Of a stretch of DNA of 64,000 bases, positions 1-64,000 are shown piece after piece. The stretch is from NCBI GenBank assembly GCA_030374765.1, contig JARGXX010000096.1:744001-808000 (forward strand). Direction: 5' to 3'. Each line of letters begins with the position of its first letter. Position 1 is the first letter of the stretch. The notes beneath the pieces are model-generated. The model was not told the origin of the DNA and did no database searches. It saw only the letters and a program-made list of their open reading frames with translations. The DNA comes from Agarophyton chilense (lineage: Eukaryota; Rhodophyta; Florideophyceae; Gracilariales; Gracilariaceae). The translations under genes and the position numbers were made by a program.

Positions 1-1
1 A

Positions 2-2260
2 GGACGTATTCGATACGGTCCTTTGCCGTACATCCGGGATGCCAACAAAAATGCTGTGAAGACCCTGGGAACAGTTCGACTCGTGGTGCGTTTGGGACGC
101 TTTGTAGTCCTAGTCGACTTCATCGTCTGTAAGACGTTAACTGCACCAGTGGTACTGGGATGTGATTATTGCGACAAGTTTGTCGAAGCCATTCGCCCGC
201 GAAGAAAACTAGTGGAACTAGATGATGGATCAATGGTACCAATTGCTCGCAAGCCAATGGGTCGTTGCTCTGAAGCACCTCCACTTCCACCATCTATGGA
301 ATACGGGAAATCCCGAGGACGTGTCTCGCCGAGGATTCGAGTAGCGAAGAGTGCCATGCTGAAGGCGCAATCACAAACATGGGTTCAAGTAAGAACAGAA
401 CGACACGCACTCGTGGTAATTCAACCGAATACTTGGATGTACGAATCCCGTGTATTGCTGGTCGCTAACGGCATTGTTCAGATTGATCCTGGTAGCCCCT
501 TTTGGATACTAGTGAGTAACTTCACTGATAACGATTATCAGATACCGAAGAATCACGTTGTTGCAACAGCGTTATCTCATCCCACAGTGGTGGTCCCTAC
601 TCAAATTTCTATTGCAGAAGTATTTGGATTAACCCATGTCGGTGACACAGACGAAGAACTGCAAACTCCGTCTGGAGATCAGTTGCAAACGGCAAAGGAT
701 CCAGAGAGCCTGGTCGATGAGCTAGACTTAGCACATGAATCGTAACACTACAGAACGAAGATCAGGACTATGCTGAAGAAGTATACATCCATGCGAAGTG
801 GAAAACTAGGAGAGATCTCCGCTACGGAACACCACATTGATTTGGTCCTAGGGTCACGACCCATCTCCCAACCACCCTACAGAGCGGGACCGCGAGCTCG
901 CCAAATCGAGGAGGGGAATGTCATCAAAATGCTGGAAGAAGTAGTAATCGAAGCAACTCAATCTGCTTGGGCCTCACCAGTGGTGCTGGTTCCCAAACCT
1001 GATGGTTCTTTACGATTCTGTATCGATTATCGAAAACTGAACGCAGTTACAGTTCGAGATACACACCTGTTGCCTCGAATGGACGAATGTCTTGACAGCT
1101 TAGGAGAAGCGAACGTGTTCACCACGTTGGATGCCAACTCTGGCCATTGGCAGGTTCCTGTAGCGGAAGAAGACCAAGATAAAACCGCATTTGCGTGTCA
1201 CGCCGGTCTCTACCGTTTCAAAAGGATGCTCTTTGGCTTAACGAATGCATTGTCTACTTTCCAGCGTACTCTGGACATCTTGCTCTCAAGATACAAGTGG
1301 AAGACTTTTTTAGTCTATTTGAACGATGTGATCATCTTTTCCTAGAATGTAAAAATCCATTTACGGCATGTCGAGGAGATCCTCAAAGCACTACAGAGCG
1401 CAGGTATCACCTTGAAGTTCAAGAAATGCGAATGGTTCGCTGGCACTGTCCGGTACTTAGGACATGTGATCAAGCCGGGACAGCTTGCCATTCAAGAGGC
1501 ACAAACAGCGGCTCTCCGCGAAGTACAACCTCCGTCGACACAGAAGCAATTGCGTTCTTTTCTCGGCTCGTGCAACGTCTACCGACGATTCGTGCCGCGA
1601 TGATCGCATATAGTGGCACCGCTCAACGCAGAGCTGCGTAAAGGACAACCAGTACAGCTGGAACAATTCAGATAAGCTGAAGTGAAAGCGTTCGACACGC
1701 TGAAGACAAAGATTATTACAGCCCCAGTCTTGGCGCTGCCCAACCCCAACCTGGCATACTCAGTGGATACCGACTCTAGCGAGTACCAAGTAGGGTGTGC
1801 CCTATTTCAAACACACCCTGATGGTGAACGCAAACCCATTGGTTACTGGTAAAGATCGCTGAACGCAGCTGAGAAGAAGTATTCAGTTTCAGAAAAGGAA
1901 TGCCTTGCAGTCGTTTGGGCTCTAACCACATTGCGACCGTATCTCCAAGGAGAACGTTTTACCGTCAACACGGATCATTCGTCTCTACGATGGTTACTGT
2001 CCATTACAGACCCGTCTGGTCGTCTCACACGATGGCGCTTACGCCTTTCTGAATTCGATTTCGAAGTGAAGTATAAGAAGGGATTGGCCAATGTCCAAGC
2101 TGATGCGCTATCGCGACTCAAAACACTGGGCGAAACCCAAGGCGAAATCGATGAAGAGATACCTTGCTTCTACATGGAGACCCATTCACCATCTTTGAAG
2201 AAGAGGAACAAGAGACACTTGATGATTATTCGGATGCAGACCCGTTCCTTTCATTAGCAG
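2..2260 (+). pseudogene. Element A pol part 1: protease end, reverse transcriptase, RNase H
   Basis: One reading frame runs from base 2 to about 2257, broken by in-frame stops at 743 (TAA), 1343 (TAG), 1601 (TGA), 1672 (TAA) and 1850 (TAA). The first part matches the C-terminal half of the protease of element E (shared ILGCDYCD-like stretch); the catalytic Asp-Thr-Gly lies outside the window. Reverse transcriptase runs about 880-1600 and RNase H about 1740-2130 (SEKECLAVVWAL, TDHSSLRWLL, QADALSRL motifs). The RT active site reads Tyr-Leu-Asn-Asp where Tyr-Leu-Asp-Asp is expected, so the first catalytic Asp of the pair is lost. Decay is by point nonsense changes with very few indels. The enzyme would copy element RNA to DNA if intact. 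Confidence 0.9.
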
Positions 2261-4455
2261 ACACTGACCCTTCAGTTCAACTCGAGCGAATCTCGTGCAC
2301 TGAGCTCCTCAATGAGCAACATGCCGATACGTTTTGTGCGTCGATACGCTCTCGTCTAAACGGGGGGGAGTAGCTCCCCTTTTCACTCGATTCACGAGGA
2401 ATACTGTTAAGACATGTCGAAAAGCATGATCAAATCGTGATTCCACACGTCTTGAAGAGTCAAGTACTCCATCTGGCACACTACAGCAGGCTGTCTGGTA
2501 ATCCAGGAGGAACGAAGTTGTTCATGACTCTAAGAAGAAATTTTTACTGGCCTACTTTGGCAATGGACTGCCATGCTACAGTGAGGTTGTGTACAACATG
2601 GGCGAAGAATCGCGTGAAGCTTTACAGGAAGCGGAAACCGATGACTTTATTCCAGGCGAAAGCGCCTTTACAATACGTCAGTATCGACATCCTAGGGTAA
2701 TTGATTCGCTCAAGGCGAGGTTATCGCTACCTAATGGTAATCACTTACCGCTTCTCGAAGCTAGTGCAGACTGTGACGCTAAAGCGGATAACTGCAACCG
2801 TAATCGCACAGGCGTTTATCAAACACAGGGTATTTATATACGGACCACCAGTAGTTCTGTTATCAGATAATGGGAAGCAATTCGTTGCGAAGTTCTTTCA
2901 GAAAGTTTGCCGCGTTATGGGCATTCGAAATTTGTTTACCACGACCTATCATCCGCAATGCAACGGTCAGGTGAAGCGTTTCAACCGCACGCTGATAGCA
3001 GCATTAAGAAACTACATCGCGGACCACCCGAAAGAATGGGATATGTTTACAGATACTCTGTGCTACGCGTACAATACGCAAGTGCATACCTCTACAAAGA
3101 CGGCCCCGTTCGACCACGTACTCTCACGTAACCCTCCGGCTTTACCGGTTGCGCTCGAAGACGAGAGAGAATTGGACGCGCCGACCCCGGCTAAGTACCA
3201 TATGAAATGAAGGAATGACCTGAAGGCCAGAGCGGAAGAAGTCGCTAAGGAGTTATCGAAGACGTAAGCTCGCTATAAGCGAAACTATGACGCCAGAAGG
3301 CGAAGAGGAAATCCGGCAAACCGAGTAGGGCGTCACGTCTTCGTGCAAGTTGAAAGACAGGACAAACAGGAAGAATCTCGTCATAAGTTGTTGCCGATAG
3401 CGGCTGGACCCTTCAAAGTGGTGGACCTTGATGAAGACACAGTGGTCATCAATACAGGTGAGGACGTTGAACGTTTATCGCGGGATCGCGTTGAAGTCGC
3501 GCCTGACCCGCAAGTGGAAGTCCAGGTATCTGGTAGAACTAGGGAGGCAAGTGCGACGGAACTTCAAGGCAAAAGCTCAAGTGACTCTGGGGAGAGTGAA
3601 CCGCCACCAATGAAGCGAGCGGAGGAGAAAGCTCCTGATCGCCCACCGCCGGCGGTTGTGTACGACAATCACGGACTGCTTCCGAAGTATCAGGATATGC
3701 CCCGTGGCACGCGCACACCCGTAAGTACAGAAATGGAACGTGAAAGTAGGAAAGATGTTTTGAACTTTGGCCCCAAGGACTTGGAAACGAGTGCACGCGA
3801 AAACGCGCCGTTGCCGCTTCAGGCTGAACCGTCAGGTGAAGCGCCACACGGTGTTCCGCCGATATCGGCTCCCATCCCTCGTGGACAGGAAGAAGAAGAG
3901 GTATCGCCTCCTGTCGTGGTGCAAGCACCATCGTCCACCGAACAGCGGTCAGAATCGGATAAACCGAAGGAAGTTCATCCACGAATGGAATTGAGAAGTA
4001 GCAAGAAGTACACTTCTATGGAACCTGGAAAACAGGATTGCTCTTTATCTGAGAAAGGTTCTCAAGGAATGAGTACACTGCCCCTGCGGGTAGAACGATA
4101 GTTAGTCGACGAGCGAACGCTTAGCGACGTTGAGACTGCTAACACAGAGACGCTAGTGTCAGCCCTAAGGAATTCCAAACCTGTTAACAGGAGTCTCGCA
4201 CCAACAGCGAAAGCATTGGGAAACGCCCAGAAATATGTTATGGATCGCATATGTGAACATGGCGAGCATGAAGACACTAGAGAATTACTGTATCGAGCTC
4301 GTTGGTACGGTTTTCCTCCGGAAGCCGATACGTGGGAACCTATAGCTCATATCCCCCGTTCGCAACTCGTGCGATATCATCGACGCATGCGATTACCACT
4401 CCCCAGAGAGATCGACCCCTCGATAGTCGGGCTCATGGACACATCCCATTTCTAA
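2164..4455 (+). pseudogene. Element A pol part 2: integrase, tail and chromodomain
   Basis: A one-step frameshift near 2165 moves pol into frame 1, which then continues to 4455 with stops such as 2371 (TAG), 2698 (TAA) and 3208 (TGA). The H2C2 zinc-binding region of integrase lies about 2450-2620 and the catalytic core about 2660-3020. The core keeps the first two Asp (SIDILG, LSDNGKQF), but the expected Glu of QVERFNR is Lys here (QVKRFNR), which should abolish strand transfer. A GPF-type module follows near 3390-3500, then a Pro/Glu-rich tail. The chromodomain is about 4230-4400 (aromatic residues in RWYGF and DTWEP, then HIPRSQLVRYH). Such chromodomains direct integration by binding methylated histone tails. 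Confidence 0.88.
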
Positions 4456-4563
4456 GTATGGGCTACAAAGGTAGTAAAAACTCTAAAGGCGAGAAGAAAA
4501 CAAGAAATCATGAAGAAAAAAAGTGAAGACACGCAAGCAAAGGACATTTACTGGTTATCACCT

Positions 4564-4705
4564 ATGAAGAACTCCAGAAGCGAGAAGAATGATTGAAGAA
4601 CTCGAGAAGCGAGAAGAAGGATTGAAGAACTCGAGAAGCGAGAAGAAGGATTGTAGAACTCGAGAAGCGAGAAGAAGAAGCTAAGAACTCGAGAATCGAG
4701 AAGAG
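4564..4705 (+). repeat. Purine-rich tandem repeats between the convergent ORFs of element A
   Basis: About five imperfect copies of a roughly 33-base unit built on AACTCGAGAAGCGAGAAGAA lie between the pol stop (4455) and the aORF stop (4815). The pol strand is almost purely purine here. The equivalent spacer in B (8740-8835) and C (28437-28580) is also purine-rich on the pol strand but not regularly repeated. A poly(A) signal AATAAA on the minus strand near 4755-4765 could serve the antisense gene. Function is unknown. Confidence 0.8.
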
Positions 4706-4814
4706 ATGAAGACTATAAAATAAGAAGGGAACCTGAAGACACGAAGTCACCAAAGTTTTATTGGCATCAAGATACCACCGCAAGGGTATTGACTAGGAGT
4801 CTTTTCTAGGATCA

Positions 4815-6612
4815 TCAAAAAGATGGGCGAGCTCGCCGGTTCGCAAGAAGCTGTGCGCGATCACCCTCAACTTGGTCCACGGGAAAGCCCGCATCTAAGA
4901 GGAACTGCCTCAGCGGATCCAAGCGTGGATCTTCGACGGGCACTGCACTCGGTTGTTGGGTAAACCCATGAAAGTTCTCTTGAGCAACTCCCGCCGCTGC
5001 AGATTGATCGACGGACGTCGCTACGCCTGCCAGCTCTGGCTCGTCCTCGTATCCGAGTTCAGCCTCAGCTCCCGGCGCTTCCTCATACAGATCCTCTCCG
5101 TTCTCGGATGGAGTAGCATCGTACACGTATCCAGTAGGCTGGTTCGGTGGCATGTCACGCGGGTTCTCCCGAAGAAAGTGAGCGTACTCGGAGGTGATCA
5201 ACTGACGCGTCCAGGGGTCGTACCAAACGAAATCTCCAGCACTTGCTGTTCGTCCAGGAGAATGGTAGTGGTGTCTTGCACGGGTTCCACGAGCGGATTG
5301 ATCAGCTGGCACTCCAGAACAATCGACAATGTCGATCAAATCCACAAGATGGAGGAAGTCGGCATGGTTCGCACGTGATCCCAGGACAAGAGAAAGATCG
5401 AGTTCTCTCGCATACTTTCGCGCTGTGGGCGACATGGACCAAACTCTAAAGGTATCATAAGCTTCCTACAGGAGGAAGACGGCCATCTTGGCGATAAAAT
5501 CAGTATAAACCACCGTCCAATATCCCGAGAACGGGTCGTTAACCAACGCGGACCCGATGTAGGAGATCGCCGGTGGGAGCTCCACAGGGCAACCACGAGG
5601 ACCCTCGATCGCCTCCCAATGCTCCGGAATACCGATGTAGCGCCCGAAGCCCGCGTTCCGCCGGATGCGGTCAATCTCGATCATTTGATACGGCACCAAA
5701 TAGCCCAAACGTGATCGAGTACGACGTTCCCAACGGGGATAATCCCAATAGGGAATGTCACGCTTTCGAAGGAAGCGAAACCCCGCACGGAGAAGAGGTT
5801 GCTGAAAGCAGAGACCTGCATCACGCACACCGCGCACACCGCGCCAGCCGCTAACATCGACTTCAACGAGTGTCTCGATATACGAGTAACCTTCACCGTC
5901 GATACGGACTTTTCAGGTATCTAGTTCCCAGTCCTGTGGGAGGAGAACCGTTCAGCTTGGTGAACCGCGTACGGGCTTCAGACAAGGTTTCCGTTGAATA
6001 TCGCGCAATCGCGTTGTCTGGCAAAGCAATATGGCTCGCCCAGTCGTCGCTATAAATCGCTTGTTCCGGAATACCGTCGGGGAAGTACCCACCGTATACA
6101 TACTGTTGTATCAACGCGTCATCGCGGATAGAAACTGGATCAAACCAGGGCGCTTGCGCGAAAAGTTCAACGTTGTCGAGAGGATCTCGTCCATAGAAAT
6201 CCGCAGGGTGCGGGTAGCTCCGCTGAGCACGAATAGAAGGAGCTCGAATCACACCCGCAGAGGCGACGTAAGCGGCATTCGGCATCGGAGCCACGGTTGG
6301 CTGAGGTAACGGTACCGACCGAAATCCGGTGTACGGTGTGGGGAACGAACGGTATGGACCGAGTTGAGCAGTAGGTTGCGACGCATAACCAGCAGTGTTA
6401 GACGGAGCCCCAGAAGGCACATCCTCAGAGGAGGGCTGAAACGGTTTGGACCCGGCGTTCGGATCCATCGTGAGAGATCGACCTGAAGAGTGGTGAGGAA
6501 CAGAATGCTGTTGAGAACTGTAAGAGTTGGTCGTGCGGCGAGGAATTCGTGATGACGATGAGTACCCGGAACACTGGTCCGACTGCGTATAAATGCTTCT
6601 TGCGTCCCCCAT
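4815..6612 (-). pseudogene. aORF of element A: antisense accessory gene, unknown function, broken
   Basis: Three minus-strand blocks (6612-5893, 5837-5466, 5435-4815) together match the aORF proteins of B, C and E. A frameshift separates block 1 from block 2. A single TAG at 5468-5466 separates block 2 from block 3, where relatives have Trp in an ILWEAYD-like motif. The N-terminal 100 residues are Ser/Pro-rich. Shared motifs follow in order: APWFDP near the start of the conserved part, LVPYQxxEI, GRYIGIP, VELPPxxSYIGS, EAYD, an acidic DIVD segment, AGDFVWYDPW, and a C-terminal LDAGF. I see no signal peptide, membrane segment or known enzyme motif. It converges on pol with 360 bp between stops. 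Its role is unknown. Confidence 0.8.
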
Positions 6613-6620
6613 GCTTCGCG

Positions 6621-6636
6621 CTTAAGGAGGGTGGTA
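6621..6636 (+). other. 3' polypurine tract of element A
   Basis: CTTAAGGAGGGTGGTA abuts the LTR start TGTAGTATT. It matches the tract of B (CCTAAGGAGGGGGATA) and E in position and sequence. It would prime plus-strand DNA synthesis. It also lies just upstream of the aORF start codon on the other strand. Confidence 0.8.
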
Positions 6637-7170
6637 TGTAGTATTCCACTATGTCGGGGAATCCGATAGGCTGGTTTTTCGCGGTTGGAACTCATAAGTG
6701 AGTGATATCATCAGCATTGTGATATGAAACGGCACACCGCGTAGGATGCCAGGGGGCAGGGTACATTGTTGGGACACGTGGCATCATGAGTGGAGTGGCT
6801 TGCAACGGCGCATGTAGTGGCGATCCACGTGGCAGGTTTTACTACCCTTTGTAGCTAGACGTCCATTAGGGACCGTACCCATACAGTGATTTGGCTAAGT
6901 GGCTGACCACTGGGTATTATTTATATGTTTATTTGGGCACTCACCCTGGCACACAGTATATAGGGTACCAGAGGTGAGCGCCGACTCCAAGTAAAGCAGA
7001 CAACATGGGCATCATGACTATTCTGTTCCTCGCTTAGGATTCCTTAACCGGAGATCCGGACGAGCTATAATAGATAGTCAGCCCCCAACCACTTCACGAG
7101 CCGTCTCGTACCTACGTTCCATCAACGTTTTACAGTTGCACTGTTCACCCTCGCTGGCGAGTAGTGGCCT
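6637..7170 (+). repeat. 3' LTR of element A, right end uncertain
   Basis: The LTR starts with TGTAGTATT directly after the polypurine tract. An AT-rich TATA-like stretch (about 6915-6935) is in the middle, as in the other LTRs here. The start resembles the solo LTR at 46911 (TGTAGTATGG). I cannot find a clean CA end. Sequence from about 7170-7290 starts to resemble integrase of element B, so the LTR is either truncated by B or its end has decayed. Confidence 0.6.
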
Positions 7171-7272
7171 TACACCCCACTTCCAGCTCGCCGGTGTTGT
7201 AGCTCTACCACCCCTTTTCTTTCGCCGCAAGCGACCCATCGGCAGTCCAAACGCTGTCGCAGGTGTCTGCTC

Positions 7273-8714
7273 TCTCCGTTAGAGCGGATACTACAGAAAA
7301 CCTGGCTCACGAAGCTCGGTCCCGCCGCATGGCGTTCAATGGGCCGAGCCCAGGCCGCTTACAAGCGTGAATATGATACCAAAGCCCGTTGCTCGCCGCC
7401 ACGTCTCGCCCCCGAAGGTTATGTATTCATTCGCAAGGAGTATTGGAACCTGGAGAAGGAGAAATACCACAAGCTGTCACCCGTTGCCGACGGCCCCTTT
7501 CGGGTTATTTCGGTGGCTCCCCACACTGTCGTTTTTGACCTCGCTGGTAATCACGAACGCATCTCCCGCGATCGCGTGGTATCAGCTCCTCCGCCGTTAA
7601 CATCCCAACCTACTGGTGGGACTGCTCCCGTTGAAATGGATTCATCGACCCTCTTACCCGAGGTCCACGCGCGTCCCTACGCGTTACCACACCCATCTCG
7701 GGGTTTTTCTGACCTTTCGCTACCCGCGGCGCCCAACCCGCAAGGGATCGTGTCACGCATTCGTCGCTACTATCTAGTCCACCCGACGGACACCAACCCC
7801 GGTGCATCGTCTAAGGAGGGGGAGGCGCCCGACAGCCGTAGTAATCCGGTCGATACCGTCGCTGGAAACACCGCACCGTCGCGTGTGATTTTTCGCCCAT
7901 CAGGGGTGCCTGATACCGACGTCCTGCACGACTCGACGCAGTCGCTATCCAAGCCTCAGAACGCAGCTGTGGACAACGCCACCAACACTCGCCGAGGTGT
8001 TACCGCACGTGCAAAACGGAATGCAAATGCGCTCGACGCACTGCAGCCTGATACAGTACGAGTGGACAACGCACCGTCAAGAGTACCCCGCACAGGGAGG
8101 CGGATACATCCACGGCGCCGACGCCAGACAGCCAGCCATTTGAACCCTCACGTGACTACACGGAACCTCGCCGTGGGACAGAGAGGTACGACAATGCACC
8201 ACGGCCCCAGCGAATCTCACCGCCGAAGCGAGCTTCACCACGCCGATTAGCGTAACGACCACCTGGGTTACCCGCCGGTGTGGGCCCTCCAACCGGAGTG
8301 GGAAACGCCGAAGCAAACCAGGCATTTGGGGAAGATGAACCGCGGAAGTCGGGTTGACATTCCACTCAGCCGAGGACTGCCTTGCGCGCTACACGGTTCG
8401 ACCGGAGCGAAGCCACCCAACGCGTGATCACTTCGGTGTCCCCGGGCTCAGGACGGATACCACCCGGAAATAGCGACACCGTCATACGGGATGGCCGGGA
8501 AGTGTACCGACAAGAGTTCGTGGTCGGGCGCATTTTAGAGCACTCCTATCACCCAGAGGGGTATATCCAATACTTGGTCCGTTGGTACGGGTACGGCCCC
8601 GAGTGGGATTCAGACGATCCGATAGAGCACCTACCTCGGTCAAAGGTGGTACAGTATCATCGTCGTACTTTCACGGCTTTGCCGGCTACCATAGACCGAG
8701 CCCAAGTGGGATAA
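7273..8714 (+). pseudogene. Element B integrase C-terminus, linker and chromodomain
   Basis: Frame 1 is readable from about 7273 (LTKLGPAAW, then MGRAQAAYKREYD) to 8250. It contains the GPY/F module (VADGPFRVI) and the RISRDRVV motif. A long linker includes SSKEGEA, encoded by the purine tract at 7811. A frameshift lies between 8250 and about 8382. The chromodomain follows at about 8515-8680 (VGRILEHSY, RWYGYGPEWD, HLPRSKVVQYHRR). The module order and spacing match element E, where the GPY/F part is deleted. B shows what E has lost. Confidence 0.85.
7811..7825 (+). other. Internal polypurine tract copy in pol (element B)
   Basis: CTAAGGAGGGGGAGG shares its first 13 bases with the 3' polypurine tract of the same element at 10817 (CTAAGGAGGGGGATA). 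It encodes S-K-E-G-E with purine-ending codons throughout. Elements C and E have the same tract at the equivalent place. It may act as a second plus-strand primer site like the central PPT of lentiviruses and Ty1; this is inference. Confidence 0.55.
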
Positions 8715-8926
8715 GAAGACACCCGGTGGGGATAATGGAACAGAAGGTCTGGATAAGGACCCTTATAAAAAGGAGAAGAAGCACAGACAATCTGGAGAAG
8801 GACACTCAGAAGAAGTGAAAGAGAAGAAAGAAAACAAATACGTCATAGACGTAAGCAGTTTAATATTTTCGAAGTTGCTGCACGCTCTACCGCACAGCGG
8901 AATATACTAACCAAGATCCCAAGGGA

Positions 8927-10796
8927 TCAGTTGGAAGAATTCTGATTACCGTGCGCGCCAGCCGAATCGATTGCGGAGATACCCCCGCCGGACAGGCCGG
9001 CCACGAGGGCGTCTCTCATCGTACCGATGTCGCCGCTTGCCGCTTGCGCGTTCAGTCCGACACCCCGAAGGACCTTGGAGATCACGGCCGCCTCTGGGCG
9101 TATGGGAACCTCGATAACTTCCGGTTCGTCCGGCAACGCCGCCGCCACTGTATCGACCACTGCACCTGCATGAGTCGCTCCCTGCGCCAGCTGCGCCGTA
9201 TTATCGGCACCATCGGGGTCTCCCACGTCTTCCATGACCTCTTCGCCATGGTATTCGCCCTCCTTCTCCGGGAGATCATCACCGCCATAAGCGTAGTAGA
9301 AGTCATCCGAGTTGACAAACCCCACGCGGTGCCCGTATGGTATGCCTCGCGGAGCCATCCGGAGTGCCGACTCTTCCGCCTCGGAGATCTCTTGCTGCTC
9401 CCGTGGATTAAAGAAGATGAAATCTCCCGCCAACGGCGTGCGACGCCCCGGAGACCGATCAGCCCCACCGGCTTCTTGACCACGGCCGCTCTGCCGGACA
9501 GGCACGACAGCCCAGTCGACACGCCCAATGATGTCGATGAGCTCCTGAGCTTCACCAGCGTTATTGACACCTCCAAAAGGGAGTTGAAGGTCCAGCTGCT
9601 GGATGTAACCACGCAAACGCGGAGGAAGATACCATAGTCGATACTGATCGTAGGCTTCCCACAAGATGTACGCCGCGGCTCGTACTGCCCATTCGGTTAG
9701 GATCACGGACCATAAGCCGGAGTGCGGATCCTCGATGAGGTATGAGCCCAGATAGGAGACGCCTGGAGGCAATTCCACGTAACATCCCCGGCAAACCTCG
9801 ACGGAGGACCACCACCCAGGCAGTCGAACGTATCGCCCGAACTGATAGAGGGGACTAATCCGGTTTATCTCTGTGTTCTGATAAGGGACAAAGAATCCAA
9901 AGCGGGATCTGCCCCGACGCTCCTCGCGGATGAAGTTCTGTAACCACCGGTATCGGGACTCACGACAAAGGTGACGGAACTCGGCACAAATGATCGGACG
10001 GACCCAGCAGATCGCTTCTTGACGCGCTTGCGGTTGACCGCGCCATAAGTAAGTTTCCAACGCGGCAAGGCGGTCACAATAGCTGACCTCACTCTGAGCT
10101 CGGTACATCCGTAGGTCAAAGCTGAATTCGTCGGGGATGGGGTATTGAAAGTGTTGCCCGGTTGATCCGTGAATAGCCGATGCGGACGAATATGCAATGC
10201 GTCCCTTCCGCCGACTCGCACCTCCGCCGCAGAATTGCGTGAACGGGAACCGCCACACGGCGTCACCAATCCTACGAGGTGGTGATCAAAGCCGGCAGCT
10301 CGCCAGGGAGACGCGCATTGCCATCAGCATACGACGCCACGAGTTCTTCGTCGAAGACCGGTGTCGGATGGAACCACGGAGCTCTCCGGAGAATCGCCGC
10401 ATGTTGACGCGGGTTTAACCCGACGAGTTCGTCGTAAGTGGGCCAGGTGTCCTCCGCAGGAGTGATGAGGCTTGAAGCTTCAAAGGGACCCCGGGATCGG
10501 CTCGGCGCAGTTGACGGGGCACTCCCCCGCGGAGGGGGAGCCGAATGGAAACTGGAGAAGTAACCCCGGCGGGGATGGTTACCACCGTTCATCAGGAATA
10601 TTGGTCGCCGAGGTATCAGAAGGTGTTTGCTAGAGGTTGGTGTACAGTGCAGAAGCGCGCTCGAAGTTTGAGGAGTGGTTACCGCGTTGGTGCGTTTGTC
10701 ATTCGGTTGTGCAGCTCTGCCTTCGTCATTCGAGTGGTCGCTGGACGCGTTACGCGGCTCGCTCTTATGCCGGTTGGACCGTTGCCTCTCCACCAT
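8927..10796 (-). pseudogene. aORF of element B: antisense accessory gene, nearly complete
   Basis: The N-terminal block (10796-10272, 174 codons from an ATG) ends at a TAG. A second stop (TGA) is two codons further on, and a frameshift then leads into a 443-codon block (10258-8927). The N-terminal 100 residues are low-complexity. The core then shows PTYDELVG, APWFHP, YPIPDEFSFD, SYCDRLAALE, CRESRYRWLQNFIREERR, GFFVPYQNTEI, GRYVRLPGWW, VELPPGVSYLGS, DPHSGLWSV, AYDQYRLWYLPPR, VDWAVVP, AGDFIFFNP, and a C-terminal VLRGVGL...GDIGTMRDAL. The middle acidic segment is Asp/Glu-rich. The C-terminal half is the best-preserved copy in the window. No known domain is recognised. Convergent with pol, 213 bp between stops. 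Confidence 0.82.
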
Positions 10797-10815
10797 GTTG
10801 ACGGCGTGTTCGTCA

Positions 10816-10831
10816 CCTAAGGAGGGGGATA
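10816..10831 (+). other. 3' polypurine tract of element B
   Basis: CCTAAGGAGGGGGATA sits immediately before the LTR start TGAAGG. This is the standard plus-strand primer position in LTR elements. The same core occurs inside pol at 7811. Confidence 0.85.
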
Positions 10832-11719
10832 TGAAGGACCATGCCCTTCAAGGGGGGTTTCTTCCCAGAACTTAGAGATTTCGCTCGCTCGAGGACTAGC
10901 TTGGTCTATGACAAGCTATACCGCTATTGCGTGCCGATGGCTGGTTAGGACCGCAGGTGCACACTGGTGGTACACGTGGACTGCACGGATGCCGACGCTC
11001 GAGTGCGAGGCGTGCCACACGTGGCCCGGATTGTACCTAATGGTTAGTATTATTTAGTAATTTTTAGTATTTATTTAGCTACGCTATCGCTATTTAGTGT
11101 CTATTTTTCGGGCGCGCGCCCACTGTCAGGGGCCGCGCGCCACACTCTTTAGGAGGTTGAGCACTGCTCCCCAGTAAACACCCTCTTGGGAGACCAAGGA
11201 GGGAGTCTTGGCTCTGAACTCTTCGCCTTCGGCGCGTCTTCACCGCATACTGCGTGAGCACCCGTCGCACGTTAGTTCATCCACCCCTCTGTCGAACATA
11301 GTGCTACCACCACCGTGGGTTCATATTTAATCGCCGACACTTGTCGTAGCCTCGCCCCTGTATAGAGTTTCACCCCCCGTTTTCCTCTTGTTCTCCTTTT
11401 TGGCTCTCGTGAGTGGCCGCCTCACTCACCCCGCTCGTCCACCTCATACGATTGTTTCCTCGCTCCTTTTCCGACAATCGCCGTGGTAGCGCTCCGCCTA
11501 GTATTGGTCACACCCCAGACTGTGCCGTGCTCACCTAAACACTCTAGGTATATCCCGCCGGATTGGCCTCGGTCTTACACCCGACTCCGTCGTGCCTTTC
11601 CAGAGTGGCTCTGTTTCTGTGCTCCGCTGCGACGCGCCTTCTCTGCCGAAGGCGTGTCTCTCAAGAGAGGAAGATCCCGAACATCTTCGTGGTGTCTCCG
11701 CTCCAGGCGTTGTCCTACA
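10832..11719 (+). repeat. 3' LTR of element B (888 bp)
   Basis: It runs from TGAAGGACC to TTGTCCTACA with TG/CA ends. A TATA-like AT-rich stretch is at about 11044-11100. It shares end sequences and several internal stretches (for example AAGATCC near the 3' end) with the E-family LTRs, so it is a diverged member of that family. Sequence to the right resembles a Ty1/copia element, so B probably inserted into copia. No 5' LTR is present, so target duplication cannot be tested. Confidence 0.85.
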
Positions 11720-12780
11720 AAGAGGTAAAAAGTACTGCAGCCCAGACCGTAAGAGCCATGCCCATCACAAGCCGCACGCAACAAAAAACGCACGAATAGT
11801 CAAACTTCGCTACCACAACTCCACCCAATTCACGCGTATAGATAATCCACCACCAAATCAAACACGTTTCCACCCTCAAAAACCAAACGTAGCACACTTA
11901 CATTTACCACCGCCTTCGTACAACACTTAACAAATCCCATCATACTACACCGGCGTTCCAAGATACAATTGACCACCCACAACTGGAACATACGTCTCAA
12001 CCATGCAAATCCCTCCAAAGTGATCACTACGGTAAGCAAACAGCTCATCTCCCTTATTCCATCAGGAATGCCAAACGATGTACGCATTACATGCAGCGCA
12101 TACCGCCATGCGAGATAACACTCAATTTTACACAAACTTAAGCACCACCGATATGTTCCAGGAGAAACGTCAGCTCCGAAACAGAAGGACCCATTAAACC
12201 AACATCAATCCATCGGAAGAATCACATGCTTCTTTTAGTCTCAGCCACGAGCATATTTGCCGCCAAAAATCCCGGCGCTATCGATCACTCACTGCAACAC
12301 ATGAAGCACACCATGTGTCATCCAATCAAAAAACTTTCGCAGTGATAATTCGAAAGAATACACATCACAAAAAATGCAAATCATATACTACAACCAAAAC
12401 ATCAGACACCACCTTTTTCACTTCGCATCAACCTCAGGAAAACGAGATAGTCGAACGATTAAACCGCAGCATCAAGGAGTTGAATAGAGCACTGCTCCAA
12501 ACAGCAAAACTACCCGATTAGTATTGGGAAGATGCCGCACGGGACACCATCTTCAAGTACTACCTCATGCATCAAGCCAGCATCGGCGTCTCACCCTATC
12601 ACATATGGTACAAATCCCAACCCAAACTCAAACGCATATTCTCATTCGGCCAACTGGACAGAATATAAGCTATTCTTGTTACTGCACTCGGTGACGAGAT
12701 ATTATGAGAGGAATACTTCATGGAAAGACTGGAAATTAGGTTTGAATGAGTAGCGCTGTACTACTGTACACTTGAAAGGG
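11720..12780 (+). pseudogene. Ty1/copia fragment: gag-pre-integrase and integrase
   Basis: Broken plus-strand frames show the gag-pre-integrase zinc region (NIRLNHANPSKV about 11985, then ITCSA about 12085). Integrase pieces follow: ISD-like residues near 12180, RSDNSKEY near 12345, and HQPQENEIVERLNRSIKEL near 12430, with YWEDAARDTIFKYYLMHQAS continuing to about 12590. The order and motifs are those of copia integrase, ahead of where RT would lie. Many stops and frameshifts are present. The strand is A/C-rich, unlike the gypsy elements around it. The B LTR adjoins its left end. Confidence 0.75.
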
Positions 12781-13298
12781 GTGACCACCAAAGATTTTAT
12801 TCGTTTCTTTTAGAATAATTATCTTGTGGCACACCACAACCTATACGTTACAGTACAGTAGCTCCGTTGCCTTCTGGCACAATAAAGGGCGCTTGGACCC
12901 GGTAGAGAAAAGCAGAGACCAACCAACAACCAAGTTACCACCATCTTGATGTTCGCTAGAATTTCTAAAATCGCTATCGAGTAAGAAGCACCTAGAGCCT
13001 CTGTGCTAATCGTATTTGTTCTATGGCTCTTTTCCCGAGGATATACTTACCTTGCGCTGTTTACTGCTTCTTCATTTTTTTAATTTGTGTATTGTTTTTG
13101 TTCTTTTGTTGTTCTTTTGTTGTTCTTTCGTGAAGTTCCCAAGGGTTTTCGAGCCCGTCCTATGTCTCTTACATACCCCCCGTACCTGGTTTATCATCTC
13201 GTGGCGACACGCATCGTTCGTTTCCTCAGGCTTCTCTGACCACTCTCTTTCAAACACCTTTTTTCAAGGATAGTCTCTGGCAAGGCGACGCCCGCTTC
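12781..13298. other. No gene seen; T-rich simple sequence
   Basis: There is no reading frame with recognisable motifs. At about 13070-13130 the plus strand is T-rich with short TTTTGTTGTTC repeats. The right edge meets the LTR of element D. It could be the decayed 3' end of the copia element, but I see no direct support. Confidence 0.5.
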
Positions 13299-13744
13299 TG
13301 TAACGCAATGACTGGTGGGTCATCGTACTGGTCTCAACCTGGGATAGCGTGGTAGAGCGGGTCCTAAGGTTCGTATCCTTGACGGCGGCACTCCCAGAAT
13401 AATTGGTGCAATGGGCTGGAATTTACTGCGTAGTCCTACAGGTCTTAGCTACAGAAACGATGGCTTGAACACTAATTGGTGGAACTAATGTACCAAAGAG
13501 AGTAATTTAGTATCCTAACGGTGCCTACCTTACTCTGAGGGAGAAGCGTTACTAGAGCCGAGTAAATAGCAAGGGCGAGGCGCTAGGATCTCCCTGGCAT
13601 TGTAATGCTAATTTATTACACTAATTAAAATAAAATAATTATCTAAATGAGCCCAACCGAGGTCGCCCAGTCCAGGTGGCGACTGTAAGATACCTCAGGC
13701 CCCTGCGGTTTATAGGGCTCAGCCGTTATCGTTGCTCCTCCACA
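13299..13744 (-). repeat. 3' LTR of element D
   Basis: 446 bp with TGT/ACA ends. It is one of three copies (others 18789-19233 and 22966-23411). An AT-rich TATA-like region is at about 13605-13650. It contains the tRNA-like segment on the plus strand. It is the most diverged of the three copies by eye. Confidence 0.88.
13341..13391 (+). other. tRNA-like A-box/B-box segment in LTR (copy 1)
   Basis: TAGCGTGGTAGAGC resembles a tRNA D-arm (A box), and GGTTCGTATCC is a B box with one change from the canonical form. AAGG and CCTT around the loop can pair as a T-stem. There is no anticodon arm. See the copy at 18829 for the clearest version. Confidence 0.45.
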
Positions 13745-13757
13745 TTTCTCCCGCCTT
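13745..13757 (-). other. 3' polypurine tract of element D
   Basis: On the minus strand AAGGCGGGAGAAA directly precedes the LTR start TGTGG. Position fits the plus-strand primer of D. It is less G-rich than the tracts of B and E. Confidence 0.7.
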
Positions 13758-14181
13758 AGAATTCGACCGTCACGGCAAATTCCAGATTGCCTCATGATTG
13801 ACCCAGGGGACGTGAGTGCTTAGTTGCTCCCAGTATCCTTGAGCGCGACGAGACGTCGCGTCGTCATCACCTGCGAGGGTACGAGGAAGCGTGAGCTGAC
13901 CATTAGCGCCAGATTGGCAATTAATTTGCATAAAAACTGAAACTCAAGCACGCGGTGAGCGCTGGCCAAAAGTACATCGCCGGTGCATTCCTCGTGTCGC
14001 GTTGCCGAGAAGGTCCCTCGGCTTCTTCTCCACTGACGGTCATTGGGGTCGTCCTTAGTCTCCGCTTTTTCTTTGGCGACTCTCAGCGCTTCGTCCACCG
14101 TAGTTTATGTCTGTTAGTCCGCTCGCGTCAATTCCGACATCTCTTTCTCCCATCGTGGTACTTTTCCATTAGTCGTGCGCG

Positions 14182-16258
14182 ATGCCGAAGTCGCCTTTTA
14201 AGCACGTCAGATACGCCATTCCCCCTCCGAACTTTGTCACTTCCGTCGTTTTTCCTATCCATCTCCCGGTGGACCAGACTGGAGGCATCGGCACCATGGC
14301 TTCGAACAACCAGGCGAAGAGCTCCTCGGGATACCAAGTGGCTTATGAGCGCCCCGGGGACCACTATGACCATACCATCAGACGAAACCCGCGGGCAGTG
14401 CGACATGCCATTCTTCCGTCCTGTGTGGAAGAATACTATAGGTTCTGTCATATGTATCTCGACGCCCGGAGGTTCGCTAAGATACCCGATTTCCGAAGGG
14501 GCTGTAAGAACGCGAGCAGCGTCTCGTGGTATAACCGATGGTTGCACTGTCCCGTGGACCTGCGTTCGGCGACGCGCTGTCGCACTCTCATCCAAGCGGA
14601 CATGCCGTACGTCCGCTACCAGGAGGAAGCCGAGTACCAGTTCAGGGTGAACCAATTTCTTTCGGACAAATACGCAGTTGTCATCTTGCCTCATGTGAGA
14701 TTTCTTCCGGCGGGTCACAACCTCTTGGCGCTCATTTTCTTCCGACCGCCGTATGAACGCTTGTTTTCTATGTCCAATAGGGTCTGTTGGAACGAGATGC
14801 ACGAGCCCGATGGTCGTTTACGTCAATCCCTGGAGTTCTTCTTCTGCTGGCACTAGGTGGAGTTTCACGACATGAGCGCAGACAAACATCCTCCATTCTA
14901 TCTCTCGCTGCCCCGCGTGAATGAGAACCAATGGGCCATGTACTGGCGTATCTCGCCACTACTTTTGTTTCCGACGCCGTCCATGGTGGCGTATCATTCG
15001 TCCCAACTCATGGGCAACAACAATGACCGAAGGTCTTTGTTATCCTGTTAAGTACTCTTCGTTGAGTTCGGCCTAATATCTCTTATGGCCTACCTGGATA
15101 CCGCAAAGTACTGAGTCCGTGGTAATGTCCGTTCGGATGATTGGAGGGTATGGCACGACGAAAACATACCCGGTCCTCGAGTTCGTTTAGTCTCGCTCCC
15201 GAACATCATGGTCCGTTTCCTATGGAACCTGGGCATCCAGAATATCGTTCGTGGGACCCAGTTCGCCTTCGAGGAGGCCGAGACCGTTTTGGATCATATC
15301 CTACAGGTGGAGTGGAGCAAGACTCCCGGGTTCCTTTGGTATGGCCACGATACCGACTCGTTCATGTTTATTTCACTACATCCACAGGGTCGGGATGACA
15401 CTCGTGCCTATCCCGCCCAAGCCTTTGAGAAATCAACCATCGGACATCCCAAAGAGTCATGTGCCTGACTATTACCCGAAAGCCATTGGTTTCGATTCCC
15501 TGTGCCCCGAGACTGACTTCAAAGCCACGCAGGTGGTCCCTGCTGTTATGTCCAATTGAGAATCCTTCGGTGAAGATCCCTTCGTCCTACACGTAGAGAG
15601 CGTCAATCCTCCGGTCGAGTACCCTGTTTTGTTGCCGACCGCTTCCCCTCCACCAACTCCTCCGGGCGTTGCTCCTCAGGATGAACTCTCATATGAGCCG
15701 CCCGTCGCCCAAGTGGACATCCCCCCTGGCGAGGTTACTGTCGGAGCCAACAGTCCTGTAGGTGATGCGCTGGCTCAAGTCCATTGTGGGCGTCGACATC
15801 GTCCCGTCCTCTACATTGCCTCATTTTCCGCTTCGATCACGGCTGTATCCGTGAATCTCGGTCATGCCTGCCGTACCGTTGGTATTACAGCCTCGATGGA
15901 CATTGCGACAGTCCTGAGGGAAGCTTGCTCCTTGGTGCATCGCTCGGCGCGCTACGTCGCGGTTGTCTAACATGGTCAGAATCTGGGGACCGCTATTGCA
16001 AATCTCCTGCAGAAGAATGCACAAATGATGTCCCAGAGGGTTACTGCCGACTTGTATGCCCAGTATGGTCTAAATTTGAGCGACCGCGAGGCTTCCGATT
16101 ATGACAATAGTTCCTTAGGTGAATCTCCGCCGAAGGAACGTGCTCAGCTCGCTGGGGTCGGTCCTTTTGGTACAGTAGGCTCCTTCGGTGACCCTAGTTT
16201 TGGTTTCGTTTTTGCAGGTTCCAATGAGGACGACGGAGTTACTCTTGTGCTGCCCTAG
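14182..16258 (+). pseudogene. aORF of element D: distant homologue of the antisense accessory gene
   Basis: Plus-strand blocks 14182-14856, 14857-15051 and 15208-15468 are in one frame. 15251-15559 and 15629-16258 lie in a second frame, with stops at 14854 and elsewhere. The first block resembles the RPILRAEF...FLQNF region of other aORFs (RTLIQADM...NQFLSDKY). EEAETVLDHILQVEWSKTP aligns with EEEMLGLLDFVEGVQWDEVP of element E. It is followed by an Asp-Pro/His-Pro segment and a GHP...DYY stretch, as E has DHP...DYY. So order and spacing agree although identity is low. It ends 180 bp from the pol stop, tail-to-tail. Function is unknown; homology is moderately supported. Confidence 0.65.
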
Positions 16259-16437
16259 TGAGTCCTGTTGGTGTTCACAGCCCTTTGGCCAACCTTGAGG
16301 TCATGGAAAGGAATGTTAGGTCCCTGCTAGTTAGTCAAATAAAGTAATGATCATGCTTTCCCAAAGTTGCTCCTGTCTTTCTCAAACGTGCGTGCCCCGA
16401 AAGGGCGTCTGAACCTTGAAAGCGTCTCAGGTCTTCT

Positions 16438-17640
16438 TTATGTGTTCCCTGAGCACTGGCTTTGTTCCCTGACGCGGGAGCTACGAAGAACCGCCGTGTC
16501 GGGAGGCGATTTTGGAGGCAGTTTGGTATTATTCAAGCCAGTAGTTGCCACCTCCGGAAGGCTGCGCTCCGTGCTGCTGATTTTGCGTCGATAGCGGGCG
16601 ATAAAATTAGCCGGAATGGTTTGAAGCTCTTGCCAAGTGTCTGCCTCAGGGGTGTAGCCGAGCCAACGGACGCGATAGCGCATAGTTCCATCTTCTCCCG
16701 GACCGGCGGAGATCATGCGCCCAATCATGTATTATGGTTGGTGTTGATTCTCCGGAAGGAGAGTGTGGTCCAGAGGGGCGAATCCATCGGTTTCGGTTGG
16801 AAGAGGTGGGTCATCGTCATTTGCATTGCCCATCGGGTCCATATGGTTTGTTGGGTTCGCGGGAACTGCTTTAGAGGGTGTGGGGACTTGGGCGTCGATC
16901 TTAAGTCGTAGTGATTTCGTCGGGCTAGAGGGCTGGGACTTTGGTCATTCGGGATATATGGGGGCTCGTGTCATCCAATCAATACATACGATGTCCTGTA
17001 GGCCGTCAATTAGTAACGTATTGGTGTATTGCTTGGCCGTAAGGACTTTGTATGGTCCCGTAGAGCGGGGTAAGAGCTTTTGCGTAGTGTCCTGGAGTTT
17101 ATCACTGTCCCTCGGAGGCCGGTCCTGGTAATCCAATTCTCTTTTCTCAAAGGTAGGTGTGTTCCAGACGGCTTTGTCGAAATTGACCTTGTAGCACAGT
17201 TGGGCTTTGGTCAGTACATCTCTAGCCGATTGGATATTGCGGTCGAGGCGTAGGCGCGAGTAACTCTTCGCCTGGGTAGGAGTCATTCCTTTGGATATGT
17301 CCTGTGGTACGATAGACTCCTAAAGGTCACCAGCTATCGGCGGTGGCGATTTCGTTAGCATCAAATCGAAAGGTGTTGTCCGCGTGGAAGCGTACATTTG
17401 CGTGTTGTATATATAAACCAGGAAATGGACGAGTTGTAGGAATCGCGAGCTTAGCGAGTTTTGTAATACTCGTTGGAGTGCGCCATCCAGCGGTGAGCGG
17501 CGACATAGTAGTTCAAATCAGTCGTAGTCGAATAGGCATCCAAGGGATCCTACAAGTAGGGCTGTTCCCTTGCAGTACTCGTCTCTGACCTCCGCCTGTA
17601 AGAGTTTCTCGATAGTTCTAGGGAGGAGCTCTTTTTCCTC
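16438..17640 (-). pseudogene. Element D integrase remnant (core deleted) and chromodomain
   Basis: After the RNase H linker only a short N-terminal trace remains (EYCKG near 17560). The reading then resumes at YIYNTQMYASTRTTPFDLM (about 17400), which is the end of the integrase core. The H2C2 zinc region and all three catalytic acids (DDE) are absent. The GPY module (STGPYKVL, about 17040) is present. The chromodomain is about 16720-16580 (MIGRMISAG, YRVRWLGYTPEADTW, IPANFIARYRR). Without a core this element could not integrate by itself. Confidence 0.85.
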
Positions 17641-18788
17641 CGAGGCTATCGCATTAACCTGAGCTGGTGTCGAATCGGGCGGTACTGTCTCTTAGTCCAA
17701 TTGGTATACTTCGTTCTCCTTTACCTCAGGATCATCTGATTGGACCTTACCCATAAGGTCATCCGTTTCGGTATAACCCTGAGGACCCTCATCTCTGAAG
17801 GGGGTAGGAATTAGGTCGGCCAATGGAGTGTCATCAGTTTCGTCGGTAATGATTCGCGACAGGGCATCTGCTGCCTGGTTCTTGATGCCTGGCCCAAAGG
17901 TTATCTCGTAGTCATATTCGGACAGCCTGCGGCGCCACCGATCGAGGTGACTTGATGCATCGGTCATAATGAGTAGCCAGCGGAATGAATCGTGGTCTGT
18001 CCTAATGGTAAACCTAGTTCCTTCCAGGTACGGACGGAGTGTCAATACGGACCATACGATGGCTAGACATTCCTTTTCGGTAGTACTGTAGTTTCGCTCC
18101 GCACTGGTGAGCTTTCTGCTCCAGTATCCAATAGGTCAATAATCCTTTGGTCACTCCTGTTCCTGTAGCAGTGCACATCCCACTTGGACATCAGAGGCAT
18201 CTGTATCCAGGACAAAAGGCCTATTGGGCTTTGGTAAGGCCAATATAGATGGGTTCACGAATTTGTCCATTAGGGTCTGAAATGCCGCGTACTGGTCGTC
18301 GGTGAGGGCTTTCAACTCGGAAGGTGATCCTTCCTTTAGCATCGCGTTGAGAGGGGCCAAAATCATGGCAAATTTTTGGACGAACCGTCGGTTAACATTG
18401 CACAAGCCCACAAAGGATCGTAGTTCCGTGTGGGTCCTAGGAGGTTCAGCCTGGGAAATCGTATTTGTGGTCAGTGTGGCCACCTTTAGCTTTTCTGGGA
18501 GGACGACGTGACTGAGATAGTCCACTGAGGCCTGTAAGAAAGCGCATTTGCGGAGTCTCAGTGTTTCTCCAGCGTTCTGTAGGATTGTTAGCACCTTCGT
18601 CACGTGGCGAAAGTGCTCCGTTACGGTCCGTGAGAAGATTATAACGTCATCCAAATAGACCAGGGCGATTTCTATTTGACTCTGGACAGTATGATGTCCA
18701 TTACCCGTTGGGAGGTCGCTGGGGCATTCTTTAAACCAAAGGGCATACGAGTAAATCTGAACAGACCTTCATCGGTGGTAAAGGTTGT

Positions 18789-19233
18789 TGTAACGCAATG
18801 ACGGGTTAAGTCAGCGTACGGGTCTCGACCGGTGGTAGCGTGGTAGAGCGGGTCCTGAGGTTCGAATCCTTGACACCGGCAATCCCAGAGTACTTGGTGC
18901 AATGGGCTGGCGTTTACTGCGTAGTCCTACATGTTGGGGCTACGGAAACGATGGCTTGAATACCAAAGGGTGGAACTAATATACCAAAGGGTTATTTAGT
19001 ATCCTAACAGTGCCTACCGTACTCTCAGGGAGAAGCGTCACACGAGCCAAGTAAATAGTACTGGCGAGGCGCTGAGATCTCCCTGGCACTGTAGTGTTAA
19101 TCTATTACACTAATTAAACTAAATTAATAATCTAGATGACTCCACCTGAGGTCGAACCGTACACGGGTCACCTGCAAGATCCGCCTGGGCCCCGCGGCTT
19201 ACCGGGCTCAACCGTTATTATCGCTTCTTCATA
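18789..19233 (-). repeat. Solo LTR of the D family inserted in the D RT gene
   Basis: The copy is flanked by a perfect 5-bp duplication, GTTGT at 18784-18788 and 19234-19238. Removing the LTR and one GTTGT rejoins the RT frame (ALTT to FTTDEG). So a D-family element inserted into D, and its LTRs later recombined to leave one. It is close to the 5' LTR at 22966 by eye. Confidence 0.92.
18829..18880 (+). other. tRNA-like A-box/B-box segment in LTR (copy 2, clearest)
   Basis: The segment starts CCGGTG and ends CACCGG, which can pair like an acceptor stem. TAGCGTGGTAGAG (18836-18848) resembles an A box and GGTTCGAATCC (18859-18869) is a perfect B box with a 7-base TTCGAAT loop. The anticodon arm is missing. 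It lies in the U5 part of the LTR, antisense to the element and in the aORF direction. A Pol III promoter or a tRNA-derived relic are both possible; no oligo-T stop is obvious. Confidence 0.5.
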
Positions 19234-19970
19234 GTTGTCAGCGCTCTCGCATCTTCGGCCAAAACGATTTGCCAATATCCGGAGTTAGCCTCCAGTGTGG
19301 TAAATAAGACAGCCTCGTCTAAGGAATCCAGACAGTCATCCACGCGGGGTATCGGGTATGAGTCCCTCTTGGTTACTGCGTACAGATTCCTGTAGTCGAC
19401 ACGGAACCAGATGGAGCCATCTTTTTTCGCCGCAAGGACAAGGGGACTTGCCCATTCAGAATAGTTTGGAGGGGCTGGCTCTATGAATTGAGCCTTGCGC
19501 ATCTTTTCCATGTGGTCGGCGACGATTTCCCTACCTTTAAGGCCTGTATGGTATGGGTGCTGGAACGGTGGTCTAGCATTATTCTGAAGGTCAATGCGGT
19601 TTGTAATGGCTCTGATTGTGCGCAATCTACCTGTCTACATGGCCTGGTATTCTATGAGAAGATCAAGTACCTGGAGCCTATAGGATACGAATTCTTCGCC
19701 GATGGCGACCGTCCCTTCCCAAGAGTCAACGTCCTCGTCGAGAGTTGGCTTCTCAAGGCTATCCATTTGGGCTTCCATAATGACCATGGGCGTGGGTAGA
19801 GTGATACCAATCACTGTACCTTTAGGTAACCGCACGGGTTTATCTCGAGAGTTGCTGACTGTGCCCAAAAAGGACCTCTTGGGGTGGATGTCCATTACTC
19901 CACTGGCCATCAAGGTAAGGTGCTTGAGAACCGTTTTCGGGTGGTTCTGAATCGTTACGAGACCTGAGGA

Positions 19971-20594
19971 CTAGGAAGGGAGCGATACAGAGATTTGGGT
20001 CATCGGGGGCATCGTTACGGCCTTTGACAGGCGAAGCTTATTGAACTTCGTGTTTTCGGAGACAACCGCTCGTTTTCGGTTCGCTTCTGGCCCTGGGGCG
20101 GAACCAGTTATGTAGATGGAAGGTGCGCGATAGAACGCGACATTCCTAAGGCCTGGACAAATGGCCTTGATATATCGATCGATAAAGGAGGTCCCTAGGA
20201 TTGCCTCAGCGCCCAAGTTAGGACATACAAGAAACCACGTGCGGACTTTGAATTGTCCTACCTGGAGGCAAAGTGGTACTATCCCTTTAATGTCCATTGG
20301 TCTACCAGACGCATCGGTAATCTTCGGGGTCTCCCTTGCCTGAACGAAATCTTGCCAACCCAGTGGGAGTAGCTTAGAATTGACCAAATTGAGACCAGCG
20401 CCTGTGTCCAACACAGTTGTGGTCACTCGACAGTTGCTAGAACGAAGTCTTACGGTTACTCGAACTTTATAGTTGTCTTTCCTGAGGATACAGATGGGAT
20501 CGTTATTGTGTTCCGGGTGTGGTTCATCCTGAATTGTCCGTTGTGGGTGATTCGTATTGGAAGGTGAGGAGCTCTTTGGCTCATGACCATCCAA
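19971..20594 (-). pseudogene. Element D aspartic protease
   Basis: 207 codons with the retropepsin active-site motif TVLDTGAGLNLV at about residue 60, as in element E (TVLDTGAGPNF). A downstream AILGTSFIDRY block corresponds to the ILGCDYCD stretch of E and A. The protein would cut the Gag-Pol polyprotein. The frame is open but separated from gag and RT by stops and frameshifts. Confidence 0.85.
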
Positions 20595-20773
20595 TTGAGT
20601 GAGGCAGGGGCTTAAAGAGGGAGGATTTGCCTCGCGTCGACCCTCTAAGAGTTTTCCGATGGGGTTTACGTTTCTTTCTGAGGATAAGATTTCTCTTCGG
20701 GGTCTTCCGTAGGATCTATAAGGGCGTGGACCTGTGGGGCTTTGATCGGATTATCCGGAGGCGTGGCATAGCG

Positions 20774-22930
20774 TCAGCTTTCAGGAGTCCCTGTGATTCG
20801 TTGCTGTGCCCTGTCATACATTCCTTCGGATCTCGACACCCGGTAATTTTCTTCCCTTAGGGCTAGGAGTTTTTTACGTGCGTCCTCAAGCAGATACCTC
20901 GTACAGTCACAAGGTTGGGTCTCGGAAAGGCGGAGGAAGAAAGCCGTTTGGGAGCGAAAAAACGTCCTTGCGGGGCGGAAAGTGAGAATAATTGGGCGTG
21001 GGTGGTCCAGTGGCCGCTGTAGCTCCGTGGGAGGTATATGATGGGGGCCTGGACAGAAGAGCACTGAAATTGACAGCGAGGACATCTCCCAAATCGGCAT
21101 AATGGAGTGATGCATCCATTTCCGACTCCGTGGAGCTAACCAAATGGGCTTGGTTTGGTTTACGCAATGCAGTTGCGTGTCCTCTGGTTACACCAGCGTT
21201 GCGCCTGGAGGTCCTGTAGGTTTTGCCATAACCCTCGGCGTAGGTGACGAGCCTTCGGAAGGAGTATTGCGGGTTTTCCGTGTGGTAATTGCGCACATGT
21301 GTCCGAATGGCAGGGAACAATCCCGTGATGAAGTGGCGCTTAAGCCGTTCTACGGAGAACAAGTTTCCAAATCGACAAGCCCTCTTCCATAGGTCGTCCG
21401 CGAAAGCCGATTCGGTCATGTTGAAGCTCTTACTAAAGGATATTACTTCCTGGTGGGCATCCATTATAACGTCATCCGTGGCGTAAGTTTACAAGAGGTA
21501 CTGAACAACCTGAGGGTATGACCTGAGGAGCTCACGGTCCTGAGCATCCACGAGGTCAGTTGTGCCAGAAATCTTTGAAACCACTCGGTCACGCATCTGT
21601 TTTGTAAGGTAGAATTGGAAAAGGTATAGAGCAGCGCCCTCGTGGACACTGTTCTGATCGCAGGCCGTACGGAACAATCTGAGAAACCTAAGGACAGCAA
21701 TGGGATCGGAACCCGAGAACTTGTTATCCGTTTGGCCCATTTGACGATTCTGCGAGCCACCGAACCAGAATATTTTGCGGACCTGTCGGCCATCCGGTAA
21801 TTTCGGTAGTTTACAACCTTGAGGAAAAGTTCGTCGGTGGTTGGCAGTGGTCTGAGGCCTCGAACAGCAGACTCATCAACTTCCGAGTCGGTCGTTTCGG
21901 TCGAGGTCGATTCGGAATCACTCGTGTCCGAATGGCCTCTTCTTTTAAACCTTTTGTTCTTCTTTCTCTTGGGGTTACTTTTTCTCTTTCGAGCAGAGTA
22001 TGGACCTAAGGGATCGATCTCTCTATCAGATCCGATGGAGCCCTGAGGTCGCTGTACCTCATATAATCCGTCACGTGGGGCAAGCGGTCTGTCTTCTAGA
22101 CGCAGAGCTTCTCTTCTGCTCCTCGCTTGTTCTTCTCTTGGATCTTCCTGATGGGCAATCTGTCTCTCATCAAGACGCAACGCTTCTCTGCTGCTCTTAG
22201 ATTGTCACACCAGTGGGTTTTCCTGATAGTATTCCCGGCGAGGGGCGGATAATGCCGCCACTCGTGAGGGTTCGGTAGGGGGTTGCCATGCAGAGATCTG
22301 ATGGTCAATTAGTGATGGAGTGGTCCTAGGGACCAAATTGCCTGCCTGGCGGGTGACTGCTCCTTGAACGGCCTGTAGTAGGAAGTCTATGAATAATTCA
22401 GACTCCATTACCTTAGGGACGATTCGCGCGATGAGATAATCCGTATGGTCAGCGATCGCCGTAGCGAGTCGCACGTCCATAATGGAATCCACGTGGGTTC
22501 AGGAGAGCTCACGGAGACGGGGCCAGAGAAGGTCCGCAAGCCCTGCAGGCATGTTATCTCTAATTCCTTCGGTCTGGTGGGTTTCTCCTTGAGGTGCCCC
22601 TGGCCTAGAGGTGGTCCTGGTGAGGATTTCTCGTGAACACGCTGCCACCGTGAATTCTCGGCGAATCCTTTCAGGTTTAGCCAAAGGGGTCAGTACTTCT
22701 TGCGGCTGGCTGTTCGTGCTCCTGCGGTCGCTAGCGGTATAAACCGGAGGGTCAGTCGACATCGCCGGCGTTGTAGTCGCACTTCGTTCTGCCGTAGGAG
22801 TCGTGTGGTCTGGTCGGTTGCGTGTGTTTCCTGCATCCATAATGGCGCTTGCTTCTGTACTTCTGGTCCGTTGGCGAATTCCACCAAAGGTTAGAATCCG
22901 GATAATTCTTCGTTCCAATGGTCTGTTCAA
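20774..22930 (-). pseudogene. Element D gag, broken into several frames
   Basis: Blocks 22930-22499, 22492-22205, 22180-21741, 21740-21489, 21464-20907 and 21115-20774 together match the layout of the E Gag. The N-terminus is low-complexity, a charged helical region follows, then a Lys/Arg-rich stretch (ARKRKSNPKRKKNKRFKRR) and a Ser/Asp/Glu patch. The retrotransposon gag domain is next (DPIAVLRFLRLF, VVQYLL, FADDLWKRA). The CCHC zinc knuckle cannot be read intact. Gag forms the particle and binds RNA. At least three frameshifts are present. Confidence 0.8.
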
Positions 22931-22946
22931 TTACTCAAAAGGGATT

Positions 22947-22962
22947 CTAAGTCGCGAGACCA
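22947..22962 (-). other. Primer-binding site of element D
   Basis: On the minus strand, three bases after the LTR end, TGGTCTCGCGACTTAG begins with the TGG that pairs with a tRNA CCA end. Element E has TGGTCTCCCGACGTAG at the same offset. The implied tRNA 3' end is GAGACCA. Yeast tRNA-Tyr also ends GGGAGACCA, so a Tyr-type primer is possible but unproven. Confidence 0.65.
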
Positions 22963-22965
22963 AAA

Positions 22966-23411
22966 TGTAACACAATAACGTGTGGGTCAGCGTACGTGGC
23001 TCGACCGGTGGTAGCGTGGTAGAGCGGGTTCTAAGGTTCGAATCCTTGACGGCATCACTCCCAAAGTACTTGGTTCAATAGGCTGGCGATTACTGCGTAG
23101 TTCTACAGGTTGGAGCTACGGAAACGATGGCTTGAAAACCAAAGGGTGGAACTAATATACCAAAGGGGGTTATTTAGTATCCTAACGGTGCCTACCGTAC
23201 TCTAAGGGAGAAGCGTCACTCGAGCCAAGTAAATAATACTGGCGAGGCGCTGATATCTCCCTGGCACTGTAATGTTAATCTGTTACACTAGTTAAATAAA
23301 AATAATAATCTACATGAGTCCACCTGAGGTCGACCCGTACACGTGTCACCTGCAAGATCCTTCAGGGCCCGGTGGCTTACCGGGTTCAACCGTTATTGTT
23401 TTTTCTTCACA
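22966..23411 (-). repeat. 5' LTR of element D
   Basis: 446 bp, starting TGTGAAG and ending GTTACA on the minus strand. It abuts the primer-binding site on the left. On the right it breaks into the inverted-repeat arm of element C exactly at 23411/23412. It carries the tRNA-like segment. Confidence 0.9.
23005..23056 (+). other. tRNA-like A-box/B-box segment in LTR (copy 3)
   Basis: A box TAGCGTGGTAGAG and a perfect B box GGTTCGAATCC (23035-23045), with AAGG/CCTT T-stem pairing. The outer acceptor-like pairing seen in copy 2 is lost here. Confidence 0.45.
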
Positions 23412-24989
23412 CTCGCCATTCTTGGAGTTCCCGTCTGTAGCTGTTCCCTTCTTGGGGTTTTCCTTTTTGTTAAAGCGTTAAATCTAGCTTCCTAAGGGAG
23501 TTTCCACGGATTGTGGGGGCTACAGTGCGTCGTGAAGACGCGAATCCAACTTTGGATTTGGCGTAGTCCGCGGAGAAATTCCGGTACCTTCTGAAAGGTC
23601 TGCGAAATTCACGCGGATTGAGGGTAGGTCCGCCAAGGTTCGTTGGGTAACGTCGGAGGAACGTCGAGTTGAACACGAGGTTGACTCGGCTTCCTTTTCA
23701 GGTGGCCGTTCCGACGGTGTAGCTCAACGTACGGCATGTGCCGTGTTGGAGCGACGACCCCACCCACACGTGTCCCTGTGCAAACGAATCTTATTGGGTC
23801 AACCTCAAACGCGCCGTTGTATGGGCGTTTGAATGGCTGAGATTCGTTGTGCACTACAGTGTCGTGTTTTCCTGCGCGTGCAGTGCAGTACGGTACCGTG
23901 CGACTTATCGAGAGTTCTACGGGCTATGCCGTTTGTCCGCACATATACGGGTTGTGTTTCTTTTCACTGCACCGTGTTCGTCACCCTTAAAGGTGTTTCT
24001 GAAGTAGATTCTGTTCTTCTCTCCACTTTTGTGGGTTCCCCTGTTCTTCAAAGTTCCTTTCTGTTTATCCCTACTATTCAGGGTCTTCAGCCTCCGTAGT
24101 AGTAGATATTCTGAAGTCTGGGTCTTCGTTGTCTAGTGCACCGATTGTCCCGGTTGTGGGGTCAGCTGTAACTGGACATTCCAGGTTCCCCGGTCTGGCG
24201 TGAGCTCCCTCTCTACCATTTCCAGGAGAAACTGCCACTGTAGTGTGCGTAATGTCGCCGATCGACCGATGCGTATCACCATCAATCGGTTTCGTCGCCG
24301 GAGCCGAGCTGGTACTTGACATTTGACCATCCTCCTCCCCCTCCTTAGGTGAGGATACGGAGTTAAAGTTAGTCACAACCATAGGATCAGGGATAAATCT
24401 CGAAAGAGAATGCGGTCGTGTACGAATACCTGGCTTCCCAGTGACAGTAGGTGTCGTGTCTGACTACAATGGGAGATCCAAAAGACCACGATTCATGTTT
24501 GGGAAGACCGCTGGGCGGGATTGATTCTTATCCGTCGTTGACGTTCCCTCCGGCGATTCCGCCTCGGATTGAGGTTTTCCTGTCAACTACGTATGCGGAT
24601 TTGGTGCTAATTCAACGCGATCGTGCGATATTCGTTCATGGCGTTCACCTATTTCCAACACCACAGTCGTGTTATCGGCGGAGATAACGCGGTAGGGACC
24701 TTCTGCAATCGGCGATAGCCTATGCCAGCGCTCCTGTTCAGGATTACAATATTCCTCTCTCAGTAAGACGTTGTCACCAGCGCTAACCTTTGGAAAGGTT
24801 TTTCTGAGCTTCGCATCGAAGTTACGCTTATAGGCGGACTCTGCTTTCTCCATCGACTTTGGATCCATCGATAATAGCTTTTTCAAACGCTTCTGCCTGG
24901 TATCCCGATAGTTGTTCGTGGAAGGAAACGTTTCCACACTGGGTTGCGGTTCCAACGCCACTGGAGGCGGTATTCTCGAAAGCACCAAC
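23412..24989 (-). repeat. Left arm of a 1,578-bp inverted repeat (element C integrase tail)
   Basis: This segment is the reverse complement of 26609-28186, with the same length to the base by my end-matching and roughly 95% identity by eye. It encodes, on the minus strand, the end of integrase (VLSRIPPPVALEP), the GPY module (IAEGPYRVI), the ISHDRV motif, the KEGE linker and a long tail up to just before the chromodomain. The left end is cut by the LTR of D. The 1,619-bp spacer carries the RT, RNase H and integrase core of C on the plus strand. Confidence 0.92.
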
Positions 24990-26608
24990 GGTGGACACAG
25001 TTTGAGTCAGATCCCTGAAGTAGGCACGTCATCCAACGACAGACACAGAACTAAGATCCTTCTTAGGATTTTGTAATGTTTACCGCCGCTTTGTACCGAA
25101 GTTCGCGGATATATTGGCTGCTCTTCACGAGTTTCTGCGTAAAAGGTATCCAGTGAAGATGAACCTCTTGATGAAGCACAGGCTACAGCATTTCAAATGC
25201 TTGTAGACGCGGTAACGTCTCCGACAGTTCTGGCGTTACCCACTCTGGGACTTCCGTACGCTATCGATACAGATACGAGTTCCTAGCAGATTAGGTGTGC
25301 GTTGTTCCAAACAACGCCGAGTGGATATAGAAATCCGATAGGCTACTTGTCGCGTACACTGAATGTGCATGAGCGCAATTACTCAGTATCTGAGAAGGAA
25401 TGTCTCGTTGTGGTCTGGTCGTTAGCAACACTACGTCCCTCTCTGATAAGTGATCACTTGGCAGTGCATGCGGTCCATTCCGCACTCCGATGGCTAATGG
25501 AGATTGCGGAGTCTTCAGTTCGCCTCATGCGTTGGCGTCTCCGCCTCGTGGAATTCGACTTTGACGTCGAGTGCAAAAAAATGCATCCTGAACTGCCAGG
25601 CCGATGCTCTCTCCCGGCTGGGAACAGACGACAGAGCGGAACCAGTGGATGATCTGGAGATACCATGCTTTATGGTGAACCCTACACAGAGGGAAGCCGA
25701 GTCAACTTCGGATGACTCCTGTGACGATCTATTGGCTACCGAACCGTCGAAGCCCCTTTCGGGTTCGTTTATACCGATAACTCCTGAGGAGATGAAAAGG
25801 GAACAACAGATGGACCGGTTCTGTACCCGGATCCGATCCCGGTTAAACGGAGGACATCAATTACCCTTTCAGGTCAACGACAAAGGATACCTCATTAGGG
25901 TGGTGGAATCTAACCCACAGGTAGTGGTACCTCACTCTCAGCAACAACGGGTTTTACAAATATCTCACTACGTGAAAATAGGCGCCCACCCGGGTGGAAG
26001 GATGTCATATCTAACGCTTCGCAGAGATTTCTACTGGCCAGCGATGGCATTTGACTACTATGCAGTTTCCCGAGGATGTACGGGCTGCGCTAAAAACATC
26101 GTGAAGTTACGAAAGTATTCGAAGAAACATAATCTGTTTCCGGCACGCGCCTCTTTAGAGTTCGTTGCCATCGAAAAATTGGGTCCTCTTCTACATACCG
26201 CCCGAGGTAGTTGGTTTCTTATGGTTATTACGGACCGCTTTTCGAAATTAGTTCGTACCGAACCTCTTAAGAAAATCACCGCAAATGCGCTTGCGCAAGC
26301 TTTCGTAACGCATTAGGTGTTTGTGTATGGCCAAACGATACAACTCCTCTCGGATAATGGCTCAAAATTCGCGGCGAAGTTCTTTCAGAACGTGTGCAGA
26401 ATCCTGGACATAAGAAACTTGTTTCTTACAACATATCACCCCCAGTGTAATGGGTATGTTGAACGATTCAATCGTACGCTAGTCAATGCGCTGGGATCTT
26501 ATGTCGCGGATAACCCAAAACCCTGGGATCTCTTAAAGGATGCTGTCACCTACGCTTAACGCATGCAGGTTCATCGCATAATGAAATAATGAATATCTTG
26601 CCGTTCGA

Positions 26609-28186
26609 GTTGGTGCTTTCGAGAATACCGCCGCCAGTGGCGTTGGAACCGCAACCCAGTGTGGAAACGTTTCCTTCCACGAACAACTATCGGGATACCA
26701 GGCAGAAGGGTTTGAAACAGCTATTATCAATGGATACAAAGTTGATGGAGAAAGCAGAGTCCGCCTATAAGCGTAACTTCGATGCGAAGCTCAGAAAACC
26801 CTTTCCAAAGGTTAGCGCTGGTGACAACGTCCTACTGAGAGAGGAATATTATAATCCTGAACAGGAGCGCCGGCATAAGCTATCGCCGATTGCAGAGGGT
26901 CCCTACCCCGTTATCTCCGCCGATAACGCGACTGTGGTGTTGGAAATAGGTGAACGCCATGAACGAATATCGCACGATCGCGTTGTATTTGTACCAGATC
27001 CGCATGCGGAGTTGACAAGAAAACCTCAATCCGAGGCGGAATCGCCGGAGGGAACGTCAACGACGGAAAAGAATCAATTCCGCCCAGGGGTCCTCCCAAA
27101 CATGAATCGTGGTCTTTTGGATCTCCCGTTGTAGTCAGACACGACACCTACTGTCACTGGGAAGCCAGGTATTCGTACACGACCGCATTCTCTTTCTAGA
27201 TTTATCCCTGATCCTATGGTTGTGACTAACTTTAACTCCGTATCCTCACCTAAGGAGGGGGAGGAGGATGGTCAAATGTCAAGTACCAGTTCGGCTCCGG
27301 CGGCGAAACCGATTGATGGTGATACGCATCGGTCGAACGGCGACATTACGCACACTACAGTGGCAGTTTCTCCTGGAAATGGTAGAGAGGGAGCTCACGC
27401 CAGACCGGGGAACCTGGAATGTCCAGTTACAGCTGACCCCACAACCGGGACAATCGGTGCACTAGACAACGAAGACCCAGACTTCAGAATATCTACTACT
27501 ACGGAGGCTGAAGACCCTGAATAGTAGGGATAAACAGAAAGGAACTTTGAAGAACAGGGGAACCCACAAAAGTGGAGAGAAGAACAGAATCTACTTCAGA
27601 AACACCTTTAAGGGTGACGAACACGGTGCAGTGAAAAGAAGCACAACTCGTATATGCGCGGACAAACGGCATAGCCCGTAGAACTCTCGATAAGTCGCAC
27701 GGTACCGTACTGCACTGCACGCGCAGGAAAACACGACACTGTAGTGCACAACGAATCTCAGCCATTCAAACGCCCGTACAACGGCGCGTTTGAGGTTGAC
27801 CCAATAAGATTCGTTTGCACAGGGACACGTGTGGGCGGGGTCGCCGCTCCAACACGGCACATGCCGGACGTCGAGCTACACCGTCGGAACGGCCACCCAA
27901 AAAGGAAGCCGAGTCCACCTCGTGTTCAACTCGACGTTCCTCCGACGTTACCCTACGAACCTTGGCGGACCTACCCTCAATCCGCGTGAATTTCGCAGAC
28001 CTTTCAGAAGGTACCGGAATTTCTCCGCGGACTACGCCAAATCCAAAGTTGGATTCGCGTCTTCACGACGCACTGTAGCCTTCAAAATCCGTGGAAACTT
28101 CCCTAGGAAGCTCGACTTAACGCTCTAACAAAAAGGAGAACCTCAAGAAGGGGACAGCTATATAAGAGAACTCCAACGATGGCGAG
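26609..28186 (+). repeat. Right arm of the 1,578-bp inverted repeat
   Basis: This is the partner of 23412-24989 and contains the integrase tail and linker of C in the sense direction. Transcription across both arms would make RNA able to fold into a long hairpin. Both arms encode the same 102-codon frame (27216-27524 and 24382-24074) with only two differing residues. Confidence 0.92.
27249..27264 (+). other. Internal polypurine tract copy in pol (element C)
   Basis: CCTAAGGAGGGGGAGG is identical over its first 14 bases to the 3' polypurine tract of element B. It codes for P-K-E-G-E. The mirror copy is at 24334-24349 on the minus strand. Confidence 0.5.
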
Positions 28187-28824
28187 AGAATGAGAAGTCT
28201 ACCCACAAGAGTTCGTAGTTGAACGACTTATCGACTTCAATTATGAATCCAATGGAGAGATTCTTTACTGCGTACGCTGGTACAGATACTCAGTCGAGGA
28301 AGACGCTTGGGAATCCCTCAAGCACTTACTCCGCTCGAAGGTAACTGCATACCACCGCAGGACAAGAAGCGCACTACCTCCAGGTATGGAGCGCACCCAA
28401 TTGGGTTAACCGCAACCTCGAGAGAGGAGATCTCGAAGGAGAACATGAAGTAGAAGAATAAGAATCCTGGAAAGGAGAAGATGAAAAAGGAGAAGAAGAA
28501 TCGTGGAAAGAAGACGATGAAGTACAAGAAGAAGAAAAATCAACAGAGGAGAGCCCGAAGGAGAAGGAAACGATGATACTGTAGTTAAACAGGTATCCGA
28601 TCAATCGGTTTCAAAATGAAGAAGGCAAGGGAAATAAAAAAGGAAACTCAAGTGTTTACTTGTGCGCAAGTTAGTCGAACCCACTATCTATCATCCAAAG
28701 ATGGTCATGAGTCACAAGGTCCCTTGTTTTTCCGTGTCGGGTTACTCAACCTCCTGCGGAAGGACCAGCTCCGCTTTGAGTATTCTGGAAGTAACCACCG
28801 GCAGCACCGAGCAATTCCCCAACA

Positions 28825-30624
28825 TCAGTCGTATTTGGAATCGGAACACCCATGGCCTGGAGTTACGCGCAAAGCTGCGACTTGGGGAGTAATCTCACCC
28901 ATGTCAACGCTGACCTCCGCTGTAGCGGTTTCCGCATTAGTCCCCGCGGTATCGGGCGCGTTATCACCAGCCATCAATGGGTCACCCGGTTCAACGGGAG
29001 CGTTTTTCTCACCTTCATTATCCACCATTGGATCACCTGCACTATACAGTTGGATGAAATCGTCGGGAAAGACAAACCCGATGGGATGCCCAGCTGAGAC
29101 TTCGCGGTATAACTCTCGAAGAGGTTCAGCGTGAGCTGCGCTTGTGATAACACCCTCCCAAGGGTCATAGAAGACGAAGTAACCAGCTCGTGGGTACCGA
29201 CGGCCAGGAGACCTGTCGCACGGGGAAGGTCGACCGCTAGCGCGTTGCCTCTGTGGAACCTCGTCCCAATTGACGTCGTCGATAATGTCGAGGATGGGAG
29301 TAACCTGATCATCGTTAAGTTGGGATCCCAATGAAACGGAAATATCAATCTGTCTAATTCAAGATCGCAGTCGCTGCGGAAGACACCAGATTCGACATTG
29401 GTCGTAAGCCTTCCAGAGGAGGAACGCGGCAACACGGACCGTCCATTCAGAGGCGAAGATAGACCAAATCTCGGGATTCGAGGAACTCGTCAGGAGCGAG
29501 AAAGAATATTTCGCCGCAGGCGGAAGCTCCACAAAACACCCTGGAGGGTCTTCAACTGGACTCTACCAAGCGGGCAGCGGGATGTAGCGTCCTGTAAGGA
29601 ATCTCGGATGCATCCGTTCAACTTCGCCATTCTGATAAGGAATCAGGTACCCGAATAAGGACCGTGCTCGCCGCTCGAAGCGGATCATGCGATCAAAACC
29701 CTGCCGTGGGAACCGCCTTAAGTAGCGAAACTCCGCACGGAGGATTGGAAGATCTCAAGAGAGGTATCTGGTTGAAACGCCTGAAGCGGGACCCTGGGAG
29801 GGAGCACAGAATTACTCCGACAAGTTCTCTTCATACAGAGCTTTGCCCCAAGTACGGAAAAAGGACACGTCGAGAGTGCCCTCCGGTTCGAACGGTACCT
29901 CGTTGGGGGAGCGATGGTGACGCTGATAAGCGATCCTGGCCAAGACGGCGCGCGCATCGTCCATTCTTTCATTTCTCCTTCGGAATAGAGAGTGAGGTTC
30001 CACCGCAATGTGCGGTCTCCATTAGAAGGATAATACGACGGCAACGGGAAGGTCCCCGGATAGCACACCATCTTCCGCATAGGAGTTGATCAACGTGGAG
30101 TTGTTAACCGCCTCAGGACGGAACCACGGAGCCCTGGCGTATATATCCGCATCATGAACGGGATCCCTCGCCATGAAAAGCTCGCGGAAAACCCAATTAC
30201 TGGGACTGATACGCCCCCAAGGGGAGGGACCGGAAGAGTTCCACGCGGAGAGATCCAACCCAGACAATTTAGGGAGCAGCGCGGTATTGGAGCCAGTGAA
30301 AGCCTCCGTTCCACTCGGGTTGTTATTTCCCGAGGAAATCGGTACCCGCGAAATGGGGGTGTGATCGTTGAACGGCGGCATTGCTGGATGATAGTTGGAA
30401 GGGACGGAGAAGTTTGAATCGCTGAAAGCGCTGTCGTTAGATTCAACTTGAATGAACTCAACTTTGTGAGGACCCGCTATCACGGTATGAGACGCCATCT
30501 TCGCGCGCGTATGTACGGCAACTCGCGTAGAGTTATCGTGCATGTGAACACGGCGTTCACTAGCATTACGGAGGGAAAGATGTAGTGCAACGCCTTCGGC
30601 GATATTCCGGTGTTGGATACTCAT
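28825..30624 (-). pseudogene. aORF of element C: antisense accessory gene, broken
   Basis: A 200-codon N-terminal block (30624-30022, from an ATG) has a Ser/Pro-rich start and then IYARAPWFRPEAV, LINSYAEDG, LSGDLPVAV. A badly decayed middle (30080-29440) follows. The C-terminal block (29331-28825) has DQVTPILDIIDDVNWDEVP, a CDRSPGRRYPRAGYFVFYDPW stretch, GHPIGFVFPDDF and an acidic run. The conserved LREVGL...MRDAL tail of B and E is not readable. The aORF stop is 416 bp from the pol stop. The motif order is the same as in A, B and E. Confidence 0.78.
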
Positions 30625-30652
30625 AAATTAATATTGATACTCTCGTGGGGGA

Positions 30653-31363
30653 TGCTCTACTAATGACAAGTAGGTTGTAGGATTTTTGGCGGTACGGTAG
30701 CGTGGTATATTTAGAAGGCAGAGACCCCCGTTATAATGGGTCCCCGCATGAGAAGAACATGAATTAGAAATGTAGTAATATAATAAGTGGCGCTAGATTA
30801 GTTTATTAATTTAATTAATTAGTCTATTGGCCACAGTAGAACAGGACTTGTGCTCCGGCGATCTCGCCGTCGCCATCACCAATTAAATGGGTACCGGGTG
30901 TTCGGCTCTAATTCTGACTGCCTTTGCAGAATTAATACTCCCTTTGGAGGGTATTCGCATTGCCATCGGTTCAGTTATCTCACCGGCATCTCTTAAGAAG
31001 TGATTCTTACTACATCTTGCGTGTTTTCCCTGTTTCTTTTATACTTATATTTTACTGTGTGTTACAGATTTCTTCTCCGCCTCATTACTGGGTTGTTTCT
31101 TGGTTTCTTGTTATTTCTACTGCTCCGCTGGAGTTTACCCCTTTATTTATCTCTTTATTTTCCCTGTTCCAAGGGTTGTCGGCATTGCTATCGTACAATT
31201 CATACTCGTTTCTAATCCCACTTCCGTGGTATATCTTGAAGTCTCCGTGAAGTTACGCCTACAGCCGGGAGATAGGGAAGGCTTTAAGCTGAGTTCCCCT
31301 AAGAAGAGAGAAAGGCTTCGAACACATTGAGTGTCTTTTCTACTCGCGGGGCATTGCACTACA
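30653..31363 (+). repeat. 3' LTR of element C
   Basis: 711 bp, TGCTCTACTA to GCATTGCACTACA. The end resembles the GCATTGTCCTACA end of the E family. A short purine tract (CTCGTGGGGGA, about 30642-30652) precedes it. An AT-rich TATA-like region lies at 30775-30825. No 5' partner exists. Confidence 0.75.
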
Positions 31364-32800
31364 AGAAAAAGAGCGAGCGTCTGATTGATTTTCCTAAAGC
31401 CCGTCAACTTCCATCGCCACCAATTTTTTCAATCGACGAAGCAATTCTGTTTCTTTTCACTCTGCAGCATGAACAAGCTTCTACTGCGAAAATCGCTCTA
31501 CTGAAGAACCAGGAGATAGATATAAGATCGTTATATTACTCGTTTCTGAAGTTGGAAGAAGAATACTACGAGGTGGCGTACTTCTTTTTTGACAGGTTAA
31601 TCTCGGCTCGGAAGAAGAATTTCGATCTTCGCCTCACAAATATCAGGAAAATCCGTGATGGGTTGATACGGCACATTGAAACCGTTGCAGAGCGAATCGT
31701 AACAAAGAAATCTATTCTGTTCGCTTCAAGCACAAAGACTAGTCAAGAAAAGATGGAGGGGTATCTCGAGAAGCCACGTCTCGAATCCAGTCTCTACCAC
31801 TGTTTTGTAGTAGCGATTCTTTTGATATCCAAGATCCTTTCGAGTATTTGGGGGATATCAGGCCATGCTATCTGCCCACAAAAGTACAATCAAATCGTTG
31901 GTTTCTTGACTTGAAAACTACTTTGAATGGACACGAGAAGCAGTGAGCCTTAAACAGTCTCTGCAATCTGAGTTGGTCTGACATGCCCTTGGGGTTTTTG
32001 TAAAATTTCGAATCACCTGCATTCGGAGATGAGCTAGGGCGTGAACTAATGGCCATGAACCAGCGTCATTATGAATCCGTGCGAGAGTACAGCCAGAAGT
32101 TCACCATTCCCATGGCGCACATTGCACTTCTTAATGATGGTGTAACGCTAGTAACAGTGTACATCCAAGGTTTGGAGTTCCGTTCAGTTCCAAGTATTCA
32201 AAGATTCAGGAAGACAGGAACCTAGAGTTATCAGCTGTTTCAATTTCAAACGCTCAAATGAAAGACGACGCGTCTTTAAAGATGAAAGTGAAAGACATTG
32301 TGCGCAAGTTTAACATTTAGAGTAAAAGGCTTGTTAAAAGAGAAAATGCTATCAAGAATAGGACGGCAAAGTTGCATACAACACAGAGCAGACATTTAAC
32401 TGCTAAGGTGGTGTTAAAAGTTCTTAAAGAACGCGATCGTCGTCTTCTTGAACCGGAAAATGAAGCTTGGCTACGTCATTGAGCATGCATTGCTTTGCAA
32501 GGCGGACTGAGTCTTGACAAGCCTGGTGAGACACGGAATGCTCATCGAGCAGTTTCGCGTGGTACTGCACTTTGCACGACCATCAACGTGCAACGTGCCG
32601 GGGCATTCTCGGGAAACGAACTGCGACACTTACATTTAGTTGTTATGGGAGCAAATGACAGTGACGGCGAGGAAGAATGAAACGGTGAGTATTTGTTGGC
32701 AGAACTCTCAAGCTGGAAAAAAAGCATGCAGTAATTGTGTTTGATTTGGTTGTAGATTTGGTGAAACGCGTGCCAGGTCGTTTTTCATTAAAGATGCGCG
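31364..32800 (+). pseudogene. Unrecognised broken coding debris, in part gag-like
   Basis: The frame that is open 31327-31914 starts inside the LTR of C, so its first 12 codons are not original. The rest (about 180 codons) is Lys/Arg/Glu-rich and probably helical (IALLKNQEIDIRSLYYSFLKLEEEYYEVAYFFF). Near 32050-32110 MAMNQRHYESVREYSQKFTIP resembles the ESVREY...F motif of retrotransposon gag proteins. Basic short frames continue to about 32490. The last part (32500-32800) is upstream sequence of the seipin-like gene, and I see no clear promoter motif in it. A decayed retroelement gag is my best guess; a host coiled-coil gene cut by element C is an alternative. Confidence 0.4.
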
Positions 32801-33628
32801 ATGGCGACAGATGGTGGCGGCGGCGGCGACGACGACGAGTCGGAGAGGCGGCGCACGATGACGCGAGAGCGGCGGCGCAGACGCGACGCGCGCGGCACGA
32901 CGACAGCGACGTCGGCGGCTGCGGTGGCGGCGGCGGCGGCGGCGTGCGCGCTACTGCTGGTGGCAAGCGGCGCGCTGGTGAGCGGGGCGACGGTGGTGGC
33001 GGCGTGGCACGCGGTGCGCGCTCGGCGGCCGCACCAGCAGTCGCTCACGTTCCACGCGGCGGCGCACTCGACGCTTGAAGCGAACGCGTCGCTCGCGCAC
33101 GCCGCGCTGCAGCGCTTCGCCGTCGTTTCCATGGAGCTTCTTCTGCAGCTGCCCGAGACGCGCGTCAACCAGCAGCACGCCGTGTTCGGAGTGTCCACCG
33201 CGCTGCACGCCGACGCTCAGCCGACGGCTCTGGCGACGGCGCGCGCGCGCGGCGCGCAGAAGTTTCGCTCGCCGTGCGCGCGCGCGCTACGCGCGTTGGC
33301 GCTGGCCGTGCCGCTGTTGCTGGGCGCGCCGGTGGAGACGCAGCGCGTGCGCGTGGCGCTCATGACGCAGCGCGTGCGGCGCGACGCGCCGGTGCCGACG
33401 CGGTTGAGAGTCACCATTGACGCGCCGCTTCACGTGGCGGCTGCGTCGCTCCGCGTGCGCGGCACGCCGCGCTCGGTGCGCGTCGTGCTTGCGCATCGCG
33501 CGCGCGCGCTGCTGGCCGCCGCGCTGGCCTTTACTGCCTTTGTGGCGCTGGCTGCCGCGGCCGTGCTGCTTGTAGCGCGCCGCGCGTGGCGCGCGCTGCG
33601 CCCCGCCGTCGCCGCAGTCACTGGCTGA
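32801..33628 (+). CDS. Seipin family protein (lipid-droplet biogenesis)
   Basis: 275 codons without introns, from an ATG. Seipin is an ER membrane protein that sits where lipid droplets bud and helps load triacylglycerol. Visible layout: an acidic then Arg-rich N-terminus, membrane segment 1 (about 37-69), a lumenal domain, and membrane segment 2 (about 236-259). Family motifs are present: LLLQLPETRVNQQHAVFGV (about 113-131, the LPES...N...G.F.V motif), a SPCARALRAL stretch (arginine-rich helix), VPLLLGAPVETQRVRVAL and RVTIDAPLHVAAASLRV. Length fits the short seipins of algae and fungi. The gene is extremely GC-rich and heavy in Ala and Arg codons. It converges on the next gene with 309 bp between stops. 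The name seipin is inferred from motif order only. Confidence 0.8.
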   Translation: MATDGGGGGDDDESERRRTMTRERRRRRDARGTTTATSAAAVAAAAAACALLLVASGALVSGATVVAAWHAVRARRPHQQSLTFHAAAHSTLEANASLAHAALQRFAVVSMELLLQLPETRVNQQHAVFGVSTALHADAQPTALATARARGAQKFRSPCARALRALALAVPLLLGAPVETQRVRVALMTQRVRRDAPVPTRLRVTIDAPLHVAAASLRVRGTPRSVRVVLAHRARALLAAALAFTAFVALAAAAVLLVARRAWRALRPAVAAVTG

Positions 33629-33937
33629 TGGCCAGCACCATCATGTTGCCCGTCCCCGCCGCGTCTTCCTCTTGTTTCTGTCAAGTCGGCCTCGTCCGTC
33701 ATATATCTCCGCGCCGCTCCACTTACGCGTCGCGTGCACTTCGCGCGTTGCGCTGCCGTGCAATCCCATTGGTGCCTGTCGCCGCGCGCCACGTTTTCCG
33801 GATTTGTAGTCTTCTTCGGCCTCGCCCAGTCGCCATTGCGCCCTCCCGATCGCTCCGCCCCCGCCGCCCTGCCTCGTATCGTCTTCCCCACGGAAGCTTT
33901 CCAAGGGTATTGCACCCCACACTAAGCTTTTCTCTCG

Positions 33938-36469
33938 CTACAGCCCTTGCAACACCGACAGAGACCAACACCCCACCTCGGAATCGTCATCCGCAACCGG
34001 TGCATCCATCAACTCCATCCGCTCCTGCTTGCCCAACTCCTCCATGCCCTCCCCCTTTGCATTCCTCTCCCCGACCACCACCCCGGCTTCCCGCAAACTG
34101 GCCTCAACGCTTGCGTCCAGCAATTGCTGCAATTCATCCGCAAGCAAAGGCTCCTCCAGCTCCCCGAGCGCGCTCACTCCGAACGCCGCCCGCGCCTCAT
34201 CCCGTGGCGCCGTTGCCGCCTTCTTGCCGCCCCCGCGCTGTTTGCCCCCAAACCACTCGTGCTCTGCCCCAAACAACGCCTCATCGAGCTCGAGTGATTC
34301 CCAAATCGACCCCTTCGTGCCCACTTCTTGCACGCCGCCCGCAATCAGCGCCGCAACACCCTCACTTGCTCCGCGTTGCGCCGCCACACCCTCGCCCACC
34401 GTCTTCACCGCCTTCTGCCCACCTTGAGCACCACCCTCTGCCACGCTCCCCTTGGCGTGCACATAATCTCTGCCCTCCACACCCCCACCGCACTGCTCCC
34501 CCAAACATGCGCCCACGCGTGGCGCACGCTTCTCACAGAGCGCTGCGCCACCGCACGCATGGCCTTGGCCTTGCTCACACCCCACTACCGCAAGCACCGG
34601 CGCCACCCCATGCACCTCCTGTGCGTCAAGCACATCCATCCCCGGCTTTGCAACGTCGACGCTCACAGCCCCGGGTGCCACATTACCTGTTTCCTCCTTG
34701 GCATTGCCCTGCTGTGCCGCCCCGCTGTGGCGTATCATCTCGCGTAAGTCGCCGCCATGCCTCTGCATCTGGGCCACAAGCTCCTGTTTGCTTCTGGCCA
34801 ACACCACTCTTTCTTCCGTCCTCGCTTTCTTCGGCTTGGAGCCGATCTCGTCCTTTCGGTGGCGTTTGGTGATCCTTTTCACCCTTCCCTTCTTCTTTGG
34901 CACACGCTCGGCGCCGCGCCTGCTGTCGCCCATCGGCGCAGGCAATGCTAGGCTGCCAGCACCACCAACTGCAGCAGCAGCACCCGTGCTCAACCCGTGG
35001 TGCCCTTCGGCGAGCGGCTGTTGCGCCACAGCCGTGCTCAAGCCTTGGTGCCCCTCGGCGAGCGGCTGCCGCGCCACAGCCATGCTCAAGCCTTGGTGCC
35101 TCCCGGCAAACGGGTTTTGCGCCACCGCCTTGCCACCCGACGTAATTGGCACAGCGGTCGGCCTGGGCTCGCCCAGTGGCGCACCACTACAGGCTGCTGC
35201 CTTCTCGGCCGCTTCGGAGCCGTTGGCAACTGGCTCATCACCACTGCTTTTCTTCTTTCTGTGGTTGATCAGCTTCAACCTGCGCCGCTTTGATGTGCGG
35301 TTGTAGATGGCGCACTGAGCGTAAGGCGGGCACTCATCCCGGCAGTGTGTGCAGAGCCACTCGCCAGCTCCCGCATTTCGGACTGCCTCCTTATCCCACT
35401 TGTGCTTCTCGAAGCATTTGTGGCAGATTACTTTCCTGCATCTCGCCTGAAGCAGGTTTCCACACTTGAAATGCGGGAATTCCGGATCAGGGCGCCGCGA
35501 GCAGATGTGACAATACTGGCTCGGAGTTGGTTGCGAGTATGTCCTAGGCTTCCGCTTTGTCCCGCGGCGCCCGGCACTCTGGCCCTCGGAAGCCGTTTCA
35601 CGAGCCTTTTCCCCCGCGCTGCCGACGCTCTCCTTGCTGTCAGCGGGACGAATGTCCGAGAGCGTCGCTGACGGTTCCACGGGAATCGACGGCACCGAAA
35701 AGTGCAAGGAGTCACCCTGCGTGGACTGATCCGGGTGCGCCGGGGACCCCTGTTGCTTGTAGGGTCCCGTGTGCGGCCTAGTGGCCCCGGTCGCCACTGC
35801 AGTGGCCTGCCCGTTTCCCACGACGATGGCTTCACCAACTTGAGCTCTCTCGTCGGGCTTGTACGCTTGGGCGGCCGCCATCCGCATGTTGCCGGAAGCT
35901 AGTGGGGGGGTGGGGGCTACAGCTGGCGCGTAGTTGCCAGCGAGCCGCGTCAGCACCCCGTGCGTGTCCGCTTGGAGAATGGCGTCGTAAATTGATGGCT
36001 GCGGCTGTGGGATGGACACATTGCCCGTGCTCAAGTGGCCCACGTTTGCCGGCTGCTCACCAAGACTTGGCGTCGAGCTCGCGCCATAGCCGTTTCCAAA
36101 GCCGAAGTGAACTGGCGGCGTGAGGCCTCGGAACATCGAGTGCCCATCAAGCTGAGAGCCGCCGAACAATCCACTCACGCCTGGCAGCACAATGGTGTCG
36201 TTGGGGTGGCTGAGCTGGATGGATTGCCACCCCATCCCAAGCAACGGAGGTTGCCCAGTATGGGTGATGGGATCAATGACACCGGTTGCTGCTGGGTCAA
36301 CGCTTCTGCCCGGAATGACCATCGGGCCCTTGACTGTCGAAGGATTAGGGACAAACCAAGCATTTGGAAGTTGGACGTTGTGACCAACAGCCTCAGGATT
36401 CGAGGGGCGCATGCCCTGGCTGTCGGTAGATGCGGCGGGGGTAGCAGCCCAATTCCTGCTGTTTTCCAT
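33938..36469 (-). CDS. CDCA7-type zinc finger protein (zf-4CXXC_R1)
   Basis: 843 codons without introns. I place the start at ATG 36469; the frame is open further up only from non-ATG codons. About 319-385 is a cysteine-rich domain with CHIC, CGNLLQARC, CHKC and CTHC pairs and trailing Cys, the pattern of the zf-4CXXC_R1 domain of CDCA7/R1 proteins. CDCA7 partners the HELLS remodeller in DNA methylation in other eukaryotes. Basic stretches before and after (GRRGTKRKPR, TSKRRRLKL, KKKGRVKRITKRHRKD) look like nuclear signals. Around 440-490 three tandem copies of about 18 residues occur (QPLAEGHQGLSTAVA type). The long N-terminal third is Gly/Pro/Ser-rich and the C-terminal third Glu/Ala/Gly-rich. 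The first Cys pair has CHIC where CHQC is usual. Role in chromatin is inferred. Confidence 0.78.
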   Translation of the reverse strand: MENSRNWAATPAASTDSQGMRPSNPEAVGHNVQLPNAWFVPNPSTVKGPMVIPGRSVDPAATGVIDPITHTGQPPLLGMGWQSIQLSHPNDTIVLPGVSGLFGGSQLDGHSMFRGLTPPVHFGFGNGYGASSTPSLGEQPANVGHLSTGNVSIPQPQPSIYDAILQADTHGVLTRLAGNYAPAVAPTPPLASGNMRMAAAQAYKPDERAQVGEAIVVGNGQATAVATGATRPHTGPYKQQGSPAHPDQSTQGDSLHFSVPSIPVEPSATLSDIRPADSKESVGSAGEKARETASEGQSAGRRGTKRKPRTYSQPTPSQYCHICSRRPDPEFPHFKCGNLLQARCRKVICHKCFEKHKWDKEAVRNAGAGEWLCTHCRDECPPYAQCAIYNRTSKRRRLKLINHRKKKSSGDEPVANGSEAAEKAAACSGAPLGEPRPTAVPITSGGKAVAQNPFAGRHQGLSMAVARQPLAEGHQGLSTAVAQQPLAEGHHGLSTGAAAAVGGAGSLALPAPMGDSRRGAERVPKKKGRVKRITKRHRKDEIGSKPKKARTEERVVLARSKQELVAQMQRHGGDLREMIRHSGAAQQGNAKEETGNVAPGAVSVDVAKPGMDVLDAQEVHGVAPVLAVVGCEQGQGHACGGAALCEKRAPRVGACLGEQCGGGVEGRDYVHAKGSVAEGGAQGGQKAVKTVGEGVAAQRGASEGVAALIAGGVQEVGTKGSIWESLELDEALFGAEHEWFGGKQRGGGKKAATAPRDEARAAFGVSALGELEEPLLADELQQLLDASVEASLREAGVVVGERNAKGEGMEELGKQERMELMDAPVADDDSEVGCWSLSVLQGL

Positions 36470-37700
36470 CTCAACAAACACCAATGCTCACAGCGTTTTC
36501 GGACGCGGAATGCTTTTCTCAATGCCAAGAAGATTATCAGTATCCACAAGGATACAGAGAAACCACTAGAAATGCAAATAGTTGAATGGGCGGAAACTTT
36601 CCCAGCCTGAAGCACTCAAAGACGAACAGATGTGGATGCTGCTCGCGTCCGATGGGTGGGGAGAGGAAGGGCGGAAGAAGGGCGAGCCACCGCCTCTAAA
36701 TAGATGACAGAGGGGAGGGGTTTCGGGAGCGAACTGAGCTCGACTCTCATGAATCGGAGAGTGCGACAATTCAGTTGACGTACTATGTCAAAGTGCATTA
36801 TCTTCTGAAAGTCCTCGTGGCGCATTGACGGTTGACCAATGGCGAGCAAAACTCCCTGTCTGTAGCTCCTCACCGTGAGAGAACAACGGGAGAGAAGGTA
36901 CAACCAACGGCTATGGTGAGGGGAAAAAGGCAGACAAGGATCCATCAGCGTACGTCGTGAATCGCAAAACATGGACCATGTGCCGTGAATCGTAAACCCT
37001 GGGCTGAGAATTAAGTTGTACTGATCTGCTCCATTCCAAATTGTTGGGAGCGGAAGAAGCGTCAAAAGATATCAAGATATTATACCAGAAAAAGAGTTTC
37101 TAATCGCGAGAAAGACCGTACTGAGCGCAGAAAACATGCTCCTCCCGCCCCCGAGTACAAAATTATTGACAGGTCGAGCGGGCTCTTTGCATCAATAACC
37201 ATGAGCTGCCGCCAGTAGCTGTTTCGCAACCTACCCTTCGCATGTCAGCGAGGTTGGGGATTTTCCGTTCAGTGAGATTTGCTACTTTGAAAGGACAAAA
37301 TAAGCTGACACTTTGGAGTAACTCAAGCATATCACTCCCCCAGTGCGCGGAGAAAAGTGAATGCATCGCAAAACCGCCGCACTTTCTCTCGCAGTGTGTG
37401 TGTCTTTCAACCGTACAGTGTACGCTTGTCCCTCTTGCCGAAGAAGACTCCAAAAGAGAGGATGGAACGCTGACACTGTTTTCAAAATCCTCCAGATTTG
37501 CTCTAGCAATCTGGCTTGGAAATCACACACCAAAACCGCAATGCAAAAACAAGCCGCTCGCCTCAAGGATGTTCGGATCAATTGCAAGTGCCCCATATTC
37601 CAAAGATGTGCGATGAGGATGTTGATCGCTGTCCAACTCTTGTTTTCTAAGGTCCTTCAGTATATTGTTGGGGGGGCCACTATACCCGACCAGTTTGGGA
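36470..37700. other. Intergenic region, no gene seen
   Basis: About 1.2 kb between the start of the CDCA7-type gene and the 3' end of the SF3B4 pseudogene. Short frames occur on both strands but show no motif. The part next to 36470 should contain the promoter of the CDCA7-type gene; no clear TATA box is visible. Confidence 0.6.
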
Positions 37701-37720
37701 CGCGGGGTTGCACCGGATAA

Positions 37721-38460
37721 TCATATGACGGTGGCTGGTACATTGGAATACGCGCATTTGGTGGATACGTTGGGGTTGTATGAGGCGGAAGAGGGTGCGG
37801 GGTGGCGGCTTGGAGGCTTGTCCGAAAACAGAGTGTTGGGGCGTAGATGTTTTTCAAGGTCAGCAGCTCGACGGGCTTCCGCCCCTTTAGCCGCCAAAAT
37901 TCGTTCGGCCTGGGAACCATGTCTCTCCCGTTTCTCCGAATCCTTTTTGAAAGCGTACTGAACAGTGACAGGAGTGTTGCAAACGTATTGACCATTCATT
38001 ACTGCGATAGCAGCATCGGAGTGCTCGAAGCAGGAGTACTTAACGAAACCATATCGCTTCGATTGGTTGGTGTTGGGTCCCGCGTGGTAAATGGCGCTTC
38101 TATCAAGGGGCCAAACGCTGAAAAAGCGTCATGCAATAATTCCTCGTCGACATTGTCCACCAAATTGCCAATGAAAAGGTTTGCGCCGACGTCTTGGGTG
38201 CGACGCTCCACGGTGGACTGAGAGACGCGAATTGGCTTTGAATCAAGCTGGACAAGATTGAGCACCTTTGAGGCGTACAGGGCGTCTAGTGGGGTGTAAA
38301 ACTGTCACAAGAACCGTAGCGAAAATGCTCGCCCGTGATGCGATTGCGCGGGATGTACACATGACGGACGGGGGCAGCTTGGACTAGAGCTCCTGCAAGA
38401 GGGCATCTGATACCTTGTCATCGAGTGTTCGTACATAAAAGCGGCTGCTGCTTGGTCATC
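37721..38460 (-). pseudogene. SF3B4-like splicing factor pseudogene (two RRMs)
   Basis: SF3B4 (SAP49) is a subunit of the SF3b part of U2 snRNP. RRM1 is readable in pieces from about 38440 (YVRTLDDKVSDALLQEL, then a TAG, HVYIPRNRITGEH in another frame, LNLVQLDSKPIRVSQ). RRM2 is 38180-37950 ([28 protein letters not shown], then after a one-base shift near 38068 [27 protein letters not shown]). The family-specific [23 protein letters not shown] follows, then a Pro-rich end. RRM1 has a stop and at least one shift and RRM2 has a shift. SF3B4 is essential in studied eukaryotes, so a good copy should exist elsewhere. Undetected introns or assembly errors are less likely explanations. Confidence 0.8.
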
Positions 38461-38808
38461 GTTGGCAGTCAGCAATGGGTTACCTTACCTGCGCATACGG
38501 ATCCAGTTGGCGCAATGCAGCGCTCCGGTTGGCTCACCCCCTGCCCATTCGTGTGTGCCTCGTTGCCGTCTGGTTGTCACTTTTTTTGTGAGGCTGCCAG
38601 TCGCAGCGCTCACTAGCCCGCGACAAACATCGACGCCCATATCTCACGCTCGCACCGCTGCCCCAACGTACGCCTTGCCCTCGCCTTCGGCTTCGCCTTC
38701 ATTCGGTTTAAACCCACCACCACCACACGGGTTGCAACCTCTCCTCGATGCTTCACTGCATCACCATCCAGCCGACACGCACCATTTTTTGCCCTCAGCG
38801 CCGCCACC
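38461..38808 (+). promoter_or_regulatory. Upstream region of the NLR-like gene
   Basis: About 350 bp of pyrimidine-rich sequence with CCACCACCAC and CTTCGCCTTC simple runs and no gene. The start codon sits in CCGCCACCATGG, a near-perfect Kozak context. No TATA box is evident. Confidence 0.5.
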
Positions 38809-41800
38809 ATGGATCCTCCGGCGTTTCAGGACCTGTTTGCGGTGCTTCAAAAGCTCGAGACCACTGTGAACAGGTTCTTCGAACGCAAGGATATTGCCCA
38901 AGATAACAAGACGAAGCTTCGCCAACTGCGAAGTCAGTACAGTGGTGCGAATGATATGATTCGACAGCTTGAAGGCTTGTCAACCCCCGACTTCGTAACA
39001 CTCGCAAGGTTGTCGCGTTTTTATGACGTTTTGAAACAAAACTCCGTCGAACTCAACGACTTGCAGTCAGATATCGACAAAGCTACGGTACTAAATCGAG
39101 TCCGCCGAATGGAAAAAGTATTGGGGCAGTGCCAGACGGATGTGAACGAGTTCTTCCAATTCCTAACTGACAACGTCTCTCCGACGCTTAGAGATGCACA
39201 GAATTCGGGCCAAGATAGGTACTTACTGGATAACAACGTGCCACCCAACCCACCCCGACTGACTCTGGACTACAGCACTACCACCACATGCGAGGGAGAA
39301 CTGAAAAAAGCAATTCTGGACGACAAGTCCGAGAATCGCATTGTTGCTGTTCTCGCCACCGGGAAAGGTGGCGTTGGCAAAACATGCGCTCTGCGAGGCC
39401 TTGCGTCCGACAAAGAAGTCAAGGAACGATTTCCTGGTGGTACTCTTTACATTCAACTTGGCAATGATGCCACACTATCGACGATCATACAGGGTATCGC
39501 AAGTATTGTAGAACGGACAAACGGTTCACGGCTGGCGGAACAGGTAAGAGCTTCCAAAACGCTGCAAGAGGCATCGGACAAGGCCTCTATATGGTTCAGA
39601 CCTCATAAGTGTCTGTTTCTTGTAGATGACATATGGTGGTTGAACGGCATTGATTCCAGTGTGTTCACCCTACTTTGCACAATGGTGAACGAAGGCAGTC
39701 GACTGGTGTACACCACGAGAGACAAGCGTTTTCTGGGACAAACTGATAAGCGGATTGAGTTTTCGGAGAAAGAAGCCCATGGCGAGTTAGCCAGACGTAT
39801 GCTGATGAGGCATGCTGGTTTTGGTGCAGAGCACAGGCTTGACGCCGTGAACAAGAATGCCTTCGAATCTATTCTTCACATATGCCAGGGGCTCCCACTT
39901 GCACTTGGCATTGCTGGAGGCTCAGTATGGAAGTATTCTCATGAGCAGTATGTAGATCAAGAGCAGAATGCATGGTCCGATTTTCATCGAGATCTGTTGT
40001 CGAAGCGAAAAGACTTGCTGGATATCCCTGCGGCGGGATACGGCACTCTTACGAACATTGTGGATGTTTCCCTTGAAGTGCTGGAGATGCGGAGTGAATG
40101 CAGGAACTACCAGAAGCTGTTTCGGGCCTTTTGTGTTGTTCAAAAACAACAGTGTGTTCCGCTCAACATGCTGAAGAACCTGTGGGGCTTGGAGAGCTCG
40201 GCTGAAGTTGAGAAAGTTGTAGAAATGATGAATGGTGTCTCAGTCTTGCAAGTGAGGAGGGAAAGTGGTTTTATATCTGTTCAGCTACACGACTTGGTCT
40301 TAAACACTGCTGTTCTAAAGGCATCAGAAGAGCACGAAGCTCAAATGTTCTTTCGAACTTTAATTCACAACTACATTCGACCTGAGACCACTGAAGACGG
40401 CAACTGGTTGCGAGCAGCGTGGTGGAATACTGGCGATGACGGTTATATTCACAACAATCTTTGCAGAGTACTTCGCAATGCAGGATACGTTGATGAATTG
40501 CTATGGCTACTGTCAAAACCGCAATGGATCGTGATGCGTCTGCAAAACGGCGGGATTTCGGTCGTAGAGCAAGACCTCGAACAAGGAATAGATCTCGCCG
40601 GGGCGGGCAGTACCGAGATCTCGGATGAAAGAAAGCATCTGGAAATCATTGGAAAGGCTGCCCGCATGAGTTGGGGGTATGTTAACAACAATCCGTATGA
40701 AGCGTGGTTTCAGATGCACGGTCGATTGTTGTGGTATGCGACGCAGTGTGAAAAGACTCGAAAGTTTGTCGAGGAGATAGAGCGTAGTGCACCGAGACCG
40801 TGGGCTAAAGCTTCTGTAGGATTTTTGCAACCAGCGGGTGGTGCAATGCTGGATACGATCCCGAGCCTTGGACGTATTATTGGCGTGAGCTATGACGGCG
40901 ACGAAATTGTCCTTTTGGAGCGTCATTATAGGGAGGCTATGCTGGTTGCGAGGTATAACCTTACGAGTGGCACTCGCAATATCCAGAACTTGAGCGTCGA
41001 AAGAGACAGTCTGGATTGGATACTAGACGCCACTTGTTGTGCCTTTTCACTGGACCAAAGGAGGATGGCGACGGGACACCAGAACGGAAAGGTTGTCGTG
41101 TGGGATACCGAAACGGGTGCGATGATGCGTATCCTCGGACATCAATGTGACCGAAGCCCCGATCATGATTGTGCCTCGACACGAGTCCTCGGAAAACTAG
41201 GTGTCCGAAGACGGAGGAGGCTACAGCGAGTTTTCGCGTGTTGCGGAAGTGACGAGCCAAGTGAAGGAGCGTTCAGTGGAGAGGCGGTGAGACAGCCTCG
41301 CACGGGCCACACGGGTCGGGTGACGCGCGTGGCGATGAGCGCGGATGGGACTCGAATCGTGTCCGGGTCATGGGACAGGACAATTCGCGTGTGGGACGCG
41401 CGCAGCGGAGAGGCGGTGGGACAGCCTCTCAGAGGCCACACGGGTACTGTGTTCTGCGTGGCGATGAGCGTGGATGGGACTCGAATCGTGTCCGGGTCAT
41501 CGGACAAGACAGTGCGAGTGTGGGACGCGCGCAGCGGAGAGGCGGTGGGACAGCCTCTCACGGGCCACACGGGTCGGGTGACGTGCGTGGCGATGAGCGC
41601 GGATGGGACTCGAATCGTGTCCGGGTCAAGGGACAAGACAGTTCGCGTGTGGGACGCGCGCAGCGGAGAGGCGGTGGGACAGCCTCGCACGGGCCACACG
41701 GGTCGGGTGTACTGCGTGGCGATGAGCGCGGATGGGACTCGAATCGTGTCCGGGTCATGGAACAGGACAGTTCGCGTGTGGGACGCGCGCAGCGGAGAGG

Positions 41801-42651
41801 CGGTGGGACAGCCTCTCACGGGCCACACGGGTGCTGTGTTCTGCGTGGCGATGAGCGCGGATGGGACTCGAATCGTGTCCGGGTCATCGGACAAGACAGT
41901 GCGAGTGTGGGACGCGCGCAGCGGAGAGGCGGTGGGACAGCCTCTCACGGGCCACACGGGTGCTGTGTTCTGCGTGGCGATGAGCGCGGATGGGACTCGA
42001 ATCGTGTCCGGGTCATCGGACAAGACAGTGCGAGTGTGGGACGCGCGCAGCGGAGAGGCGGTGGGACAGCCTCTCACGGGCCACACGGGTCGGGTGACGT
42101 GCGTGGCGATGAGCGCGGATGGGACTCGAATCGTGTCCGGGTCAAGGGACAAGACAGTTCGCGTGTGGGACGCGCGCAGCGGAGAGGCGGTGGGACAGCC
42201 TCTCACGGGCCACACGGATGATGTGAATTGCGTGACGATGAGCGCGGATGGGACTCGAGTCGTGTCCGGGTCAGTGGACCGTACGGTGCGAGTGTGGGAC
42301 GCGCTCAACGGTCGAGCCGTCGGAGGACCGTTTACTTGCGACGGGATGGTGAGACAGGTCGGTGTGGACGCGCACGGTTCGCGAGTTGAAACGCGTGAGC
42401 ATCCGTCGGGGTTGTGGAGGCTGTGGGACGTGAGTCGAGGCGAGTGCGTGGAGACGTCAGATCATGCGCTGTGGCCGACAGATGATCCATCCCAGTATGC
42501 GCACTCAAATGGCCAGAAACCAGTGCGGGACATACGAGTCATAGACGAAGAGGGCAGGCAGTTGGTACTGGCAACCGTCTCAAATGTGTGGCGCTTGGGC
42601 GACACGTGTTTTTCACGTACGTTTTCTGCAAGTTGTAGAATAGTGAGGTAA
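38809..42651 (+). CDS. NLR-like protein: helical N-terminus, NB-ARC ATPase, WD40 repeats
   Basis: 1,280 codons without introns, starting at an ATG in strong context. The NB-ARC part shows Walker A GKGGVGKT (about 185-192), Walker B LFLVDDIW (about 269-276), GSRLVYTTRD (RNBS-B like) and GLPLALGIAGG (about 361-371). These define STAND ATPases used as intracellular immune or death switches in plants and fungi. The first 170 residues look helical with no TIR motif; an RPW8/MLKL/HeLo-like bundle is possible but unproven. A winged-helix and linker region follows. One degenerate WD unit (about 745-780) precedes eight near-identical 43-residue WD40 units (about 824-1170), a sensor propeller. The nearest domain match in plan is fungal HET-E/HNWD. 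Ligand and function in this organism are unknown. Confidence 0.9.
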   Translation: MDPPAFQDLFAVLQKLETTVNRFFERKDIAQDNKTKLRQLRSQYSGANDMIRQLEGLSTPDFVTLARLSRFYDVLKQNSVELNDLQSDIDKATVLNRVRRMEKVLGQCQTDVNEFFQFLTDNVSPTLRDAQNSGQDRYLLDNNVPPNPPRLTLDYSTTTTCEGELKKAILDDKSENRIVAVLATGKGGVGKTCALRGLASDKEVKERFPGGTLYIQLGNDATLSTIIQGIASIVERTNGSRLAEQVRASKTLQEASDKASIWFRPHKCLFLVDDIWWLNGIDSSVFTLLCTMVNEGSRLVYTTRDKRFLGQTDKRIEFSEKEAHGELARRMLMRHAGFGAEHRLDAVNKNAFESILHICQGLPLALGIAGGSVWKYSHEQYVDQEQNAWSDFHRDLLSKRKDLLDIPAAGYGTLTNIVDVSLEVLEMRSECRNYQKLFRAFCVVQKQQCVPLNMLKNLWGLESSAEVEKVVEMMNGVSVLQVRRESGFISVQLHDLVLNTAVLKASEEHEAQMFFRTLIHNYIRPETTEDGNWLRAAWWNTGDDGYIHNNLCRVLRNAGYVDELLWLLSKPQWIVMRLQNGGISVVEQDLEQGIDLAGAGSTEISDERKHLEIIGKAARMSWGYVNNNPYEAWFQMHGRLLWYATQCEKTRKFVEEIERSAPRPWAKASVGFLQPAGGAMLDTIPSLGRIIGVSYDGDEIVLLERHYREAMLVARYNLTSGTRNIQNLSVERDSLDWILDATCCAFSLDQRRMATGHQNGKVVVWDTETGAMMRILGHQCDRSPDHDCASTRVLGKLGVRRRRRLQRVFACCGSDEPSEGAFSGEAVRQPRTGHTGRVTRVAMSADGTRIVSGSWDRTIRVWDARSGEAVGQPLRGHTGTVFCVAMSVDGTRIVSGSSDKTVRVWDARSGEAVGQPLTGHTGRVTCVAMSADGTRIVSGSRDKTVRVWDARSGEAVGQPRTGHTGRVYCVAMSADGTRIVSGSWNRTVRVWDARSGEAVGQPLTGHTGAVFCVAMSADGTRIVSGSSDKTVRVWDARSGEAVGQPLTGHTGAVFCVAMSADGTRIVSGSSDKTVRVWDARSGEAVGQPLTGHTGRVTCVAMSADGTRIVSGSRDKTVRVWDARSGEAVGQPLTGHTDDVNCVTMSADGTRVVSGSVDRTVRVWDALNGRAVGGPFTCDGMVRQVGVDAHGSRVETREHPSGLWRLWDVSRGECVETSDHALWPTDDPSQYAHSNGQKPVRDIRVIDEEGRQLVLATVSNVWRLGDTCFSRTFSASCRIVR
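41279..42322 (+). repeat. Eight near-identical 129-bp WD40 repeats
   Basis: Each unit is 43 codons (GEAVGQPL, GHTG.V, VAMSADGTRIVSGS, TVRVWDARS). Units 5 and 6 look identical in DNA, as do units 3 and 7. Differences cluster at the residue after GHTG (R, T, A), two residues on (T, F, Y), the next residue (R, C), and the two after SGS (W, S, R, then D, N). The last unit is the most diverged. The repeats leave long open frames on other strands, which are shadows. Confidence 0.92.
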
Positions 42652-42749
42652 CTACCAAACAGCATCATCACGCGAACAGTACACAAGATAGGCGACAACG
42701 TAAGGACGAAGTAATGTGAACAGGTAGTGCCTTCCACTCACAGTTTATG

Positions 42750-43966
42750 AACCATCGCTAACCAAAACAAAAACAAACCCCCTCAAACCACCCCAAACTC
42801 ATCACGGATTCCAAATCCCAACGTCGTGCCCGCCGCCTTCGCCACCACCTACGAAACAGTCCAATAATCCAAAACCTTTAGAACAACACCATACTCACAT
42901 CCAACGATAACCATACACCACAAGACATAACACCACATACTCCCGCGGAACGCCAAACCCACATCACCGACCTTCCTCCCGGCATCATAGACTTTGACAA
43001 AACAAACAAAATACCAGACCTCATTATAACTAAATACTAACTGTAGTATCTCACCCGAAAAACATACGCTGTCACTATCAAAGCACTCACACACCTATGA
43101 AAACAAGTCAATTGCACATAACAACGCAAAGTCCTTAGATACATTCGAGGTGAAAAAAACATCGACTTCCATCAGCAATTTTGAGTAATTAATGTATTTA
43201 ATAGGTTTATTCGTACCAGGCGGATAAAAATCTCCATTCGATCTAATTTAGCAAAACATATCGCCCATCATTCTGTTAACGAAAAAAGATCACCACTTCC
43301 TGAAAACGGAAACCGGAAACATTAAACAAGGGAAATTACAATTCTAGATGACAACTTCGAAGATCATTTGGCGGTCCGCCTGAATATTGTAGCCTTAAAT
43401 TTTCCAAATACCATCAAAGACGACACAACCAATGACAACTATCGGTTTCATCATTGGATTACTGAAACAGAATGCATCACTCTCGCTGGTATTAGCATAC
43501 ATATATCCTCCAAAAAATCCCATCACACTTACAAACTTTACACAAGTGTTCAAATGGTTCACTATTCTCCTTGAATCGTTCTTTCAGAGCACATTTTACA
43601 TCCTAATAACTTTGCGTCTCACAGGAGACGATCGCATCTTCACTCACGACCATGTCTCTCGACCGACATACCAGAAAATCATATTTTCCTCCCACAGAAT
43701 CCCTTTCTACCATCTCCGTTCCTATCAAATATCCATAAGAGTCAGCTGCATAGGTAGGGAGGCCCGATGTCGCCCTCAATGCCACCCACGATTCCGCGTA
43801 TTTCGCTAAAAGGCTCAATATCTACAAGCAGAACCAGCACCCCCCTGCCCCCCTTACTCATATACAAAGACCAAAATATCTATTTACAAGGCTAGTTAGC
43901 AGCACCAACCAGAATTTCATGTAGATTTACTCTCCGAAGAAGACCCGGATACAACTGTTACGTTTA
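42750..43966 (+). pseudogene. Ty1/copia fragment: RT end and RNase H traces
   Basis: The plus strand is A/C-rich. Near 43030-43170 the frames give YLTRKTYAVTIKALTHL and RKVLRYIRGEKNIDF, which match the copia signature (TRPD-like, YAV, VLRYLRGT). Near 43440 a GFIIGL and TETECITLAG trace fits the RNase H end. Many stops and shifts are present. The stretch 43550-43966 has no firm match, but may belong to a second copia copy continuing into 44831. Confidence 0.6.
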
Positions 43967-44830
43967 TGAAAAGCAACGTCCTCCAGGGAGGTTTTTGGGG
44001 ACTTAAGTTTTTTCCGGAGCCTCCGGCGTGCAACCTAGTTATGAGTAGGAGTAATCCGTTTCACGGCGATGACCGGAACGCCGGTGATGCACCGGCGGGA
44101 CCGGGTGCCATACACGTGGCCGCAGCGCCCGCGCGACACGTGGCCGCCAGATTGGCCCCTTTCTTAGACGGACATTTAGCTAATTAGGATAGACTTTATT
44201 TATTCTATTCTACGGTGACTACAGTACTTAGGCCGCCGGCCTCGCGGCCGCCGGTCCAGTAAAGTCTCCCCAACAAGGATGATCTTGGTCTTCCAGATCT
44301 TGGCTCTGGGTCGAACCGCCTGCGCGGATATACAACTCCTTACGGAGGGATTTCCCGTGGTGCACGGCTTCCCAACCTCCTTGCACGTTCAAGCAGCCTT
44401 CGTGTGGTGGGTATCTATTCCCACTTTCGTGGTTCCGCCCGTGTATACGGTTTGCTACACCCGGCAGTGCCGGCTATTCCCGAGTCCCCTCTTGCGACTC
44501 GTGGTCAAACTCGCCCTCTTGCCTCCGTTCCCATTTTCCTTCCCTTTTCCTCTCCTTCATTGGGCAATTCCCGCTCTTGCAGCTCGCACTGGCACCTGTC
44601 GTGCTCGCCACTCTCGTGGGTTTTGCCTCCTCAGAGGATACGCAAGCACCGCATTACGCGGATATTCTCGGCTTCTTTCAGCCTCCCTGCGCCCGTCGCG
44701 ACGGTTCGGCTCCGGTTTACACCCGGCATTGCGCGCCGATCCCTTGGAGGGCTCTACCGCGCCGGTTACCTCGTGAGAGGAAGATCCGGACGTCTTCGTA
44801 GGTTTTTCCCCTTGGGGGCATTGTCCTACA
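43967..44830 (+). repeat. Solo LTR of the E family
   Basis: 864 bp, TGAAAAGCAACG to TTGTCCTACA, inverted relative to the E LTRs. The flanks GTTTA (43962-43966) and GTTTG (44831-44835) form a 5-bp target duplication with one change. It therefore arose from an intact insertion whose LTRs recombined. A TATA-like TTTATTTATTC lies at about 44190-44200. A 165-codon frame inside it also occurs in the other E LTRs, but I do not treat it as a gene. Confidence 0.88.
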
Positions 44831-45149
44831 GTTTGTTTTGGAAAAGGACGCACATCTTACTCACGTTGCACATCACATTCATTCAATGACACCACTCAGC
44901 AAACCGATTCTAACGAAACCAGCAACATATCAACAGACAAAATGCACGCATAGGGGAACCCTGCAACTGAAAACAACCAATAATAGGACATTACTAACAC
45001 ATTCTGGTGCCAATCCGCACATCCTCCCTAACCTCCTATCTTTCAAAGACTGAATTACGCTATACGAGGTCGTAACGTTCACCTCTAAAACTAACTATTT
45101 GAAAAACACAATCAGCCATAAGCCGAACGCAGGCGCCACGGCGGAGTAG
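44831..45149 (+). pseudogene. Ty1/copia fragment: aspartic protease
   Basis: The frame ending at 45053 contains LLTHSGANPHILPNLLSF. Copia proteases have D-S-G-A with a following H; here the catalytic Asp has become His. It is the remnant between the solo LTR and the left LTR of element E, so both gypsy LTRs lie in copia sequence. Confidence 0.65.
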
Positions 45150-46015
45150 TGTAGGACAATGCCCCCAAGGAGGAAAACCTACGAAGACGTCTGGATCTTC
45201 TTCTCACGAGGTAACCGGCGCGGTAGAGCCCTCCAAGGGATCGGCGCGCAATGCCGGGTGTAAGCCGGAGCCGAACCGTCGCGACGGGCGCAGGGAGGCT
45301 GAAAGAAGCCGAGAATATCCGCGTAATGCGGTGCTTGCGTATCCTCTGAGGAGGCAAAACCCACGAGAGGGGCGAGCACGACAGGTGCCAGTGCGAGCTG
45401 CAAGAGCGGGAATTGCCCAATGAAGGAGAGGAAAAGGGAAGGAAAATGGGAACGGAGGCAAGAGGGCGAGTTTGACCACGAGTCGCAAGAGGGGACTCGG
45501 GAATAGCCGGCACTGCCGGGTGTAGCAAACCGTATACACGGGCGGAACCACGAAAGTGGGAATAGATACCCAACACACGAAGGCTGCTTGAACGTCCAAG
45601 GGGGTTGGGAAGCCGTGCACTACGGGAAATCCCTCCGTAAGGAGTTGTATATCCGCGCAGGCGGTTCGACCCAGAGCCAAGATCTGGAAGACCAAGATCA
45701 CCCTTGTTGGGGAGACTTTACTGGACCGGCGGCCGTGAAGCCGGCGGCCTAAGTACTGTAGTCACCGTAGAATAGAATAAATAAAGTCTATCCTAAATAG
45801 CTAAATGTCCGTCTAACAAAAGGGGCCAATCTGGCGGCCACGTGTCGCGCGGGCACTGCGGCCACGTGTATGGCACCCGGTCCCGCCGGTGCATCACCGG
45901 CGTTCCGGCCATCGCCGTAAATACGGATTACTCCTACTCATAACGAGGTTGCACGCCGGAGGCTCCGGAAAAAACTTAAGTCCCCAAAAACCTCCCTGGA
46001 GGACGTTGCTCTTCA
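45150..46015 (-). repeat. 3' LTR of element E (866 bp)
   Basis: TGAAGAGCAACG to TTGTCCTACA on the minus strand. By eye the outer 340 bp or so (45680-46015) is identical to the 5' LTR, while the inner part differs at about two dozen sites. TATA-like AT stretch near 45770-45790. GC-rich inverted sequence near 45725-45750. Confidence 0.93.
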
Positions 46016-46028
46016 TATCCCCCCCCTT
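46016..46028 (-). other. 3' polypurine tract of element E
   Basis: On the minus strand TAAGGGGGGGGATA precedes the LTR start TGAAGAG. Position and core match the tracts of A and B. Confidence 0.88.
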
Positions 46029-46062
46029 AAGACAGGGCGAACACCTCGAAGAGGAAGTCGGC

Positions 46063-48405
46063 ATGGCAGCTCGTCATGATAAGAGCGCGTCCGACACCGG
46101 GTCTCCGGAAACCAACACACCTTCACCAAGGATCCCACGCACGCTCTCCGCATTCGATTCCAACCACAGCACACCAACACGCACCATGTCCAACCCCGAC
46201 CGTCATAACACATCCGCGACTCCCGCCCTTGGCGGTTCCACCGGCTTCCGGTCCGCGCCCCACCCTGGGGATGTTACCAACCTCGCGTACGAAGACCGCC
46301 GTATTGGCGCCCACTTTCGCGGACAGGCGGACCCACCGCAGTGGCCGACCTACGACGCCCTTGTGGGTGCAAATCCGAGAACTCGGCATGGCTCCGCGAT
46401 GTTGCGGTATGCGCCTTGGTTTCACCCATTGGCTGTCCGCGACGAGGATTTGATCCACTCCTACACCGATAATTCGGAGAGGCTCCCGGGCGACCTGCCC
46501 GGCGTGGTGACCATGTCCTGGGATTGGCGTAATCGTATCGCCATCCCGGTACACCACATACTCCGCCGACGCGGTGAATCCTCTGCGAAGGCTCAGGCCG
46601 CGCTTGTGCGGATCGCTTATCTCAGGCACCATCGAGCGCTTTTCGAGTTCCCGATACCGCCAGAGGTCGAATTCGACGTCCACCTTTACCGCACTCGCGG
46701 GGAAATGTCGTACTGTGACCGTCTTAACGGATTGGAAACCCTCGCTTGGAGGGGCACACCGATCGCTCGGAAAGAAGCCCTTTGCTGGGGACGACCGATT
46801 CTTCGGGCAGAGTTCCGCTACCAACCGCGGCAGTCGCGCTCGAACTTTCTTCAGAACTTCATCCGCGATGAGCGGCGTTGGCGGGCCCAGACCGGGTATT
46901 TCGTACCGTATGTAGTATGGTGAATCCGAGCGGGTTGTCAGGTAAGAAGGGCGTGGTCAGGACTGAGTGCAAGTGGCCTGGTCGCACACGTGTGCGAAGA
47001 TGGCACACCGGACGGACATGTACAGTAGGTTAACACGTAGCATAGTTGTAGGTAGTTGGCATCCCCCACCCCGTGATATTTCTGCCACGTGGGTGCAGGC
47101 GCCACCACGGACTGTAATGCGGGTTGCAGCTTGGAGATGCACACTACTTATGCACCTCCGCTCCCCGCCACCCTCCAAACAGTAAAGGGTAAGCACCACC
47201 GTCCTAGTCTAAGTATCGTTTCTAAAGCAGACCTGAAGCGTTACTTCGCACGGGATATCTACAGGTTTACAAGCCGTTCGGACTCTTCGCGCGTACCTCG
47301 ATCGCGCCTGACGTTCCCAACCGCCTAGTCTCCCTACGACCGCCCGGTGCTGGCGCTCGTCTCCACGCGGCACCGTTCCCCGACCGGCCTCGTGTGACAC
47401 GCAGGCCCCGCTTACGGACTCCGCACGGATCGCGCCTCTAGAAAACTTACACGCCTTTCGGCGCTTTCTCACACCGTACCAGAACACGGAGATTGAGCGC
47501 ATCGCGCCTGCTCACCGACGTGGTCGGTACGTCAGTCTCCCAGACTGGTGGTCCTCCTTGGAGGCGTGCTGGGGTTGCTTCATTGAGCTGCCCCCAGACT
47601 TCATCTATGTAGGGTCGTCGTTCTTGAACGATCCCCAGTCGGGGTGGTGGTCCGTCGTGTTAAGCGAATGGGCCGTCCGCACTGCGGCTTTTATCCTCGC
47701 TGAGGCGTACGACCAATACCGATTGTGGTACCTGCCACCGCGTGTGCGGGCTGCGATCCGCCGTTTGGACATGCGCATCCCCCTCGGGGGCGAGGCGAAC
47801 GAAGAAGAGATGCTGGGCCTCCTCGACTTTGTGGAGGGGGTCCAGTGGGATGAGGTCCCGCTGGAGAACTCCAACGCATTCAACCGCGTCGCGGGTCTGG
47901 CCCCGGATTCGGGAGGAATACCGCGCTAGCGGGGGATTTCGTCTACTTCGACCCCTGGGAGTACCACGAGATCAGCCGCGAGGAAGCGGAAGCCAACCGG
48001 CATGCGCCGCGTGAAGTCCCGGCCGACCACCCGCGAGGGTATGTCGACTCGAGCGACTATTACCGCGGCTATGTGGATGGTGACCCGATGGTCGACAACG
48101 AACCGCAGGATTCGGGTTACGCTCCGATGGAGGATGACGAGTCCGGCGAGGCCGGTGAGGGGTCCGTTGAATACGGTGGTGCGGCTCCATCCGGGGCTGC
48201 TGAGGCCGTGCGAACGGATTCCTATCCGACTCCATCGGTGGCGGGCCCGCCCGCAACTGCCGCTGGCGCGGAGCGGGGCGAGGTCATCACGCGCTTCCTT
48301 CGGGAGGTGGGGCTTCGCCCTTCCGAGATCTCGGGTGATGTGGCCGCCATGCGGGATGCTTTAGCCAACCGCCTGGGCGGGGGTCCACCTCGTGCGGAGG
48401 AATGA
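46063..48405 (+). pseudogene. aORF of element E: antisense accessory gene, split by a solo LTR
   Basis: From ATG 46063 (or ATG 46186, in CACCATGTC context) the frame runs to 46910. A 563-bp LTR interrupts it, it resumes in frame at 47479 to about 47890, and then a one-base shift leads to the last block ending at 48405. Total about 600 codons. Motifs in order: PTYDALVGANPR, APWFHPLAVRDEDLI, LPGDLPGVV, SYCDRLNGLETLAWRG, EALCWGRPILRAEFRY, FLQNFIRDERR, GYFVPY joined to QNTEIERI, GRYVSLPDWW, IELPPDF, DPQSGWWSVVLSEWAVR, EAYDQYRLWYLPPR, VQWDEVP, AGDFVYFDPW, an acidic stretch, and FLREVGL...GDVAAMRDAL. No known domain. AATAAA at about 48463 may end the transcript. The frame is open from 45889, inside the LTR. 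Confidence 0.85.
46911..47473 (+). repeat. Solo LTR inserted in the aORF of element E
   Basis: 563 bp, TGTAGTATGG to TTTCTCACA, flanked by a perfect CCGTA duplication (46906-46910 and 47474-47478). Its start resembles the LTR of element A. Removing it and one CCGTA restores the aORF frame through the conserved FVPYQNTEI motif. Confidence 0.9.
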
Positions 48406-48737
48406 CCGGAGCTTTCGGTAGAATGTAGGGCGGCGCCACTAGGGCGCCCTTGCCAGTAGTGAGAAATAAAAGAAGAGGGTCGCCTTTCCGACGCCTTTTC
48501 CCAAGTCCACTTCTTTCTTTCCGCCGTACCGGCCTTCAACAGGGGTTCCGGCGTTGCAGGGAACCAGCCTAGCCGGGAGTTCCGTTTTTAACGGTGGGCG
48601 CTTCGCGCGCGGATCAGGTAACTGGCACGACCACCAACGACGTTGGGATAGCGTCAGCGGTTGCTTCCTTCCCCGCGTTGGGGCATGGACGGAGATGGCG
48701 CGTGGCGCCATCAGCCATTCCATTCCGTGTTCACGGT

Positions 48738-50144
48738 TTATCCCTCTTGGGCGTTTACCAGCGTGGCTGGGAGTGCGGTCCCCGCAAGGCGGTGGTATCG
48801 CATTACCGCAGAGCGCGGGAGGTGCTCGATGGGCTCTGGGGTGTCCCACTCCGGCCCGTATCCGTACCAGCGGGTCCAGTACTGGAGCACCCCGTGCTCA
48901 TCGTTGCTATATCCGACGATCCGGTCGAGGACGTAGTCCTGCACGTAAACTTGCCGGCCTTGCCGGGTGGTGGTGACTCGAGGCTCAGCGCCGCGTGGTG
49001 CTGGGCTCGTCTTCGCCTGTTCCGGGTCACCCGGTTTTTCATTCCGCTCTGCGGTTGTTGCCGGGTTGCCGGGGCTGCTGTACCGCTTCGCGGAAGTTGC
49101 CGGCGCGGGCGGGTTGTGTTTCCGCTGGGCGGTAGGGGCTTCCCTGAAGTCCGCTCTTACCGCGAGTTTGCGGGGGTCCTTCCGTCTTGGTGACAGTTTG
49201 CCGGAGGCCTCCGCTTGATTGGCGGTATGCGGCGTTCCCATTGGTGGGCAGTTTCCGCTGTGCGGTGCGCCGTGGGCGGTGAGTGGTTCACCGTCCCGGT
49301 GATCCAACTCCGCGGGGTGGCTGTCAGCCAATGACCGGGACGCCGGGTGCCCATTGGTCCGATCTCCTGCCCGGGTCACGTGACCTTGAGGACGGGTGGT
49401 CGGACCGTGGCGGACGGTTGGCTCCGATTGTTCGGCAAGGGAGGCGGTTTTCGACTTGTCGTCGCGCCCCTTTTCCCCCATGGGGTTCGTACCGTTCTCA
49501 ACGAAGTGGCTCGCTAGACCTGCTTGCGCCGCGCCCGCCGGGGTACCGGTATCGACCGAAACGCTCGGTGTGCGACCGCGAATATGCGGGGAGCCCTCAG
49601 TTGCTTCCGCGCGGTGCAGGGCGTCCGTAGGGTCTTGCTTCCCGGCTTCGGGTCTTCGAGCGCCTTGGTCCCCCTTGCGGGGTCGCGTGGCGGTCGGGTT
49701 GACCGCCGCGTCCCGCGGGAGCGGATTGGCGTCCGGCGACGATGCCGGTTGCCCGCTCGGGGGCCTTGCCCGGGGTGTCCGGTTAAACTTCCGTTGCGAC
49801 AGCGATGCTTCCGCGATTGAGCGGGTCCCCTCCCCCTCCTTAGACGGAGCGACGGGTGATGGTGGGCTAACTGCATGGCGGGTATAAATACCGCTGCGCG
49901 GCGCCCGTAAGGGTAGCTGGCCGCGAGGGCCAGGTGTTTCCGGCATTGCCGGTGGTTCCGATAAAGTCGGTATATCGGAGAGACCCCGTGAGGGGTGCGG
50001 TACCACGGCGGGGCGTGGTGCCACCGTTGTACCCGTGGTATCCGAGTCCGTTTCGACGGGGGCTGATGCGTTTTTCGCCGGCGGCGGTGGGGCGGCTACG
50101 ATGCGGTCTTGTGAAAGACCTTCGTGGTCGCCGTTCTTGTCCAC
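48738..50144 (-). pseudogene. Element E pol end: linker and chromodomain
   Basis: The frame 50144-48738 starts within the remains of the GPY/F region (GDHEGLSQDRIV). A long Pro/Ser/Thr-rich linker follows, with SKEGEG encoded by the internal purine tract. The chromodomain is near 48915-48770 (VLDRIVGYSNDEHG, RWYGYGPEWD, HLPRSAVMRYHR). By comparison with B, about 30 codons of the GPY/F module between REYYNP and GDHE are missing, together with a frame change from the preceding block. The chromodomain keeps its aromatic residues. Confidence 0.9.
49827..49843 (-). other. Internal polypurine tract copy in pol (element E)
   Basis: On the minus strand CTAAGGAGGGGGAGGGG encodes K-E-G-E-G. It matches the internal tracts of B and C, and resembles the 3' tract of E (TAAGGGGGGGGATA). 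Confidence 0.5.
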
Positions 50145-51442
50145 CCGGTCCGGGGGTTGTAGTACTCCCGGCGAACGAACACGTAGGTTCCCGGCTTGGG
50201 CGGTGCCGGTAGTGGTCCGCGTAAGCGGTTATCAAAATCCCGCTTGTAGGCGGCCTGGGCACGTTCCATGGACTTCCGGGCGACCGGTACGAGCTTGGTA
50301 AGCCAGTTCTTCCACTTGAGGCGGTATTGACCCACGGATGGGAAAGAGTTGACCCTGTGTTGGGGTTCGACCGCCACTGGCGGGGGTGTCCTGGAGAGCA
50401 CAAGCTCGAAGGGAGTCAGACCGGTTGTCCGATGAACCTGCGTGTTGTAGGCGTAGGTGATAGCATCAGAATAAATGTCCCACGTCATTGGGTGATCGGA
50501 TACGTAGGAGCGTAGCGACGCGAGTAGGGTGCGGTTGAAGCGTTCCACCTGCCCGTTTGTTTGCGGGTGGTAGGTGGTAGTAAACAGGTTCTTGACGTCG
50601 AGGATGCGGCAGACGTCCTGAAAGAACTTAAAGGCGAACTGCTTACCGTTATCGGATAGAACCTCTATCTGAGGGCCATAAACGAATGCCCAGTGCGTAA
50701 CGAAGGCGTTCGCAACCGTGAAAGCGGTGATCTTCCGTAAAGGTACGGTGCGCACCAGCTTCGAAAAGCGGTCAGTGATAACCAAGAGGAACTTGTTTCC
50801 CTTGCGCGTCTTGAGTAGAGGCCCGAGAATGTCGATTGCGACAAACTCGAGGGGCGCCCTTGCGGGGAAAAGCTTCATCCGTTTGGAGTGCTTCCGGAGT
50901 TTCACCCGGTTCTTTGCGCATTGGGTGCAGAACTGCACCGTAGCGTAGCAATCAACCGCCATAGCGGGCCAATAAAAGTCCCTTCGCAGGGGTAGATAAA
51001 GTTTTCTCCCACCGGAGTGTCCCCCGAGGGTCGGGTAGTGTGAGAGGTGGAGCACCCTGGTTTGCAGGGTGTGGGGGACCACGATCTGGGATCGGTGGTC
51101 CACCGTCCGGACGAGGTAACCGATGTCGTTTACCTCGAACGGGAGGTCCTCTCCACCGTTTAGGCGGGCCCGTACGCGCGTGCAGAACGGGTCGCCGAAC
51201 TGTTCTCGGATCATCTCCTCGGTGGAGATGGGTACAAAGGTCCCGGGTACGGGTGTTTCATTCTCGCGCGCTGCGAGTAGCTCATCCATTTCCATGGTGT
51301 CTTCCCCGGTTTCGGGCCAATCCGACTCCGTCGGTGTTTCCCCTTCCAAGGCAGCACGGGATCTCGTCGACCTCCGGGTCGGCAAGTGCTTCACCTGTCG
51401 TAGGTAATCGAGAGAGGGCGTCTGCTTGGGTGTTCTGGACAC
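50096..51442 (-). pseudogene. Element E integrase
   Basis: An N-terminal linker follows the RNase H, reached by a frameshift near 51300-51440. The H2C2 zinc region (HLSHYPTLGGHSGG, CTQCAKN) lies at about 51030-50910. The catalytic core has all three acids (AIDILGP, LSDNGKQF, QVERFNRT) at about 50835, 50665 and 50545. The core end (YAYNTQVHRTTGLTPFELVLSR) and the helical WLTKLV...ERAQAAYKRDFD follow. It ends in REYYNP and then runs out of frame where the GPY/F module is deleted. This is the only complete catalytic integrase core among the copies in the window. Confidence 0.92.
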
Positions 51443-52604
51443 CCTTCTTGTAGACGACCTCGAAGTTGAATTCCGCTAAGCGGAGGCGCCACCGCATTAA
51501 GCGGCCAGAAGGTTCTGCGATGTTCAGCAGCCACCTCAACGAGGCATGGTCCGTGTGTACGGTGAAATGAACGTCCATGAGGTATGGGCGCAGAGTGGAT
51601 AGCGCCCAGACCACTGCGAGGCACTCCTTCTCGGAGACCGAGTAGTTGCGCTCGTGGACGTTCAGCGTGCGGGACCAATAGCCAATTGGTTTGCGTTCCC
51701 CCTCGGGGGTGGTTTGGAACAGTGCGCAGCCCACCTGGTGGTCGCTGGCGTCGGTGTCGATGGAGTAGGGAAGCCCAGGTTTGGGCAAGGATAGGATGGG
51801 AGCTGTCGTAACTGCCTTAATCAAGGAGCGAAAAGATTCCGACTGATCGGTGGTAAATGGCGCAAGCTTCGGTGGCTGGCCCTTCCGCAGTAGCGCGTTT
51901 AGCAGAGCGGCGATATCCGAGAAACTCGGTATAAACCGTCGATAGACGTTGACCAGACCTAAAAAGGATCGGAGCTCCGTTTGAGTACGGGGCTCCTTCG
52001 CCTCGCAGAGGGACTTGATACGAACTTCTTCGATCATTAACCGTCCTGGACGGATGACGTGCCCGAGATACTTCACCGTGTCGGTGAAGAACTCGCACTT
52101 CCTCAACTTGAGGGTTATTCCTGCGTCTCGCAGTACGGTTATCACGTCCCGCACGTGGGTCAGGTGATCGTCCAGGTTTCTGGAAAAGACAATGATCTCG
52201 TCCAAGTAGACAAGGCACGTGCACCACTTGAAACGCGACATCAGTATGTCTACTGCCCTTTGAAAGGTGGCCGGTGCATTGGTTAAACCAAACGGCATCC
52301 GCTTGAAGCGGTAGGAACCCGAGTGGAAAGCAAACGCGGTTTTGTCTCGGTCCTTTTCCCGGACTGGGACTTTCCAGTAGCCCCAGTTATCATCCAGAGC
52401 CGTAAACACGGTAGCATCCCCGAGCGAGTCTATACACTCGTCCATGCGCGGAATCGGGTAGGTGTCCCTCACGGTGACGGCATTGAGGCGGCGGTAGTCA
52501 ACGCAAAATCGCCACGTGCCGTCAGCCTTGAGGGCCAGCACCACCGGTGAAGCCCAAGGAGATTGGGCGGGCTCGATGACTCCAGCCCGGAGCATCTTGT
52601 CCAC
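51282..52604 (-). pseudogene. Element E reverse transcriptase and RNase H
   Basis: 440 codons in the same frame as the protease, separated from it by one TAG (52619-52617) where relatives have Ile. RT motifs: SPWASPVVLALKADG, RFCVDYRRLNAVTVRDTYPIPRMDE, RMPFGLTNAPATFQRAV, and the active site YLDEIIVFS. The second Asp of the YxDD box is Glu, which should strongly reduce or abolish polymerase activity. RNase H: DTDASDHQVG, SEKECLAVVWAL, HTDHASLRWLL, QADALSRL. It ends in a shifted tail after VDEIPC. Confidence 0.93.
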
Positions 52605-52616
52605 CTGAAATTCTTC

Positions 52617-53940
52617 CTACTCCCGAGCTTTCGGTCCCGCCCTGTAAGGGGGTTGTGCAACCCGACGTGCGTCTGTTAGCAAGTCTATCCGATGTTCGGT
52701 TGTCTTGATCTCACCCAGTGAGCCGTCCCACATTGTGGTAAACTCGCGTAGCATTCCGCGTAAGCGGTCCCGGTGTGAGACCGGTACATGACTCAGGTCC
52801 AGGTCCTCGAGGGCCTTGATCGGGTCTATCTTATCGTAGCTCGTAGGCTGTGCCCTGGTGTCAGGTATGGGAACCGACGAGGTCTGAAATGCATCCGTCT
52901 TGACGGTTTTATCGAGCGCCAACTGCTGTGCCTCCCCGGAGGTTTCTGCACCGGATACCGGGAGACCATCCTCGGTAGAGGGAGTTATTCCGAGTACTTC
53001 GGCAGCCGTCACCTTTGTAGGGAGCATCGCGAGCGGGTGCGGCGTCACAGACCCAATGACTTGGTTCTTTGCCAGCGTCTGGGGAGCCTTTCTCAGATTG
53101 GCAACCAACACCCTGAAAGGGGAATTTGGCGTGACTTGCCCGATTCCGTTCGCAACGGTTAACTGAAATTTCTCGTACAACGAGGGCAAGGGCTGAACAA
53201 CCCGAAGACCGTGTTGACGAGAATTGACTGAAACCATAACCTGGCTCTCCGGGGGTATGGTGACTGACGAGGCAACGCGTAGCTTCGTAGAATCCCGGTT
53301 CGCCGGTGTGGGTTCCTGCGCAGCAGGTAGAGGAACGTGTTTCTTCGATGCCCGCTTCAGCGGTTGACGAACAATGGGGACGGTCGATCCGTCCTCAAGT
53401 TCCACCTGCTTCAGGCGTGGGCGGATGGCGTCGACAAAACTGTCGCAGTAGTCACATCCCAGTATAACTGGCGCGGCCAGAGAGTGGCACACAATAAAAG
53501 TTAGTTTAACCACCATACGCCCTAGCCTGACGACCAGGTCGATCACACCAACCGTTTTCAACGGGTTGTTGTTGGCGTCTGAGACGTCGGGTACCGTTTC
53601 AGAACGGATGAGTGACCGCAATGGCGGGGGTAACACCGATTCCACAATAAAGTTTGGCCCAGCACCTGTATCCAGGACAGTGAGATATCTCACCATAAAC
53701 TGCGTGTGCAGACCAAGGTCAGCGTAAACCTTGTAGTTACGCTTGGCCATTACCAAGACTCTATCCGGGATCCGGTTATTTCTAATCCGTATCCACGGTC
53801 GACGCAAAACACCGAGGTGTTTAGAGTCCGCGTCTGCGGTGTCCTTCCTTGTCAGGATTTTCACCGGGGAGCGAGGCATCGGGGCCTCGGGCGTCGTCAG
53901 CCTCAACTCTGAGGACGCCTCTCCCGAAGGGGAGACTCCC
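52617..53940 (-). pseudogene. Element E protease and pre-RT region
   Basis: The frame is reached from gag by a -1 shift. Retropepsin motif LDTGAGPNFIV lies at about residue 80, with ILGCDYCDSF later. A long connector to RT contains SLGEIKTTEHRIDL and QPPYRAGPKARE. The matching part of element A starts the window. The frame ends at TAG 52617. The protease cuts Gag and Pol into mature parts. Confidence 0.9.
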
Positions 53941-53954
53941 TCTATTCTTTTCCC
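53911..53954 (-). promoter_or_regulatory. -1 ribosomal frameshift signal between gag and pol (element E)
   Basis: On the minus strand the heptamer GGGAAAA (53954-53948) lies in the X-XXY-YYZ phase of gag, one codon before the gag stop TAG. Five bases later a stem-loop starts: outer GAGG/CCTC (53942-53939 with 53914-53911) and an inner 6-bp stem TCTCCC/GGGAGA with a CTTC loop. The -1 frame is open directly into the protease. This is the classic layout of retroviral -1 signals. Confidence 0.8.
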
Positions 53955-56032
53955 TGTACAGGGTCCTGGTCGGGCGGAGGCCCGACTTCCTCGGCAACGA
54001 GTGCATGATTCCGTTGCACGGTAGCTACCGCAGGAGTGGGTTGAGATCCACCAGCGTGGTTTGGCGCTGGTGCGGCGCGTGCCGGCTGAGCCGGTTTGTA
54101 CCGATAATTCGGAGTGTGAGCCAATGCGTTGGGGAAGTCCGTCTTCGCGCGGAGATATGACGTGAGTGGCACGGAGCCCTTCTCCTGCGGGGAGAGGGCT
54201 TCGTAATTATCCACCACTCGCGCCATATCGCGTAGCGATAAAAGGCATTGCGGGGAGGTGTGCCCGCGCTCGTAGCACAAGTGGCACACCAACGTCACTC
54301 CCGCGTTTCGCGGTACGGCATTCCGAGCATCGGTGTATCTTCCGGGTTCTCGGTTTCCAACCCATCCAGGGCGCTGACTTCGTGTCATTCCGTTCGAGTA
54401 CGGCATACGGGGGGCCGGAGTGCGGCGGTCATTAAGATAAAAGACCTGCCCGTTCTCCGTGTCCCTTGTGGTTGAGTCAACCGAGCCATCCGTCGTAGAC
54501 GGTAATTCCGTTGTCGGAATAGATAAACCATCGTGATGGATGACATTCATATTGTCATAACCCTGTTTGGGGATGCCATCCGTCGCAAATGACGGTGGAG
54601 AAGAGTCCGACTCAAGCAGCAATGCTTTAGCGGCCTTCGACCGGGTTCCCGGATTGCGTTCACGTAGTGCATCTCCCTCTGCGCGGGGAAACTGTACGAG
54701 TTCAAGGTAGGTCACCTTCGGCTCTTGTTCCCTGTAACGGGCGACAAGAGTCTTGATGGCTGGATCCAAGCCATCAATGAACGTCGTACAGCGTTCCCCA
54801 GCGGGGTATACATTACCACAACGGTAGAAAGCCTTATTCAGGCGTACCGAGTAATCGGTCTCGAGCTCGCCGGAGCGTTGTCGAGTGTCTCGCAAAGCGA
54901 GTATCGCCGCTTGTATCGCGGAGTTGGTTGCGTAGGAACGCAGGAGGTACTGTACGGCCTCGGGCCAGCAGGTCACACCTCCTTCGGAGGCTCGCGATGA
55001 GCCCCGAACCGACAAAAACTGATCTTTAGCGACACCCCGTAGAAAGTAGGGTAGCTCCACGTAGGCTTGTCCTTCGTTCATTCCGAGTATATCGGCTTCC
55101 GCTACAAAGCGGTGTAGGAAATCCAAGACCAGAATTGGATCATCCCCAGTAAACGACTTGTTACGAAGTGAAAGCTGCATCCGCTTGATGCAGTTTTTCA
55201 CTTTACCCGTGTCACGCGGTGTCCGACCTAAAGAGGAATCTTCTAGCCGGTAATACCGGTAGGACAGGAGTGTCCTGTACAGAGGGTTGGTGGGCTTCAA
55301 GGGTTTGAGGGCCGGATGTCGCCGACCCTTGGGGCGCGACCGGATGGCCCCGTAGGTGGCAGAGGACCGCTTTGAGCGGGAAGAGCGCCCATAACGATCC
55401 CGTGGGTCATCGCTCACCGACGAATCGGAACTCTCCGAGTCACTCGGTTTACCGTCCGACTCAGATGATGAGTCGGACGGGTGTCCGTGCTTACGGTTAG
55501 AATCCCGGTTCTTCCGGCTCTTCCGGTTCCGCGACTGGGTCTCTCGATGAGAGACAACCGGTCTAGCCGCGTTCGCGGGCGAGGTTAACGTCCTCTCGAC
55601 CGACTCAAGTCGGCTTCGGAGACGCTCGAAGCGATTCTCCATACCATCTGCGAAGGAAGACGGAGCCCCAAAACACTCGAGTAGTGTATTGACGTCCGAC
55701 CGCAATACGCGGATATCCTCGGCTAACTCACTTGGAGGGGGGTTAGCGAGGCTTCCTCGTAAAGAGGTGAACTCCCTCGAGAGGGTATTGTGAGCAGCCT
55801 GCAGGGAGCGGAGCTGCTCTTCCAAGCGTACAATCCGCGCTTGGTCGACCAACCGCGGAGGCGGAGAAACCACCGTTGCGACGGTCGTTAACCAGGAATC
55901 GGGCTGCGGGTCTTCAGTGCCGGTGACCGGTATCTCCCGGGAATCCGGTGTTGGAGCCAAGGCCTGTGGAACATCAGTGTCCCTGGCATCACCGCTTTGG
56001 CGGGAACGGCTGCGTGTTGCAGGAGGCTCCAT
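53942..56032 (-). CDS. Element E Gag
   Basis: 696 codons from the first ATG at 56032; the frame is open 10 codons further up from a GTG. The N-terminus is Arg/Ser-rich. A helical segment (VRLEEQLRSLQAAHNTL) could form a coiled coil. A basic, Ser/Asp-rich region follows. The gag domain is about residues 260-470 (DDPILVLDFLHRF, EAVQYLLRSYATN, RLNKAFYRCG, TFIDGLDPAIKTLV). A CCHC zinc knuckle reads CHLCYERGHTSPQC (C-X2-C-X4-H-X4-C). This is the only intact gag in the window. Gag builds the particle and packages RNA, and could supply defective relatives. Confidence 0.92.
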   Translation of the reverse strand: MEPPATRSRSRQSGDARDTDVPQALAPTPDSREIPVTGTEDPQPDSWLTTVATVVSPPPRLVDQARIVRLEEQLRSLQAAHNTLSREFTSLRGSLANPPPSELAEDIRVLRSDVNTLLECFGAPSSFADGMENRFERLRSRLESVERTLTSPANAARPVVSHRETQSRNRKSRKNRDSNRKHGHPSDSSSESDGKPSDSESSDSSVSDDPRDRYGRSSRSKRSSATYGAIRSRPKGRRHPALKPLKPTNPLYRTLLSYRYYRLEDSSLGRTPRDTGKVKNCIKRMQLSLRNKSFTGDDPILVLDFLHRFVAEADILGMNEGQAYVELPYFLRGVAKDQFLSVRGSSRASEGGVTCWPEAVQYLLRSYATNSAIQAAILALRDTRQRSGELETDYSVRLNKAFYRCGNVYPAGERCTTFIDGLDPAIKTLVARYREQEPKVTYLELVQFPRAEGDALRERNPGTRSKAAKALLLESDSSPPSFATDGIPKQGYDNMNVIHHDGLSIPTTELPSTTDGSVDSTTRDTENGQVFYLNDRRTPAPRMPYSNGMTRSQRPGWVGNREPGRYTDARNAVPRNAGVTLVCHLCYERGHTSPQCLLSLRDMARVVDNYEALSPQEKGSVPLTSYLRAKTDFPNALAHTPNYRYKPAQPARAAPAPNHAGGSQPTPAVATVQRNHALVAEEVGPPPDQDPVQGKE

Positions 56033-56157
56033 GCTAGGCGGTTTCCTTGGAATTGGCCACACCGTCTCGACGGAAGAATAGAAAGCAAACCGGTGAGACC
56101 GGAGAAAACCCGTTAAACGGAAAACAACCTCAGAGAGGACACAAGCGGTCTTGACTT

Positions 56158-56173
56158 CTACGTCGGGAGACCA
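56158..56173 (-). other. Primer-binding site of element E
   Basis: TGGTCTCCCGACGTAG starts three bases after the LTR end on the minus strand. It differs from the D site at two positions. The implied tRNA ends CGGGAGACCA, like yeast tRNA-Tyr; primer identity is not proven. Confidence 0.7.
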
Positions 56174-56176
56174 ATT

Positions 56177-57041
56177 TGTAGGACAATGCCCCCAAGGGGG
56201 AAAACCTACGAAGACGTCCGGATCTTCCTCTCACGAGGTAACCGCCGCGAAAGAGCCCTCCCAGGGATCGGCGCGCAATGCCGGGAGTAAGCCGGAGCCG
56301 AACCGTCGCGACGGGCGCAGGGAGGCTGTAAGAAGCCGAGAATATCCGCCGAAGCGGTGCTTGCGTATCCTCTGAGGAGGCAAACCCCACAAGAGTGGCG
56401 AGCACGACAGGTGTCAGTGCGAGCCGCAAGAGCGGGAATTGCCCAATGAAGGGGAGAAAAAGGGAAGGAAAATGGGAACGGAGGCAAGAGGGCGAGGTTG
56501 ACCACGAGTCGTAAGAGGGGACTCGGGAATAGCCGGCACTGCCGGGTGTAGCAAACCGTATACACGGGCGGAACCACGAAAGTGGGAATAGATACCCAAC
56601 ACACGAAGGCTGCTTGAACGTCCAAGGGGGTTGGGAAGCCGTGCACCACGGGAAATCCCTCCGTAAGGAGTTGTATATCCGCGCAGGCGGTTCGACCCAG
56701 AGCCAAGACCTGGAAGACCAAGATCACCCTTGTTGGGGAGACTTTACTGGACCGGCGGCCGTGAAGCCGGCGGCCTAAGTACTGTAGTCACCGTAGAATA
56801 GAATAAATAAAGTCTATCCTAAATAGCTAAATGTCCGTCTAACAAAAGGGGCCAATCTGGCGGCCACGTGTCGCGCGGGCACTGCGGCCACGTGTATGGC
56901 ACCCGGTCCCGCCGGTGCATCACCGGCGTTCCGGCCATCGCCGTAAATACGGATTACTCCTACTCATAACGAGGTTGCACGCCGGAGGCTCCGGAAAAAA
57001 CTTAAGTCCCCAAAAACCTCCCTGGAGGACGTTGCTCTTCA
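56177..57041 (-). repeat. 5' LTR of element E (865 bp)
   Basis: TGAAGAGCAACG (at 57041) to TTGTCCTACA (at 56177). It is next to the primer-binding site, so it is the 5' LTR. The U3 part is identical by eye to the 3' LTR and the R-U5 part is not. Confidence 0.94.
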
Positions 57042-57243
57042 ACAGCGTTTCTCTCTTGTACCGGTAGAAAGCGGTAGACATGCCCGGCATACAAGCAATT
57101 AAGCTCACTTCGAAGTCCCTCAAGTATACTTTGAATTTTCTTCTTGTGTCTCCACTTTTGTCGTTGTCGTGCGCTTCGTTCTTTGTATCCCCGTCCTGTA
57201 TATCAGACGCCCCTGACAGAGGAAGCACGTCCCGAATGCCCAT
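57042..57243 (-). pseudogene. Unrecognised ORF fragment cut by element E
   Basis: From ATG 57243 about 67 codons (MGIRDVLPLSG, polar middle, KFKVYLRDFEVSLIACMPG) run straight into the LTR at 57041. No domain is recognised. It is on the same strand as, and just downstream of, the ORF ending at 57391, so the two may belong to one element or transcription unit. The left flank of E does not continue it. Confidence 0.4.
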
Positions 57244-57390
57244 CGAATGAAAAGTTGTCGTTGTTTTATATTAATTTTCGTTCCCGTCTCCTTTCTTGCG
57301 CAAGTCAGACGTATTCTCCTTAAATTGCTTACAAAGTTTCGCCAACTTGTGAAACTTTCGCATCATTGACTCGCTTATCAAATCGTCGTG

Positions 57391-58310
57391 CTATTTTCCG
57401 AGTTCTCTGGCCGCTTCCCAGTTGCCAGTCTTATCAACCATTATCACTGCCGCCAACCTACGAATTTCCATCACCACCACTAACTCATTCTTAGCGCACA
57501 TAACGCCCAAAGAGCTGATGAGGCAGTCAATAACCCGAGCTAGTGTTGCAGCTTCCCGGCGGTTCAGAACACCCGCCAAATGACGAGCTTCTACCGAAGC
57601 AGAGACCGTCGGGTAATTCGTGAGGGCCTTGCAGAGCATATTTTCCCCTTCAAGACTGTCAACCGAAACATTTTGTTCAAGAAACGGTTTGGTAGCGAAC
57701 GCAACCCAGAAGTTCTTATTGGACTTCTGTCGCTTCGAATTCATAGCCTTCTTTGCGAGGCTCGAAATTCCCTCATCGTCATCGTCGGACTCTGAACCAG
57801 AGTCATTGCCGGAATCAAGAAGAACCCCTTCCATCGCCTGTCTGATGTCGACAAGAAAATCATCTTGCTTTGATTTCTTCTTTGAACTCTTCCGTGACTT
57901 CTTTAATTCCATAATGTCTTTAGTCATGCTTTTCTGCGCCTTCTCCAACCCCTCCATGACAGAAAGAAATTTCTGCATTTACTGGGGTGCTTAGTAGCAT
58001 CTTCCTCGGTGTCAGAATCCGGAAAGGACTCGGACTCGTATTCACTCGAAGATTGACCCTATTTGCCCCCCGTCACGTGTTTAGAACGCCCTATAGGTTT
58101 TTTTTATCCGAGACGGTTACAACTTGAGTACTCGCTACTCCCTTAGAAGACCCCGCTTTTGACTCACTCCCTCCGACACTCAGTGGGTATGTTTTATCTT
58201 CAATACAATGCAGTAAAACGTCCACCTCATCCTTTTTAGGGATTCTGGAAATCTCATTCCTAAATACACAAAGGAAAGCATTTTTGTTCTGTGACTTTTT
58301 TCCAAGGTAA
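57391..58310 (-). pseudogene. Unrecognised coding unit with acidic and coiled-coil parts, frameshifted
   Basis: The last block is open from ATG 57978 to 57391 (195 codons): MEGLEKAQKSMTKDIMELKK (helical), a Lys/Ser run (SRKSSKKKSKQ), an Asp/Ser acidic run, then a folded-looking end (ARHLAGVLNRREAATLARVI, MEIRRLAAVIM). Upstream, other frames on the same strand continue plausibly: SSSEYESESFPDSDTEEDATK just before 57978, and a block at 58290-58105 (NEISRIPKKDEVDVLLHCIED) that shifts at a run of eight A (58097-58104). It looks like one gene with two small shifts. I do not recognise the family; a gag-like protein of another element is possible. Confidence 0.45.
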
Positions 58311-59466
58311 ACTTAAAGCATACCCCGAAAAAAATTTATTACGATGCCCAAGTCATCTTCTTCCATTGCCTCGGTTTTCTGCCCAAGAGCCCTGCAGTTT
58401 GAAATTTTATTTGTAGAAGGTCCATCACCTCTAAAGACGGTCTACTCATTCCATCTTCGGGACAAGTTGAACCCGTACTGCAAGCTTCTGCTTTTAGAAG
58501 GGCCGCTCCTGGCTCAGCGCGCGACCTAAATAGTTCCAGCCGTCACTCCACACCCATACAAGCCAAAATAGGTCTAGGCCTCGTATTCGCCAGGTCCCTG
58601 AGATTCATGCCTGAACAACACAATCCGCAGTCACTTTTGGACAGAGCGTTGTGCTTTAAACACCCCCGCCTTGCTTTATTACGCAAAGCTCATAGTACAG
58701 AAATTTGAACAATTGTTTTTCAGAAAATCCTTCAAATACTAAACACCAATATCACAAAAACCCTTAATGTCGATATGCAACTTCAAAAAACCTTAAAAGA
58801 ATCGATTAAAAAACATGCAGAACCCTCAGCCGGATACAAACTTCACGCTTTTTCCAGGAATTTACTGACAATTAACTTGCTCATGTGGAAAAACCCCCTG
58901 GTCACCAAACTAAGGAAAGACCTTTCAAAATTTTGTTTCCGGACTCTAACACAAGCAACGCCAGTAACTACCAAGAGACAGCAACCCATACGGTAACTCA
59001 CTTGAGCTCTGCATTTCGTCGAACCTAGCCTTAAAAAATTAATTTTTACAAGCATACTGAAACTCCCGGCCTTGTAATATCTATAATTTAATTTTCTTAG
59101 AAAACTGAAACAAGTCTCAAGAATTCTGAATAACAAACCAACATAATAGGGATTACTGGCCTACGGAGGCCTGATCACTTTCCTCTCCAACAGGGACCTC
59201 TCACAGACCTACTCCGTTAGCCAGCCTACTCTGCTCAGTCGACACCACAAGGAGGTGGAGTAAAGCGTTAGTCGACCAAACGCAAAGGATTAAAATTTTC
59301 GTCACGTCTTCGGAAATAATAATCCCTACGTAGGCTCTGGATTAAAACATTGCTATAGTTGACAGTTCCGGTGCCTTTCAACTTCGTATTAAGTACTGAG
59401 TCCTCACCTAATATGATGTCGAAGTAGTGCACTTCTTCGTCTTTTCAGACGACTCCAGATAAGGTG
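58311..59466. other. AT-rich region, no gene seen
   Basis: Short frames on both strands show no motif and no conservation with other parts of the window. Codon texture does not suggest coding. Confidence 0.5.
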
Positions 59467-60293
59467 TCATACGTGTAGTCGGTCCAGAAACTGAAGGAAA
59501 CTTTTCTCTTTTGGCTTTACGGACGCCAATTGCGCGCGCAACTGCTGCGCAAAATTTACAATTTTGTCGTTTCTCGTTCTTTTTGTCTTTGTTCTATTTG
59601 TCTTTGTTCTATTTGTCTCTGACTCACCGGTATGTTTCTTAGTCTTCTCATTTACCTTAATTCCAAGTTTATTGTTCAAATACTTAGGATTTAGAAAAAA
59701 ATTTACTGTCATGATTTTCGGGGCGACAAATGGCACGTTTAATACCAGAAGTGTTTTGCAATCGAAGCACGTCCAGAGTTCCGAAAACGAAAGGTTTTCT
59801 GCTCATCCAGTAAACGTGATGTAGTCGTCTTCCAATTGGTTTGATCTTTAAATAGCGTCTCGATTGCTGCACAAACCGCAGATGATTTTAAAGCTTTAAT
59901 AGAGACAACAACTGATTCAATTTGCAGTTTTCCTGTTAATGACATCTGTGCAGATTCCAGTTTTGAAATTAGATCTCTCCTCTTATCGATATGTGTTTCC
60001 AGTGCTTGAAATGTCGACGAGTATTTCACCGAAACCAATTCACACGTAGTGTTAATGCGCGATGCAGTGTCTAAAGAGTCAAAGCGATCATCAAGTTTAG
60101 CGAGCAAGTCGTGCGGACGTCAAATGTCCGCTTGAACAATGCAGAGTGTTTCATTCGAAATTGCTGCAACAATATTTTTACTAGCTGGTTTATGATCATC
60201 TATAAACTTTATCTTCTTTTCATCACCCTTGTAAGGATTGTGTTGTTTGCAATGAACACCTAGTTGCTTAGCTTCACACGCCGTAACAACCAT
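59467..60293 (-). pseudogene. Unrecognised coiled-coil-like coding unit, one stop and one shift
   Basis: From ATG 60293 a 57-codon frame (MVVTACEAKQLGVHCKQHNPYKG) ends at a TGA. The same frame continues directly (LLAKLDDRFDSLDTASRINTT, HIDKRRDLISKLESAQMSL) to 59739. A shifted block 59736-59467 has a TNRTKTNRTKTKRTRN repeat and ends LQFLDRLHV. The composition is helical and charged. No known family is recognised. It lies on the same strand as the unit at 57391, so both may be parts of one mobile element. Confidence 0.4.
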
Positions 60294-63200
60294 GATTTTT
60301 CAAATAGGATATCTTCTGACTCAGGTAATGATTTCATTTACACTGGATTAGGATCCCTGGTGTAGATGGTAAACAAGGGATATCTAAAGATGATGTATTG
60401 TCTTATTAAAAAAAGGACGAATGCAGTTAAGGAGCTCAGTATTTGTGAAACTCCTTCCATTGGTAGTCTCAATAACCTGTTTGCGCTATTTGCGAGAGTG
60501 TGTTGAATGTGAGTAATGAACTGTTTGATAAGTATGTAGGAGGCTCATTCACGGCGTCTTTTATACAGTTGTAGTGTTTCCCGATTGGGATATCTACAAG
60601 AGAGTATAATGCTTTGACTATTACTCATTATCTATGTCTGTTAGCTGTCTACAGTTTAAGGGGGCCATGTAAAAGCACAGAATAAATGCTTACTGTCGAA
60701 GTCGGGGGAGGAAATAGGCCAAGGTAAATTCAATCAGACGCCTGCCCGTCTATCCAGTTTACTTTGCGTTCCTATCGCGCCTTAAATCGGGCGCATGATC
60801 CGCCACTCGCTGGATAACCCAGCGAGTTCGGGAGTTTTATGCTCAAGCGTCACCTACGCTGAACCGCGTAACGGAAGTGCTACCCGCGCTGACGTCCTAG
60901 CGAAAGAACCTATCGAGACCATTTTGACTTAGTGTATGCAGCACCTATGCTTTTGTGGCTCAGCACGACACATACCATATTAATATTGGCTCACCTGCCG
61001 CCGTATAACAATTTGCGGTGGAGCGCCATCTTTTCCGATGTATCGATGGTTTACTCTACTAGACCGTACGGTTCTGTCACGCAGGTAGCACTCTCCGTGA
61101 GGCGCACGCGTGCTCATGACCGATCGGTGAAAGTAGCGATGCGGCTAGTGTCTACTCGACCCTAGAGTATTACAGTAGCCTACGCATATGCTACTGTACG
61201 ATAGAAAATACCGATGCGGTTACACCGGATCGGTACACGCCCTTGATTATCTTAGTACCTCCTGACAGAGTTCTGGCCTTGTTTTAAGGGGTTTTTGATT
61301 GCTACATAACTGGGTTTCTAGTAAATGAATTTGTTCTTAACTCAAGGGTCTGTTGTGACGATGTCTTAGGTTTCAAATGAATCTAAAAACGTTTTTTAGA
61401 ACATGCGAAAAGCGAAACGAGAACTACTTTGAAGGAGTATGCGCTTTTCTTCAGAGTCCCAAATTACCAGGAGCTACGTTACATCTTTTGCTCTTTCCAA
61501 GGTGCAGCGAAAGACAGTGACGTCGCACATTAGAAACTATTGGACACGAAGACGAACAGGAAGGTTTATCTTATTTTAAAGCGTTGAAAGTGTCCCTCTA
61601 TTCCCCATTACCCCATACGTGCCACTGTAGTATAAAAAAAGAGTAGGCCTCGAACGTTACGATGGATGAACCGTTTCCCGGGCAACAGTTATCCACTTCT
61701 TCCAAATCTTTTCCTGTTCTATATTCAACGATCGACAGAGAAGCACCTAATGAAACCACTCTCGGTGCATGCCAATTTCATTCCCAATTTGTATATGCCT
61801 CTCAGCCAATGAAGAATAGAAGAATTGATTCGAGTAGGCGTTCTGGACTCTGTACGGAGACAACAAAACACTTTTGGCTTTCTTTAAAAGGAAGGGAAAT
61901 CAAGATTGATCGCCTCAGGAAAAGAAGAATCGTTTTGGATAAATTATGCTCATCTATCAATGAAAGCCAAACAAGGACCATCTCACGCACGAAATCCAGC
62001 AGTTGCTGGACAAGAAAATATCCACGCTGGCAATATCTAGGTTGACATTAACAGCCAGGTGGACACTATGATTTGACATTGAATGTTGTTGGTGTCAATA
62101 TGATTGGCTTTCGTTTTATATTATGAACTGCTGCCAGCGCATCAGAATAGACAAGATAGCACGGAGCGTTTCGATTAGATATATAGCTCGAGATATTTTT
62201 TCTCCAGAAGACAAGGAAACCTTCTTATCGGTACTGCATTCAAGAAAGGGCGAGTGGACCGTTGTCTGGAGACCTTCATTTCATACAACCGTTCTAGATG
62301 ACCGGTACTTGTACAAATAAACTTGTTCGCCGTGGGGTTTTCGTTTCTATAGGTTTGACAGACTTTCCGCGAGGGAGTGAGTGAACGTTCTCATCTTGAT
62401 CGGATAGCAGTCGAGAGGTGCTACGTGGGGAGAGAATGGTATGTTGAAAAGAACGGTTCATGCCCAGTGCGAGGAATGAAGAGCCACATCCTCAAACAAA
62501 ACAAATAGGACAACGACAAACGTTGAATTATTAAAGACCCTTGTCACGAAAACCTCGAAGGAATTTTGGTGTTTGCTTGGAGCGCTTTCATGGTAATAGA
62601 GTCTCCTTTAACAATTGCTTCCGACAGTTGACATCTACTCTGCAAGCTTGCAAAATATGTCTTTTGTTCACATTGCCTTCGCTCGAGGCTGTGGGGGAAT
62701 CTTCGAACCCTCCAAACCCCAGTCTTGGTCGTTGTCTAGAGAGAGTACAAATCGGGCTTTGAATCATTCATAGGCAGGTCCAAAATCAATACTTCCCAAT
62801 TCTGCGTCCTGCAAACTGTCTTGACTGCAAGCAGTGTTCCATCGTTTTTTGGAATTGGAAACAAGGATAGTTTTCGCCGAGAATATAGAGAGGTCTTCGC
62901 ACCTTTCCACAGTTTTCTTTTCTTGACACTGTCAATAGAACGTATGATATGCATTTTATAGTACTGAACGATGCGGGAGTTCATACAGAGTACACGAATA
63001 GACAGAGGTAGATGGGGGTTTTTGATTCAAACTGATAGCTGTTGAAAGCATACTAAATGAGCCTTCCCGCAGTGAGCGCAATCCTTTGTCGGGATTCTTC
63101 GACTTCTTGTCATCTGTGCTCAATCATTGCTTCCTTTTGCACCGCGAAGCATTTGTATTCGCCTCTTGCAAAGAAAATTGGAGAGCACAAACTCAAAAAG

Positions 63201-63618
63201 TTGGCATGAAAATGGATACTTCACACACAGTATTCACAAGTTCACATAAATAAACGTGTAGTGAATACTAACATTTATTTGAAATGCACTCTGTTTGGTG
63301 AAGATGTCGTTTTTCAGAACAGAGCAAAGTTCAAAACTGGAACGCGAGTCACCAATTGTTAGAAATCAGTCGTGACAATCTTCTAAATGGACATTTTTGC
63401 CCTCCAGACGATAGGAAGTATCTGAAACACAGGCATAGTGTTTGGAAACATACCTGTCAAAGTTCATCCTCCAAGGCCGACTAGATTCATCGGTTGGCAT
63501 AAAAGCTGAAGTTCAGCATGAATAGCACAATCTCCATCTCTCGGCTCTCGGCCCTGGAAGCAGAGTCCGTGCAAGCATCACTTCACACGTTGCAAGCAGA
63601 ACATATGCTACAAGAACG
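60294..63618. other. Intergenic region, no confident gene
   Basis: Only short frames occur (for example 61662-62045 and 62123-62320 on the plus strand), with no recognised motif. A purine stretch TTTAAGGGGGCCA at about 60657-60669 is followed by TGTAAAAGC, which would fit a polypurine tract and LTR start, but no coding or second LTR supports it. A hairpin ACTCGCTGG/CCAGCGAGT is at about 60806-60829. The last few hundred bases should contain the promoter of the ORF at 63619. Confidence 0.45.
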
Positions 63619-64000
63619 ATGAGCTCGTCTCAACCCGCTCGATCTTCTCAGACAACCCAAGAGCCATCTCCATCGCATGCACCCCTTGTCTCAGAACCTT
63701 CCCCAGCTCCCTCAAACGGGCATTCACAACAACCCTCTTTGAATCCCCCCCCTACAACTCTTCCCTTCCCGCCACAACCCGAAGCGAGAACATCATTCCC
63801 GGTCACAAGGAATGAAAACCACGAGGAAAGCCCTGGATCTCCACCAGAGCTTCAACTACCAATTGCCATTGCAGAGCAAAATGAGACCGGCTCAGCATTA
63901 CCAAACTGTCAAGATTCTTCCCCTACCTTCGATGATGATGACGATGATGACGATGATGACGACAATGATGACGATGAACGTGATCAGGAGGATAGGCCCA
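63619..64000 (+). CDS. Partial ORF, low-complexity N-terminus with Asp run, leaves the window
   Basis: The frame is open for 127 codons from ATG 63619 to the window end. It starts MSSSQPARSSQTTQEPSPSH, continues Pro/Ser/Gln-rich, and then has a run of ten Asp after FDD (about residues 106-115) and DDDERDQEDRP. Such N-termini are common in nuclear proteins, but nothing recognisable is reached. The A/T/C-rich codons differ from the GC-rich seipin-like gene. Confidence 0.55.
   Translation, partial: MSSSQPARSSQTTQEPSPSHAPLVSEPSPAPSNGHSQQPSLNPPPTTLPFPPQPEARTSFPVTRNENHEESPGSPPELQLPIAIAEQNETGSALPNCQDSSPTFDDDDDDDDDDDNDDDERDQEDRP

What the first reader, a model, noticed from the sequence alone, without database searches (positions are those of the whole stretch)
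46063..48405. A conserved antisense gene (aORF) sits downstream of pol in all five Ty3/gypsy elements
In A (4815-6612), B (8927-10796), C (28825-30624), D (14182-16258) and E (46063-48405) a roughly 600-codon frame lies between chromodomain and 3' LTR on the opposite strand to gag-pol. Stops are 360, 213, 416, 180 and 333 bp from the pol stop. Proteins of A, B, C and E share a long ordered motif set (APWF.P, SYCDRL, FLQNFI, FVPYQNTEI, ELPP..SY.GS, EAYD..R.W, AGDF..Y.P). Conservation at protein level across diverged copies means it was selected. I recognise no known domain. Antisense extra ORFs are described for plant Tat-lineage elements, so the concept has a precedent, but this protein may be new. 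Possible roles are copy-number control, RNA or particle functions, or host interaction; all are inference.
Basis: partly seen in the sequence, partly recalled or inferred. Interest (0 to 1): 0.92.

Follow-up and report, generated by a model that had tools for sequence, protein, structure and literature searches.

The report
Backwards gene in seaweed jumping elements
Jumping elements found in hundreds of copies in a red seaweed's genome carry an extra gene, written on the opposite strand next to their end repeat, for a protein that selection has kept and that matched no known protein family or solved structure in the searches made.

Summary
The finding is real. Each of the five Ty3/gypsy elements in the window has a relic of the same antisense gene between pol and the 3' LTR. 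None of the five window copies is an open frame; the E copy carries a solo LTR and a frameshift. Elsewhere in the same 80-Mb genome the frame is intact many times: 78 of 150 listed E-type places and 45 of 77 listed places of a second type ('640') are open over about 600 codons. Selection acts on this frame, not on the reverse one. Type D is a remote homologue. The nine named relatives outside are all Gracilariaceae red algae. No credible Pfam, NCBIfam, PHROG or PDB match was found, and a good AlphaFold model has no PDB fold match. In E the start codon lies 47 bp from the 3' LTR, just past the polypurine tract, so the antisense promoter most likely lies in the LTR (inference). The architecture has precedents in plant Retand elements (TRP28), Grande and fungal Boty. 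Here the protein matches no TRP28 profile and the elements bear chromodomains. Best reading: a new variant of a known kind, probably a nuclear accessory regulator; function untested.

The parts
46063..48405 (+). aORF of element E (relic: interrupted by a solo LTR, frameshift near 47880)
   Evidence: ATG 46063, stop 48405
46911..47473 (.). solo LTR of another element inserted in the E aORF, TG...CA, 5-bp duplication CCGTA at 46906-46910 and 47474-47478
   Evidence: alignment with copy L006 breaks here; the sequence is listed in 40 places of the genome (this one included), many in same-strand pairs about 6-11 kb apart
45150..46015 (-). 3' LTR of element E (U3 start faces the aORF); presumed seat of the antisense promoter
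   Evidence: 97.3% identical to 56177-57041
46016..46028 (-). polypurine tract of E, sense AAGGGGGGGGATA, abutting the 3' LTR; lies in the presumed aORF leader
48738..54024 (-). pol of E (protease motif, RT, RNase H, integrase, chromodomain end), in several broken frames
53942..56062 (-). gag of E, 706 aa, with CCHC zinc knuckle; no similarity to the aORF protein
56177..57041 (-). 5' LTR of element E
4815..6612 (-). aORF relic of element A (three frames)
8..4404 (+). pol relic of element A with chromodomain end at 4225-4404
8927..10796 (-). aORF relic of element B (two frames)
7285..8711 (+). pol 3' part of element B with chromodomain end at 8478-8711
28825..30624 (-). aORF relic of element C (several frames)
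25164..28406 (+). pol relic of element C with chromodomain end at 28194-28406
14182..16258 (+). aORF relic of element D, remote homologue of the others
16960..20501 (-). pol relic of element D (no chromodomain matched)
13299..13733 (-). LTR-like repeat on the aORF side of D, repeated at 22966-23400

Best explanation
The aORF is an accessory gene of chromodomain-bearing Ty3/gypsy elements of Gracilariaceae red algae.

Shown: it encodes a protein of about 590-620 residues in types A, B, E and 640 (about 680 in D), under purifying selection between types E, B, A and 640. The protein has a Ser/Thr/Pro-rich N end, an arginine- and aromatic-rich, mostly helical core of about 325 residues, an acidic stretch and a short helical hairpin at the C end (helices are from a model). 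The gene lies antisense between pol and the 3' LTR.

Inferred: because the start codon lies 24-81 bp from the LTR and polypurine tract in four types, the mRNA starts inside U3 of the 3' LTR, so one LTR serves as sense promoter at the left end and antisense promoter at the right end. The protein works in trans as a nuclear, nucleic-acid-associated accessory factor that tunes element transcription, RNA fate or integration, comparable in role to what is proposed for TRP28 proteins, Grande GENE23 or HTLV HBZ.

My odds: real selected gene 0.95; LTR-driven antisense promoter 0.65; nuclear regulatory role 0.35.
For: Intact frames; in the 20 E-type copies fetched because their frames looked long, the frame is 607-685 aa stop to stop and E-type LTR sequence lies directly upstream in 20 of 20, partial in L019. 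Strand-specific linkage: 76 of 150 RT places have an aORF hit within 9 kb downstream on the opposite strand, median 4.86 kb, against 1 on the same strand downstream, 1 upstream on the opposite strand and 0 upstream on the same strand; three shifted controls gave 1, 2 and 1. Selection: variants shared by two or more of 20 copies are 47 N to 35 S in the aORF frame, 0.53 of the neutral ratio (p 0.004), against 1.20 in the reverse frame; single-copy variants 0.92. Between-family codon positions 1 and 2 are 49-65% identical, position 3 28-37%. Start anatomy; ATGG start context in types E, B, A and 640. Model: 358 of 488 residues at pLDDT 70 or more, pTM 0.71. D type has PPKKRARL or PPKKRTRL near its C end in the two copies fetched. 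D also diverges most in pol, in line with shared descent of gene and element.
Against: No RNA or protein data were available, so expression and the LTR promoter are unproven. The LTR boundary was checked by an LTR pair only for E; in A, B and 640 it is read from the PPT-like motif, in A by eye, because the tract is interrupted and the script's rule (9 pyrimidines) did not list it. Window C shows no such motif before 30624 and no ATGG there; D has about 450 bp between LTR-like repeat and ATG. The pol control in the same copies showed weaker constraint (shared variants 0.87) than the aORF, perhaps because copies were picked for long aORFs; it is not a clean positive control. Within-family dN/dS is only 0.44-0.80 (5 pairs), as expected for mostly dead copies. 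Net charge of the core is near zero (-5 to +6 in 8 proteins), so nucleic-acid binding is not obvious, and the basic runs of types A, B, E and 640 lie in the core, not in a clear separate nuclear signal. The basic run is altered in window D.
Confidence: 0.55

Rival explanations
1. The gene is real but structural or packaging-related: the protein joins the virus-like particle or binds genomic RNA in the cytoplasm.
For: A helical core with low-complexity tails is a layout also seen in capsid proteins (inference); the conserved C-end hairpin could multimerise.
Against: The elements have their own gag with zinc knuckle, and the aORF profile does not match it (hhalign probability 0.05%). No solved fold, capsids included, matches the model. 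Antisense expression would separate it in time and amount from gag (inference).
Confidence: 0.2
2. The antisense transcript, not the protein, is the selected product: it pairs with gag-pol RNA and limits copy number.
For: Convergent overlap of transcripts is built in; PMC7264820 (passages seen) raises dsRNA control for plant antisense ORFs.
Against: Constraint is codon-wise in one frame: amino-acid identity about halves in the reverse register and third positions vary most. An RNA-only role does not predict this, though both roles could coexist.
Confidence: 0.12
3. The protein counters host silencing or otherwise serves the element against the host.
For: Fits any multi-copy element; hundreds of copies are listed.
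Against: No sequence or fold hint; nothing tested here separates it from the nuclear regulator.
Confidence: 0.15
4. The antisense frame is a shadow of a sense-strand gene in the same register (a 411-aa sense frame overlaps it in many copies).
For: A sense frame of 394-417 aa overlaps the aORF in 14 of the 20 E-type copies, a shorter one (260-341 aa) in 5, none of 230 aa or more in 1.
Against: In the sense register shared variants are not constrained (1.20 of neutral; 3 stop changes among 82) and identity between families is 16-26% against 33-49%.
Confidence: 0.02

Closest known systems
Retand lineage of plant Gypsy elements, antisense TRP28 (PF04195) ORFs (PMC11963269)
   [quoted passage not shown] conserved protein of unknown function; also proposed as DNA-related regulator.
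   Different: Retand is non-chromovirus and TRP28 is reported from flowering plants only. No PF04195 match was listed at E up to 10 in the 18 aligned proteins or in type representatives 640, A, B, D and E. Here a chromodomain is present and the host is a red alga.
Maize Grande gene23, rice RIRE2, bean PvRetro13 antisense ORFs (PMC7264820, passages)
   Same: Position and orientation; GENE23 is reported nuclear and its antisense transcript expressed.
   Different: In Grande the promoter is reported upstream of gene23. Here only 24-81 bp separate ATG and LTR in four types, pointing to the LTR itself. Sequences not compared here.
HTLV HBZ antisense gene
   Same: Antisense gene at the 3' end, promoter inside the 3' LTR (as cited in PMC7264820).
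   Different: No sequence comparison was made; HBZ features are recalled or taken from reviews; different host and element class.
Boty of Botrytis and Sclerotinia (fungal Gypsy with antisense ORF, PMC7264820, passage)
   Same: Antisense ORF between pol and 3' LTR outside plants.
   Different: Not compared by sequence; no details seen beyond the review passage.

Membership tests
Ty3/gypsy LTR retrotransposon | LTR pair, PPT, gag with zinc knuckle, protease-RT-RNase H-integrase order | tested here: met
   for E and copy L012; protease by motif only
Chromovirus (chromodomain-bearing Gypsy) | chromodomain at C end of integrase/pol | tested here: met
   PF00385 at residues 1722-1768 of 1786 in L012, E 0.0012, 19.2 bits, below the curated cut-off 25.1; homologous end found in A, B, C, E, not D
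Chromovirus (chromodomain-bearing Gypsy) | RT phylogeny inside the chromovirus clade | not tested
   no RT tree was built
Retand/Tat lineage with TRP28 | TRP28 domain PF04195 in the antisense ORF | tested here: not met
   hmmscan of 6 proteins and of 18 alignment members, E up to 10 (filters drop most matches above about 0.1), no PF04195; profile-profile or fold comparison with TRP28 was not possible
Retand/Tat lineage with TRP28 | non-chromovirus element (no chromodomain) | tested here: not met
   chromodomain end present in A, B, C, E; not found in D
Antisense additional ORF between pol and 3' LTR (aORF-3R class) | conserved ORF antisense to gag-pol, between pol and 3' LTR | tested here: met
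Antisense additional ORF between pol and 3' LTR (aORF-3R class) | antisense transcript and protein made | not testable with these tools
   no RNA or protein data
Envelope-like third ORF | transmembrane segment | tested here: not met
   best 19-residue hydropathy is under 1.6 in 20 of 22 proteins; P0017 1.63 and D (L028) 1.82 just exceed this customary limit (limit recalled); also on the wrong strand for env
Nuclear Ish1/HeH-type C-end motif | Pfam Ish1 match at the C-end hairpin | tested here: inconclusive
   1 of 18 members (P0008), E 0.092, 13.5 bits against cut-off 26.6

The most novel reading that the evidence does not exclude
Red-algal chromodomain retrotransposons independently evolved an LTR-driven antisense regulatory gene, a counterpart in logic to HBZ and to plant TRP28, encoding a protein with a fold not yet seen in any solved structure, which runs the life cycle of elements that are abundant in these genomes.
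Probability: 0.3. Interest if true: 0.85.

Novelty: new variant of a known kind. Interest (0 to 1): 0.66.

Why it matters
Antisense extra genes at the 3' end are described for plant Retand-type elements and a fungal Gypsy element, without an established function (PMC11963269, PMC7264820). A further setting, in red algae, with a protein that matches none of the known families and a start codon next to the LTR, suggests that this position favours repeated invention of antisense genes. The many intact copies and several diverged types make promoter, localisation and function directly testable in a cultivated seaweed group.

Tried and rejected
Host gene or known domain: Pfam, NCBIfam, PHROGs and PDB sequences gave nothing credible. 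The seven Pfam families listed for the 18 members are all weak; the best, E3_binding (5 of 18, best E 0.029), lies in the core, and in the members seen singly it and Ish1 (1 of 18, E 0.092) are far under their cut-offs. PDB one search listed one row at E 3.

Relation to the element's own gag or pol: no support (hhalign probability 0.05-0.15% with three pieces). Sense-strand gene in the same register: opposed. Envelope-like protein: made unlikely by strand and hydropathy (20 of 22 proteins under 1.6).

The first structure model (P0001, 7 rows) was poor, mean pLDDT 44.6, and was not used. C-end profile against PDB: best row E 0.0011 with no stretch passing on its own, a repeat protein; taken as chance. 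A scan of bacterial and archaeal genome contigs found no relative; it says nothing about algae. Nine paper searches ran. The rows they listed, often only the first 8-20 of more, hold no paper on this gene in red algae. Papers opened: PMC11963269 (abstract, sections 3 and 12, part 1 of 2 of section 11), PMC7264820, PMC10388701 and PMC12502185 (passages). Not tried: RT tree, RNA evidence, direct comparison with TRP28 sequences.

Full report
Observation. The window is part of an 80-Mb genome in 135 contigs. Element E has LTRs at 45150-46015 and 56177-57041 (97.3% identical), gag with a zinc knuckle, a protease motif, and RT, RNase H and integrase domains, and on the other strand a gene from ATG 46063 to stop 48405. 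tblastn with one E-type pol (copy L012) finds pol relics opposite the aORF in A, B, C, D and E, ending in the chromodomain part in A, B, C and E. The chromodomain itself is a sub-threshold Pfam match in L012 (E 0.0012).

State of the five copies. None is open throughout. A, B, C and D break into pieces in different frames. E is cut by a 563-bp solo LTR (46911-47473) flanked by CCGTA, a sequence listed in 40 places of the genome, this one included, and has a frameshift near 47880.

Copies in the genome. Searches give capped lists. With an E piece 150 places were listed of 1695 candidates, with A 150 of 1406, with D 150 of 746, with C 150 of 1070 (most of them type 640 at 29-42% identity), with B 93 of 1849, with the Gracilariopsis protein 77 of 1823 (type 640). 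Of, 119 of 150 places have no stop in the match and 78 of these have at least 590 codons open, 54 of 77 have none and 45 have at least 600 codons. Type D is more decayed: stops are common, though frames of 748 and 698 codons were found. The 20 E-type copies fetched were chosen for long frames; there the aORF is 607-685 aa, stop to stop, with E-type LTR sequence directly upstream in 20 of 20, partial in L019.

Geometry control. For 150 RT places and 207 aORF hits (77 of 77 and 130 of 150), 76 RTs have an aORF hit within 9 kb downstream on the opposite strand, median 4.86 kb. One has a hit on the same strand downstream, one upstream on the opposite strand and none upstream on the same strand. 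Shifting the RTs by 60 kb, 120 kb and -60 kb leaves 1, 2 and 1. Since the aORF lists are capped, 76 of 150 is a lower bound for these RTs, which are themselves the best-scoring 150 of 3134 candidates.

Selection. In 20 E-type copies, variants seen in one copy only have a non-synonymous to synonymous ratio 0.92 of neutral (299 N, 130 S), as expected after insertion; the neutral spectrum comes from 131 single variants in the LTR end and the spacer. Variants shared by two or more copies have 0.53 (47 N, 35 S; binomial p 0.004; Fisher against single variants p 0.02). In the reverse register the shared ratio is 1.20 with 3 stop changes. The same test on pol gave 0.96 and 0.87, weaker than in the aORF; these copies were not chosen for intact pol, so I do not read this as pol being unconstrained. 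Pairs within families have dN/dS 0.44-0.80 (5 pairs; D lowest). Six pairs between families E, B, A and 640 have 33-49% amino-acid identity, codon position identities 49-63%, 53-65% and 28-37%, and dN/dS 0.21, 0.26 and 0.28 where dS is finite (2.3-2.8, near saturation), 3 of 6 being saturated. Read in the reverse register the same codon pairs give 16-26%.

Type D. A profile of 18 relatives against 7 rows of D (two copies and five window pieces) gives probability 91%, E 1e-6, score 59.3 over 202 collinear columns. Reversed D scores 17.8. With the smaller 9-row profile the real score is 46.0 (probability 72%) and the best of 60 column shuffles 16.0. An earlier comparison with fewer rows gave 29% and E 5.7e-4. 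D is also the most diverged in pol (about 40% in RT, 27% in integrase).

Who has it. Three searches of 5.8 billion proteins found in all 18 proteins. Nine are named: one Gracilariopsis chorda, seven Agarophyton chilense, one Gracilaria domingensis; all three are Gracilariaceae. Nine are unnamed. Each search scored only about 8000 candidates, so absence elsewhere is not shown. The Agarophyton protein P0002 is 90% identical over 502 residues to the A-type copy L024, so the genome is probably Agarophyton chilense or a near relative; the published Gracilaria chilensis assembly is 76 Mb in 138 contigs (PMC10388701, passages). This is inference.

Start anatomy. In E the sense polypurine tract AAGGGGGGGGATA abuts the 3' LTR, and the antisense ATG follows 47 bp past the LTR. 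A like motif stands before the ATG in types B, 640 and A, leaving about 35, 81 and 24 bp; there the LTR end is read from the motif only, in A by eye. All four start with ATGG. Window C shows neither the motif nor ATGG at 30624, and D has about 450 bp. With so little room in four types, the promoter is most simply placed in U3 of the 3' LTR. This is inference; Grande, by contrast, is reported to have its promoter upstream of gene23 (PMC7264820, passages).

Function. Shown: position, strand, selection, types, model. Inferred: LTR antisense promoter and a nuclear accessory role. Support for the nuclear role is thin: analogy with GENE23 and TRP28, a basic run in the two D copies fetched, and one weak Ish1 match.

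Known kinds. [quoted passage not shown] PMC11963269), Grande, RIRE2, PvRetro13 and Boty (PMC7264820). This case is the same architecture with a protein that shows no TRP28 match, in chromodomain elements of red algae. Hence new variant of a known kind.

Noticed in passing
window 46911-47473: A solo LTR of another element with 5-bp duplication CCGTA sits inside the E aORF; the same sequence is listed in 40 places of the genome.
   Followed up: yes
window 43965-44830: An E-type LTR in opposite orientation lies about 320 bp from E's 3' LTR (97.5% identical).
   Followed up: no
window 41140-42342: Tandem array of a 129-bp unit inside a 1280-aa open frame (38809-42651, +).
   Followed up: no
window 32801-33628: Open frame with a Seipin domain (PF06775, E 2.6e-18), probably a host gene.
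   Followed up: no
window 23412-24989 and 26609-28186: Inverted repeat of 1578 bp, 96%, that overlaps pol of element C; suggests an inverted second copy of part of C.
   Followed up: no
window 33938-36484: 848-aa open frame on the minus strand without a Pfam match at E 0.01.
   Followed up: no
window 13299-13733, 18789-19219, 22966-23400: Three LTR-like repeats around element D; the middle one lies within its pol relic.
   Followed up: no
L004 and L013: E-type copies with both LTRs (98.4% and 98.0% identical), about 9.0 and 8.8 kb long against 11.9 kb for E, so internally shortened copies that keep a long aORF (they were chosen for it).
   Followed up: partly
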